From: Acidobacterium sp. S8
GTDB taxonomy: Bacteria; Acidobacteriota; Terriglobia; Terriglobales; Acidobacteriaceae
Assembly (NCBI RefSeq): GCF_009765985.1
Contig: NZ_LMUM01000022.1
Coordinates: 1 to 64,000, forward strand
DNA: 64,000 nucleotides
Direction of reading: 5' to 3'
The notes under the pieces were generated by a model. It did not search any database. It was given only the letters and a program-made list of their open reading frames with translations, and was not told the DNA's origin. Shown in pieces: positions 1 through 64,000 of this stretch; position 1 is the stretch's first letter; each line of letters starts with the position of its first letter. The position numbers were made by a program, and so were the translations under genes.

Positions 1-477
1 TCGGTTCGGCAGTCGGAGTTGCACATTGCAGGACAGCCTGTGATGCCGGTAAGTTTTCCGACGCTGGCGCAGCAGTGGCCGATGGAAGTGCTGCGGTTTG
101 CCGATGGCAAGTCGGTCGAGACTATCTCGCATGGACAGGGGAAGATTCTCTGGGCTGCCGATCCGGTGGAGTTTGCCGAGGGCTACGATGCGCTGGCTGC
201 GTTGTACCGGTTTGCATTGCAGAGTGCGGGCGTGAAGCCTGCTTTCGATGGCGCGCTGTCAGCGGGTGTGCTGGCGTTTCCTACGGTGCTGGATGATGCG
301 GTTCTTTACAGCTTCTCGAATGAGTCGTTCAGCGATCAGCCGGTGGATATTCGGGATGCAGTGAGCGGGGGACACATTAAGTTCACGATTGCTTCTCAGC
401 GTGGAGCGGCGATTTTGTTCAACCGGAAGACCGGGGCGGTGCTGGCGGCTTATGGAGTGGCTGCGGGTGGGAAATGA
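1..477 (+). CDS. C-terminal part of a probable glycoside hydrolase (5' truncated by window)
   Basis: The frame is open from the left edge and ends in TGA at 475-477, so about 159 C-terminal residues are visible. A TTG at 19 is in frame but is probably internal. The stretch GKILWAADPVEFAEGYDALA followed by a beta-rich tail ending in ILFNRKTGAVLAAYG resembles the final domains of beta-galactosidase-like or GH42-like enzymes. No catalytic residues are in view. The family call is a weak resemblance; that this is the end of a real gene is more certain, because a separate convergent gene follows 21 bp later. Confidence 0.5.
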   Translation, partial: SVRQSELHIAGQPVMPVSFPTLAQQWPMEVLRFADGKSVETISHGQGKILWAADPVEFAEGYDALAALYRFALQSAGVKPAFDGALSAGVLAFPTVLDDAVLYSFSNESFSDQPVDIRDAVSGGHIKFTIASQRGAAILFNRKTGAVLAAYGVAAGGK

Positions 478-498
478 CCCCGCCGCTCGACAGGCGTT

Positions 499-894
499 TT
501 AGTCGGAGGGGCGTTTATCTCCTTTGGTGAGGCGCTCGATGGCTTTTGCCAGCCGCGCGATGCGTGTCTCTTCTTTCTTCGCCGAGGTGATCCAGAGAGC
601 CCATTCGGCTTTAGCTTTGGGCGTGATTTTCTCCCATTGTTGGGAAGCTTTCGCAGTTTTTTTCAGAGCTGCGCTGAGATCGCTGGGAATCTCGAACTCT
701 ACCGTATCGCTGGCGGGTTGGATGACGAAGGTAGCGGTGTCGCCGATGGCGGCCTTTGCCCCGGCGCGCATGGTCCCGTTGACCATGAACTGGTGGCTCC
801 CGTCGCCATCGGGGAAGGCGGAGGTCTTAAAAGCGAAGCCGTTTATGGTGCCTTCCATGCCTGCCCATAGCTTTGCTTTGAATTGAATGGCCAT
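499..894 (-). CDS. DUF1905 / YdeI-OmpD-associated family protein
   Basis: A 131-residue soluble protein. The N-terminal ~90 residues (AKLWAGMEGTINGFAFKTSAF, then VNGTMRAG and GDTATFVI) match the small beta-barrel DUF1905 fold. The C-terminal ~45 residues (LKKTAKASQQWEKITPKAKAEWALWI, then KKEETRIARLAKAIERL) match the helical bacteriocin-protection YdeI/OmpD-associated segment. The biochemical function of this family is not established. It is convergent with the upstream gene fragment. A second YdeI relative lies at 50382-50963, so the genome has at least two, as is common in soil bacteria. No membrane segment or signal peptide is seen. Confidence 0.8.
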   Translation of the reverse strand: MAIQFKAKLWAGMEGTINGFAFKTSAFPDGDGSHQFMVNGTMRAGAKAAIGDTATFVIQPASDTVEFEIPSDLSAALKKTAKASQQWEKITPKAKAEWALWITSAKKEETRIARLAKAIERLTKGDKRPSD

Positions 895-997
895 GAGTGG
901 GTTTTATCGTGGATGGGTGTGGATGGGCAATGGTCTTGGGATCTCAGCCCCCGGTGCTTCTACCCTTGATTGTGCGCGCTTCGCGCGGTCTGGTTCG

Positions 998-1044
998 ACC
1001 CACCCTATCTCCTCGAAATCGCGAGGAGATGGGATGGGGCACCC
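998..1044. repeat. GGGGCACCC-type palindromic intergenic repeat
   Basis: A CCCACCC start, a perfect 9-bp stem (ATCTCCTCG at 1007-1015 with CGAGGAGAT at 1022-1030) and a GGGATGGGGCACCC end. Relatives with different stems lie near 54174, 54255, 57667 and 60549, and also inside a coding region at 35695. The tract before it (945-962, CCCCCGGTGCTTCTACCC) recurs near 32070. This fills most of the space between the YdeI-like gene and tpiA. Confidence 0.7.
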
Positions 1045-1063
1045 GGTGTTGAGCCACTCGCTG

Positions 1064-1813
1064 CTAATACTTGATGATTTTGGCGAAGGATTGGGGGTCG
1101 AGGCTGGCTCCGCCGACGAGGGCGCCGTCGATTTCCGGCTGGTTGAGCAGGGCGATGGCGTTGTCGGGCTTGACGCTGCCTCCGTAGAGGATGCGGATGC
1201 TGTCGGCTACGTGGCGGCCCAGGCGGCGGGCGATCTCGCTGCGGATGAGCAGGTGGGCTTCGGCTGCCATCTCGGGCGTGGCGGTCTTGCCGGTGCCGAT
1301 GGCCCAGACGGGCTCGTAGGCGACGACGATATTTTCCGCGTCTTCAGGAGTGACACCGACAAGGGCAAGCGTGATCTGCTTGCGCAGGACTTCGTCGGTG
1401 TGTCCAGCTTCGCGCTCGGCGAGGACTTCGCCGATGCAGACGATGGGCGTGAGCTTGTGCTTGAGCGCGGTGGCCAACTTTTTGTTCACCAGCTCATCGG
1501 TCTCGTTGAAGTACTGGCGGCGCTCGGAGTGGCCGATGATGATGTGCGTCGCGCCAATGGCCGTGAGCATGAGAACGGAGGTTTCGCCGGTGTAGGCGCC
1601 TTCTTCGGCCCAGTGCATGTTCTGTCCGCCGACGGCGACGTTGGAACCGGCGACGGCGGGGATGACGACGCCAAGCGATGTGTCAGAAGGGCAGAGGACG
1701 ATCTCGTCCCGGTCATGGCCTGTGACGAGTGGTAGGAAGGCCTTGACGTACTCCTCGGCCTGGGCCGGGGTTTTGTACATTTTCCAGTTGGCTGCGATGA
1801 GTGGTTTGCGCAT
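1064..1813 (-). CDS. tpiA: triosephosphate isomerase
   Basis: Interconverts dihydroxyacetone phosphate and glyceraldehyde 3-phosphate in cytosolic glycolysis and gluconeogenesis. The 249-residue length is normal. Diagnostic segments are AANWKMYKT (substrate-binding Asn and Lys near residues 9-11), IIGHSERR (catalytic His), VVAYEPVWAIGTG (catalytic Glu) and the phosphate-binding ILYGGSVKPDN near the C-terminus. It is the last gene of a minus-strand series ridA-pgk-(GIY-YIG)-tpiA; gapA, the usual first gene of the cluster, is now 28 kb away beyond the inserted island. The start is preceded by AGGA about 14 bases upstream. Confidence 0.98.
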   Translation of the reverse strand: MRKPLIAANWKMYKTPAQAEEYVKAFLPLVTGHDRDEIVLCPSDTSLGVVIPAVAGSNVAVGGQNMHWAEEGAYTGETSVLMLTAIGATHIIIGHSERRQYFNETDELVNKKLATALKHKLTPIVCIGEVLAEREAGHTDEVLRKQITLALVGVTPEDAENIVVAYEPVWAIGTGKTATPEMAAEAHLLIRSEIARRLGRHVADSIRILYGGSVKPDNAIALLNQPEIDGALVGGASLDPQSFAKIIKY

Positions 1814-1851
1814 TTGTTTTCTTGTCCTAAGTTTTACTCAGTTTACCGCCG

Positions 1852-1941
1852 TCATTCTGAATGAAGCGCAGCGGAGTGAAGAATCTCTGGTGCTGCTGAG
1901 ATTGCCGGAGATTCTTCCTCCCGTTGGTCGTCAGAATGACG
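1852..1941. repeat. REP-like inverted repeat pair downstream of a GIY-YIG gene
   Basis: The left arm starts GTCATTCTGA (1852) and ends near GAAGAATC (1887); the right arm runs from GATTCTTCC (1910) to TCAGAATGACG (1941). Together they can fold into a long imperfect hairpin. The right arm is repeated exactly at 2303-2334 on the other side of the GIY-YIG gene. Looser relatives occur at 53306-53337 and 63185-63256. Confidence 0.75.
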
Positions 1942-1972
1942 CCGCTATTTGGGTCGTTAGAATGATGTACTT

Positions 1973-2296
1973 TTAAGAATTTTGCTGTGGCTCGAATCCT
2001 GGTAGTAGTTTTCCCCAGCCGTCGGCTAAGTCGCGGAAATGTTCATTCGTTGTGCGGATGAGCGCTAACTTCTTGGATCTTCTCCAGCCTTTTAGTTCTT
2101 TTTCTCGCGCGATGGCTGAGGTCATGTACTTGAATTCTTCGTAGTAGATCAGTCTGTGACACTTGTATTTCGTTGCGAAGCCGGAACGGATGCCTGCACG
2201 GTGATCCAGGACTCTCCGGTATAGGTTGCTGGTAACTCCGATGTAGAGAACGCCTCGGTCGCTTGCGAGTATGTAGACCCAGGCCTTCTCCAGCAT
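1973..2296 (-). CDS. GIY-YIG domain nuclease (UPF0213/YhbQ-like)
   Basis: A 107-residue single-domain protein. The GIY-YIG core appears as WVYILASDRGVLYIGVTSNL (residues ~6-25), followed by the conserved Arg in YRRVLDHRAG and the catalytic-type Glu region YYEEFKYMTSAIAREKELKGW. Such small stand-alone GIY-YIG proteins are common; the substrates of most are unknown. The gene sits between pgk and tpiA and is bracketed by two identical 32-bp direct repeats (1910-1941 and 2303-2334), the second only 6 bp before the ATG. That arrangement suggests the gene entered or spreads together with the repeat. Domain call is secure; mobility is inference. Confidence 0.92.
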   Translation of the reverse strand: MLEKAWVYILASDRGVLYIGVTSNLYRRVLDHRAGIRSGFATKYKCHRLIYYEEFKYMTSAIAREKELKGWRRSKKLALIRTTNEHFRDLADGWGKLLPGFEPQQNS

Positions 2297-2302
2297 CTTT
2301 GG

Positions 2303-2334
2303 GATTCTTCCTCCCGTTGGTCGTCAGAATGACG
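2303..2334. repeat. 32-bp direct repeat flanking the GIY-YIG gene
   Basis: Identical base for base to 1910-1941 (begins GATTCTTCCTCCC, ends CGTCAGAATGACG). A close copy with a few differences stands alone at 53306-53337, so it belongs to a dispersed family. Confidence 0.9.
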
Positions 2335-2345
2335 ACTTATTTTCG

Positions 2346-3560
2346 CTACTTATTCGTCAGTGCTTCGACGCCGGGAAGCTTTTTGCCTTCGAGGAATTCC
2401 AGGCTAGCGCCGCCGCCGGTAGAGATGTGCGTGATCTGGTCGGCTACTCCGGCTTGCTTTACAGCTGCTACGGAATCGCCGCCGCCGATGATCGAAATGG
2501 CTTCGCTGTTTTTCGCGACGGCCTTGGCCACTTTCGTGGTGCCGTTAGCGAAGGCTGGCATTTCGAAGACGCCCATGGGGCCGTTCCAGACGATGGTGCG
2601 GGCTTCGGCGATCTCTTCGGCAAACAGTTCGACTGATTTCGGGCCGATATCGAGACCCATCCAGTCAGCGGGAAAGGGGCCGTCGCCGGAGAAGATCTGC
2701 GTCTTGGCGTCGGGTGCGAACTTGTCGGCGAGGACGTGGTCGACGGGAAGCAGGAAGCGCACGCCTTTTGCTTCGGCCTTCTTCAATGCTTCTTTGGCTA
2801 CTTCGATTTTGTCGGCTTCGACGAGCGACTTGCCGACTTCCTGGCCCTTGGCTTTGAGGAAGGTGTATGCCATGCCGCCGCCGATGAGCAGGGCATCGAC
2901 TTTGCTGAGCAGGTTATCGATGACTTCGATCTTGTCGGAGACTTTGGCTCCGCCGAGGATGGCGACGAAGGGCTTGGCCGGTTCGGTGAGCGCCTTGCCC
3001 ATGTAGTTCAATTCTTTTTCCATGAGCAGGCCGGCGGCGGACTGCTTGACGAAATGGGTGATGCCTTCTGTGGATGCGTGGGCACGGTGCGCGCTGCCGA
3101 AGGCGTCGTTCACATAGATTTCGCAGAGCGAGGCGAGCTGCTTTGCGAAGGCAGGATCGTTGGCTTCTTCTTCGGCGTGGAAGCGGAGGTTTTCGAGCAG
3201 CAGCACCTGGCCGGATTCGAGCTGGCGGGAAAGCTCGGTAGCGATTTCGCCGACGCAGTCGGGCGAGAAAGCGACGTTGACGCTCTCGCCGAGGTGGTGA
3301 TCGAGGAGCACGCGCAGGCGATCGACAACCGGGCGCAGGCTGTATTTGGGGTTCACCTTACCCTTGGGGCGGCCGAGGTGCGAGGCGAGAATGAGCTTCG
3401 CCTTGTGGCGCAGCGCATATTCGAGTGTCGGCAGCGTTTCGCGGATGCGGGTGTCGTCGGTGATTTCGCGGCCATCGTCGGTGAGAGGCACGTTGAAATC
3501 GACGCGCATGAGAACGTGTTTGTGCTGGAGATCAAGATCGCGGATCGATAGTTTCGACAT
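2346..3560 (-). CDS. pgk: phosphoglycerate kinase
   Basis: Transfers the acyl phosphate of 1,3-bisphosphoglycerate to ADP in glycolysis. The 404-residue length is typical. The N-terminal substrate-binding segment is clear ([16 protein letters not shown]), as are the Arg motif in [33 protein letters not shown], and the nucleotide-binding C-terminus with GPMGVFE and [11 protein letters not shown]. It lies 9 bp after ridA on the same strand and is probably co-transcribed with it. The GIY-YIG gene and a repeat copy separate it from tpiA. Confidence 0.98.
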
Positions 3561-3569
3561 AGTTGGGGC

Positions 3570-3953
3570 TCACTGACTTTCAGGATTCGTGATGATGGCG
3601 TCGGCTTCGATTTCAATACGCCAGGATGGGTTCAGAAGCTTGGCGACAACGACCATGGTAGCAGCCGGACGTATGGTGCCGAAGAATTCGCCGTGGACTT
3701 TGCCCACGGCTTCCCAGTCATCGACGTGGGTGAGATACATGCGGGTGCGCACGACGTCTTCGAGTTTGGCGCCTGCTTTTTCCAGGGCTTCTTTGATGAT
3801 GAGGATGGTGTGGCGGGTTTGCGCGGCGGCATCGGCGGTGTCCGCGCCTACCGGGCCTGTGCCGGAGACGTGAACGGTGTTGCCGAAGCGCACGGCGCGC
3901 GAAAAGCCGATGACCGGCTCAAAGGGAGATGATCCTGAGATGTTCTTGCGCAT
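3570..3953 (-). CDS. RidA family (YjgF/YER057c/UK114) protein
   Basis: A 127-residue protein of the RidA fold. RidA proteins hydrolyse reactive enamine/imine intermediates formed by PLP enzymes; wider family members have other roles. Visible family marks are SGTGPVGADTADAAAQTRHTILIIKEALEKAGA and VVRTRMYLTHVDDWEAVGKVHGEFFG; the Arg equivalent to the RidA active-site Arg is in VVRTRMYL. The C-terminal PAATMVVVAKLLNPSWRIEIEADAI is also typical. GGAG lies 7 bases before the ATG. It is now the first gene after the island boundary; before insertion it would have stood next to gapA. Confidence 0.92.
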   Translation of the reverse strand: MRKNISGSSPFEPVIGFSRAVRFGNTVHVSGTGPVGADTADAAAQTRHTILIIKEALEKAGAKLEDVVRTRMYLTHVDDWEAVGKVHGEFFGTIRPAATMVVVAKLLNPSWRIEIEADAIITNPESQ

Positions 3954-4020
3954 CGGGATGCTCCGGGTTAGGGTCGCGCTTCGCGCGGTTTGTGGTTGGT
4001 GAAAGCAGATCCTTCGACTT

Positions 4021-4032
4021 CGCTCAGGATGA
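4021..4032. repeat. proposed left attachment core
   Basis: CGCTCAGGATGA, identical to 31965-31976. It is part of a chromosomal repeat-like tract (CCTTCGACTTCGCTCAGGAT from 4011). Joining the left flank to the right flank would restore an uninterrupted repeat ending in CAGGATGACAAA, which fits a target site. Confidence 0.5.
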
Positions 4033-4051
4033 GAACTATATCATAAATAAC

Positions 4052-4080
4052 TAGAAATAAAGAACATAATTTTCTATAAT
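4052..4080 (+). promoter_or_regulatory. candidate sigma70-type promoter for the integrase
   Basis: A perfect -10 hexamer TATAAT at 4075-4080 follows TAGAAA (4052-4057, 4 of 6 matches to TTGACA) with 17 bp spacing. It lies just inside the left end and would give a leader of about 90 bases before the ATG at 4178. Confidence 0.45.
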
Positions 4081-4177
4081 GTTCCATACAAAGTATGCAC
4101 AGCCACAAAGAATCAATGGCTTGCAGAGAAAATCTACACGGAAACTGCACAGAACGGTATCAACAGCAGGAGGCAAT

Positions 4178-5599
4178 ATGTCCTTCGTTACCGAGAAAGA
4201 GGAGCTGAAACCGGGCCTGATTCTCTTTAGGCGCGGCGACGTGGAGCATCGGATGTGGTATTGCCGCATGAAGATGCCGAAGGCCGACCGCTACAAGACG
4301 GTTTCGCTTAAAACATCGGATAAAGAAGCGGCGCGGGAACGCGCCTTCGATCAGGACGCGGACGTGCGGTTTCGCATCAAGCACGACGTTCCTGTGTTCA
4401 ACCGCCCCTTCCGCGACGTAGCACACGAGTATCTGTTGACACAGGAAGCGCGGGCGAAGCGCGGAGAGATCAGCGCCGCGCGGCCCAAGAAACTCCGAGC
4501 CGTCATTGAAGGCACGTTAGACAGATATGCAGGTTCCACGCAGGTCCACCTTATCGGTGATGAACGGTGGGGCGGCTATCCGGCATGGCGGCGGGAGAAC
4601 GGCGCGGGACGCCACCGGCGCAACGGCGTTCGCCAAGTCACAGCCGACGCAGCGCAATCCTTCGCAGACCATGAGGCCGAGCGCCGCACCAAGGTTCAGC
4701 AAACCTTGGGTATCAGAGTATTGAAACCGATTGAAGTTAAACCTTCCGCAGAACGGGTGATTCCCTTCATAAGCGATTCCACCATCCGCTTCGAGATGTC
4801 CATCTTCGGTGCGGTGATGAATTACGCCGTCAAGAAGCGTTATGTTCCCGCCAGCCAGCGTTTTGACGAGCGCCCGAAGCTCAAGACGATGCGGCGTGAT
4901 GAGTTCACGCTGGAAGAATATCGCAAGCTCCACACCGTAGGCCGCAAGTGGATTGGTGAGGCGGATAAGCCTTCGAGCATCTGGTATCGCACCGTCACCT
5001 ACAACATGATTCTGATTGCCTGCAATACAGGCATGAGGCCAGCGGAGATGAAGAATCTCCGCTGGCGTGACATCATGCCCGCGAAGGACCGCGAGGGACG
5101 CGAGATCGTTGTCCTGTTCGTGCAGGGCAAGGGCAAATCGCGCAAGCTGGTTGCGCCTAAGAGCGTCGGAGATTATCTGGAACGCATCCGTGCCATCTCC
5201 AAAGCGACGGAACAGGACGACCGAGTATTTACCAACATCACAGGCAAGCCCGCAAAGACTCTCTACAACTCCCTGATTGCCGATCTTCTAAAGGAAGCGA
5301 ATCTGCGCGAAGGAACGCAAGGCGTTCCGCGCTCGACTTATTGCTTCCGGCATACCTATGCCACGCTTCGCTTGCAGGAAGGCGTGGACGTGTATTTCCT
5401 TGCCGAGCAGATGGGTACTTCCGTCCACATGATCGAAAGCCATTATGGACACGTAAATACGATCAAGCACGCCGACCGCGTGTTGCAAGGCATGGCAGGT
5501 TGGGAGCTGCCGCAGCCGGACGATGCCAGGGCCAAGGCGTCGAAAGCGGCAGAGACACACGACAAAGGCAAACGAGGTCAGCGCAATAAGCCGCGCTGA
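4178..5599 (+). CDS. tyrosine recombinase / phage-type integrase
   Basis: A site-specific recombinase expected to catalyse integration and excision of the island. With the ATG at 4178 it has 473 residues. An in-frame ATG at 4079 exists, but AGGAGG sits just before 4178 and the stretch between holds candidate arm sites, so 4178 is preferred. The N-terminal half resembles the SAM-like core-binding region. The catalytic domain has Arg in NTGMRPAEMKNL (about R287), Arg-His in YCFRHTYATLRL (about R391, H392; Tyr rather than His three residues before that Arg), and the nucleophile Tyr in MIESHYGHV (about Y423). The C-terminus is Lys-rich. It stands alone at the edge of the element facing inward. 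Confidence 0.95.
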   Translation: MSFVTEKEELKPGLILFRRGDVEHRMWYCRMKMPKADRYKTVSLKTSDKEAARERAFDQDADVRFRIKHDVPVFNRPFRDVAHEYLLTQEARAKRGEISAARPKKLRAVIEGTLDRYAGSTQVHLIGDERWGGYPAWRRENGAGRHRRNGVRQVTADAAQSFADHEAERRTKVQQTLGIRVLKPIEVKPSAERVIPFISDSTIRFEMSIFGAVMNYAVKKRYVPASQRFDERPKLKTMRRDEFTLEEYRKLHTVGRKWIGEADKPSSIWYRTVTYNMILIACNTGMRPAEMKNLRWRDIMPAKDREGREIVVLFVQGKGKSRKLVAPKSVGDYLERIRAISKATEQDDRVFTNITGKPAKTLYNSLIADLLKEANLREGTQGVPRSTYCFRHTYATLRLQEGVDVYFLAEQMGTSVHMIESHYGHVNTIKHADRVLQGMAGWELPQPDDARAKASKAAETHDKGKRGQRNKPR

Positions 5600-5836
5600 C
5601 CGTGAATCTCCCGAAGCCGTCTTTGGCCGGAGCCGCTGGCGGAGGCTGGCGCAGGGAGGGCAATCATTTCAATTTCCGGCCCGGACTCTTCTTACTGAGA
5701 TTGCTCTGATTTGCCGCTGCCCCGCCGGGGCGTTCTTAGCGGCAAATCTTCGCGCACGAGCCGCCGCTGGCGGCTGTTCTTAGTGCGCTTTGTGTGGGCC
5801 TTCCTCAACCGCGCTGGTGAAATTCCCGGCATGTCG

Positions 5837-6136
5837 CTAGTGCGTAGCGGCCAATACCGAAATGCGCGGCACACGGATTTGATTCTCGCGCTTGCGAGTT
5901 TGGGCAATGTCGTAAGAGGACTGCATCCGCATCAGCGTGTCCATCTTCACTCCAAAGGCTTTCTCGATACGCAGCGCCATATCCCCGGATAAGTCAGCCT
6001 TGCCATTGAGAAGACTGGACAACGTAGGCCGCGAGACGCGCAACGCTATCGCCGCCGCCGTAACCGTCAGCCCTGCGGCTTCGATAATCTCTGTCCGAAT
6101 GAAATCCCCAGGATGGGGCGGGTTCTTCATGGGCAT
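5837..6136 (-). CDS. higA: HigA-type antitoxin, XRE-family HTH
   Basis: 99 residues. The N-terminus NPPHPGDFIRTEIIEAAGLTVTAAAIALRVSRPTLSSLLNGKADLSGDMALRIEKAFG is the characteristic HigA/VapA HTH, in which the antitoxin binds both toxin and operator DNA. AAGGAG lies 9 bases before the ATG at 6136; a second ATG two codons on is less well placed. It follows the toxin gene by 18 bp, giving the toxin-first order typical of higBA. In a mobile element such a pair would favour retention. About 235 bp between it and the integrase stop show no gene. Confidence 0.92.
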   Translation of the reverse strand: MPMKNPPHPGDFIRTEIIEAAGLTVTAAAIALRVSRPTLSSLLNGKADLSGDMALRIEKAFGVKMDTLMRMQSSYDIAQTRKRENQIRVPRISVLAATH

Positions 6137-6154
6137 GGTCTCTTCTCCTTTGGC

Positions 6155-6445
6155 TTAGTGATAGTCCTCTAAGTTCACGTCGTAAATCTCGCGTTCGGCT
6201 GTGTCGATACGGAAGGTCAACCGCCGATTGGCCGTAACACTCAGGCTCCATGTGCCTTTGCGATCACCCGTTAGGGTATGCGCTTTCCATGAGGGAAGCA
6301 TCCGCAACTCTTCCGGGTCTTCCATGTCATCCAGAAAGGCAAGCATCTTGCGGAGTTTGTCCACCGTATCGGGCGGAACGCCTTTGGTGGCGTCATCCGC
6401 GTAGAGCTTCTTCAAACCCTTATGGATGAAGTTGCGTATCCTCAC
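6155..6445 (-). CDS. higB: HigB-type toxin, RelE-superfamily mRNA interferase
   Basis: 96 residues from a GTG at 6445. The sequence RIRNFIHKGLKKLYADDATKG, then MLAFLDDMEDPEELRMLPSWKAHTLTGDRKGTWSLSVTANRRLTFRI, matches HigB proteins ('IRNFKHKGLKKLF ... PGWRLHPLKGDRKGHWSVSVNGNWRITF'). Members cleave mRNA on the ribosome. The frame stays open upstream to an ATG at 6694, but HigB proteins begin at this GTG position and the longer N-terminus has no family match. Co-oriented with and just upstream of higA. Confidence 0.92.
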   Translation of the reverse strand: MRIRNFIHKGLKKLYADDATKGVPPDTVDKLRKMLAFLDDMEDPEELRMLPSWKAHTLTGDRKGTWSLSVTANRRLTFRIDTAEREIYDVNLEDYH

Positions 6446-6761
6446 CTGAATTACTGTAGCCTGTAGCCTAACACTTGTCAATCTTGGATAAAGCCCGTTC
6501 GGGACACGTCCGCCATAGTGTTGCTTTTTCGTTCTCAATGCCCATCTGTTTTTGGTGGGAAGGAGCGCCTTCCCTGTCTCCAGCCACCGATGCTGCCGGT
6601 GTCTTCCGCCACCCATCCCAACGGGGCCTGTTCCGGCCCCGTAACGCCCGTCCCTGAAGTTCGGTGCGCTAACGCGCACGGATGCGGTAGACAAGCCTCC
6701 TAAGTCTGTATGTCTTTTCTAGAGCCGCACGATCGGTTCTCCTGTTCACAGGAGGGAAGGC
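6446..6761 (+). ncRNA. structured 5' region of an IS110 element (candidate bridge RNA)
   Basis: 316 bp without a gene. Several perfect hairpins are visible: ACGGGGCC/GGCCCCGT with a 6-base loop near 6630, GTGCG/CGCAC near 6665, and CTCCTG/CAGGAG (6739-6744 with 6749-6754), which holds part of the AGGAGGG ribosome site of the transposase. IS110-family elements encode a bridge (seek) RNA in a non-coding end next to the transposase. The position fits, but the ends and RNA limits cannot be set from one copy. The higB promoter must also lie at the left of this stretch. Confidence 0.4.
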
Positions 6762-7877
6762 ATGAAGCAGATCAGATCATTCGTCGGCATGGACGTCCAC
6801 AAGGCGACCATTTCCATCAGCGTTGCAGAAGACGGCCGGAGCGGAACTGTGCGGTTCATCGGTGTGATCCCGAACACCCCGGAGGCTGTACAGAAGATGG
6901 CGAAGCAGCTCGCGAGACATGGTGAGCTCGACTTCTGCTATGAAGCCAGCGGTTGCGGATACGGCATCCATCGCCAACTGACAGGCCTCGGGCACAAGTG
7001 CACGGTGGCCGCACCGTCGATGATCCCGCGTAAGCCCGGAGAGCGGATCAAGACTGACCGACGAGATTCTGAGAAGTTGGCTATTCTCCACCGCCACGGG
7101 GACCTAACGCCAGTGTGGGTCCCGGACACCACACACGAAGCGCTTCGCGACCTAGTGAGGGCAAGGGTCGATGCATCCATGCACCTGATGCGTGCTCGCC
7201 AGCAGTTGCTCGCGTTCCTGCTTCGCCATGGCCGGAGCTACCCGACCGGCAAGCACTGGACACAGCGCCATCGCTCCTGGCTTGCAGGACAGACCTTCAA
7301 GGAGCATGCCCACGGCATCGTCTTCCATGACTACCTGGAGACGGTGTGGACCGCGCAGCAGAGACGAGATGCCCTAATAGAGAAGATCTCTTCGATGGTG
7401 GCCAGCTGGTCACTGGGGCCGCTCGTTGAAGCCTTGCGCGGGCTGCGCGGCGTTGACATGATCTCCGCTGCGACATTCATTGCATCCACTGGAGATCTTA
7501 GCCGCTTCGAGTCACCGCGCCTTCTGATGGGCTACCTCGGTCTCGTTCCCTCCGAGCATTCCAGTGGCGGAACGATTCGACGGGGTGGCATCACCAAGAC
7601 CGGTAACCGCGAAGCCAGGCGCATGTTGATCGAAGCGGCTTGGAGCTATCAGTACCCAGCACGCATCGCGAAAGAGAAGGCAGAGATCCTCGTCCGATTG
7701 CCCAAGAAAATACGCGATATCGCCTGGAAGGCACAGACCAGATTGTGCAGTCGCTATCGCTCGATGGTCGCCCGAGGCAAGAAGCCAACGGTCGTCGTCG
7801 CGGCTATCGCAAGGGAGCTTGCTGGTTTTGTCTGGGCCATCGGTCAGGAGATGCGGCTCAACATGGCGACTAGCTAG
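6762..7877 (+). CDS. IS110-family transposase
   Basis: A 371-residue DEDD-type transposase. The N-terminal RuvC-like domain starts FVGMDVHKATISISVAE (first Asp), with the next acidic region at KTDRRDSEKLAILHRHGDLTPVWVP. The C-terminal Tnp_20 domain has LRGLRGVDMISAATFIASTGDLSRFESPRLLMGYLGLVPSEHSSGG, with the conserved Ser, then KTGNREARRMLIEAAW. IS110 enzymes act with a bridge RNA and usually leave no target duplication. The protein appears intact. A hairpin covers its ribosome site. The stop codon overlaps the end of the convergent gene at 7870, so the right end of the element is close to this point. Confidence 0.95.
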   Translation: MKQIRSFVGMDVHKATISISVAEDGRSGTVRFIGVIPNTPEAVQKMAKQLARHGELDFCYEASGCGYGIHRQLTGLGHKCTVAAPSMIPRKPGERIKTDRRDSEKLAILHRHGDLTPVWVPDTTHEALRDLVRARVDASMHLMRARQQLLAFLLRHGRSYPTGKHWTQRHRSWLAGQTFKEHAHGIVFHDYLETVWTAQQRRDALIEKISSMVASWSLGPLVEALRGLRGVDMISAATFIASTGDLSRFESPRLLMGYLGLVPSEHSSGGTIRRGGITKTGNREARRMLIEAAWSYQYPARIAKEKAEILVRLPKKIRDIAWKAQTRLCSRYRSMVARGKKPTVVVAAIARELAGFVWAIGQEMRLNMATS

Positions 7878-8232
7878 GAGGGAACTTTTGCTTGATGAGG
7901 CTGATGCTGAAAAGAACGGGATCGGAGATCGAAGGATCTTCTGCGGCCTCATAGAGGGCAGCAAGAACACGCGGGTGGTCGACCGGCCGATTAAAGAAAA
8001 AGGCCATATCCCCAAGACCAGTCGCCGCAGCCCAACGAACCTCCGTGGCGGGAGCCTTCAACAGCGCCAAGCACTGTTCTTGAGTCCACTGCCAGTCGTC
8101 ATCATGGCGAACAGCACTTCTCAGTGCGACTGCCATGCGATGAGGATCGCCGCTGCTTAATTCCGTAACGAGTTCAGACCGCGTGAAGATCGGGGGTTCG
8201 CGATAAATCCTCTCGCTAGTCATCTCCGACAT
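7870..8232 (-). CDS. small HEAT-like repeat protein, function unknown
   Basis: 120 residues. The sequence falls into helical pairs with HEAT-like spacing: ELSSGDPHRMAVALRSAVRHDD, CLALLKAPATEVRWAAATGLGDMA and HPRVLAALYEAAEDPSISDPVLFSISLIKQ. Proteins like this often act as binding scaffolds or as immunity proteins, but nothing here identifies a partner. The 3' end overlaps the IS110 transposase stop by 8 bp in convergent orientation, so the IS insertion may have changed its C-terminus. A polymorphic-toxin immunity role is only a guess. Confidence 0.6.
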   Translation of the reverse strand: MSEMTSERIYREPPIFTRSELVTELSSGDPHRMAVALRSAVRHDDDWQWTQEQCLALLKAPATEVRWAAATGLGDMAFFFNRPVDHPRVLAALYEAAEDPSISDPVLFSISLIKQKFPPS

Positions 8233-8265
8233 TCTTTCATGTCGCTATGACTGGCGCAGAAAGGA

Positions 8266-8481
8266 GGCTCTTCAAGTTCTATGGCGTTGGGAACCGGGCA
8301 ACCGGTCATGGTGATCCTCGAGAGCCCCTTGGGCCGGAATACTTTCCGACGCCCGTGCTAAGTCCGAGGCAAGCCTGCGACGACACACGTTCGTGCGGTA
8401 GCCAACCCGCGTATGGAAGTTTGAGCGACTGTCGCTGATTGTTGCCTGGTTCCCCACGCTATAGAAATTCGAGAAGAACCC
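8266..8481. repeat. 216-bp element bounded by imperfect inverted repeats (MITE or structured RNA)
   Basis: The left arm 8266-8303 and the reverse complement of 8441-8481 share ordered blocks: CTTC, TTCTAT(G/A)GCGT, GGGAACC(G/A)GGCAAC. The interior (138 bp) has no convincing ORF and contains small stems. No target duplication could be made out. The rest of the gap from 8482 to 8741 holds two perfect palindromes, GCAGGGGC/GCCCCTGC (8494-8513) and GGGGC/GCCCC near 8540, and no gene. Confidence 0.6.
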
Positions 8482-8741
8482 ACCTCTACAGATGCAGGGG
8501 CTGACGCCCCTGCGCCCAACCATTGACAAAAGACATCAAAGGGGCTCTGCCCCGATCGCGCTCTCCAAGGCCGTTCGCCCTCCGGGTTTTGGCTCCCCCG
8601 CTGCGCGGTCCCCCCCAAAAAGCTGCGCTCGAAGACCTTTCCGTTTGCTACCCCCGCCTTCGCCAGGAGGCGTTCGGCATGTACATGCCGCGTTTCAACG
8701 CGGACGTGCGAAAGCAAAAGCCGACGAAGGAGCAAAAAGCG

Positions 8742-9695
8742 ATGAAAAAGACCGATACCAAGAACAGGCCGAGTATCTATCAGACCGTTACCGACCGCAT
8801 CCTCTCCAGCCTCAAGGCTGGCGTGATTCCGTGGGAGAAGCCGTGGAAGTCTCCGCGCTTCGCAGGCGGCCCATTCCCGCGCAACTTCTACACCGGCAAG
8901 CCCTATCGGGGCATCAATGTTCTGTTGCTTTGGTCGAGCGAATACAGCTCCCCGTTCTGGCTTACGTTCAAGCAGGCGCAGGCATTGAAAGGCAGCGTCC
9001 GCAAAGGCGAACACGGAACGCCCATTATCTTTTACAAGCAGCTTCCCGAATATGCTACGAAGGAGGAGAAAGCACTGGGCGAGGATGAGCGCGTTCCTTT
9101 CGTTCTCTGCAATTACACGGTTTTCAACGTGGAGCAGTGCGACGGCCTCACCCTTCCTGAAATCTCGCAGCCTGCCATCGCGCCGGAGACAGACGAGGAC
9201 GAGCTTTGCGAAAACTTCGTCACCGGATGGGAGAACCGCCCCGCGCTCTATCTCAACAGCCCCACCGAGTGCCGCGCTTACTATCGGCCCTCTACCGATT
9301 CCGTCCACATGCCAGCGCGTCCCCGTTTCGTGGATGCTCCGCACTACTACAGCACTTTATTTCACGAGCTGGTACACAGCACCGGCCACGAAACCCGCCT
9401 GAACCGAACCTTTGGCGACCGTTTCGGAGATGAGCTTTACAGTAAAGAGGAATTAGTCGCAGAGATGGGAGCCGCGTTTCTTTGTGCCACCGCTGGCGTC
9501 GCCAACGAGCACACCGACCGCAACACCACCGCTTACATTCAGAACTGGATTACCAAGCTGGAAGAGGATAACCGCCTTATCGTTCATGCAGCCGCCAACG
9601 CACAGAGAGCCGTGGACATGATTCTCGGCAGCACGTTTGAGGAGGAGGAGGAGGCAACGGAAGAGGAAGCCAGGCCGCTTGCGGTCGCTTCCTGA
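8742..9695 (+). CDS. ArdC-like protein (ssDNA-binding domain plus zincin domain)
   Basis: 317 residues from ATG 8742, preceded by AAGGAG; upstream in-frame ATGs (8679 and beyond) lie in low-quality sequence. The N-terminal ~120 residues (IYQTVTDRILSSLKAGVIPWEKPW, NFYTGKPYRGINVLLL, FWLTFKQAQALKGSVRKGEHGTPI) are the ArdC-N single-strand DNA-binding domain found in TraC primases and antirestriction proteins. The C-terminal half is a metallopeptidase-like domain with HELVHSTGH (HExxH at about 208-212) and a downstream acidic EELVAEMGAAF. Plasmid ArdC proteins protect entering single-stranded DNA from restriction, which fits a mobilisable element. The Glu-rich tail is unusual but not unique. Confidence 0.88.
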   Translation: MKKTDTKNRPSIYQTVTDRILSSLKAGVIPWEKPWKSPRFAGGPFPRNFYTGKPYRGINVLLLWSSEYSSPFWLTFKQAQALKGSVRKGEHGTPIIFYKQLPEYATKEEKALGEDERVPFVLCNYTVFNVEQCDGLTLPEISQPAIAPETDEDELCENFVTGWENRPALYLNSPTECRAYYRPSTDSVHMPARPRFVDAPHYYSTLFHELVHSTGHETRLNRTFGDRFGDELYSKEELVAEMGAAFLCATAGVANEHTDRNTTAYIQNWITKLEEDNRLIVHAAANAQRAVDMILGSTFEEEEEATEEEARPLAVAS

Positions 9696-9783
9696 AACCG
9701 CAGCATCCTTTGTAACTCGTGGTTCAATCGAATGAGATCATTTTGGGGCGGGCACCGGCAGCTTCCGACACAGACCTGGGAAG

Positions 9784-10041
9784 TCACAAACTGCCAGTGC
9801 CCTTGGACGATCCTCTGTCGGAATCGCCCATCTTGCTCTCTACACCGGCCAGTGCTTCGGCCAGGAGAAACTTCATCGTCGCATCGCATTCGGCCTCGAT
9901 CCGCGCGGCAACCGCGATGAGATGGTCTTTGCTCTCAGGAAAATAACCGGCCAGCTTGTTCAAGCGTTCGACAGCGGCCTTGATATTCGCAGTAAAACCG
10001 GTAACTGCTTCCCATGCCTTCGGATTCGTTACCGGCATCAT
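9784..10041 (-). CDS. small protein of unknown function, last gene of a six-ORF operon
   Basis: 85 residues from the ATG at 10041, which overlaps the TGA of the upstream HTH gene as ATGA; GGGG precedes it. I do not recognise a family. The sequence is helical (WEAVTGFTANIKAAVERLNKLAGYF, DHLIAVAARIEAECDATMKFLLAEALAG) and soluble, with a hydrophilic tail. Translational coupling to its neighbour suggests joint function. An ATG 11 codons upstream also exists, inside the preceding gene. Confidence 0.6.
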   Translation of the reverse strand: MMPVTNPKAWEAVTGFTANIKAAVERLNKLAGYFPESKDHLIAVAARIEAECDATMKFLLAEALAGVESKMGDSDRGSSKGTGSL

Positions 10042-10370
10042 GAGGTTCCCCTTTTTTCGTTGTCTATGAGCCAAGGGGGCGGTCCGACGCTTGCCTCGGT
10101 CATCTCATCCACACGTTTGTAGAACTGGTGAATCTCCATGACGCCGAAACCCAAAGCCTGAACCATTTGCATTTGAAAGCGCATGGAATAGTTCGTTGTT
10201 AGCTGGTTCTCCTCAAACTTCCGGAGCCAGCGAACGGAAATTCCTGTCTCCCTTGAAAAGTCCTCAAGACCCCAGCCCTTTTCGATGCGAAGCTGGCGCA
10301 CCAGATCACCACAACAACGGTGGTATTCCTCCCTGTACCGTTGCATCGCGGGATCGTGCCGTGACTTCAT
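10038..10370 (-). CDS. XRE-family HTH protein
   Basis: 110 residues. Residues ~20-75 form a Cro/CI-type HTH (DLVRQLRIEKGWGLEDFSRETGISVRWLRKFEENQLTTN) with a helical C-terminal extension (MVQALGFGVMEIHQFYKRVDEM). It is expected to bind DNA as a regulator. It overlaps both neighbours by 4 bp (ATGA junctions), in the minus-strand operon 9784-11884. It is one of two HTH proteins in this operon, which is unusual for a plain regulator and suggests a module with internal control. Confidence 0.75.
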   Translation of the reverse strand: MKSRHDPAMQRYREEYHRCCGDLVRQLRIEKGWGLEDFSRETGISVRWLRKFEENQLTTNYSMRFQMQMVQALGFGVMEIHQFYKRVDEMTEASVGPPPWLIDNEKRGTS

Positions 10371-10711
10371 TTCTTAGACCTCTTCCCAGGCTTTTGCTGT
10401 TTCGGCGTTTGCTGAATCTCGTCATATTGGGGGTAGCAGTCTGGATGATCCGGTAAGAACATCTGTCCACTCTCGGCAATGGGGTCGTCTTCGATGGAGA
10501 CAAAGTGCGAGACCCTTGCTGTCGGCAGGGAAAAAGGCTCGATAGAGATGGACCACTCGGTGCGATCAGCAAACACCACGGTCACATAAACTACGCTGCG
10601 CTCCGCTTGAGAGAACCTTATGTGATCGACTTCCTTCCCCTTCACGCTGTAATCGAAGAGAGCGCCGTGCTTATGCTCTAGGCGAATCGTCTTCACCCGT
10701 GCTTTGCTCAT
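10367..10711 (-). CDS. protein of unknown function
   Basis: 114 residues, soluble, with a basic C-terminus (KQQKPGKRSKK). The core looks beta-rich (IRFSQAERSVVYVTVVFADRTEWSISIEP) and resembles no family I can name. It sits between the two XRE genes and overlaps each by 4 bp, so its product is probably made in fixed ratio with theirs. A binding partner or effector role is possible but not shown. Confidence 0.6.
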   Translation of the reverse strand: MSKARVKTIRLEHKHGALFDYSVKGKEVDHIRFSQAERSVVYVTVVFADRTEWSISIEPFSLPTARVSHFVSIEDDPIAESGQMFLPDHPDCYPQYDEIQQTPKQQKPGKRSKK

Positions 10712-11127
10712 GGTTGCTCCCCCTCTTCGTTGGCTTCGTTCTCCAGAAGCACTTCATCGGGAATATCCGATAGCTCTTCAGCCCGGTGCGCAAATTCCGT
10801 AAAAGAGAGATCGAAACCGATGCTGAGGCAGTAGAGAAAATAAAAGTCGGGATTAGGGTCTTTTCCAGCTTCGAGATCGCACACGAATTCAACCGGCACC
10901 TGGCTACGCTTTGCCAGCTCTTCCGGCGTCAGACCCTGCTCGTTCCGCAAAATGATAGAAAGAGCGGCATAAGCGGCAACAGCGCGTATGCTCCGCTCTT
11001 GCCTGTCAACTTCGAGAATTGCGTTGATGCCCTCCGCCGCCTCTGTCTGCGAAAAACCACGTTCGACGCGCAAAGCACTCAGAGACGCCCCTATGGCTTG
11101 GTTGAACTCCTCACGGCTGATCCTCAT
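10708..11127 (-). CDS. XRE-family HTH protein
   Basis: 139 residues. The central part LGTPEELAKRSQVPVEFVCDLEAGKDPNPDF-like region (here EQGLTPEELAKRSQV then VEFVCDLEAGKDP) is a Cro/CI-type HTH. It is preceded by a second, partial HTH-like stretch, SALRVERGFSQTEAAEGINA. The C-terminus is acidic. It overlaps the flanking genes by 4 bp at each end. The tandem half-HTH arrangement may let it bind two operator halves, which is speculative. No recognisable effector domain. Confidence 0.7.
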   Translation of the reverse strand: MRISREEFNQAIGASLSALRVERGFSQTEAAEGINAILEVDRQERSIRAVAAYAALSIILRNEQGLTPEELAKRSQVPVEFVCDLEAGKDPNPDFYFLYCLSIGFDLSFTEFAHRAEELSDIPDEVLLENEANEEGEQP

Positions 11128-11375
11128 ATTCCCTCAGTTTCCAGCTCGGCGAACTGTCGTTCCGCATAAAACCGCAATCCAGCGTAGAGGTTCTTCACCA
11201 GTTTGGCGTCATTCTTGAAAGGCACCCACCTGTCACCAATCAGGTCAATGCCTGCTCTTCTAGCCCATGCGTAGGCCGCCGTTACCATCAACTGTCTCGC
11301 GCGCTCTCCACTAATGCCGTGCATGGCTCCGATGGTCCTTTGCGATTCGCCGTCATGAACGAACTGCACCAGCAT
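11124..11375 (-). CDS. small HTH protein, possibly the shifted 3' part of the gene upstream
   Basis: 83 residues from ATG 11375. VHDGESQRTIGAMHGISGERARQLMV looks like a sigma-region-4-like HTH. The same frame remains open about 35 codons upstream of the ATG with coding-like residues (TPEGKQQFARAYR) but without a good start, and there it overlaps the end of the preceding ORF in another frame. Either a non-ATG start is used, or this is the natural C-terminus of the upstream gene after a frameshift. Confidence 0.5.
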   Translation of the reverse strand: MLVQFVHDGESQRTIGAMHGISGERARQLMVTAAYAWARRAGIDLIGDRWVPFKNDAKLVKNLYAGLRFYAERQFAELETEGI

Positions 11376-11884
11376 CCGGTAAGCCCGCGCGAACTGCTGC
11401 TTTCCCTCCGGCGTAGACTTCGGGGTGCTGTGGGAACCAAACTGAGGCGCGGCGTTTTGCGAGGGAGTATGTCTGCATACTTCTCACGGATGATGGTCAT
11501 AGGAGAGGGGTCCGGGGGAACTCGATTGGCTGGAAGCCGCGCAATCCGAGAACGTTGCCGCCAGTGGCAGTACGCTCGTTGCCTGATCCACTCCACAGCG
11601 TCTTTGTCAGACAGGCGTGGCGGCACTCGCAGGCCACACGCAACAGCCCATTGTTCGGCCAGAACTCGCGGACAAATGCTGAGGGCTTTGGCAAGCTGAT
11701 AGAAGTCGCGTTCCAGCAGATGAACCTTGCCAGCCACATATCGAGCGAGATAACGTTCCGTCACATCTCCTAGCCGCTTGCTTAGCTGTTCGTGAGAAAT
11801 ATCGCCACGCAACATTTCAATCTGCGTGAGCAGATGAACGCTGAAATCGCCTCGGATGCGCGGAGAATGTTGAGAGCCTCGCAT
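11288..11884 (-). CDS. HTH-like protein, first gene of the operon; C-terminal part may be out of frame
   Basis: Taken from ATG 11884 (RGSQHSPRIRGDFSVHLLTQIEMLRGDISHEQLSKRLGDVTERYLARYVAGKVHLLERDFYQLAKAL), 198 residues; an ATG at 11920 would begin inside a palindromic operator. The N-terminal ~70 residues suggest a DNA-binding fold. After about residue 140 the sequence becomes Ser/Arg-rich and overlaps the better-looking frame of the next ORF, so the real protein may switch frame near 11400-11450. I do not recognise a family for the middle part. Confidence 0.45.
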   Translation of the reverse strand: MRGSQHSPRIRGDFSVHLLTQIEMLRGDISHEQLSKRLGDVTERYLARYVAGKVHLLERDFYQLAKALSICPRVLAEQWAVACGLRVPPRLSDKDAVEWIRQRAYCHWRQRSRIARLPANRVPPDPSPMTIIREKYADILPRKTPRLSLVPTAPRSLRRRESSSSRGLTGCWCSSFMTANRKGPSEPCTALVESARDS

Positions 11885-11903
11885 GGCCAAGATGATCTCA
11901 TAG

Positions 11904-11945
11904 TTGATTATAATAATCAATTACTTGTATATAGTATTCATATAC
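11904..11945. promoter_or_regulatory. two palindromic operators in an AT-rich divergent promoter region
   Basis: TTGATTAT-A-ATAATCAA (11904-11920) is a perfect 8-bp inverted repeat. GTATAT-7-ATATAC (11927-11945) is a second. The stretch 11895-11960 is much more AT-rich than its surroundings and lies between the minus-strand operon and the plus-strand HTH gene at 11985. It probably holds promoters for both sides, controlled by one of the nearby XRE proteins. Confidence 0.6.
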
Positions 11946-11984
11946 TTGGGCTTATGCCGCTGCGCGTGTTAGCTTTCCCTTGTT

Positions 11985-12230
11985 TTGATTATCACGGGAA
12001 GACAATTACGGGCTGCACGCGCTCTGCTTGGCATGGAGCAGATTGAGCTGGCAAAGCGCGCGCGCGTGGCGATAGGGACCATTCGAAGGATGGAGTCCTT
12101 TGATGAGGAAGTTGGCGCGCGCACGTCAACGCTCTCTCAAGTGCAGAAGGCATTGGAAAAGGCTGGAGTCGAATTCCTAAACGACGGACAACCGGGCGTC
12201 CGGTTGAAACGCACTCCCGGAAAGGTATAG
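11985..12230 (+). CDS. XRE-family HTH regulator
   Basis: 81 residues from a TTG; an in-frame stop lies just upstream and no ATG or GTG is available. GRQLRAARALLGMEQIELAKRARVAIGTIRRMESFDEEVGARTSTLSQVQKALEKAGVEFL is a compact Cro/CI HTH, a stand-alone type common in proteobacterial and acidobacterial genomes. It is the first plus-strand gene after the palindromic operators, followed by the AbiEii remnant and the cas operon with no terminator seen between. It is the obvious candidate for a local repressor that could also affect cas expression. Confidence 0.8.
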   Translation: MIITGRQLRAARALLGMEQIELAKRARVAIGTIRRMESFDEEVGARTSTLSQVQKALEKAGVEFLNDGQPGVRLKRTPGKV

Positions 12231-12306
12231 GGACTAGATAGTTATCCTGCACGGCCTACGCCGGAGGTGGGACCGCCGTGGAGAGTTAAAGGGAGGTGGG
12301 CAGCGC

Positions 12307-12612
12307 GTGTCGCGTCACTACTACGATGTCTACCGGCTCCTGGCGTCGGAGATAGGCCGCAATGCAAGCGGAGAATCAGAGAGGGCTGAGGACTGCGTTC
12401 GACATGCGCGGATGTTCGTCAACCGGCCCGATCTTGACCTGGCGTCTGCCATTCCCGGCCGCTTTGCCCTGGCTCCGCATGACGGTATGCTTGCCGATCT
12501 GCGGCGCGACTACGATGCCATGTCCGGCATGGTGATCGGCCCAGTCCCTAGCGTGGATGAGGTGGTCGCGGCCATCGCAGAGCTGGAGCAGCGCATAAAC
12601 AGGGGGAACTGA
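12307..12612 (+). pseudogene. AbiEii/AbiGii-type nucleotidyltransferase toxin, C-terminal remnant
   Basis: 101 residues from a GTG with GGGAGG upstream. SRHYYDVYRLLASEIGRNA, then DCVRHARMFVNRPDLDLASAIPGRFALAP and LRRDYDAMSGMVIGPVPSVDEVVAAIAELEQRIN, matches the C-terminal third of AbiEii proteins. The N-terminal nucleotidyltransferase domain with its catalytic GS...D motif is absent, and there is no partner antitoxin. Only 3 bp separate it from cas3. It could still be translated and couple translation into cas3, but it cannot have the enzyme activity. Confidence 0.75.
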
Positions 12613-12615
12613 TCC

Positions 12616-15075
12616 ATGAGGAATAGAGCCTTCTACGCTCATTCCAAACTCGATTCCGATACGGAGCAGTGGCAGGAGCTGAGATTGCATCTTGCTTCCG
12701 TCGCAGAGCACACCTCATATCTGGCTGGAAAGATCAGGCTGGCTCATGCGGGAGAATTGATCGGCCTTGCACATGATCTTGGTAAGTACTCGGAGGCATT
12801 TCAACAGTACCTTCAAAAGGCTGCGGGTAATGCCGCAATGGAGATGGAGCCTGATTTCTCACTCAAGGGAAGTGTCGATCACTCCACGGCGGGAGCTCAG
12901 GTTATAGGAGCTGGGCTTGCTGGTGGCGGCGGAAGGATTGCGAGCCAGATGGTTGCCCTATGCGTTGCTTCGCATCACTCGGGTTTGATCGACTGTATTG
13001 CGCCCGATGGAGTGGACGTACTAACCCGCAGGCTCCAGAAGGATGGTGCCTTGAGTCACCGTGACGAGGCATGGAGAAGAGTTGAACAAACAATACGCGG
13101 TCGTCTGGAAATATTGCTCAATAGCCCGGATGTTGCGAGTGAGATAGATGCGGCGATGCAGCGCATTCGTGAAAAAGACAGCGATGAGGTTATTCAGCCC
13201 TTCAAGCAAGGTTTATTGCTTCGGATGTTGTTCAGTTGCCTTATCGATGGAGACCGCGCCGATACAGCAGATTTCGATAAGCCCACGGCTGCCAGTTTTC
13301 GGCAACATGGTAAGTATGCTTCGTGGCAGGAGCTTATCGACCGGCTAGAACTCAAATTGGCTGCGTTCTCGAATGAACGGTGGGTCGATCAGCTTCGATT
13401 CAAAATTTCCAGTTATTGCTTGGCAGCATCGGAACGTCCGAAGGGGGTCTTTACTCTTACCGTTCCAACGGGAGGAGGCAAAACGTTAGCCAGCCTGCGT
13501 TTTGCGTTGCACCATTCGCTGCGCTGGAATATGGATCGCATCATTTATGTCAGCCCATACATCTCCATCGCGGACCAGAACGCGGAGGTAGTACGGAAGA
13601 TTCTGGAACCAGATGGCTACAATTATGCCTCCATCGTACTTGAACACCATTCCAGTCTTACACCCGACAAAGAGAGTTGGCGAGGATCGGTGTTGGCAGA
13701 GAATTGGGATGCGCCAGTGGTTTTTACTACAGCAGTGCAGGTGCTCGAAGCACTCTTCGGTGGTGGTACACGCTCTGCTCGGAGACTTCATGCTTTCGCC
13801 AATGCCGTCCTTGTCTTCGATGAAGTGCAGACGTTACCAGTACGCATGATTCATATGTTCAACAACGCTATGAATTTTTTGGTAGAACAGTGTGGCGCGA
13901 GCGTTGTGTTGTGTACCGCGACACAGCCACTCCTCCATCGTGTAGATAGAGGGAAAGGAGAAATGCGGCTCACGGAGGATGCCGAGCTAATGCGGGATGC
14001 CCCTCAGCTTTTCCGTGACCTGAAACGGTACGAGACGTTCGACAAGTCGAACGAGCCGGGTGCTTGGAGCGCGGCGAAGGTAAGCGATCTAGCAGTCGAG
14101 GAGCTGTCTGGCAATGGAAGTTGCCTTGTCATTGTTAACACAAAGCGTGACGCAAAGGACATCTACATGGCTTGTAAGGAGCGACTAAACGCCTTGGGTG
14201 ACCCGATGGAAGAGGGCTGCTTTGTTCACCTGAGTACTCGTATGTGTCCTGCACATCGCCTTGAGGTCTTAGACAGAATGAAGGCGGCGCTAGTTCAGAA
14301 AAAGCACGTACTCTGCGTCAGTACGCAGTTGATTGAGGCTGGCGTGGACATTGACTTTGCCACCGTGGTGCGGGATCTGGCTGGACTGGATTCCATCGCG
14401 CAGGCTGCGGGTAGATGTAATCGTAATGGCGACCGTGCAAACGGGAGGGTACATATTGTAAAGATGGCAGAGCCGCTACCGAAGCAGTTGGAAGAGATTC
14501 GGTGCGCCCAGCAAAATGCTCGGCGTGTGCTGGAAGACTGGAGAGACGACCAGGGCGATGCGCCCTTCCCGTTGTCAGACCCACTCCAGATGGAACGATT
14601 TTTCGGCCATCACTTCTTTGCACGTAGAGATCAGATGGATTATCCAGTGAAGGCACAGCGGGACGACACCCTGCTCCAAATGCTAGGTGAGAATGGGATG
14701 GCCGTCGCGGATTCAAGACTGGCAGGCGTGAAGCGGCATGGTTTCATGCAGTCATTTGCTAGCGCGGCCAGAGAATTTCGCGTAATAGATAACCAGATGC
14801 AAGGGATTATTGTTCCGTTCGGTGCGGAGGGGAAGAATTTGGTTGCAGCCCTTAGCGCCGCACGCGATCTCGCAGTAGAGTTTCAACTACTAAGAAAAGC
14901 GCAACGGTTCGCTGTCAATACATTTCAATGGGAGATGGATTCTCTGACTCGTAGTGGGGCTATCTATGAGGTTCAGGCGGGTACTGGTGTGTTTTGCTTG
15001 CTGGAGGAATTTTATTCGGATGAGTTCGGCCTGACGCTCGACGGCAGCGGAAGAATGGAGAGCATGATTGCATAA
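12616..15075 (+). CDS. cas3: CRISPR-associated nuclease-helicase Cas3 (type I-C)
   Basis: Degrades target DNA recruited by the I-C Cascade: the HD domain nicks and the helicase unwinds 3' to 5'. 819 residues. HD nuclease motifs are AEHT (H32), GLAHDLGK (H53-D54) and ASHHSG (around 118). The superfamily 2 helicase has VPTGGGKT (about 283-290), DEVQ (about 402-405), the [13 protein letters not shown] motif and [16 protein letters not shown] before the ATG lies in the end of the AbiEii remnant. It is first in the standard I-C order and overlaps cas5c by 8 bp. All core residues look intact. Confidence 0.97.
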
Positions 15076-15844
15076 CACGGCAAAGAATACGATTGAGTTT
15101 CGCGTCTGGGGACGGTACGCCATGTTTACCGATCCGCTTACCCGTGTGGGCGGGGAGAAGTGCTCTTACCATCTGCCGACGTATGAAGCCTTGAAGGGTA
15201 TCGCAAAGAGTATCTACTGGAAGCCTACCTTCATCTGGTACATCGACCAGGTAAGAGTGATGAAGCGCATTCGCACTCAGACAAAGGGTGTGAAACCGCT
15301 GGACTATGGTGGCGGGAATACGCTGGCGATCTATACCTACCTGACGGGCGATCCTGACTCGGAAGCGACAGAGCAACGAGTGGAGTATCAAGTTCGCGCT
15401 CACTTCGAGTGGAATCAACACCGTCCTGAGTTGGAACGCGACCGCAACGACGGCAAGCACTTCGAGATTGCAAAGCGCAGCCTCGAACGCGGCGGACGGC
15501 AGGACATCTTTCTAGGGACACGCGAATGTCAGGGCTACGTCGAGCCATGTGAGTTCGGTTCGGGCAGAGGCGAGTCTGACCATGACGGCGAGTTGCAATA
15601 TGGCTTCATGTTCCACAGCTTCGATTACCCGGACGAGACGGGCGAAAACCAACTCGCCAGCAACTTTTGGCGGCCAAAGCTGGTCAACGGGGTACTGTCC
15701 TTTCCGCGGCCCGATCAGATTCCGGCTGAACACAAGAAGGAGATACGCGCAATGATGCCGAAGATATTCGGCATTGAACAGAACCTCCGGTATGTCGAGA
15801 CCGAGGCGGAGCAATACGCCTCAATAGTCGGAGGTATAGATTGA
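15068..15844 (+). CDS. cas5c: Cas5c (Cas5d), pre-crRNA endonuclease of type I-C
   Basis: In type I-C systems, which lack Cas6, Cas5c cuts the repeat hairpin and stays on the crRNA 5' handle. 258 residues from a TTG that overlaps the cas3 stop. Typical features are the N-terminal ferredoxin-like strand ([16 protein letters not shown]), [20 protein letters not shown], and the C-terminal [23 protein letters not shown]. The GC-rich repeat stem of the neighbouring array is the kind of substrate this family uses. The coupled start (TTG within the cas3 end) supports co-translation. Confidence 0.96.
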
Positions 15845-17781
15845 GTTGGATTCAGAAGCTCTACGAGACCTATGATCGCTGCGCCGGCCAGCCGCAGTTC
15901 GATACGAACCCGCTGCCGCCTATCTCTGTGCGGCCTCAAAATACACAGATTTGTATCACCCTGAACGGCAAGGGTGATTTCAGGCACGCCGAGTTGTCCC
16001 TATTAGAGGACACATTAATCCCCGTCTCAGAGGCCTCAGCATCTCGTTCGGGTAGATCGCCAGCTGCCAATCCATTAGCGGATAAGCTTGCGTATTGTGC
16101 CGGTGACGGATCGAGGTATGGACTGAAGCGTGATTATTTTGATCGCCTGTGCAAGGAGCTGTCTGATTGGTGCAACTCGGAACACAGAGACACCAAAGCT
16201 TCAATCGTTCTCGAGTATATAAAGCGAGGCACCCTGATTGCAGATTTACTTAAGAGCGGCACCTTGACATTGAAGGATGAGAAGCTCGAACGTCTGAAAA
16301 TAAATGGAAAAGCGCTCGATCCCGATCAGGCATGGATACGCTGGAGGGTTGAAACGAACGATGAAATGGTTGCGAACACCTGGGAAGATCCGAACATCTT
16401 TTCTCGATGGGAGAGGTTCGAATCTGGCAAGCCTCACACTCCAAACCTTTGCATGTCATCGGGAACAAAGGGTCGTGTAGCGCGTCTTCATCCAAAGAGC
16501 ATTCGTGATAGCGGCGATCAAGCGAAACTAATCAGCTCTGACGATGATGAAGGCTATACATTCAAAGGTCGCTTCTTGAGCGGGGAGCAAGCTGCAAGTC
16601 TTGGATATTTCGCTTCACAGAAAGCTCATAGTGCGCTGCGTTGGCTTCTAGCACGACAGGGATATCGAAACGCAGACCAGGCTATCGTGGCTTGGGCCGT
16701 CGCCGGCAGCCCAATTCCAAGAGTAATTGCCGGATCGGATCAAATACGACCAATCGAAACGATTGCCTATGATGCTGACCCTCCAGAGCAAGTCGATAAA
16801 CCTCAGGCCACACTTCTCCCAGAGAGATACAAGGGTGACGCGGGACAGCTATTTGCAAAGCAGTTCAATAGCCTGCTCCGTGGCTATCGTGCAGCACTCA
16901 AGGATCGTGATGATGTTGTGGTCATGGCATTGGATTCAGCTACACCAGGCCGCATGGCAATCATCTATTATCGCGAGTTGCAGGCTTCTGAGTTTCTCGA
17001 ACGCATTCGCAGTTGGCATGAAAATACCGCGTGGATGATGAACTTAGGCAAGGATCGGCAGTTCGTAGGGGCACCGGCTCCTGAGGACATCGCAAGGGGA
17101 GTCTACGGGGCGAGGTTGATGTATGAAATCACTGACGGAGTAAAGAAGCCGAGCAAGCTCAGAAAAGCAACGGTACAGCGACTGTTGCCTTGCATCATCG
17201 ACGCTCGGCCAATCCCGCGCGATCTCGTCGAGACATGCTTCCGAAGAGTTACTAGACGAGTCGGCCTTGAGCGGTCGAAGAATGGACACGAAGAAGAAGA
17301 GTTCGAGTATTGCCTTGGCGTCGCCTGTGCGTTGGTTCGTGGAAGCAGAAGAGAGAGGAACTACAAGATGGCACTTGAAGAAGATCGAAACTCGCGGGAC
17401 TATTTGTTTGGAAGGCTGTTAGCCATTGCCGAGAAGATCGAGGGGTATGCGCTGTATCTTGCCAAAGAGACTCGTGGCACTACGGCTGAACGACTTATGC
17501 AGCGATTCTCAGACCATCCTTCCGCTACGTGGCGCACCATCGAATTAGCGCTTCGCCCTTACATGCAGCGTTTGCAGGGTAGCCGTCCAGCAGCACTCTA
17601 TGTCTGGAAGAGTTTGCTCGATGATGTCATTAGCCGTTTTCACGGAGACGATTTCACCCGACCGGGGCGACTCGATGCAGAGTTCCTGCTTGGTTATCAC
17701 TGCCAGCGTGCGGCCTTACGCTGGGATGAGTCAAAGAGTGAAACCAAAGAAGAGAGCAATCAAGAGCCGCAGCTAGTATAG
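15841..17781 (+). CDS. cas8c: Cas8c (Csd1), large subunit of type I-C Cascade
   Basis: The large Cascade subunit recognises the PAM and stabilises target binding. 646 residues from a TTG that overlaps the cas5c TGA by 4 bp. Csd1 marks are [13 protein letters not shown] at the start, [38 protein letters not shown], and the central [15 protein letters not shown] plus [12 protein letters not shown]-terminal helices include [28 protein letters not shown]. In I-C systems an internal start within this gene often also yields a small Cas11 subunit; an ATG at 17332-17400 (for example KMALEEDRN) could serve, but this was not tested. Confidence 0.95.
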
Positions 17782-17815
17782 AGTCGTCCACATTCAACCG
17801 CATAAGGAGAAGCCC

Positions 17816-18661
17816 GTGAGTTCGCTACAACACAAGATCGACTTTGCCGTTGTGCTTCATGTGAAGCACGCCAACCCAAACGGCGACCCACTGAATGGGA
17901 ATAGACCACGCACCGATTACAACGGTTACGGTGAGATCACCGATGTCTGCATCAAGCGTAAGTTGCGCGACCGACTCGTCGAAAACCGGCACAGCATCTT
18001 CGTTCAATCGGATGATCGAAAGAACGACGACGCAAAGAGCTTGCGGGATCGTGCGGAGAAGGCACTTGGTAATAAGTTCGGCTCCGGTGAGACTGCCAAA
18101 CTTGCAAGCGAGACCTGGTTCGATGTGCGCGCTTTCGGACAACTTTTTGCCCTACCCAAAAAAAGCAAGGCAAAAGGGCAGGACGAGGATGGTGATACAG
18201 GCGTGTCAATTCCAATCCGAGGACCTGTGACCATCCAGTCCGCGTTCAGTCTTGCGCCTGTGGACGTGACCAGCACGCAGATCACCAAGAGCGTCAGCGG
18301 CGATGGAGACGGCACAAAGCGTGGTTCGGACACGATGGGCATGAAGCATCGCGTCGATGAAGCGGTGTATGTTTTCTATGGCAGCATGAACCCACAACTG
18401 GCCGAACGCACGGGTTTCAGCGATGCAGATGCCGAAGCGATCAAGGAAATTTTGCCTAAGCTCTTCGAGAACGACGCCTCCTCAGCTCGCCCGGAAGGTA
18501 GCATGGCTGTCCTCAAGTTGGTCTGGTGGAAGCACAAGCCCGGTAAAATTGGTCAGTATTCCTCCGCAAAGGTCCACGGGACGCTTACTGTAAAGCCGGA
18601 TGGCACCTATACGTTGAACAATCTTGAAGGGCTTACTCCTGAGGAGATCGACGGCTTTTGA
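17816..18661 (+). CDS. cas7c: Cas7c (Csd2), Cascade backbone
   Basis: Polymerises along the crRNA as the Cascade backbone. 281 residues from a GTG with AAGGAG 6 bases upstream. The RAMP fold is evident from IDFAVVLHVKHANPNGDPLNGNRPRTDYNGYGEITDVCIKRKLRDRL, DVRAFGQLFA and VSIPIRGPVTIQSAFSLAPVDVTSTQITKSVSG, all strongly conserved in Csd2. It has its own good ribosome site after a 34-bp gap, consistent with higher expression of the multi-copy subunit. Confidence 0.97.
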   Translation: MSSLQHKIDFAVVLHVKHANPNGDPLNGNRPRTDYNGYGEITDVCIKRKLRDRLVENRHSIFVQSDDRKNDDAKSLRDRAEKALGNKFGSGETAKLASETWFDVRAFGQLFALPKKSKAKGQDEDGDTGVSIPIRGPVTIQSAFSLAPVDVTSTQITKSVSGDGDGTKRGSDTMGMKHRVDEAVYVFYGSMNPQLAERTGFSDADAEAIKEILPKLFENDASSARPEGSMAVLKLVWWKHKPGKIGQYSSAKVHGTLTVKPDGTYTLNNLEGLTPEEIDGF

Positions 18662-18686
18662 ATCAAAATAGATGGGAGTTCTGAGC

Positions 18687-19328
18687 ATGGCCGTCTTTAC
18701 CTCCGAAGCCGACGATGATGCGCTGCCGATCAGCGGGCTGCAGCATCTTGCATTCTGTCCGCGTCAGTGGGCTCTTATTCATCTTGAGCAGGTGTGGGTG
18801 GAGAACATTCGCACCGCCGAAGGCCGACTGCTGCATGAGCGCGCCGACCTGCCCGGAGAGAGTCGTCGCGCCAGCGTTCGCACGGTGCGCGGCATGTGGA
18901 TACGGTCAGAGAGACTGCGCTTGACAGGCCGTGCCGACATTGTGGAGTTCAGACCCGCGCCCTATCCAGTGGAGTACAAGCGCGGCAAGAGCAAACCCAA
19001 CGATTGCGATACGGTGCAGCTCTGCGCTCAGGGTCTTTGTCTGGAAGAGATGTTGGATACCACTATTGCGCGCGGTGCTATCTTCTATGGCAACCCGCGA
19101 CGACGGCTGGAAGTTGACTTCACATCGGAGTTGCGCCACCGAACGGAAGAGCTTGCGGCAACCATGCACCGTTTGTACCGAAGTGGCGTTACACCGGCTG
19201 CGACTCCGGGGCCTTACTGCCGCAACTGCTCACTGGTTGATGTGTGTCTTCCAGAGGCCACTTCTCACAATGATGTCGCCGCGCATTGGGTGACGCTACA
19301 ACTGCGCTCGCTACAGCAGGAGGTTTAG
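18687..19328 (+). CDS. cas4: Cas4 adaptation exonuclease (Fe-S)
   Basis: Trims prespacers and selects PAM during spacer uptake with Cas1-Cas2. 213 residues from ATG 18687, chosen over 18672 because GGGAG stands 10 bases before it. Cys24 (HLAFCPRQW) and the C-terminal cluster YCRNCSLVDVCLPE supply four Fe-S ligands. The RecB nuclease motifs are GRADIVEF and PVEYKRGK. It is placed between the interference and the adaptation genes, the standard position in I-C loci. Confidence 0.96.
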   Translation: MAVFTSEADDDALPISGLQHLAFCPRQWALIHLEQVWVENIRTAEGRLLHERADLPGESRRASVRTVRGMWIRSERLRLTGRADIVEFRPAPYPVEYKRGKSKPNDCDTVQLCAQGLCLEEMLDTTIARGAIFYGNPRRRLEVDFTSELRHRTEELAATMHRLYRSGVTPAATPGPYCRNCSLVDVCLPEATSHNDVAAHWVTLQLRSLQQEV

Positions 19329-19337
19329 TTCCGCCTC

Positions 19338-20369
19338 ATGCGAAAACTTCTCAATACACTGCATGTGATGACCCAAGGCTCATACCTGCACCGCGACGGC
19401 GAGACGGTCGCGGTCAAGGTTGGCGACGAATTGAAGCTACGCGTTCCAGTGCATACCCTTGAAGGGCTGGTGTGCTGGGGCCGCGTGTCGTGCAGTCCTC
19501 CGATGCTGGGGTTGTGTTGTGAGCGAGGTGTGGGAATCTCGTTTCTCTCCGAGCAAGGTAGCTTTATTGCCCGTGTGAATGGGCCTGTCTCCGGCAACGT
19601 ACTTTTGCGGAGGCAACAATACCGAATCGCCGATGACGGGATCAGTGCCCTTCCCGTCGTGCGAACTATCGTAGCGGCCAAAATTGCAAACAGCCGCGTT
19701 GTTTTGCTACGAGCAGCCCGCGAGGTCGTAGATGAAAAACGCGAGAAGGATCTGCGAGACGCGGCGAACCGTCTCTCCTGGGCGGGCTTGGAGGCTGCGA
19801 GGGCAGTATCCATTGACGAAGCGCGGGGACATGAGGGTATGGCAGGACAGGTTTACTTCTCGGTTTTCGATCAAATGATCGGCGGCGACCGAGAGGCGTT
19901 TCATTTTGGAGGACGCTCGCGTCGGCCTCCACTGGACCGGGTGAATGCGCTGCTTTCATTTGTATATGCGCTCTTACGTCATGACATCGAATCCGCCTTG
20001 GAGAGCGTTGGTCTTGACCCAGCGGTTGGTTTCCTCCACACCGACCGGCCAGGGCGTCCAAGTCTTGCTCTCGACTTGATGGAGGAACTCCGCGCTGCGC
20101 TGGCTGACCGTCTGGTGCTGACGCTCATCAACCGGCGTCAGATACAAGGATCGGGCTTTACGGAGGAGGACGGGGGCGGCATTCAGATGGACGACAACAC
20201 TCGCAAACAAGTCGTGTCCGCTTGGCAGCTTCGGAAGCAGGACGAGATTGAGCACCCCTATCTGAAAGAGCGCATTCCGCTCGGACTGGTGCCGTATGTG
20301 CAGGCGTTGCTCCTCGCACGTCATGTGCGTGGGGGCCTCGACGCCTATCCCGCTTTCTTCTGGAGATGA
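19338..20369 (+). CDS. cas1: Cas1 integrase (type I-C)
   Basis: Integrates spacers at the leader end of the array together with Cas2. 343 residues. Metal ligands are visible as E166 (ARGHEGMAG), H234 (VGFLHTDRPGRPSLALD) and the acidic pair D246/E249. N-terminal MRKLLNTLHVMTQGSYLHRDGETVAVKV is typical of Cas1c. It begins 9 bp after cas4. There is no sign of truncation, so with cas2 and cas4 intact the array could still be acquiring spacers. Confidence 0.97.
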   Translation: MRKLLNTLHVMTQGSYLHRDGETVAVKVGDELKLRVPVHTLEGLVCWGRVSCSPPMLGLCCERGVGISFLSEQGSFIARVNGPVSGNVLLRRQQYRIADDGISALPVVRTIVAAKIANSRVVLLRAAREVVDEKREKDLRDAANRLSWAGLEAARAVSIDEARGHEGMAGQVYFSVFDQMIGGDREAFHFGGRSRRPPLDRVNALLSFVYALLRHDIESALESVGLDPAVGFLHTDRPGRPSLALDLMEELRAALADRLVLTLINRRQIQGSGFTEEDGGGIQMDDNTRKQVVSAWQLRKQDEIEHPYLKERIPLGLVPYVQALLLARHVRGGLDAYPAFFWR

Positions 20370-20376
20370 TTCAATC

Positions 20377-20667
20377 ATGATGGTTCTTGTTAGCTACGAC
20401 GTAAGCACCCGCGACGACGCGGGACGACGCAGACTGCGCCGCGTGGCCCGGTTGTGCGAAGATCATGGACAGCGAGTGCAGAACTCCGTCTTCGAGTGCG
20501 TCGTGGACTCCGCGCAATGGGTTATGCTTCGGGCAAGTCTTGTGTCTGAAGCCGACCCTGCTCAGGACAGCCTCCGGTTTTATTTTCTCGGATCCGAATG
20601 GAGAAGACGTGTAGAACACGTCGGCGCAAAGCTCTCCTACGACCCTGAAGCACCCCTCATCCTCTAG
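20377..20667 (+). CDS. cas2: Cas2 (type I-C)
   Basis: Structural partner of Cas1 in spacer acquisition. 96 residues from the ATG at 20377, with TGGAGA upstream; the frame is open further upstream inside cas1 but family proteins start here. MMVLVSYDVST carries the conserved Asp (D8); RRRLRRVARLCEDHGQRVQNSVFECVV is the typical ferredoxin-like core. It is the last gene of the cas operon, followed about 90 bp later by a terminator-like hairpin and then the leader. Confidence 0.97.
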   Translation: MMVLVSYDVSTRDDAGRRRLRRVARLCEDHGQRVQNSVFECVVDSAQWVMLRASLVSEADPAQDSLRFYFLGSEWRRRVEHVGAKLSYDPEAPLIL

Positions 20668-20754
20668 TCGTGACAACCCCAAAGTCCATTCACGCGAACC
20701 CCAAGCGAGCACGGATTCTCTATAACATCCGCAGATTAGCTAAGCCCCTTGATG

Positions 20755-20779
20755 CCAAGAAGATACTCTTGGGTTTTTT
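20755..20779 (+). terminator. intrinsic terminator of the cas operon
   Basis: CCAAGA (20755-20760), a 6-base loop, TCTTGG (20767-20772), then G and six T. It separates cas transcription from the array leader, implying the array has its own promoter. Confidence 0.65.
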
Positions 20780-24809
<4,030 letters not shown>

Positions 24810-25115
24810 CCTCTTTGGTACACCTTGCCGGTTCCGTGCTTGCGCACGGGATTGACGCAACGACACGCCACCCCCAAACGGGATGCTGCCGGTAAACCGG
24901 CTTGAAGTCTTAGGCGGGCGACGTGAACGCACTTTGAATCAGCAGTTTGGTGATGCGTGCATCCGGCGTGGCGACAATGCGTTTACGTGTGTAAACGCGC
25001 AGAGCGCCTTACAGCGCCCAATGTGTAAACGCACTGATAAACAAAGGCTTTCAGCATACCGGCGCTTGACGGCCAAATCGCAGGGGTGCAAGCTATTTTC
25101 GAGGCGGGTTTTCCC
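24810..25115. promoter_or_regulatory. non-coding region with candidate oriT and operator repeats
   Basis: 306 bp between the last repeat and the relaxosome gene. It holds hairpins CCGTGC/GCACGG (24834-24849) and GCCGG/CCGGC (24888-24901), a perfect palindrome GCGTTTACGTGTGTAAACGC (24979-24998) and a second copy of its right half, GTGTAAACGC (25023-25032). In R388-like MobF systems oriT lies before trwA and contains inverted repeats and TrwA-binding sites. Function is inferred from position; no nic consensus was matched. Confidence 0.45.
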
Positions 25116-25541
25116 ATGAGCGCTCCCCGCATCCCGGCTCCGTTGCAGTCTCCAGCCTCACCAACCAGTGAAGCGCGTTCGGTTCTCCGTGCCAAAACCA
25201 TCGCAACCAGGGTAACGCCGGAAGAACTAGCCGAGGTAGAAACCGCCGCCGAAGGCGCAGGGAAAACCGTGGCTGAGTGGCTGCGCGAGCTTGCCCTGAA
25301 AGCCGCGCGGGAGCGTCCGGCAGACCCTACAGAGTTGATGCTGGCCGAGGTGTCGGCACTGCGATATATGCTCCTGAATCTCTTTCACGCGACGGCCCAG
25401 GCGAACGCCGAAGGCAAGCATCTGTTACCTGATTCCGTGCTCAAAATCCGTGACCAGGCCAACATGCGGAAGCTGGCCGACGCCCGAAAACTTCTCGCGG
25501 AGTTTCTGTCCCAGGAGGGACCGGACGGGGGCAAGCCGTGA
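25116..25541 (+). CDS. relaxosome accessory protein, TrwA/MobC-like (ribbon-helix-helix)
   Basis: 141 residues from ATG 25116. After a Pro-rich N-terminus, RAKTIATRVTPEELAEVETAAEGAGKTVAEWLRELALKAAR reads as a ribbon-helix-helix domain. The C-terminal helices (LMLAEVSALRYMLLNLFHATAQANA, IRDQANMRKLADARKLLAEFL) suit oligomerisation, as in TrwA and MobC-type proteins that bind oriT and repress their own operon. It overlaps the coupling-protein gene by 4 bp. The palindrome 24979-24998 upstream is a candidate binding site. Confidence 0.8.
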   Translation: MSAPRIPAPLQSPASPTSEARSVLRAKTIATRVTPEELAEVETAAEGAGKTVAEWLRELALKAARERPADPTELMLAEVSALRYMLLNLFHATAQANAEGKHLLPDSVLKIRDQANMRKLADARKLLAEFLSQEGPDGGKP

Positions 25542-27520
25542 GCCGCCCCATGCGTTTCCCAAGCCGGACGGGGCGGTTGTTCTGGTTCCTTTTCTGGCTT
25601 GCGTTGGGGCCGCTTGTGCTCATCTTCCCGGCTTCTGCATGGCTCTATTGGACGCTCGACCCACTCCAAAAGGTCTACCTTACGACCTATGCCGCCAGCT
25701 CCGTAGGGGCAGGGATGCCGCACAGCGAAATGACGATCCGATGGGTGATGAAGACCGCGCCCAAGCGGAAGGCGATACCCGCTTCCGCTGAGGATGTTGT
25801 TGCGGGGCCGGACCCGAAACTGCCCGTCAGCCTCTCGCCCAAAGCCATCTCCGAGGGCTGGCGTGGAGTGGCTTACAGCGCCCCGGAGAAAGTTCCCGTA
25901 GACAGTCTCGCCAAGGGATTGCAGGAGTATGTCTACGATGGCGTGAGCGTGTGGTGGCTGTTTGGTAGACCGATGCTCAACAGCCTTGCCGTGCTGATGC
26001 TGCTCTATGTGATTCGGGTTTGGATGAAGCAGCGAAACGGGCGACAGCGAGAGCAGGAGGAACGCCACGGACGCCGGACGAAAGGCCCGGAGCTGGCATC
26101 GGCTTTCGGGTGGCGAAGCGCAAAGACAGACGGCATCCGTTTCCGCTTGCGCTTCGAGAATCGGCTGTTGCAGTGGCTTCCCTTTGGCCCAGGCTACTGC
26201 ATTCCGAAGGGTCTGGAAGCGAGTCACATTCTGATGATGGGAGATACCGGCAGCGGAAAGTCGAATGCCATCCGGCAGCTACTTCGTCAGGTGCGGGAGC
26301 GCGGAGAGAGCGCCATCGTCTACGACCCGGCGATGGACTTTGTGAGCGAGTTTTATTCGCCCGCGCGTGGAGATTTAATTCTGAATCCGCTGGACCAGCG
26401 TTGCCCGTATTGGAGTCTAGGCGATGAGATCGACCGCGACGAAACAGCGGCGACCATCGCCGCCGCGTTCCTGCCGGAAAAGGAGTACGAGAAAGAATTT
26501 TTCACCGACGGGCCGCGCCGGATATTGGCCCATCTGCTCAAGCGGAGGCCGCAGCCGAGGGACATTCTGAGCATGATGGCCGACCCGTCGCGGATCGAGT
26601 ACGCGGTGAAAGGAACGCCGCTGGCCGCGCTGCTTGATGCGGGAGCACCAGCGCAGCGGGCGGGTGTGCTGGCAAGCTTAAACATGGTGGCCGACAGCTT
26701 AGAACTATTGCCGGAGTGGGAACATACAAGGTCGACCTTTGCGACGGCAGAGTGGTACACCGCGCGTAAGCGTTGGGTGTTTCTGACTTCCACTCCTGCC
26801 TATCGCGCGAAGATTTTGCCGCTGCATTCGGTGTGGCTCGATTTATTCATCCTTCGCATGATGGGCTACTGCGAAGACCAGACGGCGAAGCCGGTATGGT
26901 TCGTGCTGGATGAGTTGGCAAGCCTCAACAAACTGCCGCAGCTTCACACCGCCGTCACCGAAAACCGCAAGTACGGCAATCCCGTTGTGTTGGGTTTTCA
27001 AGGCCGCAGCCAGCTTGAGAAACGCTACGGCCAGGACGCCGAGGCGATGCTTTCGCAGCCTGCAACCAAGTTGTTTTTCAAGACCACCGAGCCACGCGCC
27101 GCGAAGTGGATTTCCGATGCCATCGGGGAAATTGAAGTGGAGCGGTTGAAGGAGTCGCGCAGCATGAGGCTGCTAGGCAGCCGGAAATCGTATGCAATGG
27201 AGATTGCCACCAAGCCGCTTGTCATGGCGTCTGAAGTCTCCGGCCTGGAGCCGTTGCACGGCTTCATCAAGCAGGAGAACCGCGTTGTGCCGGTTCACTT
27301 CCAGTTTGCAAAGAAGCACGGGGGACAACCGGAGTTCATCGAACGCAAGTTGCCGGTTGTGCCCAGGCCGTCACCCCCGACGCCGGTAGTTCGCACAGAG
27401 CAACCCAAATCATCGGCAGCGGTCCAAACCACTCTTCCACTTTTCGATGCGCCCGCTGACAAAGCCGCCGACAAACCCAAAGAGGCATTTGTGTGGGATG
27501 AGTCCAAGGGGATTGAATAA
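25538..27520 (+). CDS. type IV coupling protein, TrwB/TraD family
   Basis: A membrane-anchored hexameric ATPase that delivers the relaxase-DNA complex to a type IV secretion channel. 660 residues. There is an N-terminal membrane segment (about 14-37), a periplasmic loop, and a second segment about 143-162 (PMLNSLAVLMLLYVIRVW). Walker A is GDTGSGKS (about 235-242) and Walker B is VWFVLDELASL (about 451-461), followed by QLHTAVTENRKYGNPVVLGFQGRSQLEKRYG. The C-terminal ~80 residues are Pro-rich and probably flexible. No mating-channel genes are near, so it would act with a helper system. Confidence 0.95.
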   Translation: MSRPMRFPSRTGRLFWFLFWLALGPLVLIFPASAWLYWTLDPLQKVYLTTYAASSVGAGMPHSEMTIRWVMKTAPKRKAIPASAEDVVAGPDPKLPVSLSPKAISEGWRGVAYSAPEKVPVDSLAKGLQEYVYDGVSVWWLFGRPMLNSLAVLMLLYVIRVWMKQRNGRQREQEERHGRRTKGPELASAFGWRSAKTDGIRFRLRFENRLLQWLPFGPGYCIPKGLEASHILMMGDTGSGKSNAIRQLLRQVRERGESAIVYDPAMDFVSEFYSPARGDLILNPLDQRCPYWSLGDEIDRDETAATIAAAFLPEKEYEKEFFTDGPRRILAHLLKRRPQPRDILSMMADPSRIEYAVKGTPLAALLDAGAPAQRAGVLASLNMVADSLELLPEWEHTRSTFATAEWYTARKRWVFLTSTPAYRAKILPLHSVWLDLFILRMMGYCEDQTAKPVWFVLDELASLNKLPQLHTAVTENRKYGNPVVLGFQGRSQLEKRYGQDAEAMLSQPATKLFFKTTEPRAAKWISDAIGEIEVERLKESRSMRLLGSRKSYAMEIATKPLVMASEVSGLEPLHGFIKQENRVVPVHFQFAKKHGGQPEFIERKLPVVPRPSPPTPVVRTEQPKSSAAVQTTLPLFDAPADKAADKPKEAFVWDESKGIE

Positions 27521-27720
27521 CCGAAAACGCTTTTGCGACAACTTATCAAAATAGCTAAGGGTCTTGGGTAGTAGGATTTGACTTTCAGGGCAGTTCGGCG
27601 TAGTAATCGGACAGTACCTCTGTTTTTGCGTTCGAGGCAATTGGGCTTCGGCGTAGAGGCGGTGGGTGCAAATCCCAATGCGGCGTGCCATATTGATTGG
27701 CCGTTCGCGGAGAAAATTAC

Positions 27721-28899
27721 ATGGCCACTTTGCGTTTTTCCACGCATCAGTTCCGTTCTATTCCAGCGCCGAATGGCGACTCGAAATTCGGACTCTTCTT
27801 TACCCCCACCAACAACCTGCCGAGCGCCCTTTGGAATTGGCGTGCCGTCAACCCTCGCGAGGTCAACACCCGCAGCGGTGTCTATCGTGCTATTACACAG
27901 ACTTTGAAGGAAGAGCCGACAAGGTTTCATGAACGCAATCGCGGCATCACCATTGTGGCGAAGGAACTCCGCTTTGACGAGAGCCGCAAAGAAGCCATTC
28001 TTGAGCTGGACGACGAGAAGGTGCACGGCGTAGTCGATGGAGCGCATACCTTGAGCGCCATCATCAAAGCCCAGGAATCGGGTGATGCCATCGGTAAGGC
28101 ATACGTGTTCATCAAGGCGGTCGTCGGCATCGACGATGGCCAGATCGCAGAAATCGCGGGCGGCCTGAACACTAGCCAGCAGGTAGACCTCACGAGCCTT
28201 GAAAACCTACGCACGCACTTCGACGAGCTGAAGGCGATTCTCAAGAGCCAGCCTTATGCCGGGAAGATTGCGTACAAGATGAACGAAGACCTGCCCGTCG
28301 ATGTTCGCGAAGTCCTCTATTACCTTGCTGTGTTCGACCGCAGTGTGTACGACGAGAACCGTCATCCCGTTGCGCTCTTCGGTAGGAAGGAAGGTATTGT
28401 GCGGCGCTTCGCGGAACAGGCGACGGAGGAAAGCGACGAAGACTCGTTCCGCATCCTCATCTCGAAGGCACCGGATATCCTGCGGCTACGTGACCTGATC
28501 GAAAAGGCGGCGCTTGGAATGCCAGTTGGCCGTTACAAGCTCGGCAAGAAGCTCCGGGTGAAGAGTGACCCGAATAAGCAGAACGATTTGATTTTCCTAA
28601 ACGAGAAGATAGACGGCAAGATTCCGCTCGGATGGATGATGCCGATGCTCGCCGGGTTCCGCGCGAACGTTCAGTGGAACAAGCCGAAAGGCACGTTCTC
28701 TTGGATTGTGCCACTGGATGAGCTTGTACCAGCGTGCATCGAACAGTTAGTGAACGGCATTCAGGATGTGCACGCGCAGGAGAATAGCCGTCCTGAATAC
28801 GTTGGCCGTAACTCGATTGCTTGGCGCATGAGCTACAACGCAGTGTCGCAGGCCATTCTCCAGCGCGAGTTGACGAAGGCACGCCAGAAGAACAAGTAA
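27721..28899 (+). CDS. AIPR-family (abortive infection phage resistance) protein
   Basis: 392 residues from ATG 27721, with GGAGA upstream; an earlier ATG at 27697 lacks a site. The core FHERNRGITIVAKELRFDE, then VHGVVDGAHTLSAIIKAQESG and GGLNTSQQVDLTSLEN, matches the AIPR pattern (non-empty 'NRGITI ... vvdGgHT' core), which is also reminiscent of DGQHR/DndB proteins. AIPR proteins have been linked to phage resistance, but the mechanism of this branch is unknown. It interrupts the trwB-trwC pair and has its own upstream gap (27521-27720, no gene seen) and a downstream hairpin, so it is an independent cassette. Confidence 0.8.
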   Translation: MATLRFSTHQFRSIPAPNGDSKFGLFFTPTNNLPSALWNWRAVNPREVNTRSGVYRAITQTLKEEPTRFHERNRGITIVAKELRFDESRKEAILELDDEKVHGVVDGAHTLSAIIKAQESGDAIGKAYVFIKAVVGIDDGQIAEIAGGLNTSQQVDLTSLENLRTHFDELKAILKSQPYAGKIAYKMNEDLPVDVREVLYYLAVFDRSVYDENRHPVALFGRKEGIVRRFAEQATEESDEDSFRILISKAPDILRLRDLIEKAALGMPVGRYKLGKKLRVKSDPNKQNDLIFLNEKIDGKIPLGWMMPMLAGFRANVQWNKPKGTFSWIVPLDELVPACIEQLVNGIQDVHAQENSRPEYVGRNSIAWRMSYNAVSQAILQRELTKARQKNK

Positions 28900-28912
28900 A
28901 TATCAGGCGTAA

Positions 28913-28952
28913 CGTAGCGAGTGCGGAGCTGGTGGCTTCTGCACTCGCTACG
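28913..28952 (+). terminator. 12-bp hairpin after the AIPR-like gene
   Basis: CGTAGCGAGTGC (28913-28924) pairs perfectly with GCACTCGCTACG (28941-28952) across a 16-base loop. No T tract follows, so it may be a Rho-dependent or processing signal rather than an intrinsic terminator. Confidence 0.55.
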
Positions 28953-29048
28953 AAATCCAATCATTTATATCTCTAGGCTTGCGACTCAATTGATCGAAGG
29001 ATGGTTTCTTGCGCAGTGCCGCGTGTTAGTACGGCATAGAATCTTCCT

Positions 29049-31823
29049 ATGCTGACCATCTCCAAACCGCTGTCAGCTTCCCAGGTACGGACGTACCATG
29101 AGCGGGAGTTTGCGTCAGAGCGGCAGAACTATTGGAGCCGCGATCAGCAGGGACATAGTGAATGGCAAGGCAAGCTGGCCGACCAATGGGGTTTATCGGG
29201 CGCGGTTGGCAATGAGCACTTTGCGCGTCTGACCGAAGGCCAGCATCCGCACACGGAAGCGCAGCTTGTTCGTCATCAGGCTTCCAAAACCTACGAGGGA
29301 AAATTCGGCAAGGAAGTGACGAGCGTAGAGCATCGCGCCGGTTGGGATGCTACCTTCTCCGCGCCGAAGTCTGTTTCTCTCACGGCCCTTGTCGGCGGCG
29401 ATGAGCGCGTGCGAGAGGCGCATCGGGAAAGTGTGCGTGTTGCCTTGGCCGAATTGGAGAAGTACACGCAGGCCCGGATCGGCAACGTCCACGCGCCGGA
29501 GACGACAGGCAAATTTGTGGCCGCGACCTTTGAGCACGATACCGCGCGGCCTGTAGATGGTTACGCCGCGCCGCAGCTCCACACCCATGCTGTGATCTTC
29601 AACGTCACCGAACGCGACAACGGACAAACCCGCGCCTTGCAGCCGCAGGAGCTATTCGCGTCGCAGCGTGTCGCTACCAGTTTGTACCGTTCCGAGCTGG
29701 CGATGCGGTTACAGAGGTTGGGCTACGAGCTGGAGCGCGGCAAGCATGGGCAGCCGGAGATCAAGGGGTATACGAAAGAGTATCTGGAGGCCAGCAGCCC
29801 ACGCCGCGAGCAGATCAAAGATCATCTCCGCGAGATGGGGATAGACGGGGCGGGAGCCGCGCAGGTTGCCGCGCACCGGACGCGGGACAGCAAGGAGCTG
29901 CTATCGCCGGGAGAGGTATTAGAGAGGCATCGGAATCTAGCCGCGCAGTATGGACATCAGGCCGACCGGGTTGTGGCCGAAGCGCGTGAACGTGGACAAC
30001 GCCACGTTCACGAACCCGCGCTGAATCGGAGCACAGTGGCCGCGCAACAGGCCGTCACTTATGCCCGCGACCATCTCTTCGAGCGTTCCGCCGTGCTGGA
30101 CCGCCGCGAACTTCTGGAAGCCGCGCTCAATCGAGGTATGGGGGAAACGACGTATGCCCACATCCGGCAGGAGTTCGCACAGCGGACCGCGCGGGGCGAG
30201 TTCCGCACGGTCAATCATGCCGGAGCGGGACAGCAGTACACCACCGCCGCGATGCTTCGCATGGAACGTGAAATCATCACGCGGATGCAGGAAGGCAATC
30301 AGCGCGGGATGGGTGACCCGATGCTGGTTTCTCCGCAAATTCGGATTGCAACAGAGGATCATCACCCGGAGTTGAATAGGTCTCAGCGCGACGCCGTTGA
30401 CCAGGTATTTCTCTCCCGCGAAAAGATGGTGGGGTTGGATGGCGTAGCTGGCGCGGGGAAGACAACGACGCTGACCGTCATCCGTGAAGGAGCGGAGGCA
30501 CAAGGGTACAAGGTCGAAGGTTTCGCGCCTACGTCCCGCGCAGCGCAAAAGCTGGCCGATGCAGGCATGGAAACATCCACGCTGCAAAAACATCTTGCGC
30601 GTGGAGAAAAGCCGGACACCGGAGAACGCCGCCTGTATGTGCTCGATGAATCCTCGCTCGCATCCACCAAACAGATGCACGAGTTTGTGCATCGCCTGCA
30701 TCCGAACGACCGCGTGTTGCTGGTGGGCGACCGGAGACAGCATGAGGCAATCGAAGCTGGGCGACCCTTCGCGCAGCTTCAGGATGCGGGCATGAAAACG
30801 GTAAAGCTCGAAGAGATCGTCCGCCAGAAGAGCCCGGAGTTGAAACAGGTGGTCGAGCATCTTGCGAGGGGCGAAGTGCGCGAGGCGGTGCAAGGCTTGG
30901 AGCAGCAGGGTCGCGTCCATGAGATTCCAGAGCGTGAGAATCGCATCGCTGCGATTGCGACGGAATACGCGAAGTCGCCAGAAGGCACGCTGGTCGTCTC
31001 GCCCGACAATCGCTCTCGCGTGGAGATCAACTTAGCGATTCGCGCCGAGATGCAGGAGCGCGGTCAGGTTAGCAAAGAAGAGCATCCCATTGCGGCGCTT
31101 GTGCCGCGCCAAGACCTCACCGGGCCGGAGCGGACATGGGCCGCGCGGTATGAGTTCAATGATGTAGTGCGCTACGCTCGCGCGTCGAAAGAAACCGGCA
31201 TGGAGCGCGGGGAATACGCGCGGGTCAAGAGCGTTGACGCGGAGAAAAATCTGTTGACGGTGGTGCGGGCCGATGGCTCCGAGCTGACCTATGACCCTCG
31301 ACGGCAGCAGGGCGTTTCTGTTTACCGCGAGGAGCCGCGCAGCTTCGCCGTGGGCGACCGCATCCAGTTCACCGCACCGGCGAATGACTTGAAGATTGCC
31401 AACCGCGAATTAGGGACGGTCGAAGCCATCGGGCAGGACGGGCAGATGCGCTTGAAGCTGAACGGAGGCCGTGACGTGCAACTCGATCCACGCGAGCATC
31501 CGCATCTCGATCACGGTTATGCGGTGACGAGTCATTCCAGCCAGGGGCAGACTGCCGAGCGGGTGTTGATTCACGTCGATACCGAGCTGGCCGCAAAAGA
31601 CTTGCTCAACAGCCGCATGGCTTATGTCGCCGTCTCGCGCGGAGCCGAAGACGCGCAGATATACACCAACGACCGCGCGAAGCTGCCGGAGACATTAGGG
31701 CATGACGTGTCCCACGAGAGCGCCCACGCGCCAGCGATAAAACCGGAGCAATCCATCAAGCCGCCACAGCCAGAAATCGCGCCAGTCATCGAGCACGGCA
31801 TGGGCTTAGGACATAGCCTTTAA
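29049..31823 (+). CDS. MobF-family relaxase-helicase, TrwC/TraI-like
   Basis: Nicks oriT, stays bound to the 5' end and unwinds the plasmid strand for transfer. 924 residues. The relaxase domain has N-terminal Tyr16 and Tyr28 as candidate nucleophiles, HRAGWDATFSAPKSVSLTAL, and the three-His metal site H163 (FEHDTARP), H178 and H180 (PQLHTHAVIFN). The C-terminal SF1 helicase has GVAGAGKTTTL (about 464-474), LYVLDESSLAS, VLLVGDRRQ and the late motif YAVTSHSSQGQTAERVLIHVD. The protein looks complete. It is the last gene before the right end of the element. Confidence 0.96.
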   Translation: MLTISKPLSASQVRTYHEREFASERQNYWSRDQQGHSEWQGKLADQWGLSGAVGNEHFARLTEGQHPHTEAQLVRHQASKTYEGKFGKEVTSVEHRAGWDATFSAPKSVSLTALVGGDERVREAHRESVRVALAELEKYTQARIGNVHAPETTGKFVAATFEHDTARPVDGYAAPQLHTHAVIFNVTERDNGQTRALQPQELFASQRVATSLYRSELAMRLQRLGYELERGKHGQPEIKGYTKEYLEASSPRREQIKDHLREMGIDGAGAAQVAAHRTRDSKELLSPGEVLERHRNLAAQYGHQADRVVAEARERGQRHVHEPALNRSTVAAQQAVTYARDHLFERSAVLDRRELLEAALNRGMGETTYAHIRQEFAQRTARGEFRTVNHAGAGQQYTTAAMLRMEREIITRMQEGNQRGMGDPMLVSPQIRIATEDHHPELNRSQRDAVDQVFLSREKMVGLDGVAGAGKTTTLTVIREGAEAQGYKVEGFAPTSRAAQKLADAGMETSTLQKHLARGEKPDTGERRLYVLDESSLASTKQMHEFVHRLHPNDRVLLVGDRRQHEAIEAGRPFAQLQDAGMKTVKLEEIVRQKSPELKQVVEHLARGEVREAVQGLEQQGRVHEIPERENRIAAIATEYAKSPEGTLVVSPDNRSRVEINLAIRAEMQERGQVSKEEHPIAALVPRQDLTGPERTWAARYEFNDVVRYARASKETGMERGEYARVKSVDAEKNLLTVVRADGSELTYDPRRQQGVSVYREEPRSFAVGDRIQFTAPANDLKIANRELGTVEAIGQDGQMRLKLNGGRDVQLDPREHPHLDHGYAVTSHSSQGQTAERVLIHVDTELAAKDLLNSRMAYVAVSRGAEDAQIYTNDRAKLPETLGHDVSHESAHAPAIKPEQSIKPPQPEIAPVIEHGMGLGHSL

Positions 31824-31964
31824 GCTATGAATCGTCCCTGTAGAATGGTGTCTTGCGTTCGAGAAATGCACAGAAATCGAGAAATCGCCTGCACAGTTCC
31901 TACACAGCCAAAAACAGGCCATTTATCTCTCGATAAATCAGCAATTTCTAAAAATCTACTCACC

Positions 31965-31976
31965 CGCTCAGGATGA
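31965..31976. repeat. proposed right attachment core
   Basis: CGCTCAGGATGA, identical to 4021-4032 at the left end. The bases outside the 12-bp core differ between the ends. It lies 58 bp beyond the last of the three TGCACAG-like motifs. Confidence 0.5.
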
Positions 31977-32086
31977 CAAATGATTGATATTTATGTTTCT
32001 GCTGAGTCTGTTGAAAAACGGCCCGGGGCTGAAGCCCCTCACGTCACGATCTTATTTCACCGGGCAGAAGCCCGGTGCTTCTACCG

Positions 32087-32121
32087 TTTGTGGGGCATGA
32101 CTAAACGCCATGCCCCACAAA
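32087..32121 (-). terminator. 13-bp perfect hairpin downstream of gapA
   Basis: TTTGTGGGGCATG (32087-32099) pairs with CATGCCCCACAAA (32109-32121). It sits 20 bp past the gapA stop. No T run follows on the minus strand, so termination by this hairpin alone is uncertain. Confidence 0.5.
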
Positions 32122-32141
32122 GAATATGCAAGCGATGTAGC

Positions 32142-33146
<1,005 letters not shown>

Positions 33147-33358
33147 CTAAATTTTTCTCCTTATGGTGTTTAGCTTAAAAGGTTTCTGAGTGCGTGCATT
33201 ACGAGGCGCCGCCGGGGACGCCACTCAATACTGATGCTAGCACTGTAGTCAACATCAATAAAGTCTTTGCGGCGAATCAGGAAAATTTATTCGCGTTTTT
33301 TCGGGGTTTTTTCAGCAGAGTTTGCGGCGACCCCGACGGATGTGTTACATCCTCAATC

Positions 33359-34216
33359 ATGCGCGAATGGATGCGCGAACGCATGAGACGACGCTCGAAG
33401 CGTGGACCGAATGATTCGGAGTCCACTGGAAAAATAGGGCAGGAGATTCCTGCCAATCAACCTGCTCCTTTACGACCGACCTATCCTGAGGCTGCGCGTG
33501 CCGCTGCGGAAAAGGCGGAAGAGCCTGTTGCGCACCAGGAAGAAGTGGCTGCGGAACCGATTGGTGTTCTGGCGGATGCTGCCGAGGCGTATGAGCCGGA
33601 GCCATTGCCGGAGACGCTGGAAGCAGCGCCTGACGCCAGGCTTGTGATGGAGACGCAGCCGGAGTCGCCCTCGACTCCGCCACCTGAGCCGCAGGCCGCA
33701 GCCCAGCGCAGCCCGCGGGGATTTGTGGTGCTGACGATTGGACTGCCGGGTTCGGGTAAGACGACCTGGTTCAAACGGCGCGGAGTCACTCCGCTGTCGA
33801 GTGATATGCTCCGCACGATACTTTTTGACGACATTACGGAACAGCGCTACCAGGGGCTGGTGTTCTCGACGCTGCGGTCATTGCTGCGGGCGAGGCTGAT
33901 TGCCAAGATGCCGTGGAATTACGTGGACGCGACGAATCTCTCTCCCCATGAACGGCGGCAGTGGATCAAGATGGCCAAGAGCTTCGGCTATGAAGTGCAG
34001 GCTGTCTTTTTCGATGTTCCGTTTGATGTCTGCATGGAGCGGAATCGCCGCCGCGAGCGCGTGGTGAGCGATGAAGTGATGCAGAAGATGGCTGAGAGAC
34101 TGCGTCCACCGAACTTCAAGGAAGGTTTTTCGAAGATTACGGTGGTGCGCGTGAAGGGGCCGGGGCATCCGGAGACTCCGGTTGAGCCGCCGCCTGTCGC
34201 GGGTGACGAAGCATAA
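33359..34216 (+). CDS. P-loop kinase-like protein (zeta-toxin/Pnkp-type ATPase) with disordered N-terminus
   Basis: 285 residues from ATG 33359; the open frame starts upstream, but the earlier residues are not conserved-looking. The first ~115 residues are rich in Ala, Pro and Glu, start strongly basic (REWMRERMRRRSKRG) and are likely disordered. The C-terminal ~165 residues form an AAA_33 kinase-like domain: FVVLTIGLPGSGKTTWFKRRG (Walker A), SSDMLRTILFDD, WNYVDATNLSPHERRQWIKMAKSFGYEVQAVFFD, MERNRRRERVVSDEVM. This fold phosphorylates small molecules or nucleic acid ends; the substrate is unknown. A strong terminator follows. Confidence 0.75.
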   Translation: MREWMRERMRRRSKRGPNDSESTGKIGQEIPANQPAPLRPTYPEAARAAAEKAEEPVAHQEEVAAEPIGVLADAAEAYEPEPLPETLEAAPDARLVMETQPESPSTPPPEPQAAAQRSPRGFVVLTIGLPGSGKTTWFKRRGVTPLSSDMLRTILFDDITEQRYQGLVFSTLRSLLRARLIAKMPWNYVDATNLSPHERRQWIKMAKSFGYEVQAVFFDVPFDVCMERNRRRERVVSDEVMQKMAERLRPPNFKEGFSKITVVRVKGPGHPETPVEPPPVAGDEA

Positions 34217-34240
34217 CGAAGAAGGATGTGAGATAAAGAG

Positions 34241-34268
34241 AGCCGGGCAGCTTAGCCCGGCTTTTTTG
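34241..34268 (+). terminator. intrinsic terminator
   Basis: AGCCGGGC (34241-34248), loop AGCTTA, GCCCGGCT (34255-34262), followed by a run of T and TGTTTTG. It is placed after the kinase-like gene and before the ABC transporter operon. Confidence 0.9.
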
Positions 34269-34280
34269 TTTTGAATAAAC

Positions 34281-35027
34281 ATGGCGACAGCGATTGAATT
34301 CCGGGATGTAAGTTTGCAGGCTCCTGATGGACGGCTGCTGCTGGATGGCGTCAATTTGCGGCTGGAAGAAGGCACGACGACGGCGGTGCTGGGGCGCAGC
34401 GGATCGGGGAAGACGACGCTGCTGCGGCTGGTGAATCGGATGGCCGATCCGAGCGGCGGGACAGTTTTTATTCGCGGGAAAGAGTGCGAGCAGCATAATC
34501 CGATTCAGTTGCGGCGCGGCATGGGATACGTGATTCAGGAGACGGGACTGTTTCCGCATTTCACGGTGGCGCGGAACGTTGGGATGGTGCCAGAGCTGAA
34601 TGGCAAGCGCATTGACGAGGCGAGAATTGGGAAATTGCTGGAGCAGGTGGGGCTGGGTGCTGGGCAGTTCTCGCAGCGTTATCCGCATCAGCTTTCCGGA
34701 GGGCAGCGGCAGCGCGTGGGACTTGCACGAGCACTGGCGGCCGATCCGCCGATTCTGCTGATGGACGAGCCGTTTGGAGCACTCGATCCGCTGACGCGCG
34801 CGGAGATGCAGGATATGCTGCGGGCGCTGCTGGAGCGACTGAAAAAAACAGTGCTGCTGGTGACGCATGATCTGGATGAGGCGCTCTATCTGGCGTCGCG
34901 CATTGTGCTGCTGGAGGGCGGCAAGATGGTGACGGATGTGGCGGCGGAGGATTTTCTGAAGTCCGAGATTCCCGCAGTGAAGGCGTATGCGGAGGCTTTT
35001 CATCGCAGCCAAAAGGAGCCGCAGTGA
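34281..35027 (+). CDS. osmoprotectant ABC transporter ATP-binding protein (OpuCA/OsmV-like)
   Basis: Powers uptake of quaternary ammonium osmoprotectants such as glycine betaine or choline. 248 residues with Walker A GRSGSGKTTLLRL, the Q-loop in VIQETGLFPHFTV (the 'IQ(E/D)xGLFPH' wording is typical of this subfamily), signature LSGGQRQRVGLARAL, Walker B ILLMDEPFGALDPLTR and switch His VTHDLDEAL. It lacks the C-terminal CBS domains of Bacillus OpuCA. The stop overlaps the permease start by 4 bp. Confidence 0.92.
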   Translation: MATAIEFRDVSLQAPDGRLLLDGVNLRLEEGTTTAVLGRSGSGKTTLLRLVNRMADPSGGTVFIRGKECEQHNPIQLRRGMGYVIQETGLFPHFTVARNVGMVPELNGKRIDEARIGKLLEQVGLGAGQFSQRYPHQLSGGQRQRVGLARALAADPPILLMDEPFGALDPLTRAEMQDMLRALLERLKKTVLLVTHDLDEALYLASRIVLLEGGKMVTDVAAEDFLKSEIPAVKAYAEAFHRSQKEPQ

Positions 35028-35671
35028 TGATCTCCGGCTTTCTGGCGCAGCATGCGGATGAGATTCGCACGCAGACCCTGGAACATGTCTGGCTTACGGG
35101 CGCGGCGATGCTTTTTGCGTCTGCGATTGGAATTCCGGTGGGCATCTGGCTGACGCGCCACTCGCGATGGGCGAAGCCGGTGCTGGGGTTTGTGAATGTG
35201 ATCCAGACGATTCCGAGCCTTGCGATGTTTGGTTTTCTTTTACCGCTGCCGTGGTTGGGTGATCGCGCGGCGCGCATCGCTATCGTCGCGCTCGTAGGCT
35301 ATGCGCTGCTGCCGATTATTCGCAATACGTATGCAGGGATTCATGGGGTGGATCGCACGCTCTCGGAGGTGGCCCGGGCGTTGGGCATGACGGACATGCA
35401 GAGGCTCTTCAAAGTCGAGCTGCCGCTGGCTGCCGGCGTGATTCTTGCGGGACTGCGCACGGCGACGGTGATCTGCGTTGGAGTTGCGACGATTGCTGCT
35501 GCTGTGGGCGCGGGCGGGTTGGGCGAGTTTATTTTTCGCGGCGTGGCTTCGGTGGATAACCGCCTGGTGCTGGCTGGGGCGATTCCGGCGGCTTTGCTGG
35601 CACTCGGAGCGGATGGGGTGCTTGGATTGATCGAGCGATGGGTGCGGGTGCCGGGAGCTGCGCGGCAATGA
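35024..35671 (+). CDS. osmoprotectant ABC transporter permease (OpuCB/OsmW-like)
   Basis: The integral membrane subunit, 215 residues with five or six hydrophobic segments. After HADEIRTQTLEHVWLTGAAMLFASAIGIPVGIWL comes VNVIQTIPSLAMFGFLLPL, a hallmark of the betaine/choline permeases. The coupling-helix EAA-like loop is RTLSEVARALGMTDMQRLFKVELPLAAGVILAGLRTATV, followed by GVATIAAAVGAGGLGEFIFRGVA. It overlaps both neighbours by 4 bp. Only one permease gene is present, as in many OpuC-type systems of this phylum. Confidence 0.93.
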   Translation: MMISGFLAQHADEIRTQTLEHVWLTGAAMLFASAIGIPVGIWLTRHSRWAKPVLGFVNVIQTIPSLAMFGFLLPLPWLGDRAARIAIVALVGYALLPIIRNTYAGIHGVDRTLSEVARALGMTDMQRLFKVELPLAAGVILAGLRTATVICVGVATIAAAVGAGGLGEFIFRGVASVDNRLVLAGAIPAALLALGADGVLGLIERWVRVPGAARQ

Positions 35672-36600
35672 ACTTGAACCGCTCTGGGAAGGATCCCAGG
35701 TTAGCTTCGCGAACCTGGGGCACCCGGCTTTTTGTTTTGCCTGTGGTATTGCTGTGTCTTGCGTTGATCAGCTGCGGGCCGCCGCGGCCGGATTATCCAG
35801 TCATTGGGGCGAAGAATTTTACCGAGCAGGTAGTGCTGGGAGAGTTGCTGGCGCAACATATCGAAGCGAAGACAGGGATGAAGGTGGAGCGGCGCTTTTA
35901 TCTTGCCGGCAGTTACATTTGCCATCAGGCGCTGATCTCAGGCCGTATCGATGCTTATGTGGAATATACCGGTACGGCACTGACGGCGATTCTGAAGCAG
36001 CCGATCGATCGAAATCCGGAGTCGAGTTTAAAGACGGTACGGGATTTGTACCAGCAGCGGTTTCATATTGCGGTGACTGAGCCGCTGGGATTCGAGAATA
36101 CCTTCGCCATGATTATTCGCGGAGATGATGCGTCCCGACTGCATGTGAACTCGCTGAGTGAGGCGGCGCAGTTTACTCCGCAATGGCGGCTGGGCGTGGG
36201 ATATGAGTTTGAACAACGTCCCGATGGCTTACCGGGATTAAGCACGACTTATGGCCTGCGATTCAAGGAACCGCCTCGCACGATGGACCTGGGGCTTCTT
36301 TATCGCGCTATCAATGCCCGGCAGGTGGATATGATTGCGGGGAATTCGACCGATGGCCCGATTGCTGCGTTTGGGTTGAAGGTGCTGGCGGACGACAAGC
36401 ATTATTTTCCGCCGTACCAGGCGGTGCCGCTGGTGCGTGAAGAGGCGCTGAAGCGCTGGCCGGCCATGCGCGGAGCGCTTGCCGATCTTCAAGGTAAAGT
36501 ATCAGCAGATGACATGCGTGCTATGAATGAGGCGGTCGATGGCGAACACCGCGATCCGGCCCAGGTGGTGCGCGAATATCGAGAGAGAAAAGGGCTTTGA
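35668..36600 (+). CDS. osmoprotectant-binding lipoprotein (OpuCC/OsmX-like)
   Basis: 310 residues from ATG 35668, which overlaps the permease TGA. The hydrophobic stretch RLFVLPVVLLCLALISCG gives a lipobox (LISC) for lipid anchoring. The mature part starts YPVIGAKNFTEQVVLGELLAQHIEAKTGMKVERRF, a typical OpuAC-type domain, and has ALISGRIDAYVEYTGTALTAIL and QVDMIAGNSTDGPIAAFGLKVL. The codons just after the start contain a GGGGCACCC-type palindrome (35695-35727) followed by T runs; this part of the signal peptide seems to have arisen from a repeat. It lies 0 bp from the next gene. Confidence 0.92.
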   Translation: MNLNRSGKDPRLASRTWGTRLFVLPVVLLCLALISCGPPRPDYPVIGAKNFTEQVVLGELLAQHIEAKTGMKVERRFYLAGSYICHQALISGRIDAYVEYTGTALTAILKQPIDRNPESSLKTVRDLYQQRFHIAVTEPLGFENTFAMIIRGDDASRLHVNSLSEAAQFTPQWRLGVGYEFEQRPDGLPGLSTTYGLRFKEPPRTMDLGLLYRAINARQVDMIAGNSTDGPIAAFGLKVLADDKHYFPPYQAVPLVREEALKRWPAMRGALADLQGKVSADDMRAMNEAVDGEHRDPAQVVREYRERKGL

Positions 36601-37131
36601 ATGAGTGAAGTGAAAGTAGCTGCAGCGCAACAGCCGGAGCCATGGCTTCGTGGGACATCGACGGAAGTGAGCAGCGTGGGACGCGGCGTTTTGCATGCGT
36701 TGGAGCTGGCGCACGAGGACGTTTATCGCTGGTGCGATCCGTTGGCTGATGATGATTTCCATGCGCGGCCGTTCGATTTGCCTTCGATTGCGTTTCAGCT
36801 GAAGCACATGGTTCGCAGTCTCGACCGGCTGTTGACGTATGCGGAAGGGAATCAGCTCTCAGGCGAGCAGATTGCTCTGCTCAAGAGCGAGATGGATGCT
36901 GTGGGCAGCAGGGAAGAGATCTTCGCTGAGTTGGATCAGGGGCTGGAGCTGTCTGCGCGGCGGGTACGTGCGCTGTCGGCTGGTGATTTAGAGCAGCCTC
37001 GGTTTGTAGGGAAGAAGCAGCTGCCTACCAGCGTTGGTGGATTGCTGGTGCATGTCGCCGATCATACACAGCGGCATGTGGGGCAGGCGGTGACTACGGC
37101 TAAGGTGTTGCTGGCTGGTAAATCTTTGTAA
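36601..37131 (+). CDS. DinB/YfiT-like four-helix protein
   Basis: 176 residues. LHALELAHEDVYRWCDPLADDDFHARPF, PSIAFQLKHMVRSLDRLLTYAEG and GGLLVHVADHTQRHVGQAVTTAKVLL give the DinB pattern with metal-binding His residues (H in LKHM, and the C-terminal DHTQRH). Members bind metal and several transfer thiols such as bacillithiol; a bshA gene in this window makes that link possible but unproven. The start follows the transporter stop directly, so it is co-transcribed with it. Confidence 0.8.
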   Translation: MSEVKVAAAQQPEPWLRGTSTEVSSVGRGVLHALELAHEDVYRWCDPLADDDFHARPFDLPSIAFQLKHMVRSLDRLLTYAEGNQLSGEQIALLKSEMDAVGSREEIFAELDQGLELSARRVRALSAGDLEQPRFVGKKQLPTSVGGLLVHVADHTQRHVGQAVTTAKVLLAGKSL

Positions 37132-37353
37132 CGCGCGGAGGAGGGTCGTGGTTGAGCCTCCACTGTGGTTCTTCATCGCTAGAGTTACGACAATGGCACC
37201 TGACGGCGCGGCTGGCGGGATTGCGATGATATACTCGACCCGCTGGCTGACTGTTCTCAATATAGTTTTAGATGGATTCACGCAAGACGCACTTTTTGAA
37301 CTCCTTTCCCCCTGATCTCGATTGCAGCATTTTTTTGTAGTTCACATCTTCGA

Positions 37354-38001
37354 GTGATTAAAAGGTCAAGAGTGATTCGCTGCGTAATTGCGGACGACCA
37401 TATTTTAGTGCGGCAAGCGTTACTTCATACGCTTGCCAAAGATGGCGATATCCAGTTTGTCGGTGCCTTTAATGACGCCGGACAAGCGGCAGAATGTGCG
37501 ATCCGGCAGAGAGCCGATCTCTTGATTCTGGATGTCGCGATGCCCGGATCTTCTCCGTTTGACGCATCCCGCCTAGCCAAAAAGTCTATTCCAAATCTTA
37601 AGGTCATCTTTCTAAGTGGATACGACGATGACATTTATATTCGCCGAGCGATTGAAGCTGGGGCTCACGCTTATGTTCTCAAATCGAGCGACGCGCAGGA
37701 ACTGAGAATCGCGATTGAAAAAGCGTGCCGGGGAGAAAAATATATCCCGATGGCATATCGCTTTTTTAACCGGCCGATGGAAGAATCCGATTTCGATTCC
37801 CTGACGGCCCGGGAGCGTGAAGTTCTCAAGCTTCTGGCGCAAGGCAAAACCGTGAAAGACGTTGCAGTGATATTAGGATTGAGTGGAAAAACGGTAGACG
37901 CCCATAAAAGTAACCTGATGCGAAAGCTGGATCTGCATAACAAAGCGGAGATCGTACATTACGCTATCGCGCACAAAGTTATTCTTGTGAACGTTGTGTA
38001 G
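37354..38001 (+). CDS. NarL/FixJ-type response regulator
   Basis: 215 residues from a GTG; a second GTG at 37372 is also possible. The receiver domain (VIADDHILVRQALLHTLAKD) has the phospho-acceptor Asp in LLILDVAMPG, the Ser/Thr switch in VIFLSGYDDD and Lys in YVLKSSDA. The C-terminal LuxR HTH is LTAREREVLKLLAQGKTVKDVAVILGLSGKTVDAHKSNLMRKLDLHNKAEIVHYAI. No kinase gene adjoins it, so it is an orphan regulator. The 220 bp before it show no other gene. Confidence 0.95.
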   Translation: MIKRSRVIRCVIADDHILVRQALLHTLAKDGDIQFVGAFNDAGQAAECAIRQRADLLILDVAMPGSSPFDASRLAKKSIPNLKVIFLSGYDDDIYIRRAIEAGAHAYVLKSSDAQELRIAIEKACRGEKYIPMAYRFFNRPMEESDFDSLTAREREVLKLLAQGKTVKDVAVILGLSGKTVDAHKSNLMRKLDLHNKAEIVHYAIAHKVILVNVV

Positions 38002-38071
38002 TTCCACTCCTGTTGCCAGGAAGAAGTATCAGCCTTCTAAGCCCTATACTACCTCCCTTTTTCGTTCCGAT

Positions 38072-39085
38072 TTACCAGCGGTAGACGGTTAAGTTATCCA
38101 GATATACTACTGGGGCTCCCTGTTCGCCAAGACCATCGACCTGAAAGTTTGTTAACAGCGTAGGTGCCCAGCCAAGTGCGAACGCTGATGGTGCGGTCGC
38201 GTTTATATCCTGCCGGATGTTATCCAGCCAAACGGCTTGATAGGTGACGTTGCCCGAGTCATCGCGCGAGTAGCTGATCTGCACATGGTGCCATGTATTC
38301 GGCGTCCAGCTACGCACATTGCATGAGGCCTGGGAGTGGATCCAGTGATCTGAGGGGTGGGATGGCGTTCCCTTATTGACCGTGTAGTCCCACGTGCTTG
38401 TGTAGCCGTCGCACTGAAACCCAAAGATTACGGTTTCTCCATTCGGCATCACCTGGTTCATATCCATTTCCAGGTTACCGATCTGATTGGAGGAGCTGCC
38501 GAGATATATCCAGGCATCGTATAGAAAATTTTTGGAGTCAGTGTCATCTCCAAATGTGGCGTAGTAGCGGTGACCACTGTGGTTTGTAAAGGCGGTCGTG
38601 AATTGGCGCGAGTGGCCCGATTGCGAGGGCGTATTGGTCATGCCGGTGTCTCCGAGCGACCAGCCGCCTCCGGTTGCACTATCGTGAGCCCCGGTCCAAT
38701 TGCTGAGTGTCTGAATGCCGCTGACGCTTATGGCGTTAGATGGAATGACGGGAGCGCTTGCGTGACCTGCAATGTTCAAAGCAATGTCCGTAACGCAGAC
38801 TGCGCCACGATTGCCCCATGCCTTTACGTGCAGAGTATGACTACCGGATGCTGACGTCACCGGTGCCTGAACAACTATGTCATACACAATGGTTGTTTCT
38901 GAGCTGTTGTCTATGGAATAGCCAATGGCAGCAACCCTCTGTGCAGAACAGGTTGGAGCAGTGGCAGACAGGGTGAATGGGGATGAAACTTCGCTTCCGT
39001 TGGCTGGGCTGCTGACGGTGACACTGGCGAATGCCGGAGCGGCAATCGTAGTGAGGATCAAGAAAACTTGGGGGAAGGTCTTCAT
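38072..39085 (-). CDS. secreted Ig-like plus concanavalin-like protein, function unknown
   Basis: 337 residues from ATG 39085 (KTFPQVFLILTTIAAPAFA is a cleavable signal peptide). Residues ~20-110 resemble an Ig-like bacterial domain (VTVSSPANGSEVSSPFTLSATAPTC, AIGYSIDNSSETTIVYD, SHTLHVKAWGNRGAVC). The C-terminal ~220 residues are beta-rich, Trp- and Asn-rich and similar to laminin-G/concanavalin-like carbohydrate-binding folds (HRYYATFGDDTDSKNFLYDAWIYL, NTWHHVQISYSRDDSGNVTYQAVWLDN, VVYLDNLTVYRW). Probably extracellular and carbohydrate-binding. 39086-39544 (459 bp) downstream of ribA and upstream of this gene shows nothing I recognise. Confidence 0.8.
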   Translation of the reverse strand: MKTFPQVFLILTTIAAPAFASVTVSSPANGSEVSSPFTLSATAPTCSAQRVAAIGYSIDNSSETTIVYDIVVQAPVTSASGSHTLHVKAWGNRGAVCVTDIALNIAGHASAPVIPSNAISVSGIQTLSNWTGAHDSATGGGWSLGDTGMTNTPSQSGHSRQFTTAFTNHSGHRYYATFGDDTDSKNFLYDAWIYLGSSSNQIGNLEMDMNQVMPNGETVIFGFQCDGYTSTWDYTVNKGTPSHPSDHWIHSQASCNVRSWTPNTWHHVQISYSRDDSGNVTYQAVWLDNIRQDINATAPSAFALGWAPTLLTNFQVDGLGEQGAPVVYLDNLTVYRW

Positions 39086-39544
39086 GAAATTTGGCCTCGA
39101 AACAAAATGTGGTTGGACGAAATAGGCTTTCGGATTACACACGGCTGTGTCCGCTTCGTCCCTTCAGGAGACAAGCCGGTAGGTCAACGATTGTCAGTGG
39201 TCTAGTCTGACCTGCGAGTTGCCGATGAGGTAAGCCCGTGGAGAGCTGATGGCAATTTCGTTCCAGAGTGTTGGGGCGGAGCTAATTCTTGCCTTTTAAC
39301 TCAGGAATCGGACCTGCTAAGAGACGGAGGCAGTTCCAAATATTTTCAGACTGGCAGAAAAAAGAAGTTTCAAGACACGTTCTTACTTCACCTTGTACAT
39401 CTTCGACCTGGTTTGTATCTTCCTATGCTTTCTCATTCCTTGATATCAGGCGAACACCCTAGTTGTTACGCTTAAATACCTTAGAAATACACCAGGGTTT
39501 GCAAGAGAGAGATATCCCGAAAGGAGAAAGTTGCTGGGAGGCAG

Positions 39545-40201
39545 TTAGCGGGTCTTTTCCAGGGCTTCGTGGATATGGCCCATCTTCTCGCGCTTTACGT
39601 CGAGGTAGCGCTGGAAAGTTTCTTCCGGTTCGACGGCAGCGGAGATGCGTTCGGCGACGCGGATGCCTGCCGATTCAAGGGCTTCCACCTTCTCGGGATT
39701 GTTAGTGATAAGGCGCACGGCGTGGACGCCAAGCTGCTTGAGGACTTCGGCGGGAAGTTCGAACTCACGGCAATCCGGCTTGTAGCCCAGCTCAACGTTG
39801 GCTTCGACGGTGTCGAAACCCTGGTCCTGTAATTCGTATGCCTTGAGTTTTGCCATCAGGCCGATGCCGCGGCCTTCCTGCTGCTCATAGAGCAGGATGC
39901 CTGAGCCTGCCTCGGTGATGGTTTTGAGCGCCAGCTCCAGTTGCAGGCGGCAATCGCAGCGCAGGGAGTGAAAGACATCTCCGGTAAGGCATTGCGAATG
40001 AATGCGAACGATGGGCGGTTTGGAGTGAATGTCGCCCATAACGAGTGCCACGGCGCCTTCAATCCGTTTCGCGGGTGCGGCCGTGTTCTCATTGCAGGGC
40101 TGTGGGTTGGCGACGACGCCTTCAAAACCAAGAATGCGGAAGTGGCCCCAGCGGGTGGGAAAATCGGCGTCGGCAACCTTTGTAACGCTTTCAAACGGCA
40201 T
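39545..40201 (-). CDS. ribA: GTP cyclohydrolase II
   Basis: Opens GTP in the first step of riboflavin synthesis. 218 residues from ATG 40201; a GTG at 40255 would add 18 residues with little family likeness. The zinc site is GDVFHSLRCDCRLQLE (three Cys/His ligands with CxxxxxxCxC form), the catalytic segment YEQQEGRGIGL, and the nucleotide-binding LGVHAVRLITNNPEKVEAL. It lacks the RibB domain found in bifunctional RibBA. Oriented away from the LytS-type kinase gene; no FMN riboswitch is seen in the short gap. Confidence 0.93.
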   Translation of the reverse strand: MPFESVTKVADADFPTRWGHFRILGFEGVVANPQPCNENTAAPAKRIEGAVALVMGDIHSKPPIVRIHSQCLTGDVFHSLRCDCRLQLELALKTITEAGSGILLYEQQEGRGIGLMAKLKAYELQDQGFDTVEANVELGYKPDCREFELPAEVLKQLGVHAVRLITNNPEKVEALESAGIRVAERISAAVEPEETFQRYLDVKREKMGHIHEALEKTR

Positions 40202-40300
40202 ATGTTTGATTATACGAACCCCTGTCTTATGTCTCTGCGCGAAAGCGGAGTGCACACCATAATGATGATTTTGTGACCGGAAAGATGCAGGAGGGATAGA

Positions 40301-41662
40301 GTGGATAGAGTGTATCCGCTGAACCTCATCCTGATTACGCTGTTGGTGAAGCTGGGCGTAGCTGCGGCTGTTTCGAGCGCACTGGCCCGCGCGCGTACCT
40401 TTCAGCGGCTGCTCTTTACCGAGAAGCGCAAGGCCGGAGAGACTTTAGGGCTGCTGGCGTTCATCTGCATTCCGCTGACGCTGGGTGTATGGGTGCGAGT
40501 GACGGTGCCGAATTTTCTGGCGGCGGATATTTCCTTCGAGACGACAATTCTGCTGGGGATTCTGATGGGGCCGCTCTCGGCGCTGGCGGGTGGCGCGCTG
40601 CTGTCGCTTCCTGCCATGCTGCACCACGAGTATTTTTCGTTACCGTTCAACCTGGCCGTGGCTTTTATCGCCAGCTCTTACGGGCGTTTTGTAGAGGAAG
40701 AGGAAGTCTGGTCGTTCTCGCCATTTGTCGATCTCAGTATTTACCGCTGGATCCGGCGCAATTTACGGGAGCCTCGGTTCGATCGGCAGGTGCTGCTGCT
40801 GGTTCTGATTGTTGGGCTGGAGATATGCCGTGACTGGCTGAATCGGATGTATCCGCATCGCCTGTTTGCGCTTTCGACGACGAACTGGTGGGTGCGGGTT
40901 GCGGTGTGGGCGTGCGCGGCTATGGTGGTCGGCATTCCGCTGAAGATCTGGAACACGATTCGGATTGAACAGAAGCTCGAAGAGCAGAAGCGGCTTCTGC
41001 TGGAGGCGCGTCTGGATGCGCTGCAGCGGCAGATCAATCCGCATTTCCTGTTTAACACGCTGAATTCTATTGCTTCACTGGTTCGCTTTCGGCCCGAGCA
41101 GGCTCGTGAGCTGATCGTGAAACTCGCGAATATTCTGCGCGCGCTCTTGAAGGATCACGACTCGTATGTGCAGCTGCGCGAGGAGCTGAATTTCACCGAC
41201 GATTATCTCAGCATTGAGGTGGTGCGATTCGGCGCGGACAAGCTGAAGGTCGTGAAGGAGATCGATCCGGCGACGCTGGAGCTGCCGGTTCCGAGCATGA
41301 TTCTGCAGCCGCTGATTGAGAACAGCATCAAGCATGGGCTGGAGCCTCGCATCAGCGGTGGAACCATCACGATCCGAAGCCGTCTGGATGGCGATAAGCT
41401 GATGATTGAAATCGAAGATGACGGCGTGGGTATTGCGCCGGGACGGTCCCATTCGAGCGGCGTGCTGCACCAGGGGACGGGTATTGGCATGAACAATGTC
41501 CGCGAGCGGCTGGACGTTCTTTTTGGCGATGCCGCCATCTTTGATGTAACCAGCCGGCCCGGGCGCGGGACTCGCATCACGATGGAGATGCCCACGGCAA
41601 CCTACGATGACGGAGAGACAGGTTCGACGCCGCTTCCGGTGCGCTCTAATACGCGCTCGTAA
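40301..41662 (+). CDS. LytS/YehU-type membrane histidine kinase
   Basis: 453 residues from a GTG with AGGAGGG upstream. The N-terminal ~210 residues contain about six hydrophobic segments with wording like 5TM-LYT receptors (LAADISFETTILLGILMGPLSALAGGALLSLPAML). The His_kinase domain begins LDALQRQINPHFLFNTLNSIASLVRFRPEQARELIVKLANILRALLK, with the phospho-His in NPHFLFN. The ATPase domain shows LQPLIENSIKHGLEP (N box) and DDGVGI and GTGIGMNNVRERL (G boxes). Such kinases usually pair with LytTR regulators; none is adjacent. The 3' end overlaps convergent bshA by 61 bp. Confidence 0.93.
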   Translation: MDRVYPLNLILITLLVKLGVAAAVSSALARARTFQRLLFTEKRKAGETLGLLAFICIPLTLGVWVRVTVPNFLAADISFETTILLGILMGPLSALAGGALLSLPAMLHHEYFSLPFNLAVAFIASSYGRFVEEEEVWSFSPFVDLSIYRWIRRNLREPRFDRQVLLLVLIVGLEICRDWLNRMYPHRLFALSTTNWWVRVAVWACAAMVVGIPLKIWNTIRIEQKLEEQKRLLLEARLDALQRQINPHFLFNTLNSIASLVRFRPEQARELIVKLANILRALLKDHDSYVQLREELNFTDDYLSIEVVRFGADKLKVVKEIDPATLELPVPSMILQPLIENSIKHGLEPRISGGTITIRSRLDGDKLMIEIEDDGVGIAPGRSHSSGVLHQGTGIGMNNVRERLDVLFGDAAIFDVTSRPGRGTRITMEMPTATYDDGETGSTPLPVRSNTRS

Positions 41663-42774
41663 TATTTTTCATACAACGGAATGATTTTTGAGGAGCAGAA
41701 GCGCTGCTGTGCGGTTTTGCGTGCTGCGTCGGCCATGGCTTCGAGCTTTGCAGGGTTGAGCAGCAGCTCGGCGGCGGCCTCGGCCATTGCTTCCACATCG
41801 CCTACGGGGAAGAGGCGTCCGTTCACTCCATCTTCGATCAGCTCAGGCACGCCGCCGACATTTGTGGCAATGGTGGGGACGCGGCAGGCCATGGCCTCGA
41901 GGGCGGCGAGGCCAAAGGATTCGAGTTCGCTGGGCATGAGCATGAGGTCGGCGAGCGGCAGCAGCTCGTTGACGCTGTCCTGTTTACCGAGGAAGTGTAC
42001 GCGATCCTGGATGCCTTTCTTGTGAGCGAGATATTCGGCGGCGGAGCGATCGGGGCCGTCTCCGACCAGAAGAAGATGGGCGGGAACTTTTTCTACGACG
42101 CGGGCGAAGGTTTCGACGGTGTCAGTGACGCGCTTGACCGGGCGGAAATTCGAGAGGTGGATGAGGATTTTTTCATCGGGCGCGGCGAAGCGCCGGCGTT
42201 TTTCGGCGCGCACTTCCGGATCGAGAGGCACATAGAAATCGCAGTTGACGAAGTTGGGAATGACTTCGATCTCGCGCTTGATTTTGAATTCCTTGATGGT
42301 GCGCTCGCGGAGGTACTGCGAGATGGAGGTAACCCCGTCGCTCTGCTCGATGGCAAAGCGGGTGATGGGCAGATAAGAGCGGTCGAGGCCGACGAGGGTG
42401 ATGTCGGTTCCGTGGAGCGTGGTGACGAAAGGAAGATGGCGGCCTCGGGCTGCAAGCATCTGACGCGCGAGCAGCGCGCTGACGGAATGCGGGATGGCGT
42501 AGTGCACGTGGAGCAGGTCGAGGTCATAATACTCGGCGACTTCGGCGGTACGGGAGGCGAGGGCGAGGTCGTAGGGCGGGTATTCGAAGAGCGGATAGTT
42601 CGAGACGGGGACCTCATGATAAGAGATGCCCTGTTCGCGTCCGGTAAGCCGAAAGGGCTGCGAGTAGGTGATGAAATGCACCTGGTGGCCGGCAGCGGCC
42701 AGTTCGATTCCAAGCTCGGTGGCGACGACGCCACTGCCGCCGTAGGTGGGATAGCAGGTGATTCCGATCTTCAT
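41602..42774 (-). CDS. bshA: N-acetyl-alpha-D-glucosaminyl L-malate synthase (bacillithiol pathway)
   Basis: Joins GlcNAc from UDP-GlcNAc to L-malate, the first step of bacillithiol synthesis. 390 residues, GT-B fold, family GT4. [35 protein letters not shown], the BshA-typical [18 protein letters not shown] and [31 protein letters not shown], and the nucleotide-sugar site [33 protein letters not shown] are all present. The C-terminal 20 codons overlap the convergent kinase gene. It lies 51 bp after a YdjC-type deacetylase gene on the same strand. Confidence 0.93.
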
Positions 42775-42825
42775 GGTTTGCTCACAGTCTCCGGTTAGGA
42801 CGCGACTTGCGACGCGTGGGACTCA

Positions 42826-43674
42826 TTAAAGTTCGCCGAAGTGGATGCGCTCGACGTCTGCTCCGGGAATGGTTTCGAGCAGAGCGGTACGTTCTACTTC
42901 GCGGGCATCGAGCAGCCGCGTGCGCTGCTGCTGCAGTGCGGCATCGTTGTAGCCGGGATGGCAGACTAGCTCCCACGTGCCGTTTGGCATGGCGGAGAGC
43001 AGGTTGCGGATGGTCTGAGCATCGAGTGTGCCGGTGGCGAGAACGCCGATGGCTCCGTCGGTAGTCTTCAGTCCTACGCGAGTGACTTCCTGCGCGAAAG
43101 ACGTGCTTTGCGAGCGCAGGAGGCGCATCTGCATCTTGCGGACGTGTCCGGCGTTGGCGGTGGCGTTAAGGCTCCAGTTGGGCTCGAAGGGGTTACGGAT
43201 GGCTTTGACACCGCAGGCAAGCGCGGCGCGCAACAGGGGGCGGAGCACGCGCGGGAACATGTGGGTGTGCTTGTGGGTGTCGACGTGGGTGACGCGGATT
43301 CCGGCTTGCTGGAGCTTGCGGATCTGGGCGGTGGCTTCGGCTTCGATTTCGGAATCGGCGATGCGCCCGCGCAGCAAATCGGCGACAAAAGCGCTCAATT
43401 TTGCGCGAAATTGGGGTGTTTTCTGCTCGTTTTCGGCGACTAAAGAGGGGATTTGCGAGGCCGGGAGGACGGGCGTTCCATCGACCAGAACAACGTGGCC
43501 GCCGACGCCGAGAGTCGTAGCCTGCATCGCGCTGGAAACTGCTTGGGCGAAGGCTGCTCCGGTGGCCATAAGAGTGGCGGAGGTAAGGGCGCGGGCCCGG
43601 TGCAATTCAATGATCGCCTGATTCACTCCTGAAGTGAGTCCGAAGTCGTCTGCGTTGATGATCAGGCGGCGCAC
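42826..43674 (-). CDS. YdjC/ChbG/HpnK-family carbohydrate deacetylase
   Basis: 282 residues. RRLIINADDFGLTSGVNQAIIELHRARALTSATLMATG carries the family's metal-binding Asp pair, and GVGGHVVLVDG and VTHVDTHKHTHMFPRVLRPLL carry its His residues; the end VCHPGYNDAAL is also typical. Members remove acetyl groups from N-acetyl sugars such as chitooligosaccharides or lipid-linked sugars. The gene immediately precedes bshA, so it could act on the BshA product in place of the usual LmbE-type BshB; that is inference. TTTG-free upstream region leads to tRNA-Val. Confidence 0.9.
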   Translation of the reverse strand: MRRLIINADDFGLTSGVNQAIIELHRARALTSATLMATGAAFAQAVSSAMQATTLGVGGHVVLVDGTPVLPASQIPSLVAENEQKTPQFRAKLSAFVADLLRGRIADSEIEAEATAQIRKLQQAGIRVTHVDTHKHTHMFPRVLRPLLRAALACGVKAIRNPFEPNWSLNATANAGHVRKMQMRLLRSQSTSFAQEVTRVGLKTTDGAIGVLATGTLDAQTIRNLLSAMPNGTWELVCHPGYNDAALQQQRTRLLDAREVERTALLETIPGADVERIHFGEL

Positions 43675-43792
43675 AGCCGTCAGTGTAACAGCGTGTTTGA
43701 TATTTCATGACTTGCGCGGAATGAGCGGCAATTTTGCTGGTAAAATCAGAGAGCGGTACTGCTTTGGGAAGATGAATCCATAAAATTTTCAT

Positions 43793-43869
43793 GGGCGGTT
43801 AGCTCAGTTGGTTAGAGCACCTGCCTTACAAGCAGGGGGTCGCAGGTTCGAGTCCTGCACTGCCCACCA
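43793..43869 (+). tRNA. tRNA-Val (anticodon TAC)
   Basis: 77 bases including an encoded CCA. The acceptor stem GGGCGGT/ACTGCCC has one G-U pair. The D arm is AGCTCAGTTGGTTAGAGC, the anticodon stem-loop CCTGC-CTTACAA-GCAGG gives anticodon TAC at 43827-43829, and the T arm is GCAGG-TTCGAGT-CCTGC. No integrated element adjoins it. Confidence 0.98.
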
Positions 43870-44056
43870 TGAAGATAAGTCGCCTGGTCATCGTTGGTAA
43901 TCGCTAGTAGCAATTGCAGTATTTGTTTCTCTGATCCGAAGGAATATTCCGTGACAATGCCGTTCAGGCATTGAACTTTGTCGCGGCCCCCTGTATTTCG
44001 AGCGATTTACTTCATCCCCTCGCGAGTTCCGCCGATGGTGATCAAGAGGACTGCTC

Positions 44057-45772
44057 GTGCAAGACCGGCTGCTCGATATCCTGATTCTTGGATTGCTCGT
44101 ACTGCTCTTCGGAGCCATTTACCGGAGACGGGCGACGCTGCGTCTGCGCTTCTGGATTGCGGGCTGGCTGTTTGTGCTTGGCCACTTTGCTGCGCTGCTT
44201 CCAACCGCGCGTACCGATTTCTGGGCGCAGGTGCAGGCCATTTGCAGCCTCGATGGGCTCTTTCTCGGGGGCGCCTGCTTTGTCCTGGCGTCGGTAGCCT
44301 TCAGCCTGTCGAGAAGAAAGCTGGCATGGTTGGGTATCGGCATCAGCGTTCCTGCTCTGACCTATATTGTTCTGGCAATATTTTTCCCGGAGGGCATCTG
44401 GCCACAGATGATTGTGGCGTTTGCGGGGATAGCGATTGTCGCGCGGCTGGGGTGGCACTTTCGCCGCACTGTAGTGAGTGTTTTCTGGTTGAATACCGCC
44501 GCGACGGCGGCCTGCGGGGCGTGGCTGGTGTGGATGATCGCTCATCAGCAGGGAGATCTGGGCATTTATGCAATCCTCACGCAGCTGTTTTTCGTAAATG
44601 CGGTGCTTTTCTGGCATGACTTCCATCGCATTTCAGCAGGAGTGATTACCGCATCGGCGGGACTGCTGGCATGGGCAGCGGTGTTCCCGGTAGCCATTCT
44701 TCTGAATCAGTTTTTTCCGATGGTGCATGCGCCAGCGGAATTGTGGAATGTGCCGAAGTATTTCGTTGAATTCGGCATGATCCTTGCGTTGATGGAGAAC
44801 CAGATCTACTCCGCCAAGTGGCAGAGTGAGCAGTACCGTCTCCTTTTCGATAACAATCCGCATCCGATGTTCATTTATGACGCGAAGAGCCTGGCATTTC
44901 TGCGGGTGAACGACTCCGCGCTGATGCAATATGGGTACAATCGGGCAGAGTTTCTGGATATGACGGTGGCCATGCTGCATGATCTGGCAACAGTCACCAA
45001 TATTGAGAGACTGCTGACGAATACGGTGGCGCCGGTCCGCGTTTCCGGACCCTGGACGCAGCGCCGGAAGGACGGCAGCGAATTCCAGGCGGAATTGTCA
45101 TCGCATGCGATCGATTTTGAGGGGCGCGACGCACGTCTTTGCATGGCGCAGGACGTGACTGACCGCCAGCGTTTACATGAACAGCTTGTGTACCGAGCGC
45201 ACCATGATTCGTTGACGGATTTACCGAACCGCTTTCTGCTGGAGCAGAGGATGCAGCATACGCTGGAGAATGCGTCCCGCTACAGCCACAAGGCTGCCAT
45301 CCTCTGTATTGACCTGGATCGTTTCAAACAAGTAAATGACCAGCACGGACATGCAACCGGCGATGCCTGCCTGCAGGTGATTGCAGAGCGGCTGACTTCG
45401 CGGCTACGCGAATCGGATACGGTGGCGCGGACGGGCGGAGAGGAATTTACCGTAGTGATTGGAGAATTGCTTCACGCCATGGATGCCGAGAAGGTCGCCA
45501 ACGATCTGCTGACGACGATCCGGCGGCAGCTGAGCCTGGGCGAGTGGGAAGTTCAGGTGTCAGCCAGCATCGGAGTAGCGCTCTATCCTGATCATGGGAC
45601 CGAGGGCTCCCAGCTTTGGCGTTCGGCAGATTTTGCCATGTACCGAGCGAAGTATGCCGGAGGCGATCAGTTCCAGGTCGTTTCGGAAGTAGACACCGAG
45701 TTTGCTCTCGCCTCGCCGATGGCGCGGCAGATCTCCAAGCCAAGTGTTCGACGGGCGTTAGACCCATCCTGA
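44057..45772 (+). CDS. membrane diguanylate cyclase with PAS domain
   Basis: Makes cyclic di-GMP. 571 residues from a GTG. The N-terminal ~240 residues have seven or eight hydrophobic segments (for example LLDILILGLLVLLFGAIY and LLAWAAVFPVAILLNQFF). A PAS domain follows (about 260-375: YRLLFDNNPHPMFIYDAKSLAFLRVNDSAL, FQAELSSHAIDFEGRDARLCMAQDVTDRQ). The GGDEF domain starts RAHHDSLTDLPNRFLLEQRM, and its active site is TGGEEF at about residue 460, a functional variant. The Arg-x-x-Asp inhibitory site five residues before GGEEF is RESD at a similar place (RLRESDTVARTGGEEF). No EAL domain. Confidence 0.94.
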   Translation: MQDRLLDILILGLLVLLFGAIYRRRATLRLRFWIAGWLFVLGHFAALLPTARTDFWAQVQAICSLDGLFLGGACFVLASVAFSLSRRKLAWLGIGISVPALTYIVLAIFFPEGIWPQMIVAFAGIAIVARLGWHFRRTVVSVFWLNTAATAACGAWLVWMIAHQQGDLGIYAILTQLFFVNAVLFWHDFHRISAGVITASAGLLAWAAVFPVAILLNQFFPMVHAPAELWNVPKYFVEFGMILALMENQIYSAKWQSEQYRLLFDNNPHPMFIYDAKSLAFLRVNDSALMQYGYNRAEFLDMTVAMLHDLATVTNIERLLTNTVAPVRVSGPWTQRRKDGSEFQAELSSHAIDFEGRDARLCMAQDVTDRQRLHEQLVYRAHHDSLTDLPNRFLLEQRMQHTLENASRYSHKAAILCIDLDRFKQVNDQHGHATGDACLQVIAERLTSRLRESDTVARTGGEEFTVVIGELLHAMDAEKVANDLLTTIRRQLSLGEWEVQVSASIGVALYPDHGTEGSQLWRSADFAMYRAKYAGGDQFQVVSEVDTEFALASPMARQISKPSVRRALDPS

Positions 45773-45787
45773 TCTGACAACTTCGTG

Positions 45788-47629
45788 TTATTCCACCTGT
45801 AGCGTAAGAACCTGCTGGCCGCTAAGCACGTGATCGATGGGAACAGAGCCCACGGTCACGGCCGATTCGCCATTCAGCGTCAGCTGGTGGTTCTGGCGAA
45901 GCGGGTCGAGTACATTCGCCATGGACATCGGCACGGTGGAAAGGGTTCGTCCTTCAAGAACAGCCTGCGGTGAGGGTTCAAGTACCGTGACATAGAGGCG
46001 GTCGTTTTCGTGCAGATTGTTCAGCTGCTCGATCGTGGCTGCGACATCCAGATCCTGGTCGCCGAAGCGCGCGGGCTGCATCAGGCGGTCGAGGGTGCTT
46101 CCGTCGCTGACCAGAATGCGTACATGGCCTTCGCCCAGAACGGCGGGCAGCGTTATCGGGATGCGGATATTGCGAACCTCTCCCCGCCAGGGCCGGATGG
46201 TCGCTTCAATCGTTAATTTGTCGCCGGGGTGCACGATGGCAGCAGTGCTCTGCGCGCTTTGCAGCTCCGCTGTAAGGTGTTTGGGGATGGCTTCGACTTC
46301 GATGCTCACGCTATCGATGGGTGTCTGACGAGCGGCGTTGTCATAGAGCCGGGAGAAGCGTTCACCGACCATGAGGGCTGCGAGCAGGTTGGCGGGTGCA
46401 ACTTCACTGGGTGCGGCTAATCCACCGAAATGAACGGCAGGGAAGCCAGCGACATTGACGGTGCTGCGGACGCGATAGCTTGTCTCGGCGGTGAAGTTGT
46501 TACGCTGCATCAGCGCCTGGAAGACGGCGACCATGACGGCGCTGGGAGTGATCTGAGGCTGATCGACAACCTCGATATGCAGAGAGTTTTTACCCGCAGA
46601 GGCGACATCTTCGCCGGTGATGTTAACGGTGACGGGAATCATCTTCGCTTCTCTGCCGAAGACGCCACGGATGGCCGATTCGCGGTCTTCGGTGAAAGAG
46701 CCAACCTGTTCCGTCGTGTTGATGATCTTGAACGCGTTGAGCGGCGAGGGCAGAGTGGCCACGACCTGCGCTTTGGTCATGGGCATGGAGACCGGTCCGA
46801 ACTGTGTAATGGGATGGCCGCAGGCGAGGAGTTGCTTGGCATCAACGTAGGTGACGGTGCAGGTGGCGGCGATTTCTAAATCGCCACGCATGAGGAGCGC
46901 ACTGACCGCTGAGCCGGGAACGATAGGCTCCGGTTGCTTTTCATTAGCGGAAGAGCCGCCGATACCGGAGACTGCGTTCATACCGAGCAGGGTCGTGTGC
47001 TGCTTCCAGAGTTCAAGCGCCTGCTCATTGAAGCCATTGAAGACGAGAGCGGTGTCCATGGGGCGGATGGCAGTCGTTTCGACCGCATCCTGATTTGTAT
47101 TGGGAAGAACCGAATCCGATTTTGCCGAGGCTGTCTGCGAGAAGGGAGCCTGATTGGCAGCGATGAGATCGGTGCTCTGGTGGGAGACTTCGAGCATCTG
47201 CCCGATGGGCGTGATACCCGCGATGGGTTCTTTGCTGAAGGCTCCGATACGGTAGCTGATGGCTCCGAGAAGCTTGCCGTCGATGTAGACGGGGCTGCCG
47301 CTCATGCCGGCGACGACGCCGGTGTATTCAGGCTTGGTTCCTTCAAGGCGGCCGAGGATCATGTCCTGGCCGGGGCCGAGCGCGTTGTGCAGGAGGCCCA
47401 GAATCTGTACGCCCATCGGCTCGGGGACGACTCCCTCAAAGACCGTATAAGCGACACCGTGCTGTCCGCGATGCACGTCTGCCAGGGGATAGAAGCCGGC
47501 TGTGGAGGGCGGTGGTGTTGCCGGAAGAGGGGCGAGAGCCGCCGTCTGCGCCGTAAGCCCGGAGGCGGCAAAGAAAATCAGGCAGGCGATGTCTTTCAGG
47601 CGAGTTCCCACGTCTACAGAGTAGAGCAT
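45788..47629 (-). CDS. SpoIVB-type S55 peptidase domain protein, secreted
   Basis: 613 residues. The N-terminus IACLIFFAASGLTAQTAALA looks like a signal peptide. The peptidase S55 region spans about residues 50-290: FYPLADVHRGQHGVAYTVFEGVVPEPMGVQILG, then VVAGMSGSPVYIDGKLLGAISYRIGAFSKEPIAGITPI, in which GMSGSP holds the catalytic Ser and RGQHGV the candidate His. The remaining ~320 residues are beta-rich and probably form further extracytoplasmic domains. In spore formers SpoIVB cleaves a signalling partner; here the substrate is unknown. The gene is divergent from the VWFA protein gene. Confidence 0.88.
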   Translation of the reverse strand: MLYSVDVGTRLKDIACLIFFAASGLTAQTAALAPLPATPPPSTAGFYPLADVHRGQHGVAYTVFEGVVPEPMGVQILGLLHNALGPGQDMILGRLEGTKPEYTGVVAGMSGSPVYIDGKLLGAISYRIGAFSKEPIAGITPIGQMLEVSHQSTDLIAANQAPFSQTASAKSDSVLPNTNQDAVETTAIRPMDTALVFNGFNEQALELWKQHTTLLGMNAVSGIGGSSANEKQPEPIVPGSAVSALLMRGDLEIAATCTVTYVDAKQLLACGHPITQFGPVSMPMTKAQVVATLPSPLNAFKIINTTEQVGSFTEDRESAIRGVFGREAKMIPVTVNITGEDVASAGKNSLHIEVVDQPQITPSAVMVAVFQALMQRNNFTAETSYRVRSTVNVAGFPAVHFGGLAAPSEVAPANLLAALMVGERFSRLYDNAARQTPIDSVSIEVEAIPKHLTAELQSAQSTAAIVHPGDKLTIEATIRPWRGEVRNIRIPITLPAVLGEGHVRILVSDGSTLDRLMQPARFGDQDLDVAATIEQLNNLHENDRLYVTVLEPSPQAVLEGRTLSTVPMSMANVLDPLRQNHQLTLNGESAVTVGSVPIDHVLSGQQVLTLQVE

Positions 47630-47756
47630 TTCCCGCCTTCCTGGACACGAATCGTTGGCAACCGGCTGGTTCTTGCGGGATAGGCGGTGAATTAATTTTC
47701 ACCATAGAAATAACTATCTGCGAGGTGCTTGCAGCAGAGTGCCTCGGAGTTTCACA

Positions 47757-48983
47757 ATGAATCCAAGCATGAAGTCCAATTTGATCGCATCCCGTATTCG
47801 TCAAGCCATTGCACTGATGGCCCTGTTCCCCCTGGTGTTTTGTGAGGCGGCTGGCTGGACGCAGCAGTCTCAGCCAGCTCAGCAGCCACAGCAGACCCAG
47901 CCGCAAACCCAGCCGAATCAGCAGCAGCAGGACCAGTCCGCGCCTGATGCCGGAGGACCGACTGGAGACAACGGCGCCATTGCCATTCCTAAAAAGAAAG
48001 AAAAAGACGAGGCTCCGCCACCGCCGCCTGAGCCGAAGGTGAAGAATCCGGAGGGACTGCAGAACTTTTCTCTGCGTGTCGACGCTTCGGTCGTAAACGT
48101 GGATGTGGGCGTGATTCTGGAGAAGACGCACCAGTTCGTGCCGAATCTACAAAAAGAAAATTTTCGTGTTTACGAAGACGGAAATGCGCAGGAGATCAGC
48201 AGTTTCCAGAGAATTCAAGCTCCGATTACAGCCGTCCTGCTGGTGGAGTTTGCCGCGAACAGCTATGCGTTTATCTACGACATGCGTAACGCGGCCTACA
48301 CGTTTGCGCAACAGCTGAAGGCCGATGACTACATTGCCGTCGTGACCTACGACATGCACACTGAGATTTTGACGGACTTTACCCAGGACAAGCGGCTCAT
48401 CTATCAGTCACTGAATTCGCTGACGATTCCGACATGGCATGAGACGAACCTTTTCGACGCGCTGTATCAGACACTGGATCGCCTGAGCCGGGTGGAAGGG
48501 CGCAAGTATGTAGTGCTGATCTCATCAGGGCGCGACACTTTCAGCAAGATCAACCTGGACAAGGTGATGCAGAAGATCAAGGCGACTCCGAATGTAACGA
48601 TCTTTTCGATCGGCACCGGGCAGACGGCTCGCATTATGGCCGACGGCGCGGGCATGATGGGTCCGATTCGGAATCTGGATTATCTGCAGGCCGACAATCA
48701 GATGACTACCTTCGCGCGCATGACGGGCGGCATGTCGTTCTTTCCGCGCTTTGCCGGCGAGATGCCGGACATCTTCCATCAGATCAACGAGTCGATTCGC
48801 AACCAGTATGTGCTGAGCTACCATCCGACGAACGTGAAGCAGGACGGCACGTATCGCAAGCTGCGGGTCGAGCTGGTAGATAACGAGGGGCATCCGCTTC
48901 GCATGCAGGATGAGAAGCATAAGCCCCTGAAGTACGACATCATTGCCCGCGATGGGTACCGAGCCAAGCAGGAAGTGGAGTAG
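47757..48983 (+). CDS. secreted VWFA-domain protein of the acidobacterial type
   Basis: 408 residues from ATG 47757 (CGGAG upstream; a GTG at 47739 is possible). A signal peptide (RQAIALMALFPLVFCEAAGWTQQ) is followed by a Gln/Pro-rich linker and a Pro-rich stretch (EAPPPPPEPKVKN). The domain starts FSLRVDASVVNVDVGVILEKTHQFVPNLQKENFRVYEDGNAQEISSFQ, and a von Willebrand A-like core follows with altered metal site (AVLLVEFAANSYAFIYDMRNA) and DDYIAVVTYDMHTEILTDFT and RKYVVLISSGRDTFSKINLDKVM. The family is highly expanded in Acidobacteriota; its role is unknown, probably adhesion or surface interactions. Confidence 0.92.
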   Translation: MNPSMKSNLIASRIRQAIALMALFPLVFCEAAGWTQQSQPAQQPQQTQPQTQPNQQQQDQSAPDAGGPTGDNGAIAIPKKKEKDEAPPPPPEPKVKNPEGLQNFSLRVDASVVNVDVGVILEKTHQFVPNLQKENFRVYEDGNAQEISSFQRIQAPITAVLLVEFAANSYAFIYDMRNAAYTFAQQLKADDYIAVVTYDMHTEILTDFTQDKRLIYQSLNSLTIPTWHETNLFDALYQTLDRLSRVEGRKYVVLISSGRDTFSKINLDKVMQKIKATPNVTIFSIGTGQTARIMADGAGMMGPIRNLDYLQADNQMTTFARMTGGMSFFPRFAGEMPDIFHQINESIRNQYVLSYHPTNVKQDGTYRKLRVELVDNEGHPLRMQDEKHKPLKYDIIARDGYRAKQEVE

Positions 48984-48987
48984 CCGC

Positions 48988-50196
48988 TCAGACTAGTCGC
49001 GTCACGCCCTTCTGTGCCTGTTCCTGCAGGTGATTGACCATTACACCGAGAGCATATTGCCCGTAGGCGTCAGCGTTGCGCAGTGGGTAATCGGCGTAGT
49101 CGATTTTCTGCTGGTTGGTGACTGCTGGAGGCGCCGCTCCACTTCCAACCCATGGAAGGCCAAATATCCAGGCGACTAACTGGCGATCCTGTTCGCCGAC
49201 GACGCATTGCTTGGTTCCGCTGGGAGGAGGCATGCCTGCGGCGTCGAGTCCTTGATTGGCCTGGAGATAAACCGGACGTGGAATGTCTGAAGTATCCATG
49301 CACGCGTGAGAGAACTCGTGGACCAGCGTGCCGATGGTGTTGTCGTTGGCCTGGAAGAGTTCGCGAATTGCTGTTTTGAAAAAGCCGCTGCCGACGATAA
49401 GCAGGATATGCCCGCTGGCGGGGCGGAAAATGCTGCGGCGATAGGTTGCCGCCATATCGTGATTCGTGGCGGATTCGTTGAGGACGGCAAGTCCTGTGAC
49501 GTTTCTCCCACGAGAGCCGAAGAGCTCCTGCTGCATAGCAGCAAAGTTGTTGGTGACGGTCTTCAGCGTCACGGTTGTGCAGGGACCAAAGAGCTCAATA
49601 AACGCCGTTGTCTTCGGATCGACCGGGTTGGGCGATGGTGGTAGTCCGTTGCCAGGCAGGACGGGCGTGCTGCGAAGAGTGTTCAGAGAGAGATCGACGG
49701 CCTGTTGCACCGAACGCAGGATCTGGGTCACATGAGCGACCTGCACTTTTGAAAAAGCAGATGTTTGCGGACGAGAAAACGCAGCTATACGATTGACATT
49801 GTCGATTTCGGTCCATCCGTGGAAGGGTCCATCTTCATCATAAATTGTGCCGCCGGCAATGACTGGGGCTGCTCCGGAGGGTGCCTTTTGCTGTGCAGTT
49901 ACCGTCCGAAGGGCCGGCTGATTGACTGGTATGCTCGGCATGACCTGGACACCCCCTTTGGGCTGGGAATCAAGGTAATCTCCCTTGAGATATTTGATAG
50001 CCTCCGAGTATTTTTTTTGTTTGTCTTTCGGCATCGCGTCTATCGAAGCCCGGATCGCCTTCTTATCAGGATTCTCTTGCTGGAGCGCGGTGACGATATC
50101 GTGAAGGCTGCTGCTAGCGCTGTCACTTTTCTTAAATTTAGGGTTAGCCAGGCGAACCTGGCGCACGAATTCCTCAAGATTGGCATAGGGTGGCAT
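48988..50196 (-). CDS. M35-like (aspzincin) metallopeptidase domain protein
   Basis: 402 residues. The N-terminal ~130 residues are hydrophilic with no family match and no signal peptide. The C-terminal ~250 residues show GTLVHEFSHACMDTSDIPRP, an HExxH zinc site, and DYADYPLRNADAYGQYALGVM, which matches the aspzincin third-ligand motif (Asp in xxDxYGxY) of deuterolysin and peptidyl-Lys peptidases. PRPVYLQANQGLDAAG separates them. These enzymes are usually secreted; the missing signal peptide suggests export by another route or a cytosolic or toxin-like role. Assignment rests on the two motifs. Confidence 0.75.
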   Translation of the reverse strand: MPPYANLEEFVRQVRLANPKFKKSDSASSSLHDIVTALQQENPDKKAIRASIDAMPKDKQKKYSEAIKYLKGDYLDSQPKGGVQVMPSIPVNQPALRTVTAQQKAPSGAAPVIAGGTIYDEDGPFHGWTEIDNVNRIAAFSRPQTSAFSKVQVAHVTQILRSVQQAVDLSLNTLRSTPVLPGNGLPPSPNPVDPKTTAFIELFGPCTTVTLKTVTNNFAAMQQELFGSRGRNVTGLAVLNESATNHDMAATYRRSIFRPASGHILLIVGSGFFKTAIRELFQANDNTIGTLVHEFSHACMDTSDIPRPVYLQANQGLDAAGMPPPSGTKQCVVGEQDRQLVAWIFGLPWVGSGAAPPAVTNQQKIDYADYPLRNADAYGQYALGVMVNHLQEQAQKGVTRLV

Positions 50197-50381
50197 TTCT
50201 TACCTGCTTTCGTATGGAAAAACGCGGACCCAGGCCGGGGAAGAAAAGAAAGAAAGCTTTGTTGCGCCCAAGGGGATATTTTGAGGTTCACCATTGACTG
50301 GTGATATTCCGGACGCCATTGTAAGAAGCCAATGGCACCTTTGCTACTTAAATTTTTGTTCGAGCAGGAAAATGTCTGTTC

Positions 50382-50963
50382 CTAGGGGTGGAACTTCTCG
50401 CCGTTTTCCAGCATTTCGATGCAGAGAGCGATTCGTTTCGCGCGGGTTTCTGGCTTTTTGGCGGTCTGAATCCGCCACAAGATGGCGTAGCGGTTGCGGC
50501 TTTCGAGGGTGGCGTAAAACTTTTTGGCGCGGGGGCTCTGGTTCAGGGCTTTCTGCAATTCAGGCGGGACGGTCGCAGTCGAGGGCGAGTCGTATGCCTG
50601 GTCCCAGCGGCCATCTTTCCTGGCGCGGTCGATTTCGGCCAATCCTGCGGGCTGCATTCTGCCGGATTCGATAAGGGCCGACACCTTTTCCCGATTGATC
50701 TTTGACCAGATGCTCTTTTTGCCCCGTGGGGTGAACTTCTGCAGCCATGCTTCGTCGCTGAGACTACGTTTCTGGCCGTCGATCCAACCGTAGCAAAGGG
50801 CAACTTCCAGGGCTTCGGCATAGGTAATTGAGGCGGTAACGGAGGCTTTTCTGGCCAATTTCAGCCAGATTCCGGGCGAGGCCTGATGGTTTGGCTTCAG
50901 CCACTTCTCCCATGCTTTTTGATTGGGGAAGGCGATGATTTGCAGCTCAGGTTTCGCGCTCAT
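50382..50963 (-). CDS. YdeI/OmpD-associated family protein
   Basis: 193 residues. AFPNQKAWEKWLKPNHQASPGIWLKLARKAS, then SITYAEALEVALCYGWIDGQKRSLSDEAWLQKFTPRGKKSIWSKINREKVSALIESGRMQPAGLAEIDRARKDGRW, is the classic YdeI pattern. The C-terminal helical region (LQKALNQSPRAKKFYATLESRNRYAILWRIQTAKKPETRAKRI) is the bacteriocin-protection segment. In Escherichia the relative has been linked to antimicrobial peptide resistance; the mechanism is unknown. A second relative lies at 499-894. The 185 bp downstream to the next gene show nothing. Confidence 0.92.
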   Translation of the reverse strand: MSAKPELQIIAFPNQKAWEKWLKPNHQASPGIWLKLARKASVTASITYAEALEVALCYGWIDGQKRSLSDEAWLQKFTPRGKKSIWSKINREKVSALIESGRMQPAGLAEIDRARKDGRWDQAYDSPSTATVPPELQKALNQSPRAKKFYATLESRNRYAILWRIQTAKKPETRAKRIALCIEMLENGEKFHP

Positions 50964-51084
50964 GGCGAGAATTAGATTTCCCGGGCATCAATTTGGTCAA
51001 CGGTGCAAGGGATTTTCACTACCTGGAACGGTCGCGTTTTTGGCACTATAAAATAGAAAATATCTCCCGTGGAGGATTCTCTGA

Positions 51085-51306
51085 ATGGCCACCCCCAAAG
51101 CCGAAAAGGCAACGAAACCCCGTAAGGCTCCCGCAAAAAAGAAGGCTACTGTTGAAGCTGCGGCTGAGCCTATTGTCATCCGACCAACACATGAACAGAT
51201 TGCCGCACTGGCACAGAAATTCTGGGCCGAGCGCGGATATACAGACGGCGATGCTGAGAAGGATTGGCTCCGTGCCGAGCATGAGCTGACGCAGATCGCT
51301 TCTTAA
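51085..51306 (+). CDS. DUF2934 small protein
   Basis: 73 residues. The first ~25 are Lys/Ala/Pro-rich (TPKAEKATKPRKAPAKKKAT), like histone-H1-type tails that bind nucleic acid. The rest, PTHEQIAALAQKFWAERGYTDGDAEKDWLRAEHEL, is the DUF2934 core, found in proteobacteria and acidobacteria with unknown function. GGAGG-like GTGGAGG lies 12 bases upstream. It stands alone between two minus-strand genes. Confidence 0.85.
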   Translation: MATPKAEKATKPRKAPAKKKATVEAAAEPIVIRPTHEQIAALAQKFWAERGYTDGDAEKDWLRAEHELTQIAS

Positions 51307-51368
51307 ACTAGTACATTTATTCGCAATTCTAAACTATTGATAAAAGGCGCTGTTATGCAGCGTCTTTT

Positions 51369-52421
51369 CTATTTTTGCAAGGCCGCATGCGGCCAGTCAT
51401 TCTGCCAAGTGAGAGTGGAAATTTGCAGGGCTGGCTTCCCGGTTTTGGCGTCGTAGGCGTGGAAGATCAGGAGATCCTGACCGTCGGGCTGCATCGCGAC
51501 TGACTCGCCGCCGGGACCCAACCAGCGATCATTGCCGTTGAGGAGCTCGGTGCCGCCGCCTTCCGCCATGGATTTGCCGTTCTGGTCGAGATAGGGCCCG
51601 GTGACGGTTTTCGAGCGTCCGACCATGGTTCGATAGGTGCTTTTGGTGCCACGGCAGCAGAGATCCCATGAGACAAAAAGGTAGTAATAGCCGCCGTGGT
51701 GGACGATGAACGGGGCCTCGACTGCCTCCCAGTCGGGCGGCAGGCCGGGTTTGGCGGGGGCTGCATCGGCCGGCTTACTGCGTGAGGCCAGCGAGTAGAG
51801 ACCGGTATCTTCTTTCGAAAGCAAGCCGGTTTTTTCGTCGAGGCGGCGCATTTTGATACCGCTCCAGAAGCTGCCGAAGGCGAGCCATGCGCCACCCTTA
51901 GCGTCGAGGATGAAATTGGGGTCGATGGCGTTGAAGTCGTCACTCTCTACGGAGCGGAGGACCAGGCCGTGGTCGACCCATTTGTAGTTCGGGCTGGAGC
52001 GGTCGAGGGTTTTGTTGGTGGCGAGTGCGATTCCCGAGGTGTTTTTGCCGAAGAGGGAATAGGCGTAGTAGAGGCGGTACTCGCCGTTGGCGTAGGAGAT
52101 GTCGGGCGCCCAGAGGTCGACGGTGCCGGGGCTGTCCTTGTGGATCCAGTCGGGAACCTGGTCGAAGACCTGGCCGCAGAGCTTCCAATCGGTCAGGTTT
52201 TGGGAACAGCGGACCTGGAATTGGCCGCCTTCCGGTGTTTTGCCGGTGGCGAAGACGTACCAGGTCTTGCCTTCCTTCATGACGGAGGGGTCGTGTGTGC
52301 CCCAGTAGTCGCCTGTAAGATTTAGGGCTTGCGGCTGCTGGGCTGCGGCGTAGATAGCAACGCCAATGCCGAAGATATAAGCAGCAAGCCACGCCTTCAA
52401 TAGAGATCGGATCGGGTTCAT
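51369..52421 (-). CDS. GH43-family glycoside hydrolase (arabinanase-like), secreted
   Basis: 350 residues from ATG 52421; an ATG at 52472 overlaps the toxin stop as ATGA and would put 17 residues before the signal peptide (LLKAWLAAYIFGIGVAIYAA). The five-bladed beta-propeller catalytic residues fit GH43: Asp in GTHDPSVMKEGKTWYVFATG (general base), Asp in NAIDPNFILDAKGGAWLAFGSFWSGI, and Glu in DWEAVEAPFIVHHGGYYYLFVSW (general acid). VDLWAPDISYANGEYRLYYAYSLFG is characteristic of endo-1,5-alpha-L-arabinanases. Likely role: plant arabinan breakdown. Substrate remains inferred. Confidence 0.9.
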   Translation of the reverse strand: MNPIRSLLKAWLAAYIFGIGVAIYAAAQQPQALNLTGDYWGTHDPSVMKEGKTWYVFATGKTPEGGQFQVRCSQNLTDWKLCGQVFDQVPDWIHKDSPGTVDLWAPDISYANGEYRLYYAYSLFGKNTSGIALATNKTLDRSSPNYKWVDHGLVLRSVESDDFNAIDPNFILDAKGGAWLAFGSFWSGIKMRRLDEKTGLLSKEDTGLYSLASRSKPADAAPAKPGLPPDWEAVEAPFIVHHGGYYYLFVSWDLCCRGTKSTYRTMVGRSKTVTGPYLDQNGKSMAEGGGTELLNGNDRWLGPGGESVAMQPDGQDLLIFHAYDAKTGKPALQISTLTWQNDWPHAALQK

Positions 52422-52468
52422 AGCTGGTATGGGAAATCGTTTTCTTGTAGAAAAAAGATTAACAGACC

Positions 52469-52912
52469 TCATTTGGTTTTCAAGATGTGAATGTGCTCGA
52501 TGTGTTCTCCGGCCATGTGCAAAATTGTCTTATCAAAGGTCACAAGGAGAAGCCCCTCATGCATGGCCAAGCCCAGCAGGTAGGCATCTGTGACTTGGTT
52601 GTGGCCTTGCAAGCGCTTGAAAAATGGCTTTGTCAATGTCTGCCAATTGGACGTAACCGGCTGGTAGTGATATCCCGGCTCCTGCTTCATCCTGTCCAGC
52701 ATGGCCGTAACCTCTCCCATGCTCATATCGCCTGTCTTCGGCCTGGTAAAAAAGCGCAGCACTCCGGCCTCTGTGAAAGGGCACAAGGCCCACTGTAAGC
52801 CGGGTGTGTCGAACCATTCGGTCACAGCTTCGTTGTGGATGTGCGCCTGATCGAGCAAGGCGATGACGGTATTTACGTCCATAAGGTGAACGGGAGCCTT
52901 AGTCAGGATCAT
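52469..52912 (-). CDS. vapC: PIN-domain toxin, VapC-type
   Basis: 147 residues. Acidic active-site residues lie in VHLMDVNTVIALLDQAHIHNEAV (first Asp), PFTEAGVLRFF (Glu) and HNQVTDAYLLGLAMHEGLLLVTFDKTI (Asp pair). PIN toxins cut RNA, often tRNA. The partner gene lies upstream and overlaps by 14 bp. This subgroup (TA_VapC with 'VTDAYLLGLA') is common in Acidobacteriota. The stop overlaps a possible start of the downstream GH43 gene, but co-function is unlikely. Confidence 0.9.
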   Translation of the reverse strand: MILTKAPVHLMDVNTVIALLDQAHIHNEAVTEWFDTPGLQWALCPFTEAGVLRFFTRPKTGDMSMGEVTAMLDRMKQEPGYHYQPVTSNWQTLTKPFFKRLQGHNQVTDAYLLGLAMHEGLLLVTFDKTILHMAGEHIEHIHILKTK

Positions 52913-53165
52913 CCTCCGAGAGTTCCTTGACCATCTCCGGCGTGACGACGCGGCCTGCCTTCGCCTTGACGAGTAATCCTCTTCGATTCGTGGTCAGTAA
53001 GGGAGACGGAGGCTGCGGCGCTTGTTCGGCGCGGCGCAGCAATTCACTGACGGCAGCTCCAATGGAGATTCCTTTCGCACCCGCATACGTCACGGCAATG
53101 GTGTAGGCGTCAGACTCGATATTCAGATTCCGTCGTTGTGATTCGATATGACAATTCCTTGCCAT
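52899..53165 (-). CDS. vapB: VapB-type antitoxin
   Basis: 88 residues from ATG 53165; an ATG at 53183 is possible. ARNCHIESQRRNLNIESDAYTIAVTYAGAKGISIGAAVSELLRRAEQ is a ribbon-helix-helix-like DNA-binding start, and the C-terminal acidic tail (VVTPEMVKELSEDDPD) would bind and block the PIN toxin. It overlaps the toxin gene by 14 bp, upstream of it, the usual antitoxin-first order. Confidence 0.8.
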   Translation of the reverse strand: MARNCHIESQRRNLNIESDAYTIAVTYAGAKGISIGAAVSELLRRAEQAPQPPSPLLTTNRRGLLVKAKAGRVVTPEMVKELSEDDPD

Positions 53166-53305
53166 ATATCGATTATGCACCAAATATTATCTAGGTGTCG
53201 TAAATGTAATCGGTGTATAACCGCTTTAATGCACGAAATTGTTAATTATGAGGGTCAGCCTGACACGATTCATCGGGCATTCCTAAATTCGAGTATGTCC
53301 TTGAG

Positions 53306-53337
53306 ATTCTTCCTCCCTTCGTCGTCAGAATGACGGG
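53306..53337. repeat. isolated copy of the GATTCTTCCTCCC...TCAGAATGACG repeat
   Basis: Matches the 32-bp repeats at 1910 and 2303 with a few differences (CTTCG replaces CGTTGG). It stands in the gap between the VapBC-like pair and recO, with no GIY-YIG gene nearby. Confidence 0.7.
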
Positions 53338-53398
53338 AAAAGGTCGGATTACACGATAGCAAGAAGCACGCGGTCATTCTGTTCTATTCTGCGATTCA

Positions 53399-54142
53399 GT
53401 GATTGTTCATCAGGCCGAAGCCGTAGTTCTCCGTACGTGGGCCATCCATGAGGCCGATATGATCGTTTCGCTGTTCACGCGCGATCAGGGGAAGATCAAG
53501 GGCGTTGCGAAGTCGGCGAGCAAGAGCCGCCGCCGCTTTGGCGGTGCGCTGGAGCCGATGACGCATGTGCTGGCCAACTATGCGGAGAAGCCCCGGCAGG
53601 AGTTGGTGCGGCTGGATTCGTTCGAGATTGTTTCCTCACCGCTGTCGGAGGCAATGGACTACACGCGGGCAGCGGCGCTTGGATTTTATGCCGAGGTGCT
53701 GGAGGAAATTTTGCCGGACCGCGATCCGCACGATGCTGTCTTTCGGTTGCTGCTGGCGGTGCTGGAGCAGACGCAGACCAGGAATATCTGGATGCCTGTG
53801 ACTTACTTTGCGCTGTGGATGACACGGCTGATGGGGTGGATGCCGGATGTTCTGCATTGCACCGCGGATGGCGAGTCGTTTGCCGGGCGTCCGGCGTACT
53901 GGCATGGGCATACTGATGGTCTGCTCTGCGTCGAACACAAGCGGCTGGGGAGTGCCACGCTTTCGCCGGAGTCGCTGGCGCTGGCGCTTCGCGTTTTTCG
54001 GCAACCGATTACTGCTTTTTCTCAGGAGGAGTGGCCGCGAGGCCGGGCGGCTGATTTGCGGAGATTTGCTCTCCAGGGATTGGAGTGGCATCTGGAGCGA
54101 AGACTTACGACTGCGGTTGCCTTGGCGAAGCTCGGTGGATAG
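53399..54142 (+). CDS. recO: DNA repair protein RecO
   Basis: Works with RecF and RecR to load RecA on SSB-coated gaps. 247 residues from a GTG. The N-terminal OB-fold reads VHQAEAVVLRTWAIHEADMIVSLFTRDQGKIKGVAKSASKSRRRFGGALEPMTHVLANYAEKPRQELVRLDSFEIV, and the C-terminal helical part includes YTRAAALGFYAEVLEEILPDRDPHDAVF. The zinc-finger Cys residues are mostly lost: LHCTADGESFAGRPAYW keeps only one and GLLCVEH another, as in several divergent RecO proteins. Confidence 0.93.
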   Translation: MIVHQAEAVVLRTWAIHEADMIVSLFTRDQGKIKGVAKSASKSRRRFGGALEPMTHVLANYAEKPRQELVRLDSFEIVSSPLSEAMDYTRAAALGFYAEVLEEILPDRDPHDAVFRLLLAVLEQTQTRNIWMPVTYFALWMTRLMGWMPDVLHCTADGESFAGRPAYWHGHTDGLLCVEHKRLGSATLSPESLALALRVFRQPITAFSQEEWPRGRAADLRRFALQGLEWHLERRLTTAVALAKLGG

Positions 54143-54149
54143 ATGCCGT

Positions 54150-54370
54150 GTGTTCGTGGCATGAGAGTTCTATCCCACCCTTTCGCAAAGCGCGAAAGGA
54201 TGGGGCACCCCAGGATCCTTGCGATCCTGTTTTTCTGAAGCTCGGATTATGCTCCCCACCCTTCGGCTTCGCCTCAGAATGGGGCACCCAGGATATCGAC
54301 TACCCATTGGACTCTTGCCTTCCCACCTTAGCGCCCAAACCGGGCCGCGAAGATGGGGCACCCAGGTTGG
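54150..54370. repeat. cluster of GGGGCACCC-type repeats between recO and glyQ
   Basis: Three copies in one 321-bp gap: 54174-54210 (stem CCTTTCGC/GCGAAAGG), 54255-54289 (CCCACCCTTCGG ... GGGGCACCC) and the end of a third near 54345-54362. Copies also precede the permease gene at 57667-57705. The gap holds no gene. Confidence 0.75.
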
Positions 54371-54463
54371 TTCTCGCAACGATGAGGATGACAGGCATCG
54401 GTGGGCTGTCTGAATCATTTAGAATCGCAGCAGAAATTAATCCAGTTTTAGAGAGATTTGCGC

Positions 54464-55480
54464 GTGGCAGCAGCCCCCGTTTTTACGAAAAAAGAACCAC
54501 TTACCTTTCAGCAATTGCTTTTTCGCTTGCAGAGCTTCTGGGCCGAGCGCGGATGTGTGCTGCAGCAGCCTTATGACGTGGAAGTGGGCGCTGGCACCAT
54601 GTCGCCGGATACTTTTTTGCGGGTGTTGGGACCGAAGCCGATCAATATCGCCTACGCACAGCCTTCGCGGCGGCCTGCCGATGGCCGTTATGGCGAGAAT
54701 CCGAACCGGCTGTTCAAGCACACCCAGTTTCAGGTGATTCTGAAGCCGCCGCCGTCGAATATTCAGGATGTGTATCTGGAGTCGCTGGCTGCGATCGGGG
54801 TAGATCTGCGCGAGCACGATATCAAGTTCGAGGAAGACAACTGGGAGTCGCCGACGCTGGGCGCGTGGGGCATTGGCTGGCAAGTGATGCTGGACGGGCT
54901 TGAGATCACGCAGTTTACCTATTTCCAGCAGTGCGGCGGGATCGATCTCGATCCGATCTCGGGCGAGATTACGTATGGGCTTGAGCGCATTGCGGCGTTT
55001 CTGCAGGATGTGGATTCGATCTACGACATTGTGTGGGCGCGTGATCCTGTGTCCGGGCGTGCGGTGACATACGGCGAGGTGCGCTTCCAGGAAGAGCTGC
55101 AGTTCTCGGTCTATAACTTTGAGGCGGCGGAGGTCGAGAAGTTATGGGAGCATCTGCGCATGTATGAGGCTGAATGTCAGACGCTGCTGAAGAGCTTCCA
55201 GGACCTGAAGAAGCTGGAGCCTGAACAGAAGGTCCATGATCGCGTGGTGCACGGCAACGGCGAGCCGGAAGTGGAGCGGGATGTTGAGGCCGAGCTGAAG
55301 CGCTTTCCGGTGCTGGCGGCGTATGACCTGTGCCTGAAATGTTCGCACCTGTTTAACCTGCTCGATGCGCGTGGAGCGATTTCTGTGACGGAGCGCGTAG
55401 GCGTGATTGCGCGTATTCGGAACCTTGCCGTTGGAGTGGCCAAAGCCTACGCTGCGCAGCAGGAACTGAAAGCTCTTTAG
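54464..55480 (+). CDS. glyQ: glycine--tRNA ligase alpha subunit
   Basis: Alpha subunit of the bacterial alpha2-beta2 glycyl-tRNA synthetase. 338 residues from GTG 54464 (a TTG two codons earlier is possible). [83 protein letters not shown] holds class II motifs and the Gly/ATP site; [36 protein letters not shown] is another strong block. glyS follows after 97 bp, in an operon-like order. Confidence 0.98.
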
Positions 55481-55577
55481 TTCTGTGACAAGCCGATAGA
55501 CTGTAGGTTCATCGGCTTCGCTCGGAATGACAAACAAAAGCAAATTTGCACGAGATCGAGAAAGCAAGAATTAGACG

Positions 55578-57656
55578 ATGCCAGATTTTCTCCTTGAAGT
55601 TGGATTGGAAGAGATTCCCGCGCGCATGATCGCTGCCGCTCAGGCTGAGCTGGCGCGCCGCGTGGAAGAGTTGTTGACTCGTGAGCGTTTGCTCGGTGGG
55701 GGTGCCGCGATCAGTTATTCCACGCCGCGCCGGCTTGCTGTGCTGGTAGGTGGCGTGGTTACTGCGCAGGCGGATGCCGAGGAACAGCTGACCGGGCCTT
55801 CGTGGGGTGTTGCCTTTAAGAATGGCGAAGTGACTCCGGCGGCGCTGGCTTTTGCGAAGAAGGCTGGCGTGGACGTTGCGGCTTTGCAGAAGGTCACGAA
55901 TGCCAAGGGCGAATATGTTTCGGCGACGGTGCTGCGCAAAGGTCGCTCGGCTGCCGCGGTGTTGACGGAGCAGCTTCCGAAGGAGCTGGCTGCGCTTTAT
56001 TGGCCGAAGAATATGTACTGGCGCGCGGGCAAGCCCGAGCGGTTTGTGCGTCCGGTGAAATGGCTGCTGGCGATTCTCGATCACGCCATTGTGCCGGTGG
56101 AGTTTGCCGGTGTGCATGCGGGCAATCTCAGCTATGGGCATCGCATTCTGCATGGCGATCATGCAGTGACGATAAACAAGCCCGCTGACTATGCTGCGGC
56201 GCTGCAATCGGCCAAGGTGCTGGTCGATGTCGAAGCGCGGCGTCAGCGGATTCGCAAGGCGCTCGATGCAGTGACGCGGACTGTTCCCGGCGCGCGCTGG
56301 CGGGAAGATGAGGCGCTGGTCGATACCGTGACTCATCTCACCGAATGGCCTTCAGTGCTGCTCGGCAACTTCGAGGCGGAGTATCTGACTTTGCCGGAAG
56401 AAGTGCTGGTGACGGTGATGCGCGATCACCAGAAATACTTTGCGGTGGAGGATGCGGCGGGTAAGCTGGCTCCGCATTTTCTGGCGGTGCTGAATACTGA
56501 AGCGGATGAGCAGGGGATTGCTGTCATTCGCCATGGCAACGAGCGCGTGCTGCGGGCGCGGTTTAACGATGCTCGCTTCTTCTGGGACTTCGATCAGAAG
56601 ATTTCGCTTGAAGATCGTGTCGAGATGCTCAGATCGGTGACCTTCCAGAAAGATCTGGGCAGCTATTACGTGAAGACCGAAGCAAACCTGCGGATCGCCG
56701 AGCAGTTGGCTTTGCAGGTGAAGGAACGTGGCGTTGCCGTCGATGAGCTATCGCTGCTGATAGCGACGAAGCTCGCCAAGACCGATCTGACTGCGGAATT
56801 GGTAAAAGAGTTCACCGAGCTGCAGGGCGTTGTTGGCGGTCTCTATGCTCGTGCTCAGGGACTTGGTGAGACGGTGGCGCAGGCCATCTATTCACAGTAC
56901 ACACCTGCTTCGACAGACGATGCGATTCCGGTGACGGTCGAAGGACAGATTTTAGGGATTGCTGATCGCTTCCAGATGATTGCGGCGATGTTTGCGATTG
57001 GGCTTGAGCCGACTGGATCGAAGGATCCGTTTGCGCTGCGGCGTGCGGCGAATGGCGTGGTGAAGATTCTGGCTGAGTCTGAGCTGCCGCTGACTTTCTC
57101 TGATCTGGTGAAGGCTGCCGATGCTTCTTCGGATAAGCTCGCGGCTTTCTTCCGTGAGCGGGTTGAGTTTTATCTGCGCGACGTGCGCGCGTACCGGTAT
57201 GACGTGGTGAGTGCGGTGCTGGCCGCTGGGCATGAGGATGTTCGCGACGCGATGGCCGGGGCAGAGGCGTTGACTGCTGTTCGTGGCTCGGAGGATTTTG
57301 CTGCCATCTCGGCTGCTTTCAAGAGAATGAAAAATATACTGAGGCAGGCTTCCGAGAAAGGTTTGCCAGCAGGGGGCGTGGTAAACGATCAGCTGCTGAC
57401 CGATCAAGCAGAGCGCGCCCTTTTCGATCGGGCTAATACGCTTGCGCCTGAGGTCGAGAAGTTGCGAGCTGCGCGTAAATATCAGGAGGCGCTGGAGCAG
57501 ATTGCCACACTGCGCCCACATGTCGATCTTTTCTTCGACAAGGTGATGGTGATGGTGGATGATCCTGCGGTGCGGCAAAATCGGCTGGCTTTGATCACGA
57601 AGGTGCTGGTTGGATTCTCTTCAGTTGCTGATTTTTCGGAGATTGTTACCGGGTAG
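55578..57656 (+). CDS. glyS: glycine--tRNA ligase beta subunit
   Basis: Binds and positions tRNA-Gly for the alpha subunit. 692 residues. [32 protein letters not shown] and the later [53 protein letters not shown]-like block (here [19 protein letters not shown]), [24 protein letters not shown], and [22 protein letters not shown] (as [20 protein letters not shown]) are highly conserved. The C-terminal anticodon-binding region has [25 protein letters not shown]. Length is normal. Confidence 0.98.
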   Translation: [692 protein letters not shown]

Positions 57657-57666
57657 AGTGCGCGAC

Positions 57667-57705
57667 CCCACCCTTTCGCAAAGAGCGCGAAAGGATGGGG
57701 CACCC
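57667..57705. repeat. GGGGCACCC-type palindromic repeat downstream of glyS
   Basis: CCCACCCTTTCGC, loop AAAGA, GCGCGAAAGGATGGGGCACCC. Near-identical to 54174-54210, before glyQ. It may form the glyS transcript end; no T tract follows. The rest of 57706-57925 shows no gene. Confidence 0.75.
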
Positions 57706-57925
57706 AGGTTTTGCGTGGTGCTTGTATTGGTCAGGTCTGAATCAGAAGCCGTCATCTTTTCGCAGCGAGGTATCGTTAGTATTCTTCGCTGTGTTCAGGG
57801 TGGCGGCTTTTGTGTTTGCCTGTCAGATGAATGGATCATCGACGCGCTTTGAAAATGCCTGGATCCGGCGTTGCGATGCAACCAATCTGTAACGCGCCCA
57901 ATACCCTGCTGAATCCTGTTGTACT

Positions 57926-60367
57926 TTAATCTTCGCGGAGCAGACGTGCGGGATCTACATTCTGTGCGCGGCGTGCGGGGACAAGCGTGGCGATGGTTCC
58001 CAGCAGCGTCATGGTGAGGACGACGCCGAGCAACACGAGCGGGTCTTGTGGCGTTGCCTGGTAGACGATGTGAGCGAGCAAACCGCTGGCCATGATGCCT
58101 AGGGCAAGTCCTGCGATGGAGCCCCCAAGTAGGAGAAGTACCGGACGGGCGAGGGCGGCGCGCATCAGTTGCAGCGGCTGTGCTCCGAGGGCGACGCGGA
58201 TGCCAAGCTCTTTCATGCGCTTGCTTACAGTGTAGGAGGCCATGCCGAAGATTCCGGTGACGGCGAGCATGGCTGCAAGCAGGCCCATGACGCCGAGGGC
58301 GGCGGTTGCGGCGCGTGACGGGAAGAGAGCGAATTCGAGCGACTGCTGCCACGAATCGATGGTGTAGGGCAGGCTTCCATCGGTGTTATGCATGATGCGT
58401 TGCAGGGATGGCGTAATTTCGCTGCGAAGACGCTGTGAGCGGGTGACGAAGAAGATATTGCTATGCGTGTCCTGCGCGTAGGGAAAAAACATGGCAGGCC
58501 GGGTAGGCTCGACGAGGCTCTGATATTTGCCGTTTTCAACGACGCCGACGATTTGATAAATGTGTCCGGCGCTGCGCTTGAAGCGCTGACCGATAGCGGA
58601 CTTATCTCCGAACATCGCATGGGCGAAGGCGGCATTGACGATGGTGACCGAAGGCGCCTTGTCGTCATCGTGCCATGTGAAGTCACGGCCGGCGAGCAGA
58701 TGAGTCTGAGCCGCCTGCAGATATCCAGGAGTAATGGAGTAATAGATGGCATCGGTTACGGCGTTGGACATGCGGTAGTCGGTCGTGTCGGGGCGATAAA
58801 CATCGGCGTCGCTATTGCTGACGCCGAGCGGAATGTGATTGATGGCGCCCGTAGCCGTTACTCCTGGAACCTGTGCAGTCTCTTCCAACATTCGCTTCTG
58901 AATCATGATCGACTGATCGTCGGAGTAGCCGGCGAGTCCTAGATCGGTATCGAGCAGTGTGACACCTTCGGGATTAAATCCGAAGCTGGCATTCAGCGAG
59001 CGCATCATGCCGCGCAGGGCGACGAGCGATGCTGTGACCAGGAGTGTGCAAATGGCAATCTGCACGCCGAGGAGCAGGTCTCGCAGTGTCAAACGGCGAA
59101 AAGCGGCGACGGAGGACGCCCCAGGCTTCATGGCGTGGGAGGCGTCGATGCTCCATATCTGGCGTGCAGGCAGAAGGCCGAAGAGAACTCCGCTGGCAAG
59201 GGAGAGCAGCAGGGCGACGGCATAGACGGATGCGTCAGGATTCACGGCGACGCGAAGGGGCATCTGCGCGATGGGCTGCCAGGAGCTGAGCACGCGAAGA
59301 AGAAAAGAGGCGATGACCATGCCGACGGCTCCGCCGACGAGCGAGACGATGACTGATTCAGTCAGGAGCTGGCGCACCAGGTTCCCACGGCTGGAGCCAA
59401 TGGCGAGGCGGATTGCGAGTTCGCGGCTGCGGTCGGCAGCACGGGCGGCGAAGATGCTGGCGAGATTGGCGCAGGCAGCGAGCAGAACGAGAATCGCCAT
59501 GAGCATGATGCCGATGAGAAAGCCACGCATGGGTCCGCCCATGATGTCGCCGAGCAGGCCGGGCCGGATGAGATGCGCGTCGAGCTTGTCGTCTTCGGTG
59601 TAAGTCTTGGCGAGCTGAGTGGCGATGGCATTCAGGTTTTGCGTGGCCAGTTGCGGCGTGGCGCCGGACTTCAAGCTGCCGATGGTGTAAATCTGGTGAT
59701 CGCCACGCTCGGTGAGGAAGTTATTGCCCTCGAGCTGTTGCTCATTGACCATGGGAACCCAGAAATCTGGCCACATGAAGAGCTCGGTTCCGTGAAAGGA
59801 GTCGGGCGCTACGCCAATGAGGGTGTAGGGATGCTTATCGAGATCGATGACGCTGCCGATGGCGCGTGGGTCGCTATTGAGGCGGTCGTGCCAGAACCCA
59901 TAGCTGACGACGACGTAGGGAGCGGAGTTGGGGCCGTGCTCATCAGATGCATGGAAGAAGCGGCCGAGCGCGGGCCGGATGCCAAGCATATCAAAGTAAT
60001 TTCCGGTCGCCTCGTATCCCCAGATCTCCGCGACGGTGCTCTGTTGTGAGCCACCCGCGGGAATAGTGACGCCTGCGCTGCTGAAGGCATATCCGGCAAT
60101 ACCCTTGAAGGTGGTGTTTTTGTCGCGGTAATCGACATAGTCGGGGTAGGACTGCGTGTCCCAGCCATGATGATTGCGGGCGACCTGATAAAGATTTTGA
60201 GCGTCAGGAACGTTGAGAGGACGCAGAATAAGGGCGTTGAGCACGCTGAAGACAACCACGTTGGCGCCGACGCCGAGGGCAAGGGTGAGGATCGCGGTGA
60301 GAGCGAAGCCGGGGGACTTGCGCAATTGGCGGAAAGAAAAGCGGATGTCCTGAAGAGTAGAGTGCAT
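57926..60367 (-). CDS. orphan MacB/FtsX-type permease (acidobacterial duplicated permease)
   Basis: 813 residues from ATG 60367 with GAGGT upstream; the frame is open to 60541 but family members start at MHSTLQDIRFSFRQLRKSPGF. Four transmembrane segments per half are arranged twice: after helix one (ALTAILTLALGVGANVVVFSVLNA) a MacB periplasmic domain (residues ~45-260), then FtsX helices (IGIMLMAILVLLAACANLASIFAARAADRSRELAIRLAIGSSRGNLVRQLLTESV), then a second copy ending LGVMGLLAAMLAVTGIFGMASYTVSKRMKELGIRVALGA. No ATP-binding gene adjoins it, as usual for this group; transported substrate unknown. Confidence 0.93.
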   Translation of the reverse strand: MHSTLQDIRFSFRQLRKSPGFALTAILTLALGVGANVVVFSVLNALILRPLNVPDAQNLYQVARNHHGWDTQSYPDYVDYRDKNTTFKGIAGYAFSSAGVTIPAGGSQQSTVAEIWGYEATGNYFDMLGIRPALGRFFHASDEHGPNSAPYVVVSYGFWHDRLNSDPRAIGSVIDLDKHPYTLIGVAPDSFHGTELFMWPDFWVPMVNEQQLEGNNFLTERGDHQIYTIGSLKSGATPQLATQNLNAIATQLAKTYTEDDKLDAHLIRPGLLGDIMGGPMRGFLIGIMLMAILVLLAACANLASIFAARAADRSRELAIRLAIGSSRGNLVRQLLTESVIVSLVGGAVGMVIASFLLRVLSSWQPIAQMPLRVAVNPDASVYAVALLLSLASGVLFGLLPARQIWSIDASHAMKPGASSVAAFRRLTLRDLLLGVQIAICTLLVTASLVALRGMMRSLNASFGFNPEGVTLLDTDLGLAGYSDDQSIMIQKRMLEETAQVPGVTATGAINHIPLGVSNSDADVYRPDTTDYRMSNAVTDAIYYSITPGYLQAAQTHLLAGRDFTWHDDDKAPSVTIVNAAFAHAMFGDKSAIGQRFKRSAGHIYQIVGVVENGKYQSLVEPTRPAMFFPYAQDTHSNIFFVTRSQRLRSEITPSLQRIMHNTDGSLPYTIDSWQQSLEFALFPSRAATAALGVMGLLAAMLAVTGIFGMASYTVSKRMKELGIRVALGAQPLQLMRAALARPVLLLLGGSIAGLALGIMASGLLAHIVYQATPQDPLVLLGVVLTMTLLGTIATLVPARRAQNVDPARLLRED

Positions 60368-60543
60368 CGGCGACCTCACTGAGGTTTGGATGTGCATTTT
60401 GGCGACCAGAAGATGCAAGTCAAGTTGCTTAGTTTTGTGGGGCTTAGAAGGTCGAATCGTCAGAAAAGTGTTCAGATTGTCCGGAATTGAAATCTTGTGT
60501 TCGGAAACGGACGGTTTTTGAGCCGATGATTTTCCGGGCAATT

Positions 60544-60578
60544 AAAAACCCCACCCTTGGCCTGTGGCCAGGGTGGGG
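60544..60578 (-). terminator. intrinsic terminator of lon
   Basis: On the minus strand CCCCACCCTGGCC, a 3-base loop, GGCCAAGGGTGGGG (one bulge), followed by TTTTTAAT. It lies 14 bp after the lon stop and belongs by sequence to the GGGGCACCC repeat family, so a dispersed repeat serves here as terminator. Confidence 0.8.
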
Positions 60579-60591
60579 CATCCGGGTTTGC

Positions 60592-63012
<2,421 letters not shown>

Positions 63013-63184
63013 GTCGTCCCTTTCGCTTTCGTGGTTCGATCCCTGTTAGATGAACTTTAACTCATCCGGACTCAGGAGGGAACTAAACGGGTGTGCTTTT
63101 GGTAACACGATGAAAGAGGAAGTTCCCCATTATTTTGCTGAAAGACTTTACGGCAGTAGCCTAACCGCCTGAAAAATCAAAAGC

Positions 63185-63256
63185 CGTCATCCTGATGAAG
63201 TTCAGCGAAAACCAAACATGGTTGAGGATTCTTCGCTGCGCTCAGAATGACGGCGT
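63185..63256. repeat. palindromic repeat between clpX and lon
   Basis: GCCGTCATCCTGATGAAG at the left and CTGCGCTCAGAATGACGGC at the right are imperfect inverted copies around a 30-base middle. It is related in end sequence to 1852-1941. It probably folds in the clpX transcript. Confidence 0.7.
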
Positions 63257-63277
63257 TTTTTGGGGCCACTAGTGAAA

Positions 63278-64000
63278 CTAGCCTGCTTTTTCGAGGAGCG
63301 TAACCGATAGATCGCGTTTGCGAACCATTTCTGCCGTGATCTGGAGCTCCTTGATTTTCTTGTTGCCGGGCAGGTGGTACATCAGGTCCAGCATCAACTC
63401 TTCGAGGATCATGCGGAGGCCACGCGCGCCGACTTTGCGGTGCAGCGCTTCCTGCGCGATGGACTTGGCCGCTTCTTCGTCGAAGTTCAGGCGAACGCCT
63501 TCGTATTCAAAGAGTTTCTGATACTGCTTGAGGATCGCGTTGCGCGGCTTGGTGAGAATTTCAACAAGCGCAACTTCATCCAGCTCATCGAGGATGCCGA
63601 TGACAGGGAGGCGCCCAACGAATTCGGGGATGAGACCGAATTTGATGAGATCCTGAGGTTCGGCCTGACGGAGCAGTTCAGCATCACGCTGTGCGCGGAC
63701 TGAGACGCCCGGTTGCGATTCGCTTTCGGTCAGCGCTTTGAAGCCGAGTGCCTTCTTGCCGATGCGACGGCCGATGACGCGTTCGAGTCCGACAAATGCG
63801 CCACCGCAGATGAAGAGGATATTGGTGGTGTCAACAGGAGTGAATTCCTGGTGTGGATGTTTGCGTCCGCCCTGCGGTGGAACATTGGCCACTGTGCCTT
63901 CGAGAATTTTGAGCAGCGCCTGCTGCACGCCTTCACCGGAGACATCGCGAGTGATGGATGGGTTTTCGTCCTTGCGCCCGATCTTATCAATTTCGTCGAT
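63278..64000 (-). CDS. clpX: ATP-dependent Clp protease ATP-binding subunit ClpX (partial)
   Basis: The frame runs off the right edge; the last ~240 residues are visible. The first visible codons give [53 protein letters not shown], which is the Walker B region and the following ClpX signature. The RKH-like loop (GGRKHPHQ), [13 protein letters not shown] (sensor/arginine region) and [21 protein letters not shown] follow. It unfolds substrates for ClpP. The zinc-binding domain and Walker A lie outside the window. Confidence 0.97.

Follow-up and report, generated by a model that had tools for sequence, protein, structure and literature searches.

Cargo hotspots between core genes are already known from ICEs, phages and satellites. 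The SXT/R391 ICEs are described as having hotspots and variable regions with cargo at fixed sites between conserved genes (PMC2791158), P2/P4 phages and their satellites contain hotspots of antiviral systems (PMC9122126), and anti-defence islands occur in the leading region of plasmids (PMC11541004). Here we describe a cargo slot between trwB and trwC, seen in a 64,000-nucleotide window of Acidobacterium sp. S8 (NZ_LMUM01000022.1) and in its relatives. In the account of SXT/R391 cited above, to which we liken the slot by description only, cargo likewise occupies fixed sites of an integrated conjugative element; unlike what that account describes for this other element family, the trwB-trwC slot splits coupling protein and relaxase and has a promoter-like box for the relaxase. 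The P2/P4 hotspots share with the slot a fixed locus between core genes, fast turnover and diverse, often defensive genes, but their backbones are phage and not conjugative, whereas the cargo of the trwB-trwC slot is mixed, with defence or toxin-antitoxin (TA) genes in about 30%. The leading-region islands also have defence-related genes positioned relative to oriT; they enter first and are anti-defence, whereas the trwB-trwC slot, with its defence genes, is located on the lagging side, that of the relaxase. In the openly searchable papers we found no report of a cargo slot at this junction. Mobile elements of Acidobacteriota are little described, and a fixed, cheaply searchable position that is refilled with defence and accessory genes lends itself to a guilt-by-location screen for new defence genes. 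The slot also raises the question of how a mobile element copes with cargo that interrupts its transfer operon; here it apparently does so via a separate relaxase promoter.

Results

Checks of the open reading frames and Pfam profiles showed four intact, co-directional genes on the + strand: a trwA-like (NikA-like RHH) relaxosome protein (25116..25541; PF21983, 3.2e-9), a trwB-type coupling protein (25538..27520; PF10412, 1.6e-83), an AIPR gene of 392 aa (27721..28899; PF10592, 9.8e-28) and a trwC-type MobF relaxase-helicase (29049..31823; PF08751, 3.3e-85; helicase PF13604, 2.8e-56). The trwABC operon of R388 has the same relaxosome protein, coupling protein and MobF relaxase in the same order and direction. 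In the R388 record (mobF 11227-14115, T4CP 14127-15650, TrwA 15652-16017) the slot is empty with a trwB-trwC gap of 11 bp, whereas in the window 1528 bp with one gene lie between trwB and trwC (27521..29048), so that the AIPR gene is the extra one. The module thus has the gene set and order of an R388-type MobF module except that trwB does not directly precede trwC, and the claim of the sequence-only reading, R388 order plus one additional gene at this junction, is borne out by the Pfam profiles and the R388 record.

The module forms the right end of an element of ~27.9 kb (4021..31976) that sits between ridA/pgk and gap (names by sequence recognition) and is bounded by a 12-bp direct repeat, CGCTCAGGATGA, at 4021 and 31965. 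It encodes a tyrosine integrase on the + strand (4181..5599, start uncertain, 4079 or later; PF00589, 7e-13), and it also has type I-C CRISPR-Cas genes, HTH regulators, ArdC and a toxin of HigB type. A complete type I-C operon with a long array occupies 12616-24810 of the window inside the same integrated element, the array being visible from ~21.1 to 24.8 kb. No T4SS genes were found among the open reading frames of the element; integrase, relaxase and direct repeats without a T4SS gene therefore make it IME-like (integrative mobilizable element). The repeat core CTCAGGATGA also lies 119-146 bp 3' of trwC in five relatives (L039, L044, L047, L048, L083), which supports CGCTCAGGATGA as the attachment core. 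The flanking repeat CGCTCAGGATGA resembles GACTTCGCTCAGGATGA, which we take to be a dispersed Acidobacterial repeat, and this likeness suggests that the integrase may target a repeated chromosomal sequence. Just outside the element, at 32014-32090 of the window, lies a repeat that is dispersed through the genome in about 40 copies. An Rfam scan of the element gave no match. Upstream of trwA, at 24978..25045, CGTTTAC boxes that are probably TrwA sites recur and mark a candidate oriT / trwA promoter region: across relatives, such boxes number 11.7 per kb upstream of trwA versus 0.19-0.26 in trwB, trwC and cargo interiors (45-60 times denser).

To survey the slot we searched the family with TrwC and TrwB and fetched the flanks, giving 49 distinct trwB-trwC pairs from Acidobacteriaceae elements; carriers with isolates include Terriglobus roseus DSM 18391, T. 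albidus, Edaphobacter lichenicola, Acidipila rosea and TAA 166, and in several genomes two or three of these elements occur together. Comparison of the pairs showed an empty slot in 12 (6-59 bp) and a filled one in 37 (483-11384 bp), with no pair at 60-482 bp. On the TrwC tree at least 7-8 changes between filled and empty states are needed (8 in all, of which well-supported branches force 7). Almost every tip has a different cargo, and two empty elements are among the closest kin of the window. Elements with a TrwC 90-95% identical to that of the window have unrelated cargo (a RelB/ParE pair, GDSL lipase with NIPSNAP, an aspartyl protease, glyoxalase with ASCH, NYN, or unmatched ORFs) or nothing at all, and yet in most close relatives the trwB 3' and trwC 5' flanks are 82-96% identical to the window right up to the slot, regardless of cargo. 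In six relatives it is only the first 600 nt of trwB that diverge from the window (60-72% versus 82-94%), with a breakpoint ~600 nt into the gene, and from this we conclude that modules recombine. The same cargo was also found on different backbones, namely the TA pair of L039 and L087 and the cargo shared by L040 and L079. No allele among the 49 pairs had slot ends with nothing between them. The trwB-trwC gap is thus a repeatedly refilled cargo slot in chromosome-borne MobF elements of soil Acidobacteriaceae: the elements are related and the flanks constant, but the cargos are not related to each other. The idea of a cargo slot, first proposed from the sequence of the window, is strengthened by these counts and contents; a slot mostly empty or holding transfer functions, which had been named as speaking against it, was found in neither form among the 49 pairs.

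Motif analysis of the slot ends identified in the window a right-end motif (29023..29048, + strand) whose TAGAAT, a -10-like box, immediately precedes the ATG of trwC. TA[AG]AAT occurs in the last 75 nt before trwC in 30 of the 37 filled slots versus 0 of 12 empty ones, and in 0.6% of interior 75-nt windows; the box mostly reads GGCATAGAATCTCYCT followed directly by the ATG. As filled slots carry this conserved box, trwC apparently has a promoter of its own. The box resembles a -10 element with the start site at the ATG, suggesting that the trwC transcript may be leaderless; a sigma-70 scan found no full promoter. Four of the seven filled slots without the box have + strand cargo packed against trwC, which is possibly read through. 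A weaker motif lies 3' of the trwB stop, independent of cargo direction, and in the window it is a weak copy of cGTTTATgrGGACTTAT (27530..27547, + strand, score 11.5). The CGTTTAY box of this motif resembles the boxes that are dense upstream of trwA. A related box, CGTTTAY..AGG...TA.AAT, recurs at both slot ends. The counts of TrwA-type boxes at the slot ends are enriched but few (7 left, 3 right), a mere hint that TrwA might control the slot.

Cargo was annotated with Pfam and PADLOC. About 11 of the 37 cargos are defence or TA genes: SIR2 with HerA (L091), a type ISP/IIG restriction enzyme (L106), a NACHT protein with DUF5677 (L093), E1/JAB with multi-ubiquitin and an HTH-IrrE gene (L089), PDC-S06 (L063, E 3.5e-292), PDC-M19A and B (L092), PDC-S11 (L096), the AIPR of the window, and RelB/ParE or ParDE pairs (L039, L087, L109), the call in L039 being made by 77-86% identity to the L087 pair. 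CHAT (L085), DUF6119 (L053), DUF3800 (L090), NYN (L128) and DUF5677 (L047) are possible further defence cargos. The others are lipase, glyoxalase, beta-lactamase fold, TauD, GGDEF, proteases or ORFs without a match, and the slot of L098 holds tyrosine recombinase genes. No cargo of the 37 filled slots matched a transfer family in Pfam or PADLOC. As a chromosomal control, 26 ORFs of the window from outside the element matched three PADLOC families (mad3, BrxL, DolB; E<=1e-10), with one member each; the defence share of the cargos is above this background, in a small sample and a rough comparison. The enrichment in defence families that the sequence-only reading proposed to look for thus holds in part, the remainder being ordinary enzymes or unmatched ORFs, for which reason the slot is not defence-only.

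The AIPR gene starts at the first in-frame ATG, 27721, the listed start at 27697 being an upstream TTG that gives a 400-aa form. With 98.1 bits against a gathering score of 25 the protein belongs to the Pfam family, and the alignment shows NRGIT, HGVVDGAHT and LNTSQQV intact. In the 400-aa form the match begins at residue 51, which is about residue 43 of the 392-aa form, and AIPR is the only Pfam match, with no N-terminal HEPN RNase domain; it is a short stand-alone member. PADLOC matched the 400-aa form weakly to AbiU (1.7e-4, covering positions 253-370 of the 537 in the profile) and the ATG form gave nothing at 1e-4. As to a ParB-CTPase fold (the NTP-binding fold of ParB/DndB type), neither Foldseek against the PDB with an AlphaFold model (pLDDT 79.6, pTM 0.56; no match at E<=0.001) nor a PDB sequence search (nothing significant) found a relative. 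The gene has gaps of 200 bp upstream and 149 bp downstream, and 3' of it lies a 12-bp perfect inverted repeat, CGTAGCGAGTGC...GCACTCGCTACG (about 28913-28952, + strand; dG -33.2 kcal/mol, z -5.2). A canonical intrinsic terminator was rejected here, as the repeat has no T-run and is unlisted by the terminator scan. Stems of >=10 bp near the right slot end occur in 2 of 34 slots. Of the gap, ribosome site and hairpin that the sequence-only reading had assigned to the gene, the gaps and the 12-bp stem are real and the ribosome site fits, but the hairpin is private to the AIPR cargo. An integron gene cassette was likewise rejected, as the hairpin is not shared and the slot ends show nothing of attC type.

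The same AIPR was found in the slot of no other surveyed element, and in Acidobacteriota homologues at 1e-12 occur in 4 of 396 genomes, the window's included. Relatives of 27-35% identity are scattered in Acidobacteriota, Bacillota and cyanobacterial plasmids, and viral contigs; a scan of viral contigs with an alignment of closer AIPRs gave six loci. In L003 (309-2652) an AIPR homologue adjoins, by eye, a TIR-domain gene. The AIPRs of the Bacillota plasmids pEdBDGP3A (E. durans) and pLSW72_2 (L. sakei), 27-28% identical to that of the window over nearly full length, are like it stand-alone proteins of about 390-410 aa; they adjoin a lone HTH regulator gene, whereas the window's AIPR stands alone in the transfer operon.

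Discussion

Our results make it very likely that the trwB-trwC junction of an IME-like Acidobacteriaceae MobF subfamily is a cargo hotspot, which here holds a stand-alone AIPR. The slot interior has been exchanged repeatedly, whereas trwB, trwC and the short slot ends are constant; cargo would pass from one co-resident element to another chiefly when their constant flanks undergo homologous recombination. The box before trwC would let the relaxase be expressed though cargo, often opposite in direction, splits the operon; with the relaxase expressed from its own box, cargo insertion would therefore cost the element little. Going further, the slot could be a dedicated site whose built-in relaxase promoter makes inserts nearly cost-free, with the dozen-plus unmatched cargos enriched in undescribed defence systems, a proposal we put forward tentatively, at slightly below even chances. 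As for AIPR, the AbiU1/AIPR family is viewed as abortive infection toxins, AbiU-type members having an N-terminal region (PMC3506569), and by family membership the protein may be an accessory anti-phage (abortive-type) factor that aids persistence of the element in its host, where it would act alongside the element's type I-C CRISPR-Cas, HigB-type toxin and ArdC. The suggestion that expression with the transfer genes protects a new recipient at once is unsupported, since genes on the relaxase side typically enter the recipient last (PMC11541004) and filled slots have a separate promoter-like box for trwC.

One may ask if AIPR is a one-off insertion, the gap being no special site. The rarity of its homologues in the phylum and its absence from the slots of the surveyed relatives would fit, but an insert at the same place in 37 of 49 pairs, with conserved slot ends, refutes this for the window's element family and makes it highly improbable. 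An integron-like or site-specific cassette site, recombining at the hairpin and the slot-end motif, would account for the related box at both ends, for cargos of mostly one or two genes and for the recombinase genes of L098. Such a site is nevertheless improbable: the hairpin is not shared, stems of such length being found in 2 of 34 slots, attC-type repeats are absent from the slot ends, no allele has a single leftover end, and nearly all slots are without a recombinase.

The two other readings concern what the cargo does. Located between transfer genes, it could act in transfer or help to control it through entry exclusion or fertility inhibition, and AIPR could regulate transfer as DndB does the dnd operon; the N-terminal domain of DndB is placed in the AbiU1/AIPR family (PMC3506569) and DndB has been described as a repressor that depends on ATP (PMC12704722). 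The cargos, however, have no common family, many are opposite to trw, a quarter of the elements have none and no cargo matched a transfer family, and we consider such a role quite unlikely. AIPR might also be a selfish stabiliser of the element, a toxin or addiction gene and not an anti-phage gene, as the view of the family as abortive infection toxins and the RelB/ParE or ParDE pairs in three other slots would allow. Yet the slot contains no antitoxin-like partner, and the lone HTH gene found beside the small AIPR of two plasmid relatives is absent from it, so that this reading appears doubtful to us, though not remote.

The slot measures <=18 bp or overlaps in the Acidobacteriaceae plasmids pACIX903, pACIX905 and pACPOL1, a Novosphingobium plasmid and R388. 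Both pACIX903 and pACIX905 are typed conjugative and have empty slots; pACPOL1, also empty, is typed non-mobilizable and yet has VirB genes next to trwA. In a distant subfamily of TrwB, at about 42% identity, 12 further pairs have 32-274 bp between alignment ends and are again empty. As the plasmids, R388 and the distant subfamily are all empty, filled slots are known only in the window's TrwB subfamily; a Fisher test, which ignores kinship, was given no weight here. The window's own genome has a T4SS-linked MobF element (L180, reverse strand) whose slot is also empty (<=18 bp or overlap); OLD/UvrD-like genes, Gabija-like by eye, lie directly 3' of its relaxase. On the reverse strand of the same genome, genes for a cytosine methyltransferase, Vsr and a MORC-like HATPase come after a broken MobF relaxase (L181), by eye a likeness to a Mza-type defence locus. 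Finally, in L049, L051, L055, L065, L069, L071 and L072 a protein of 250-280 aa replaces the full TrwB upstream of trwC; it resembles only the membrane N-terminus of TrwB, has no ATPase part and possibly serves in docking to a foreign coupling protein.
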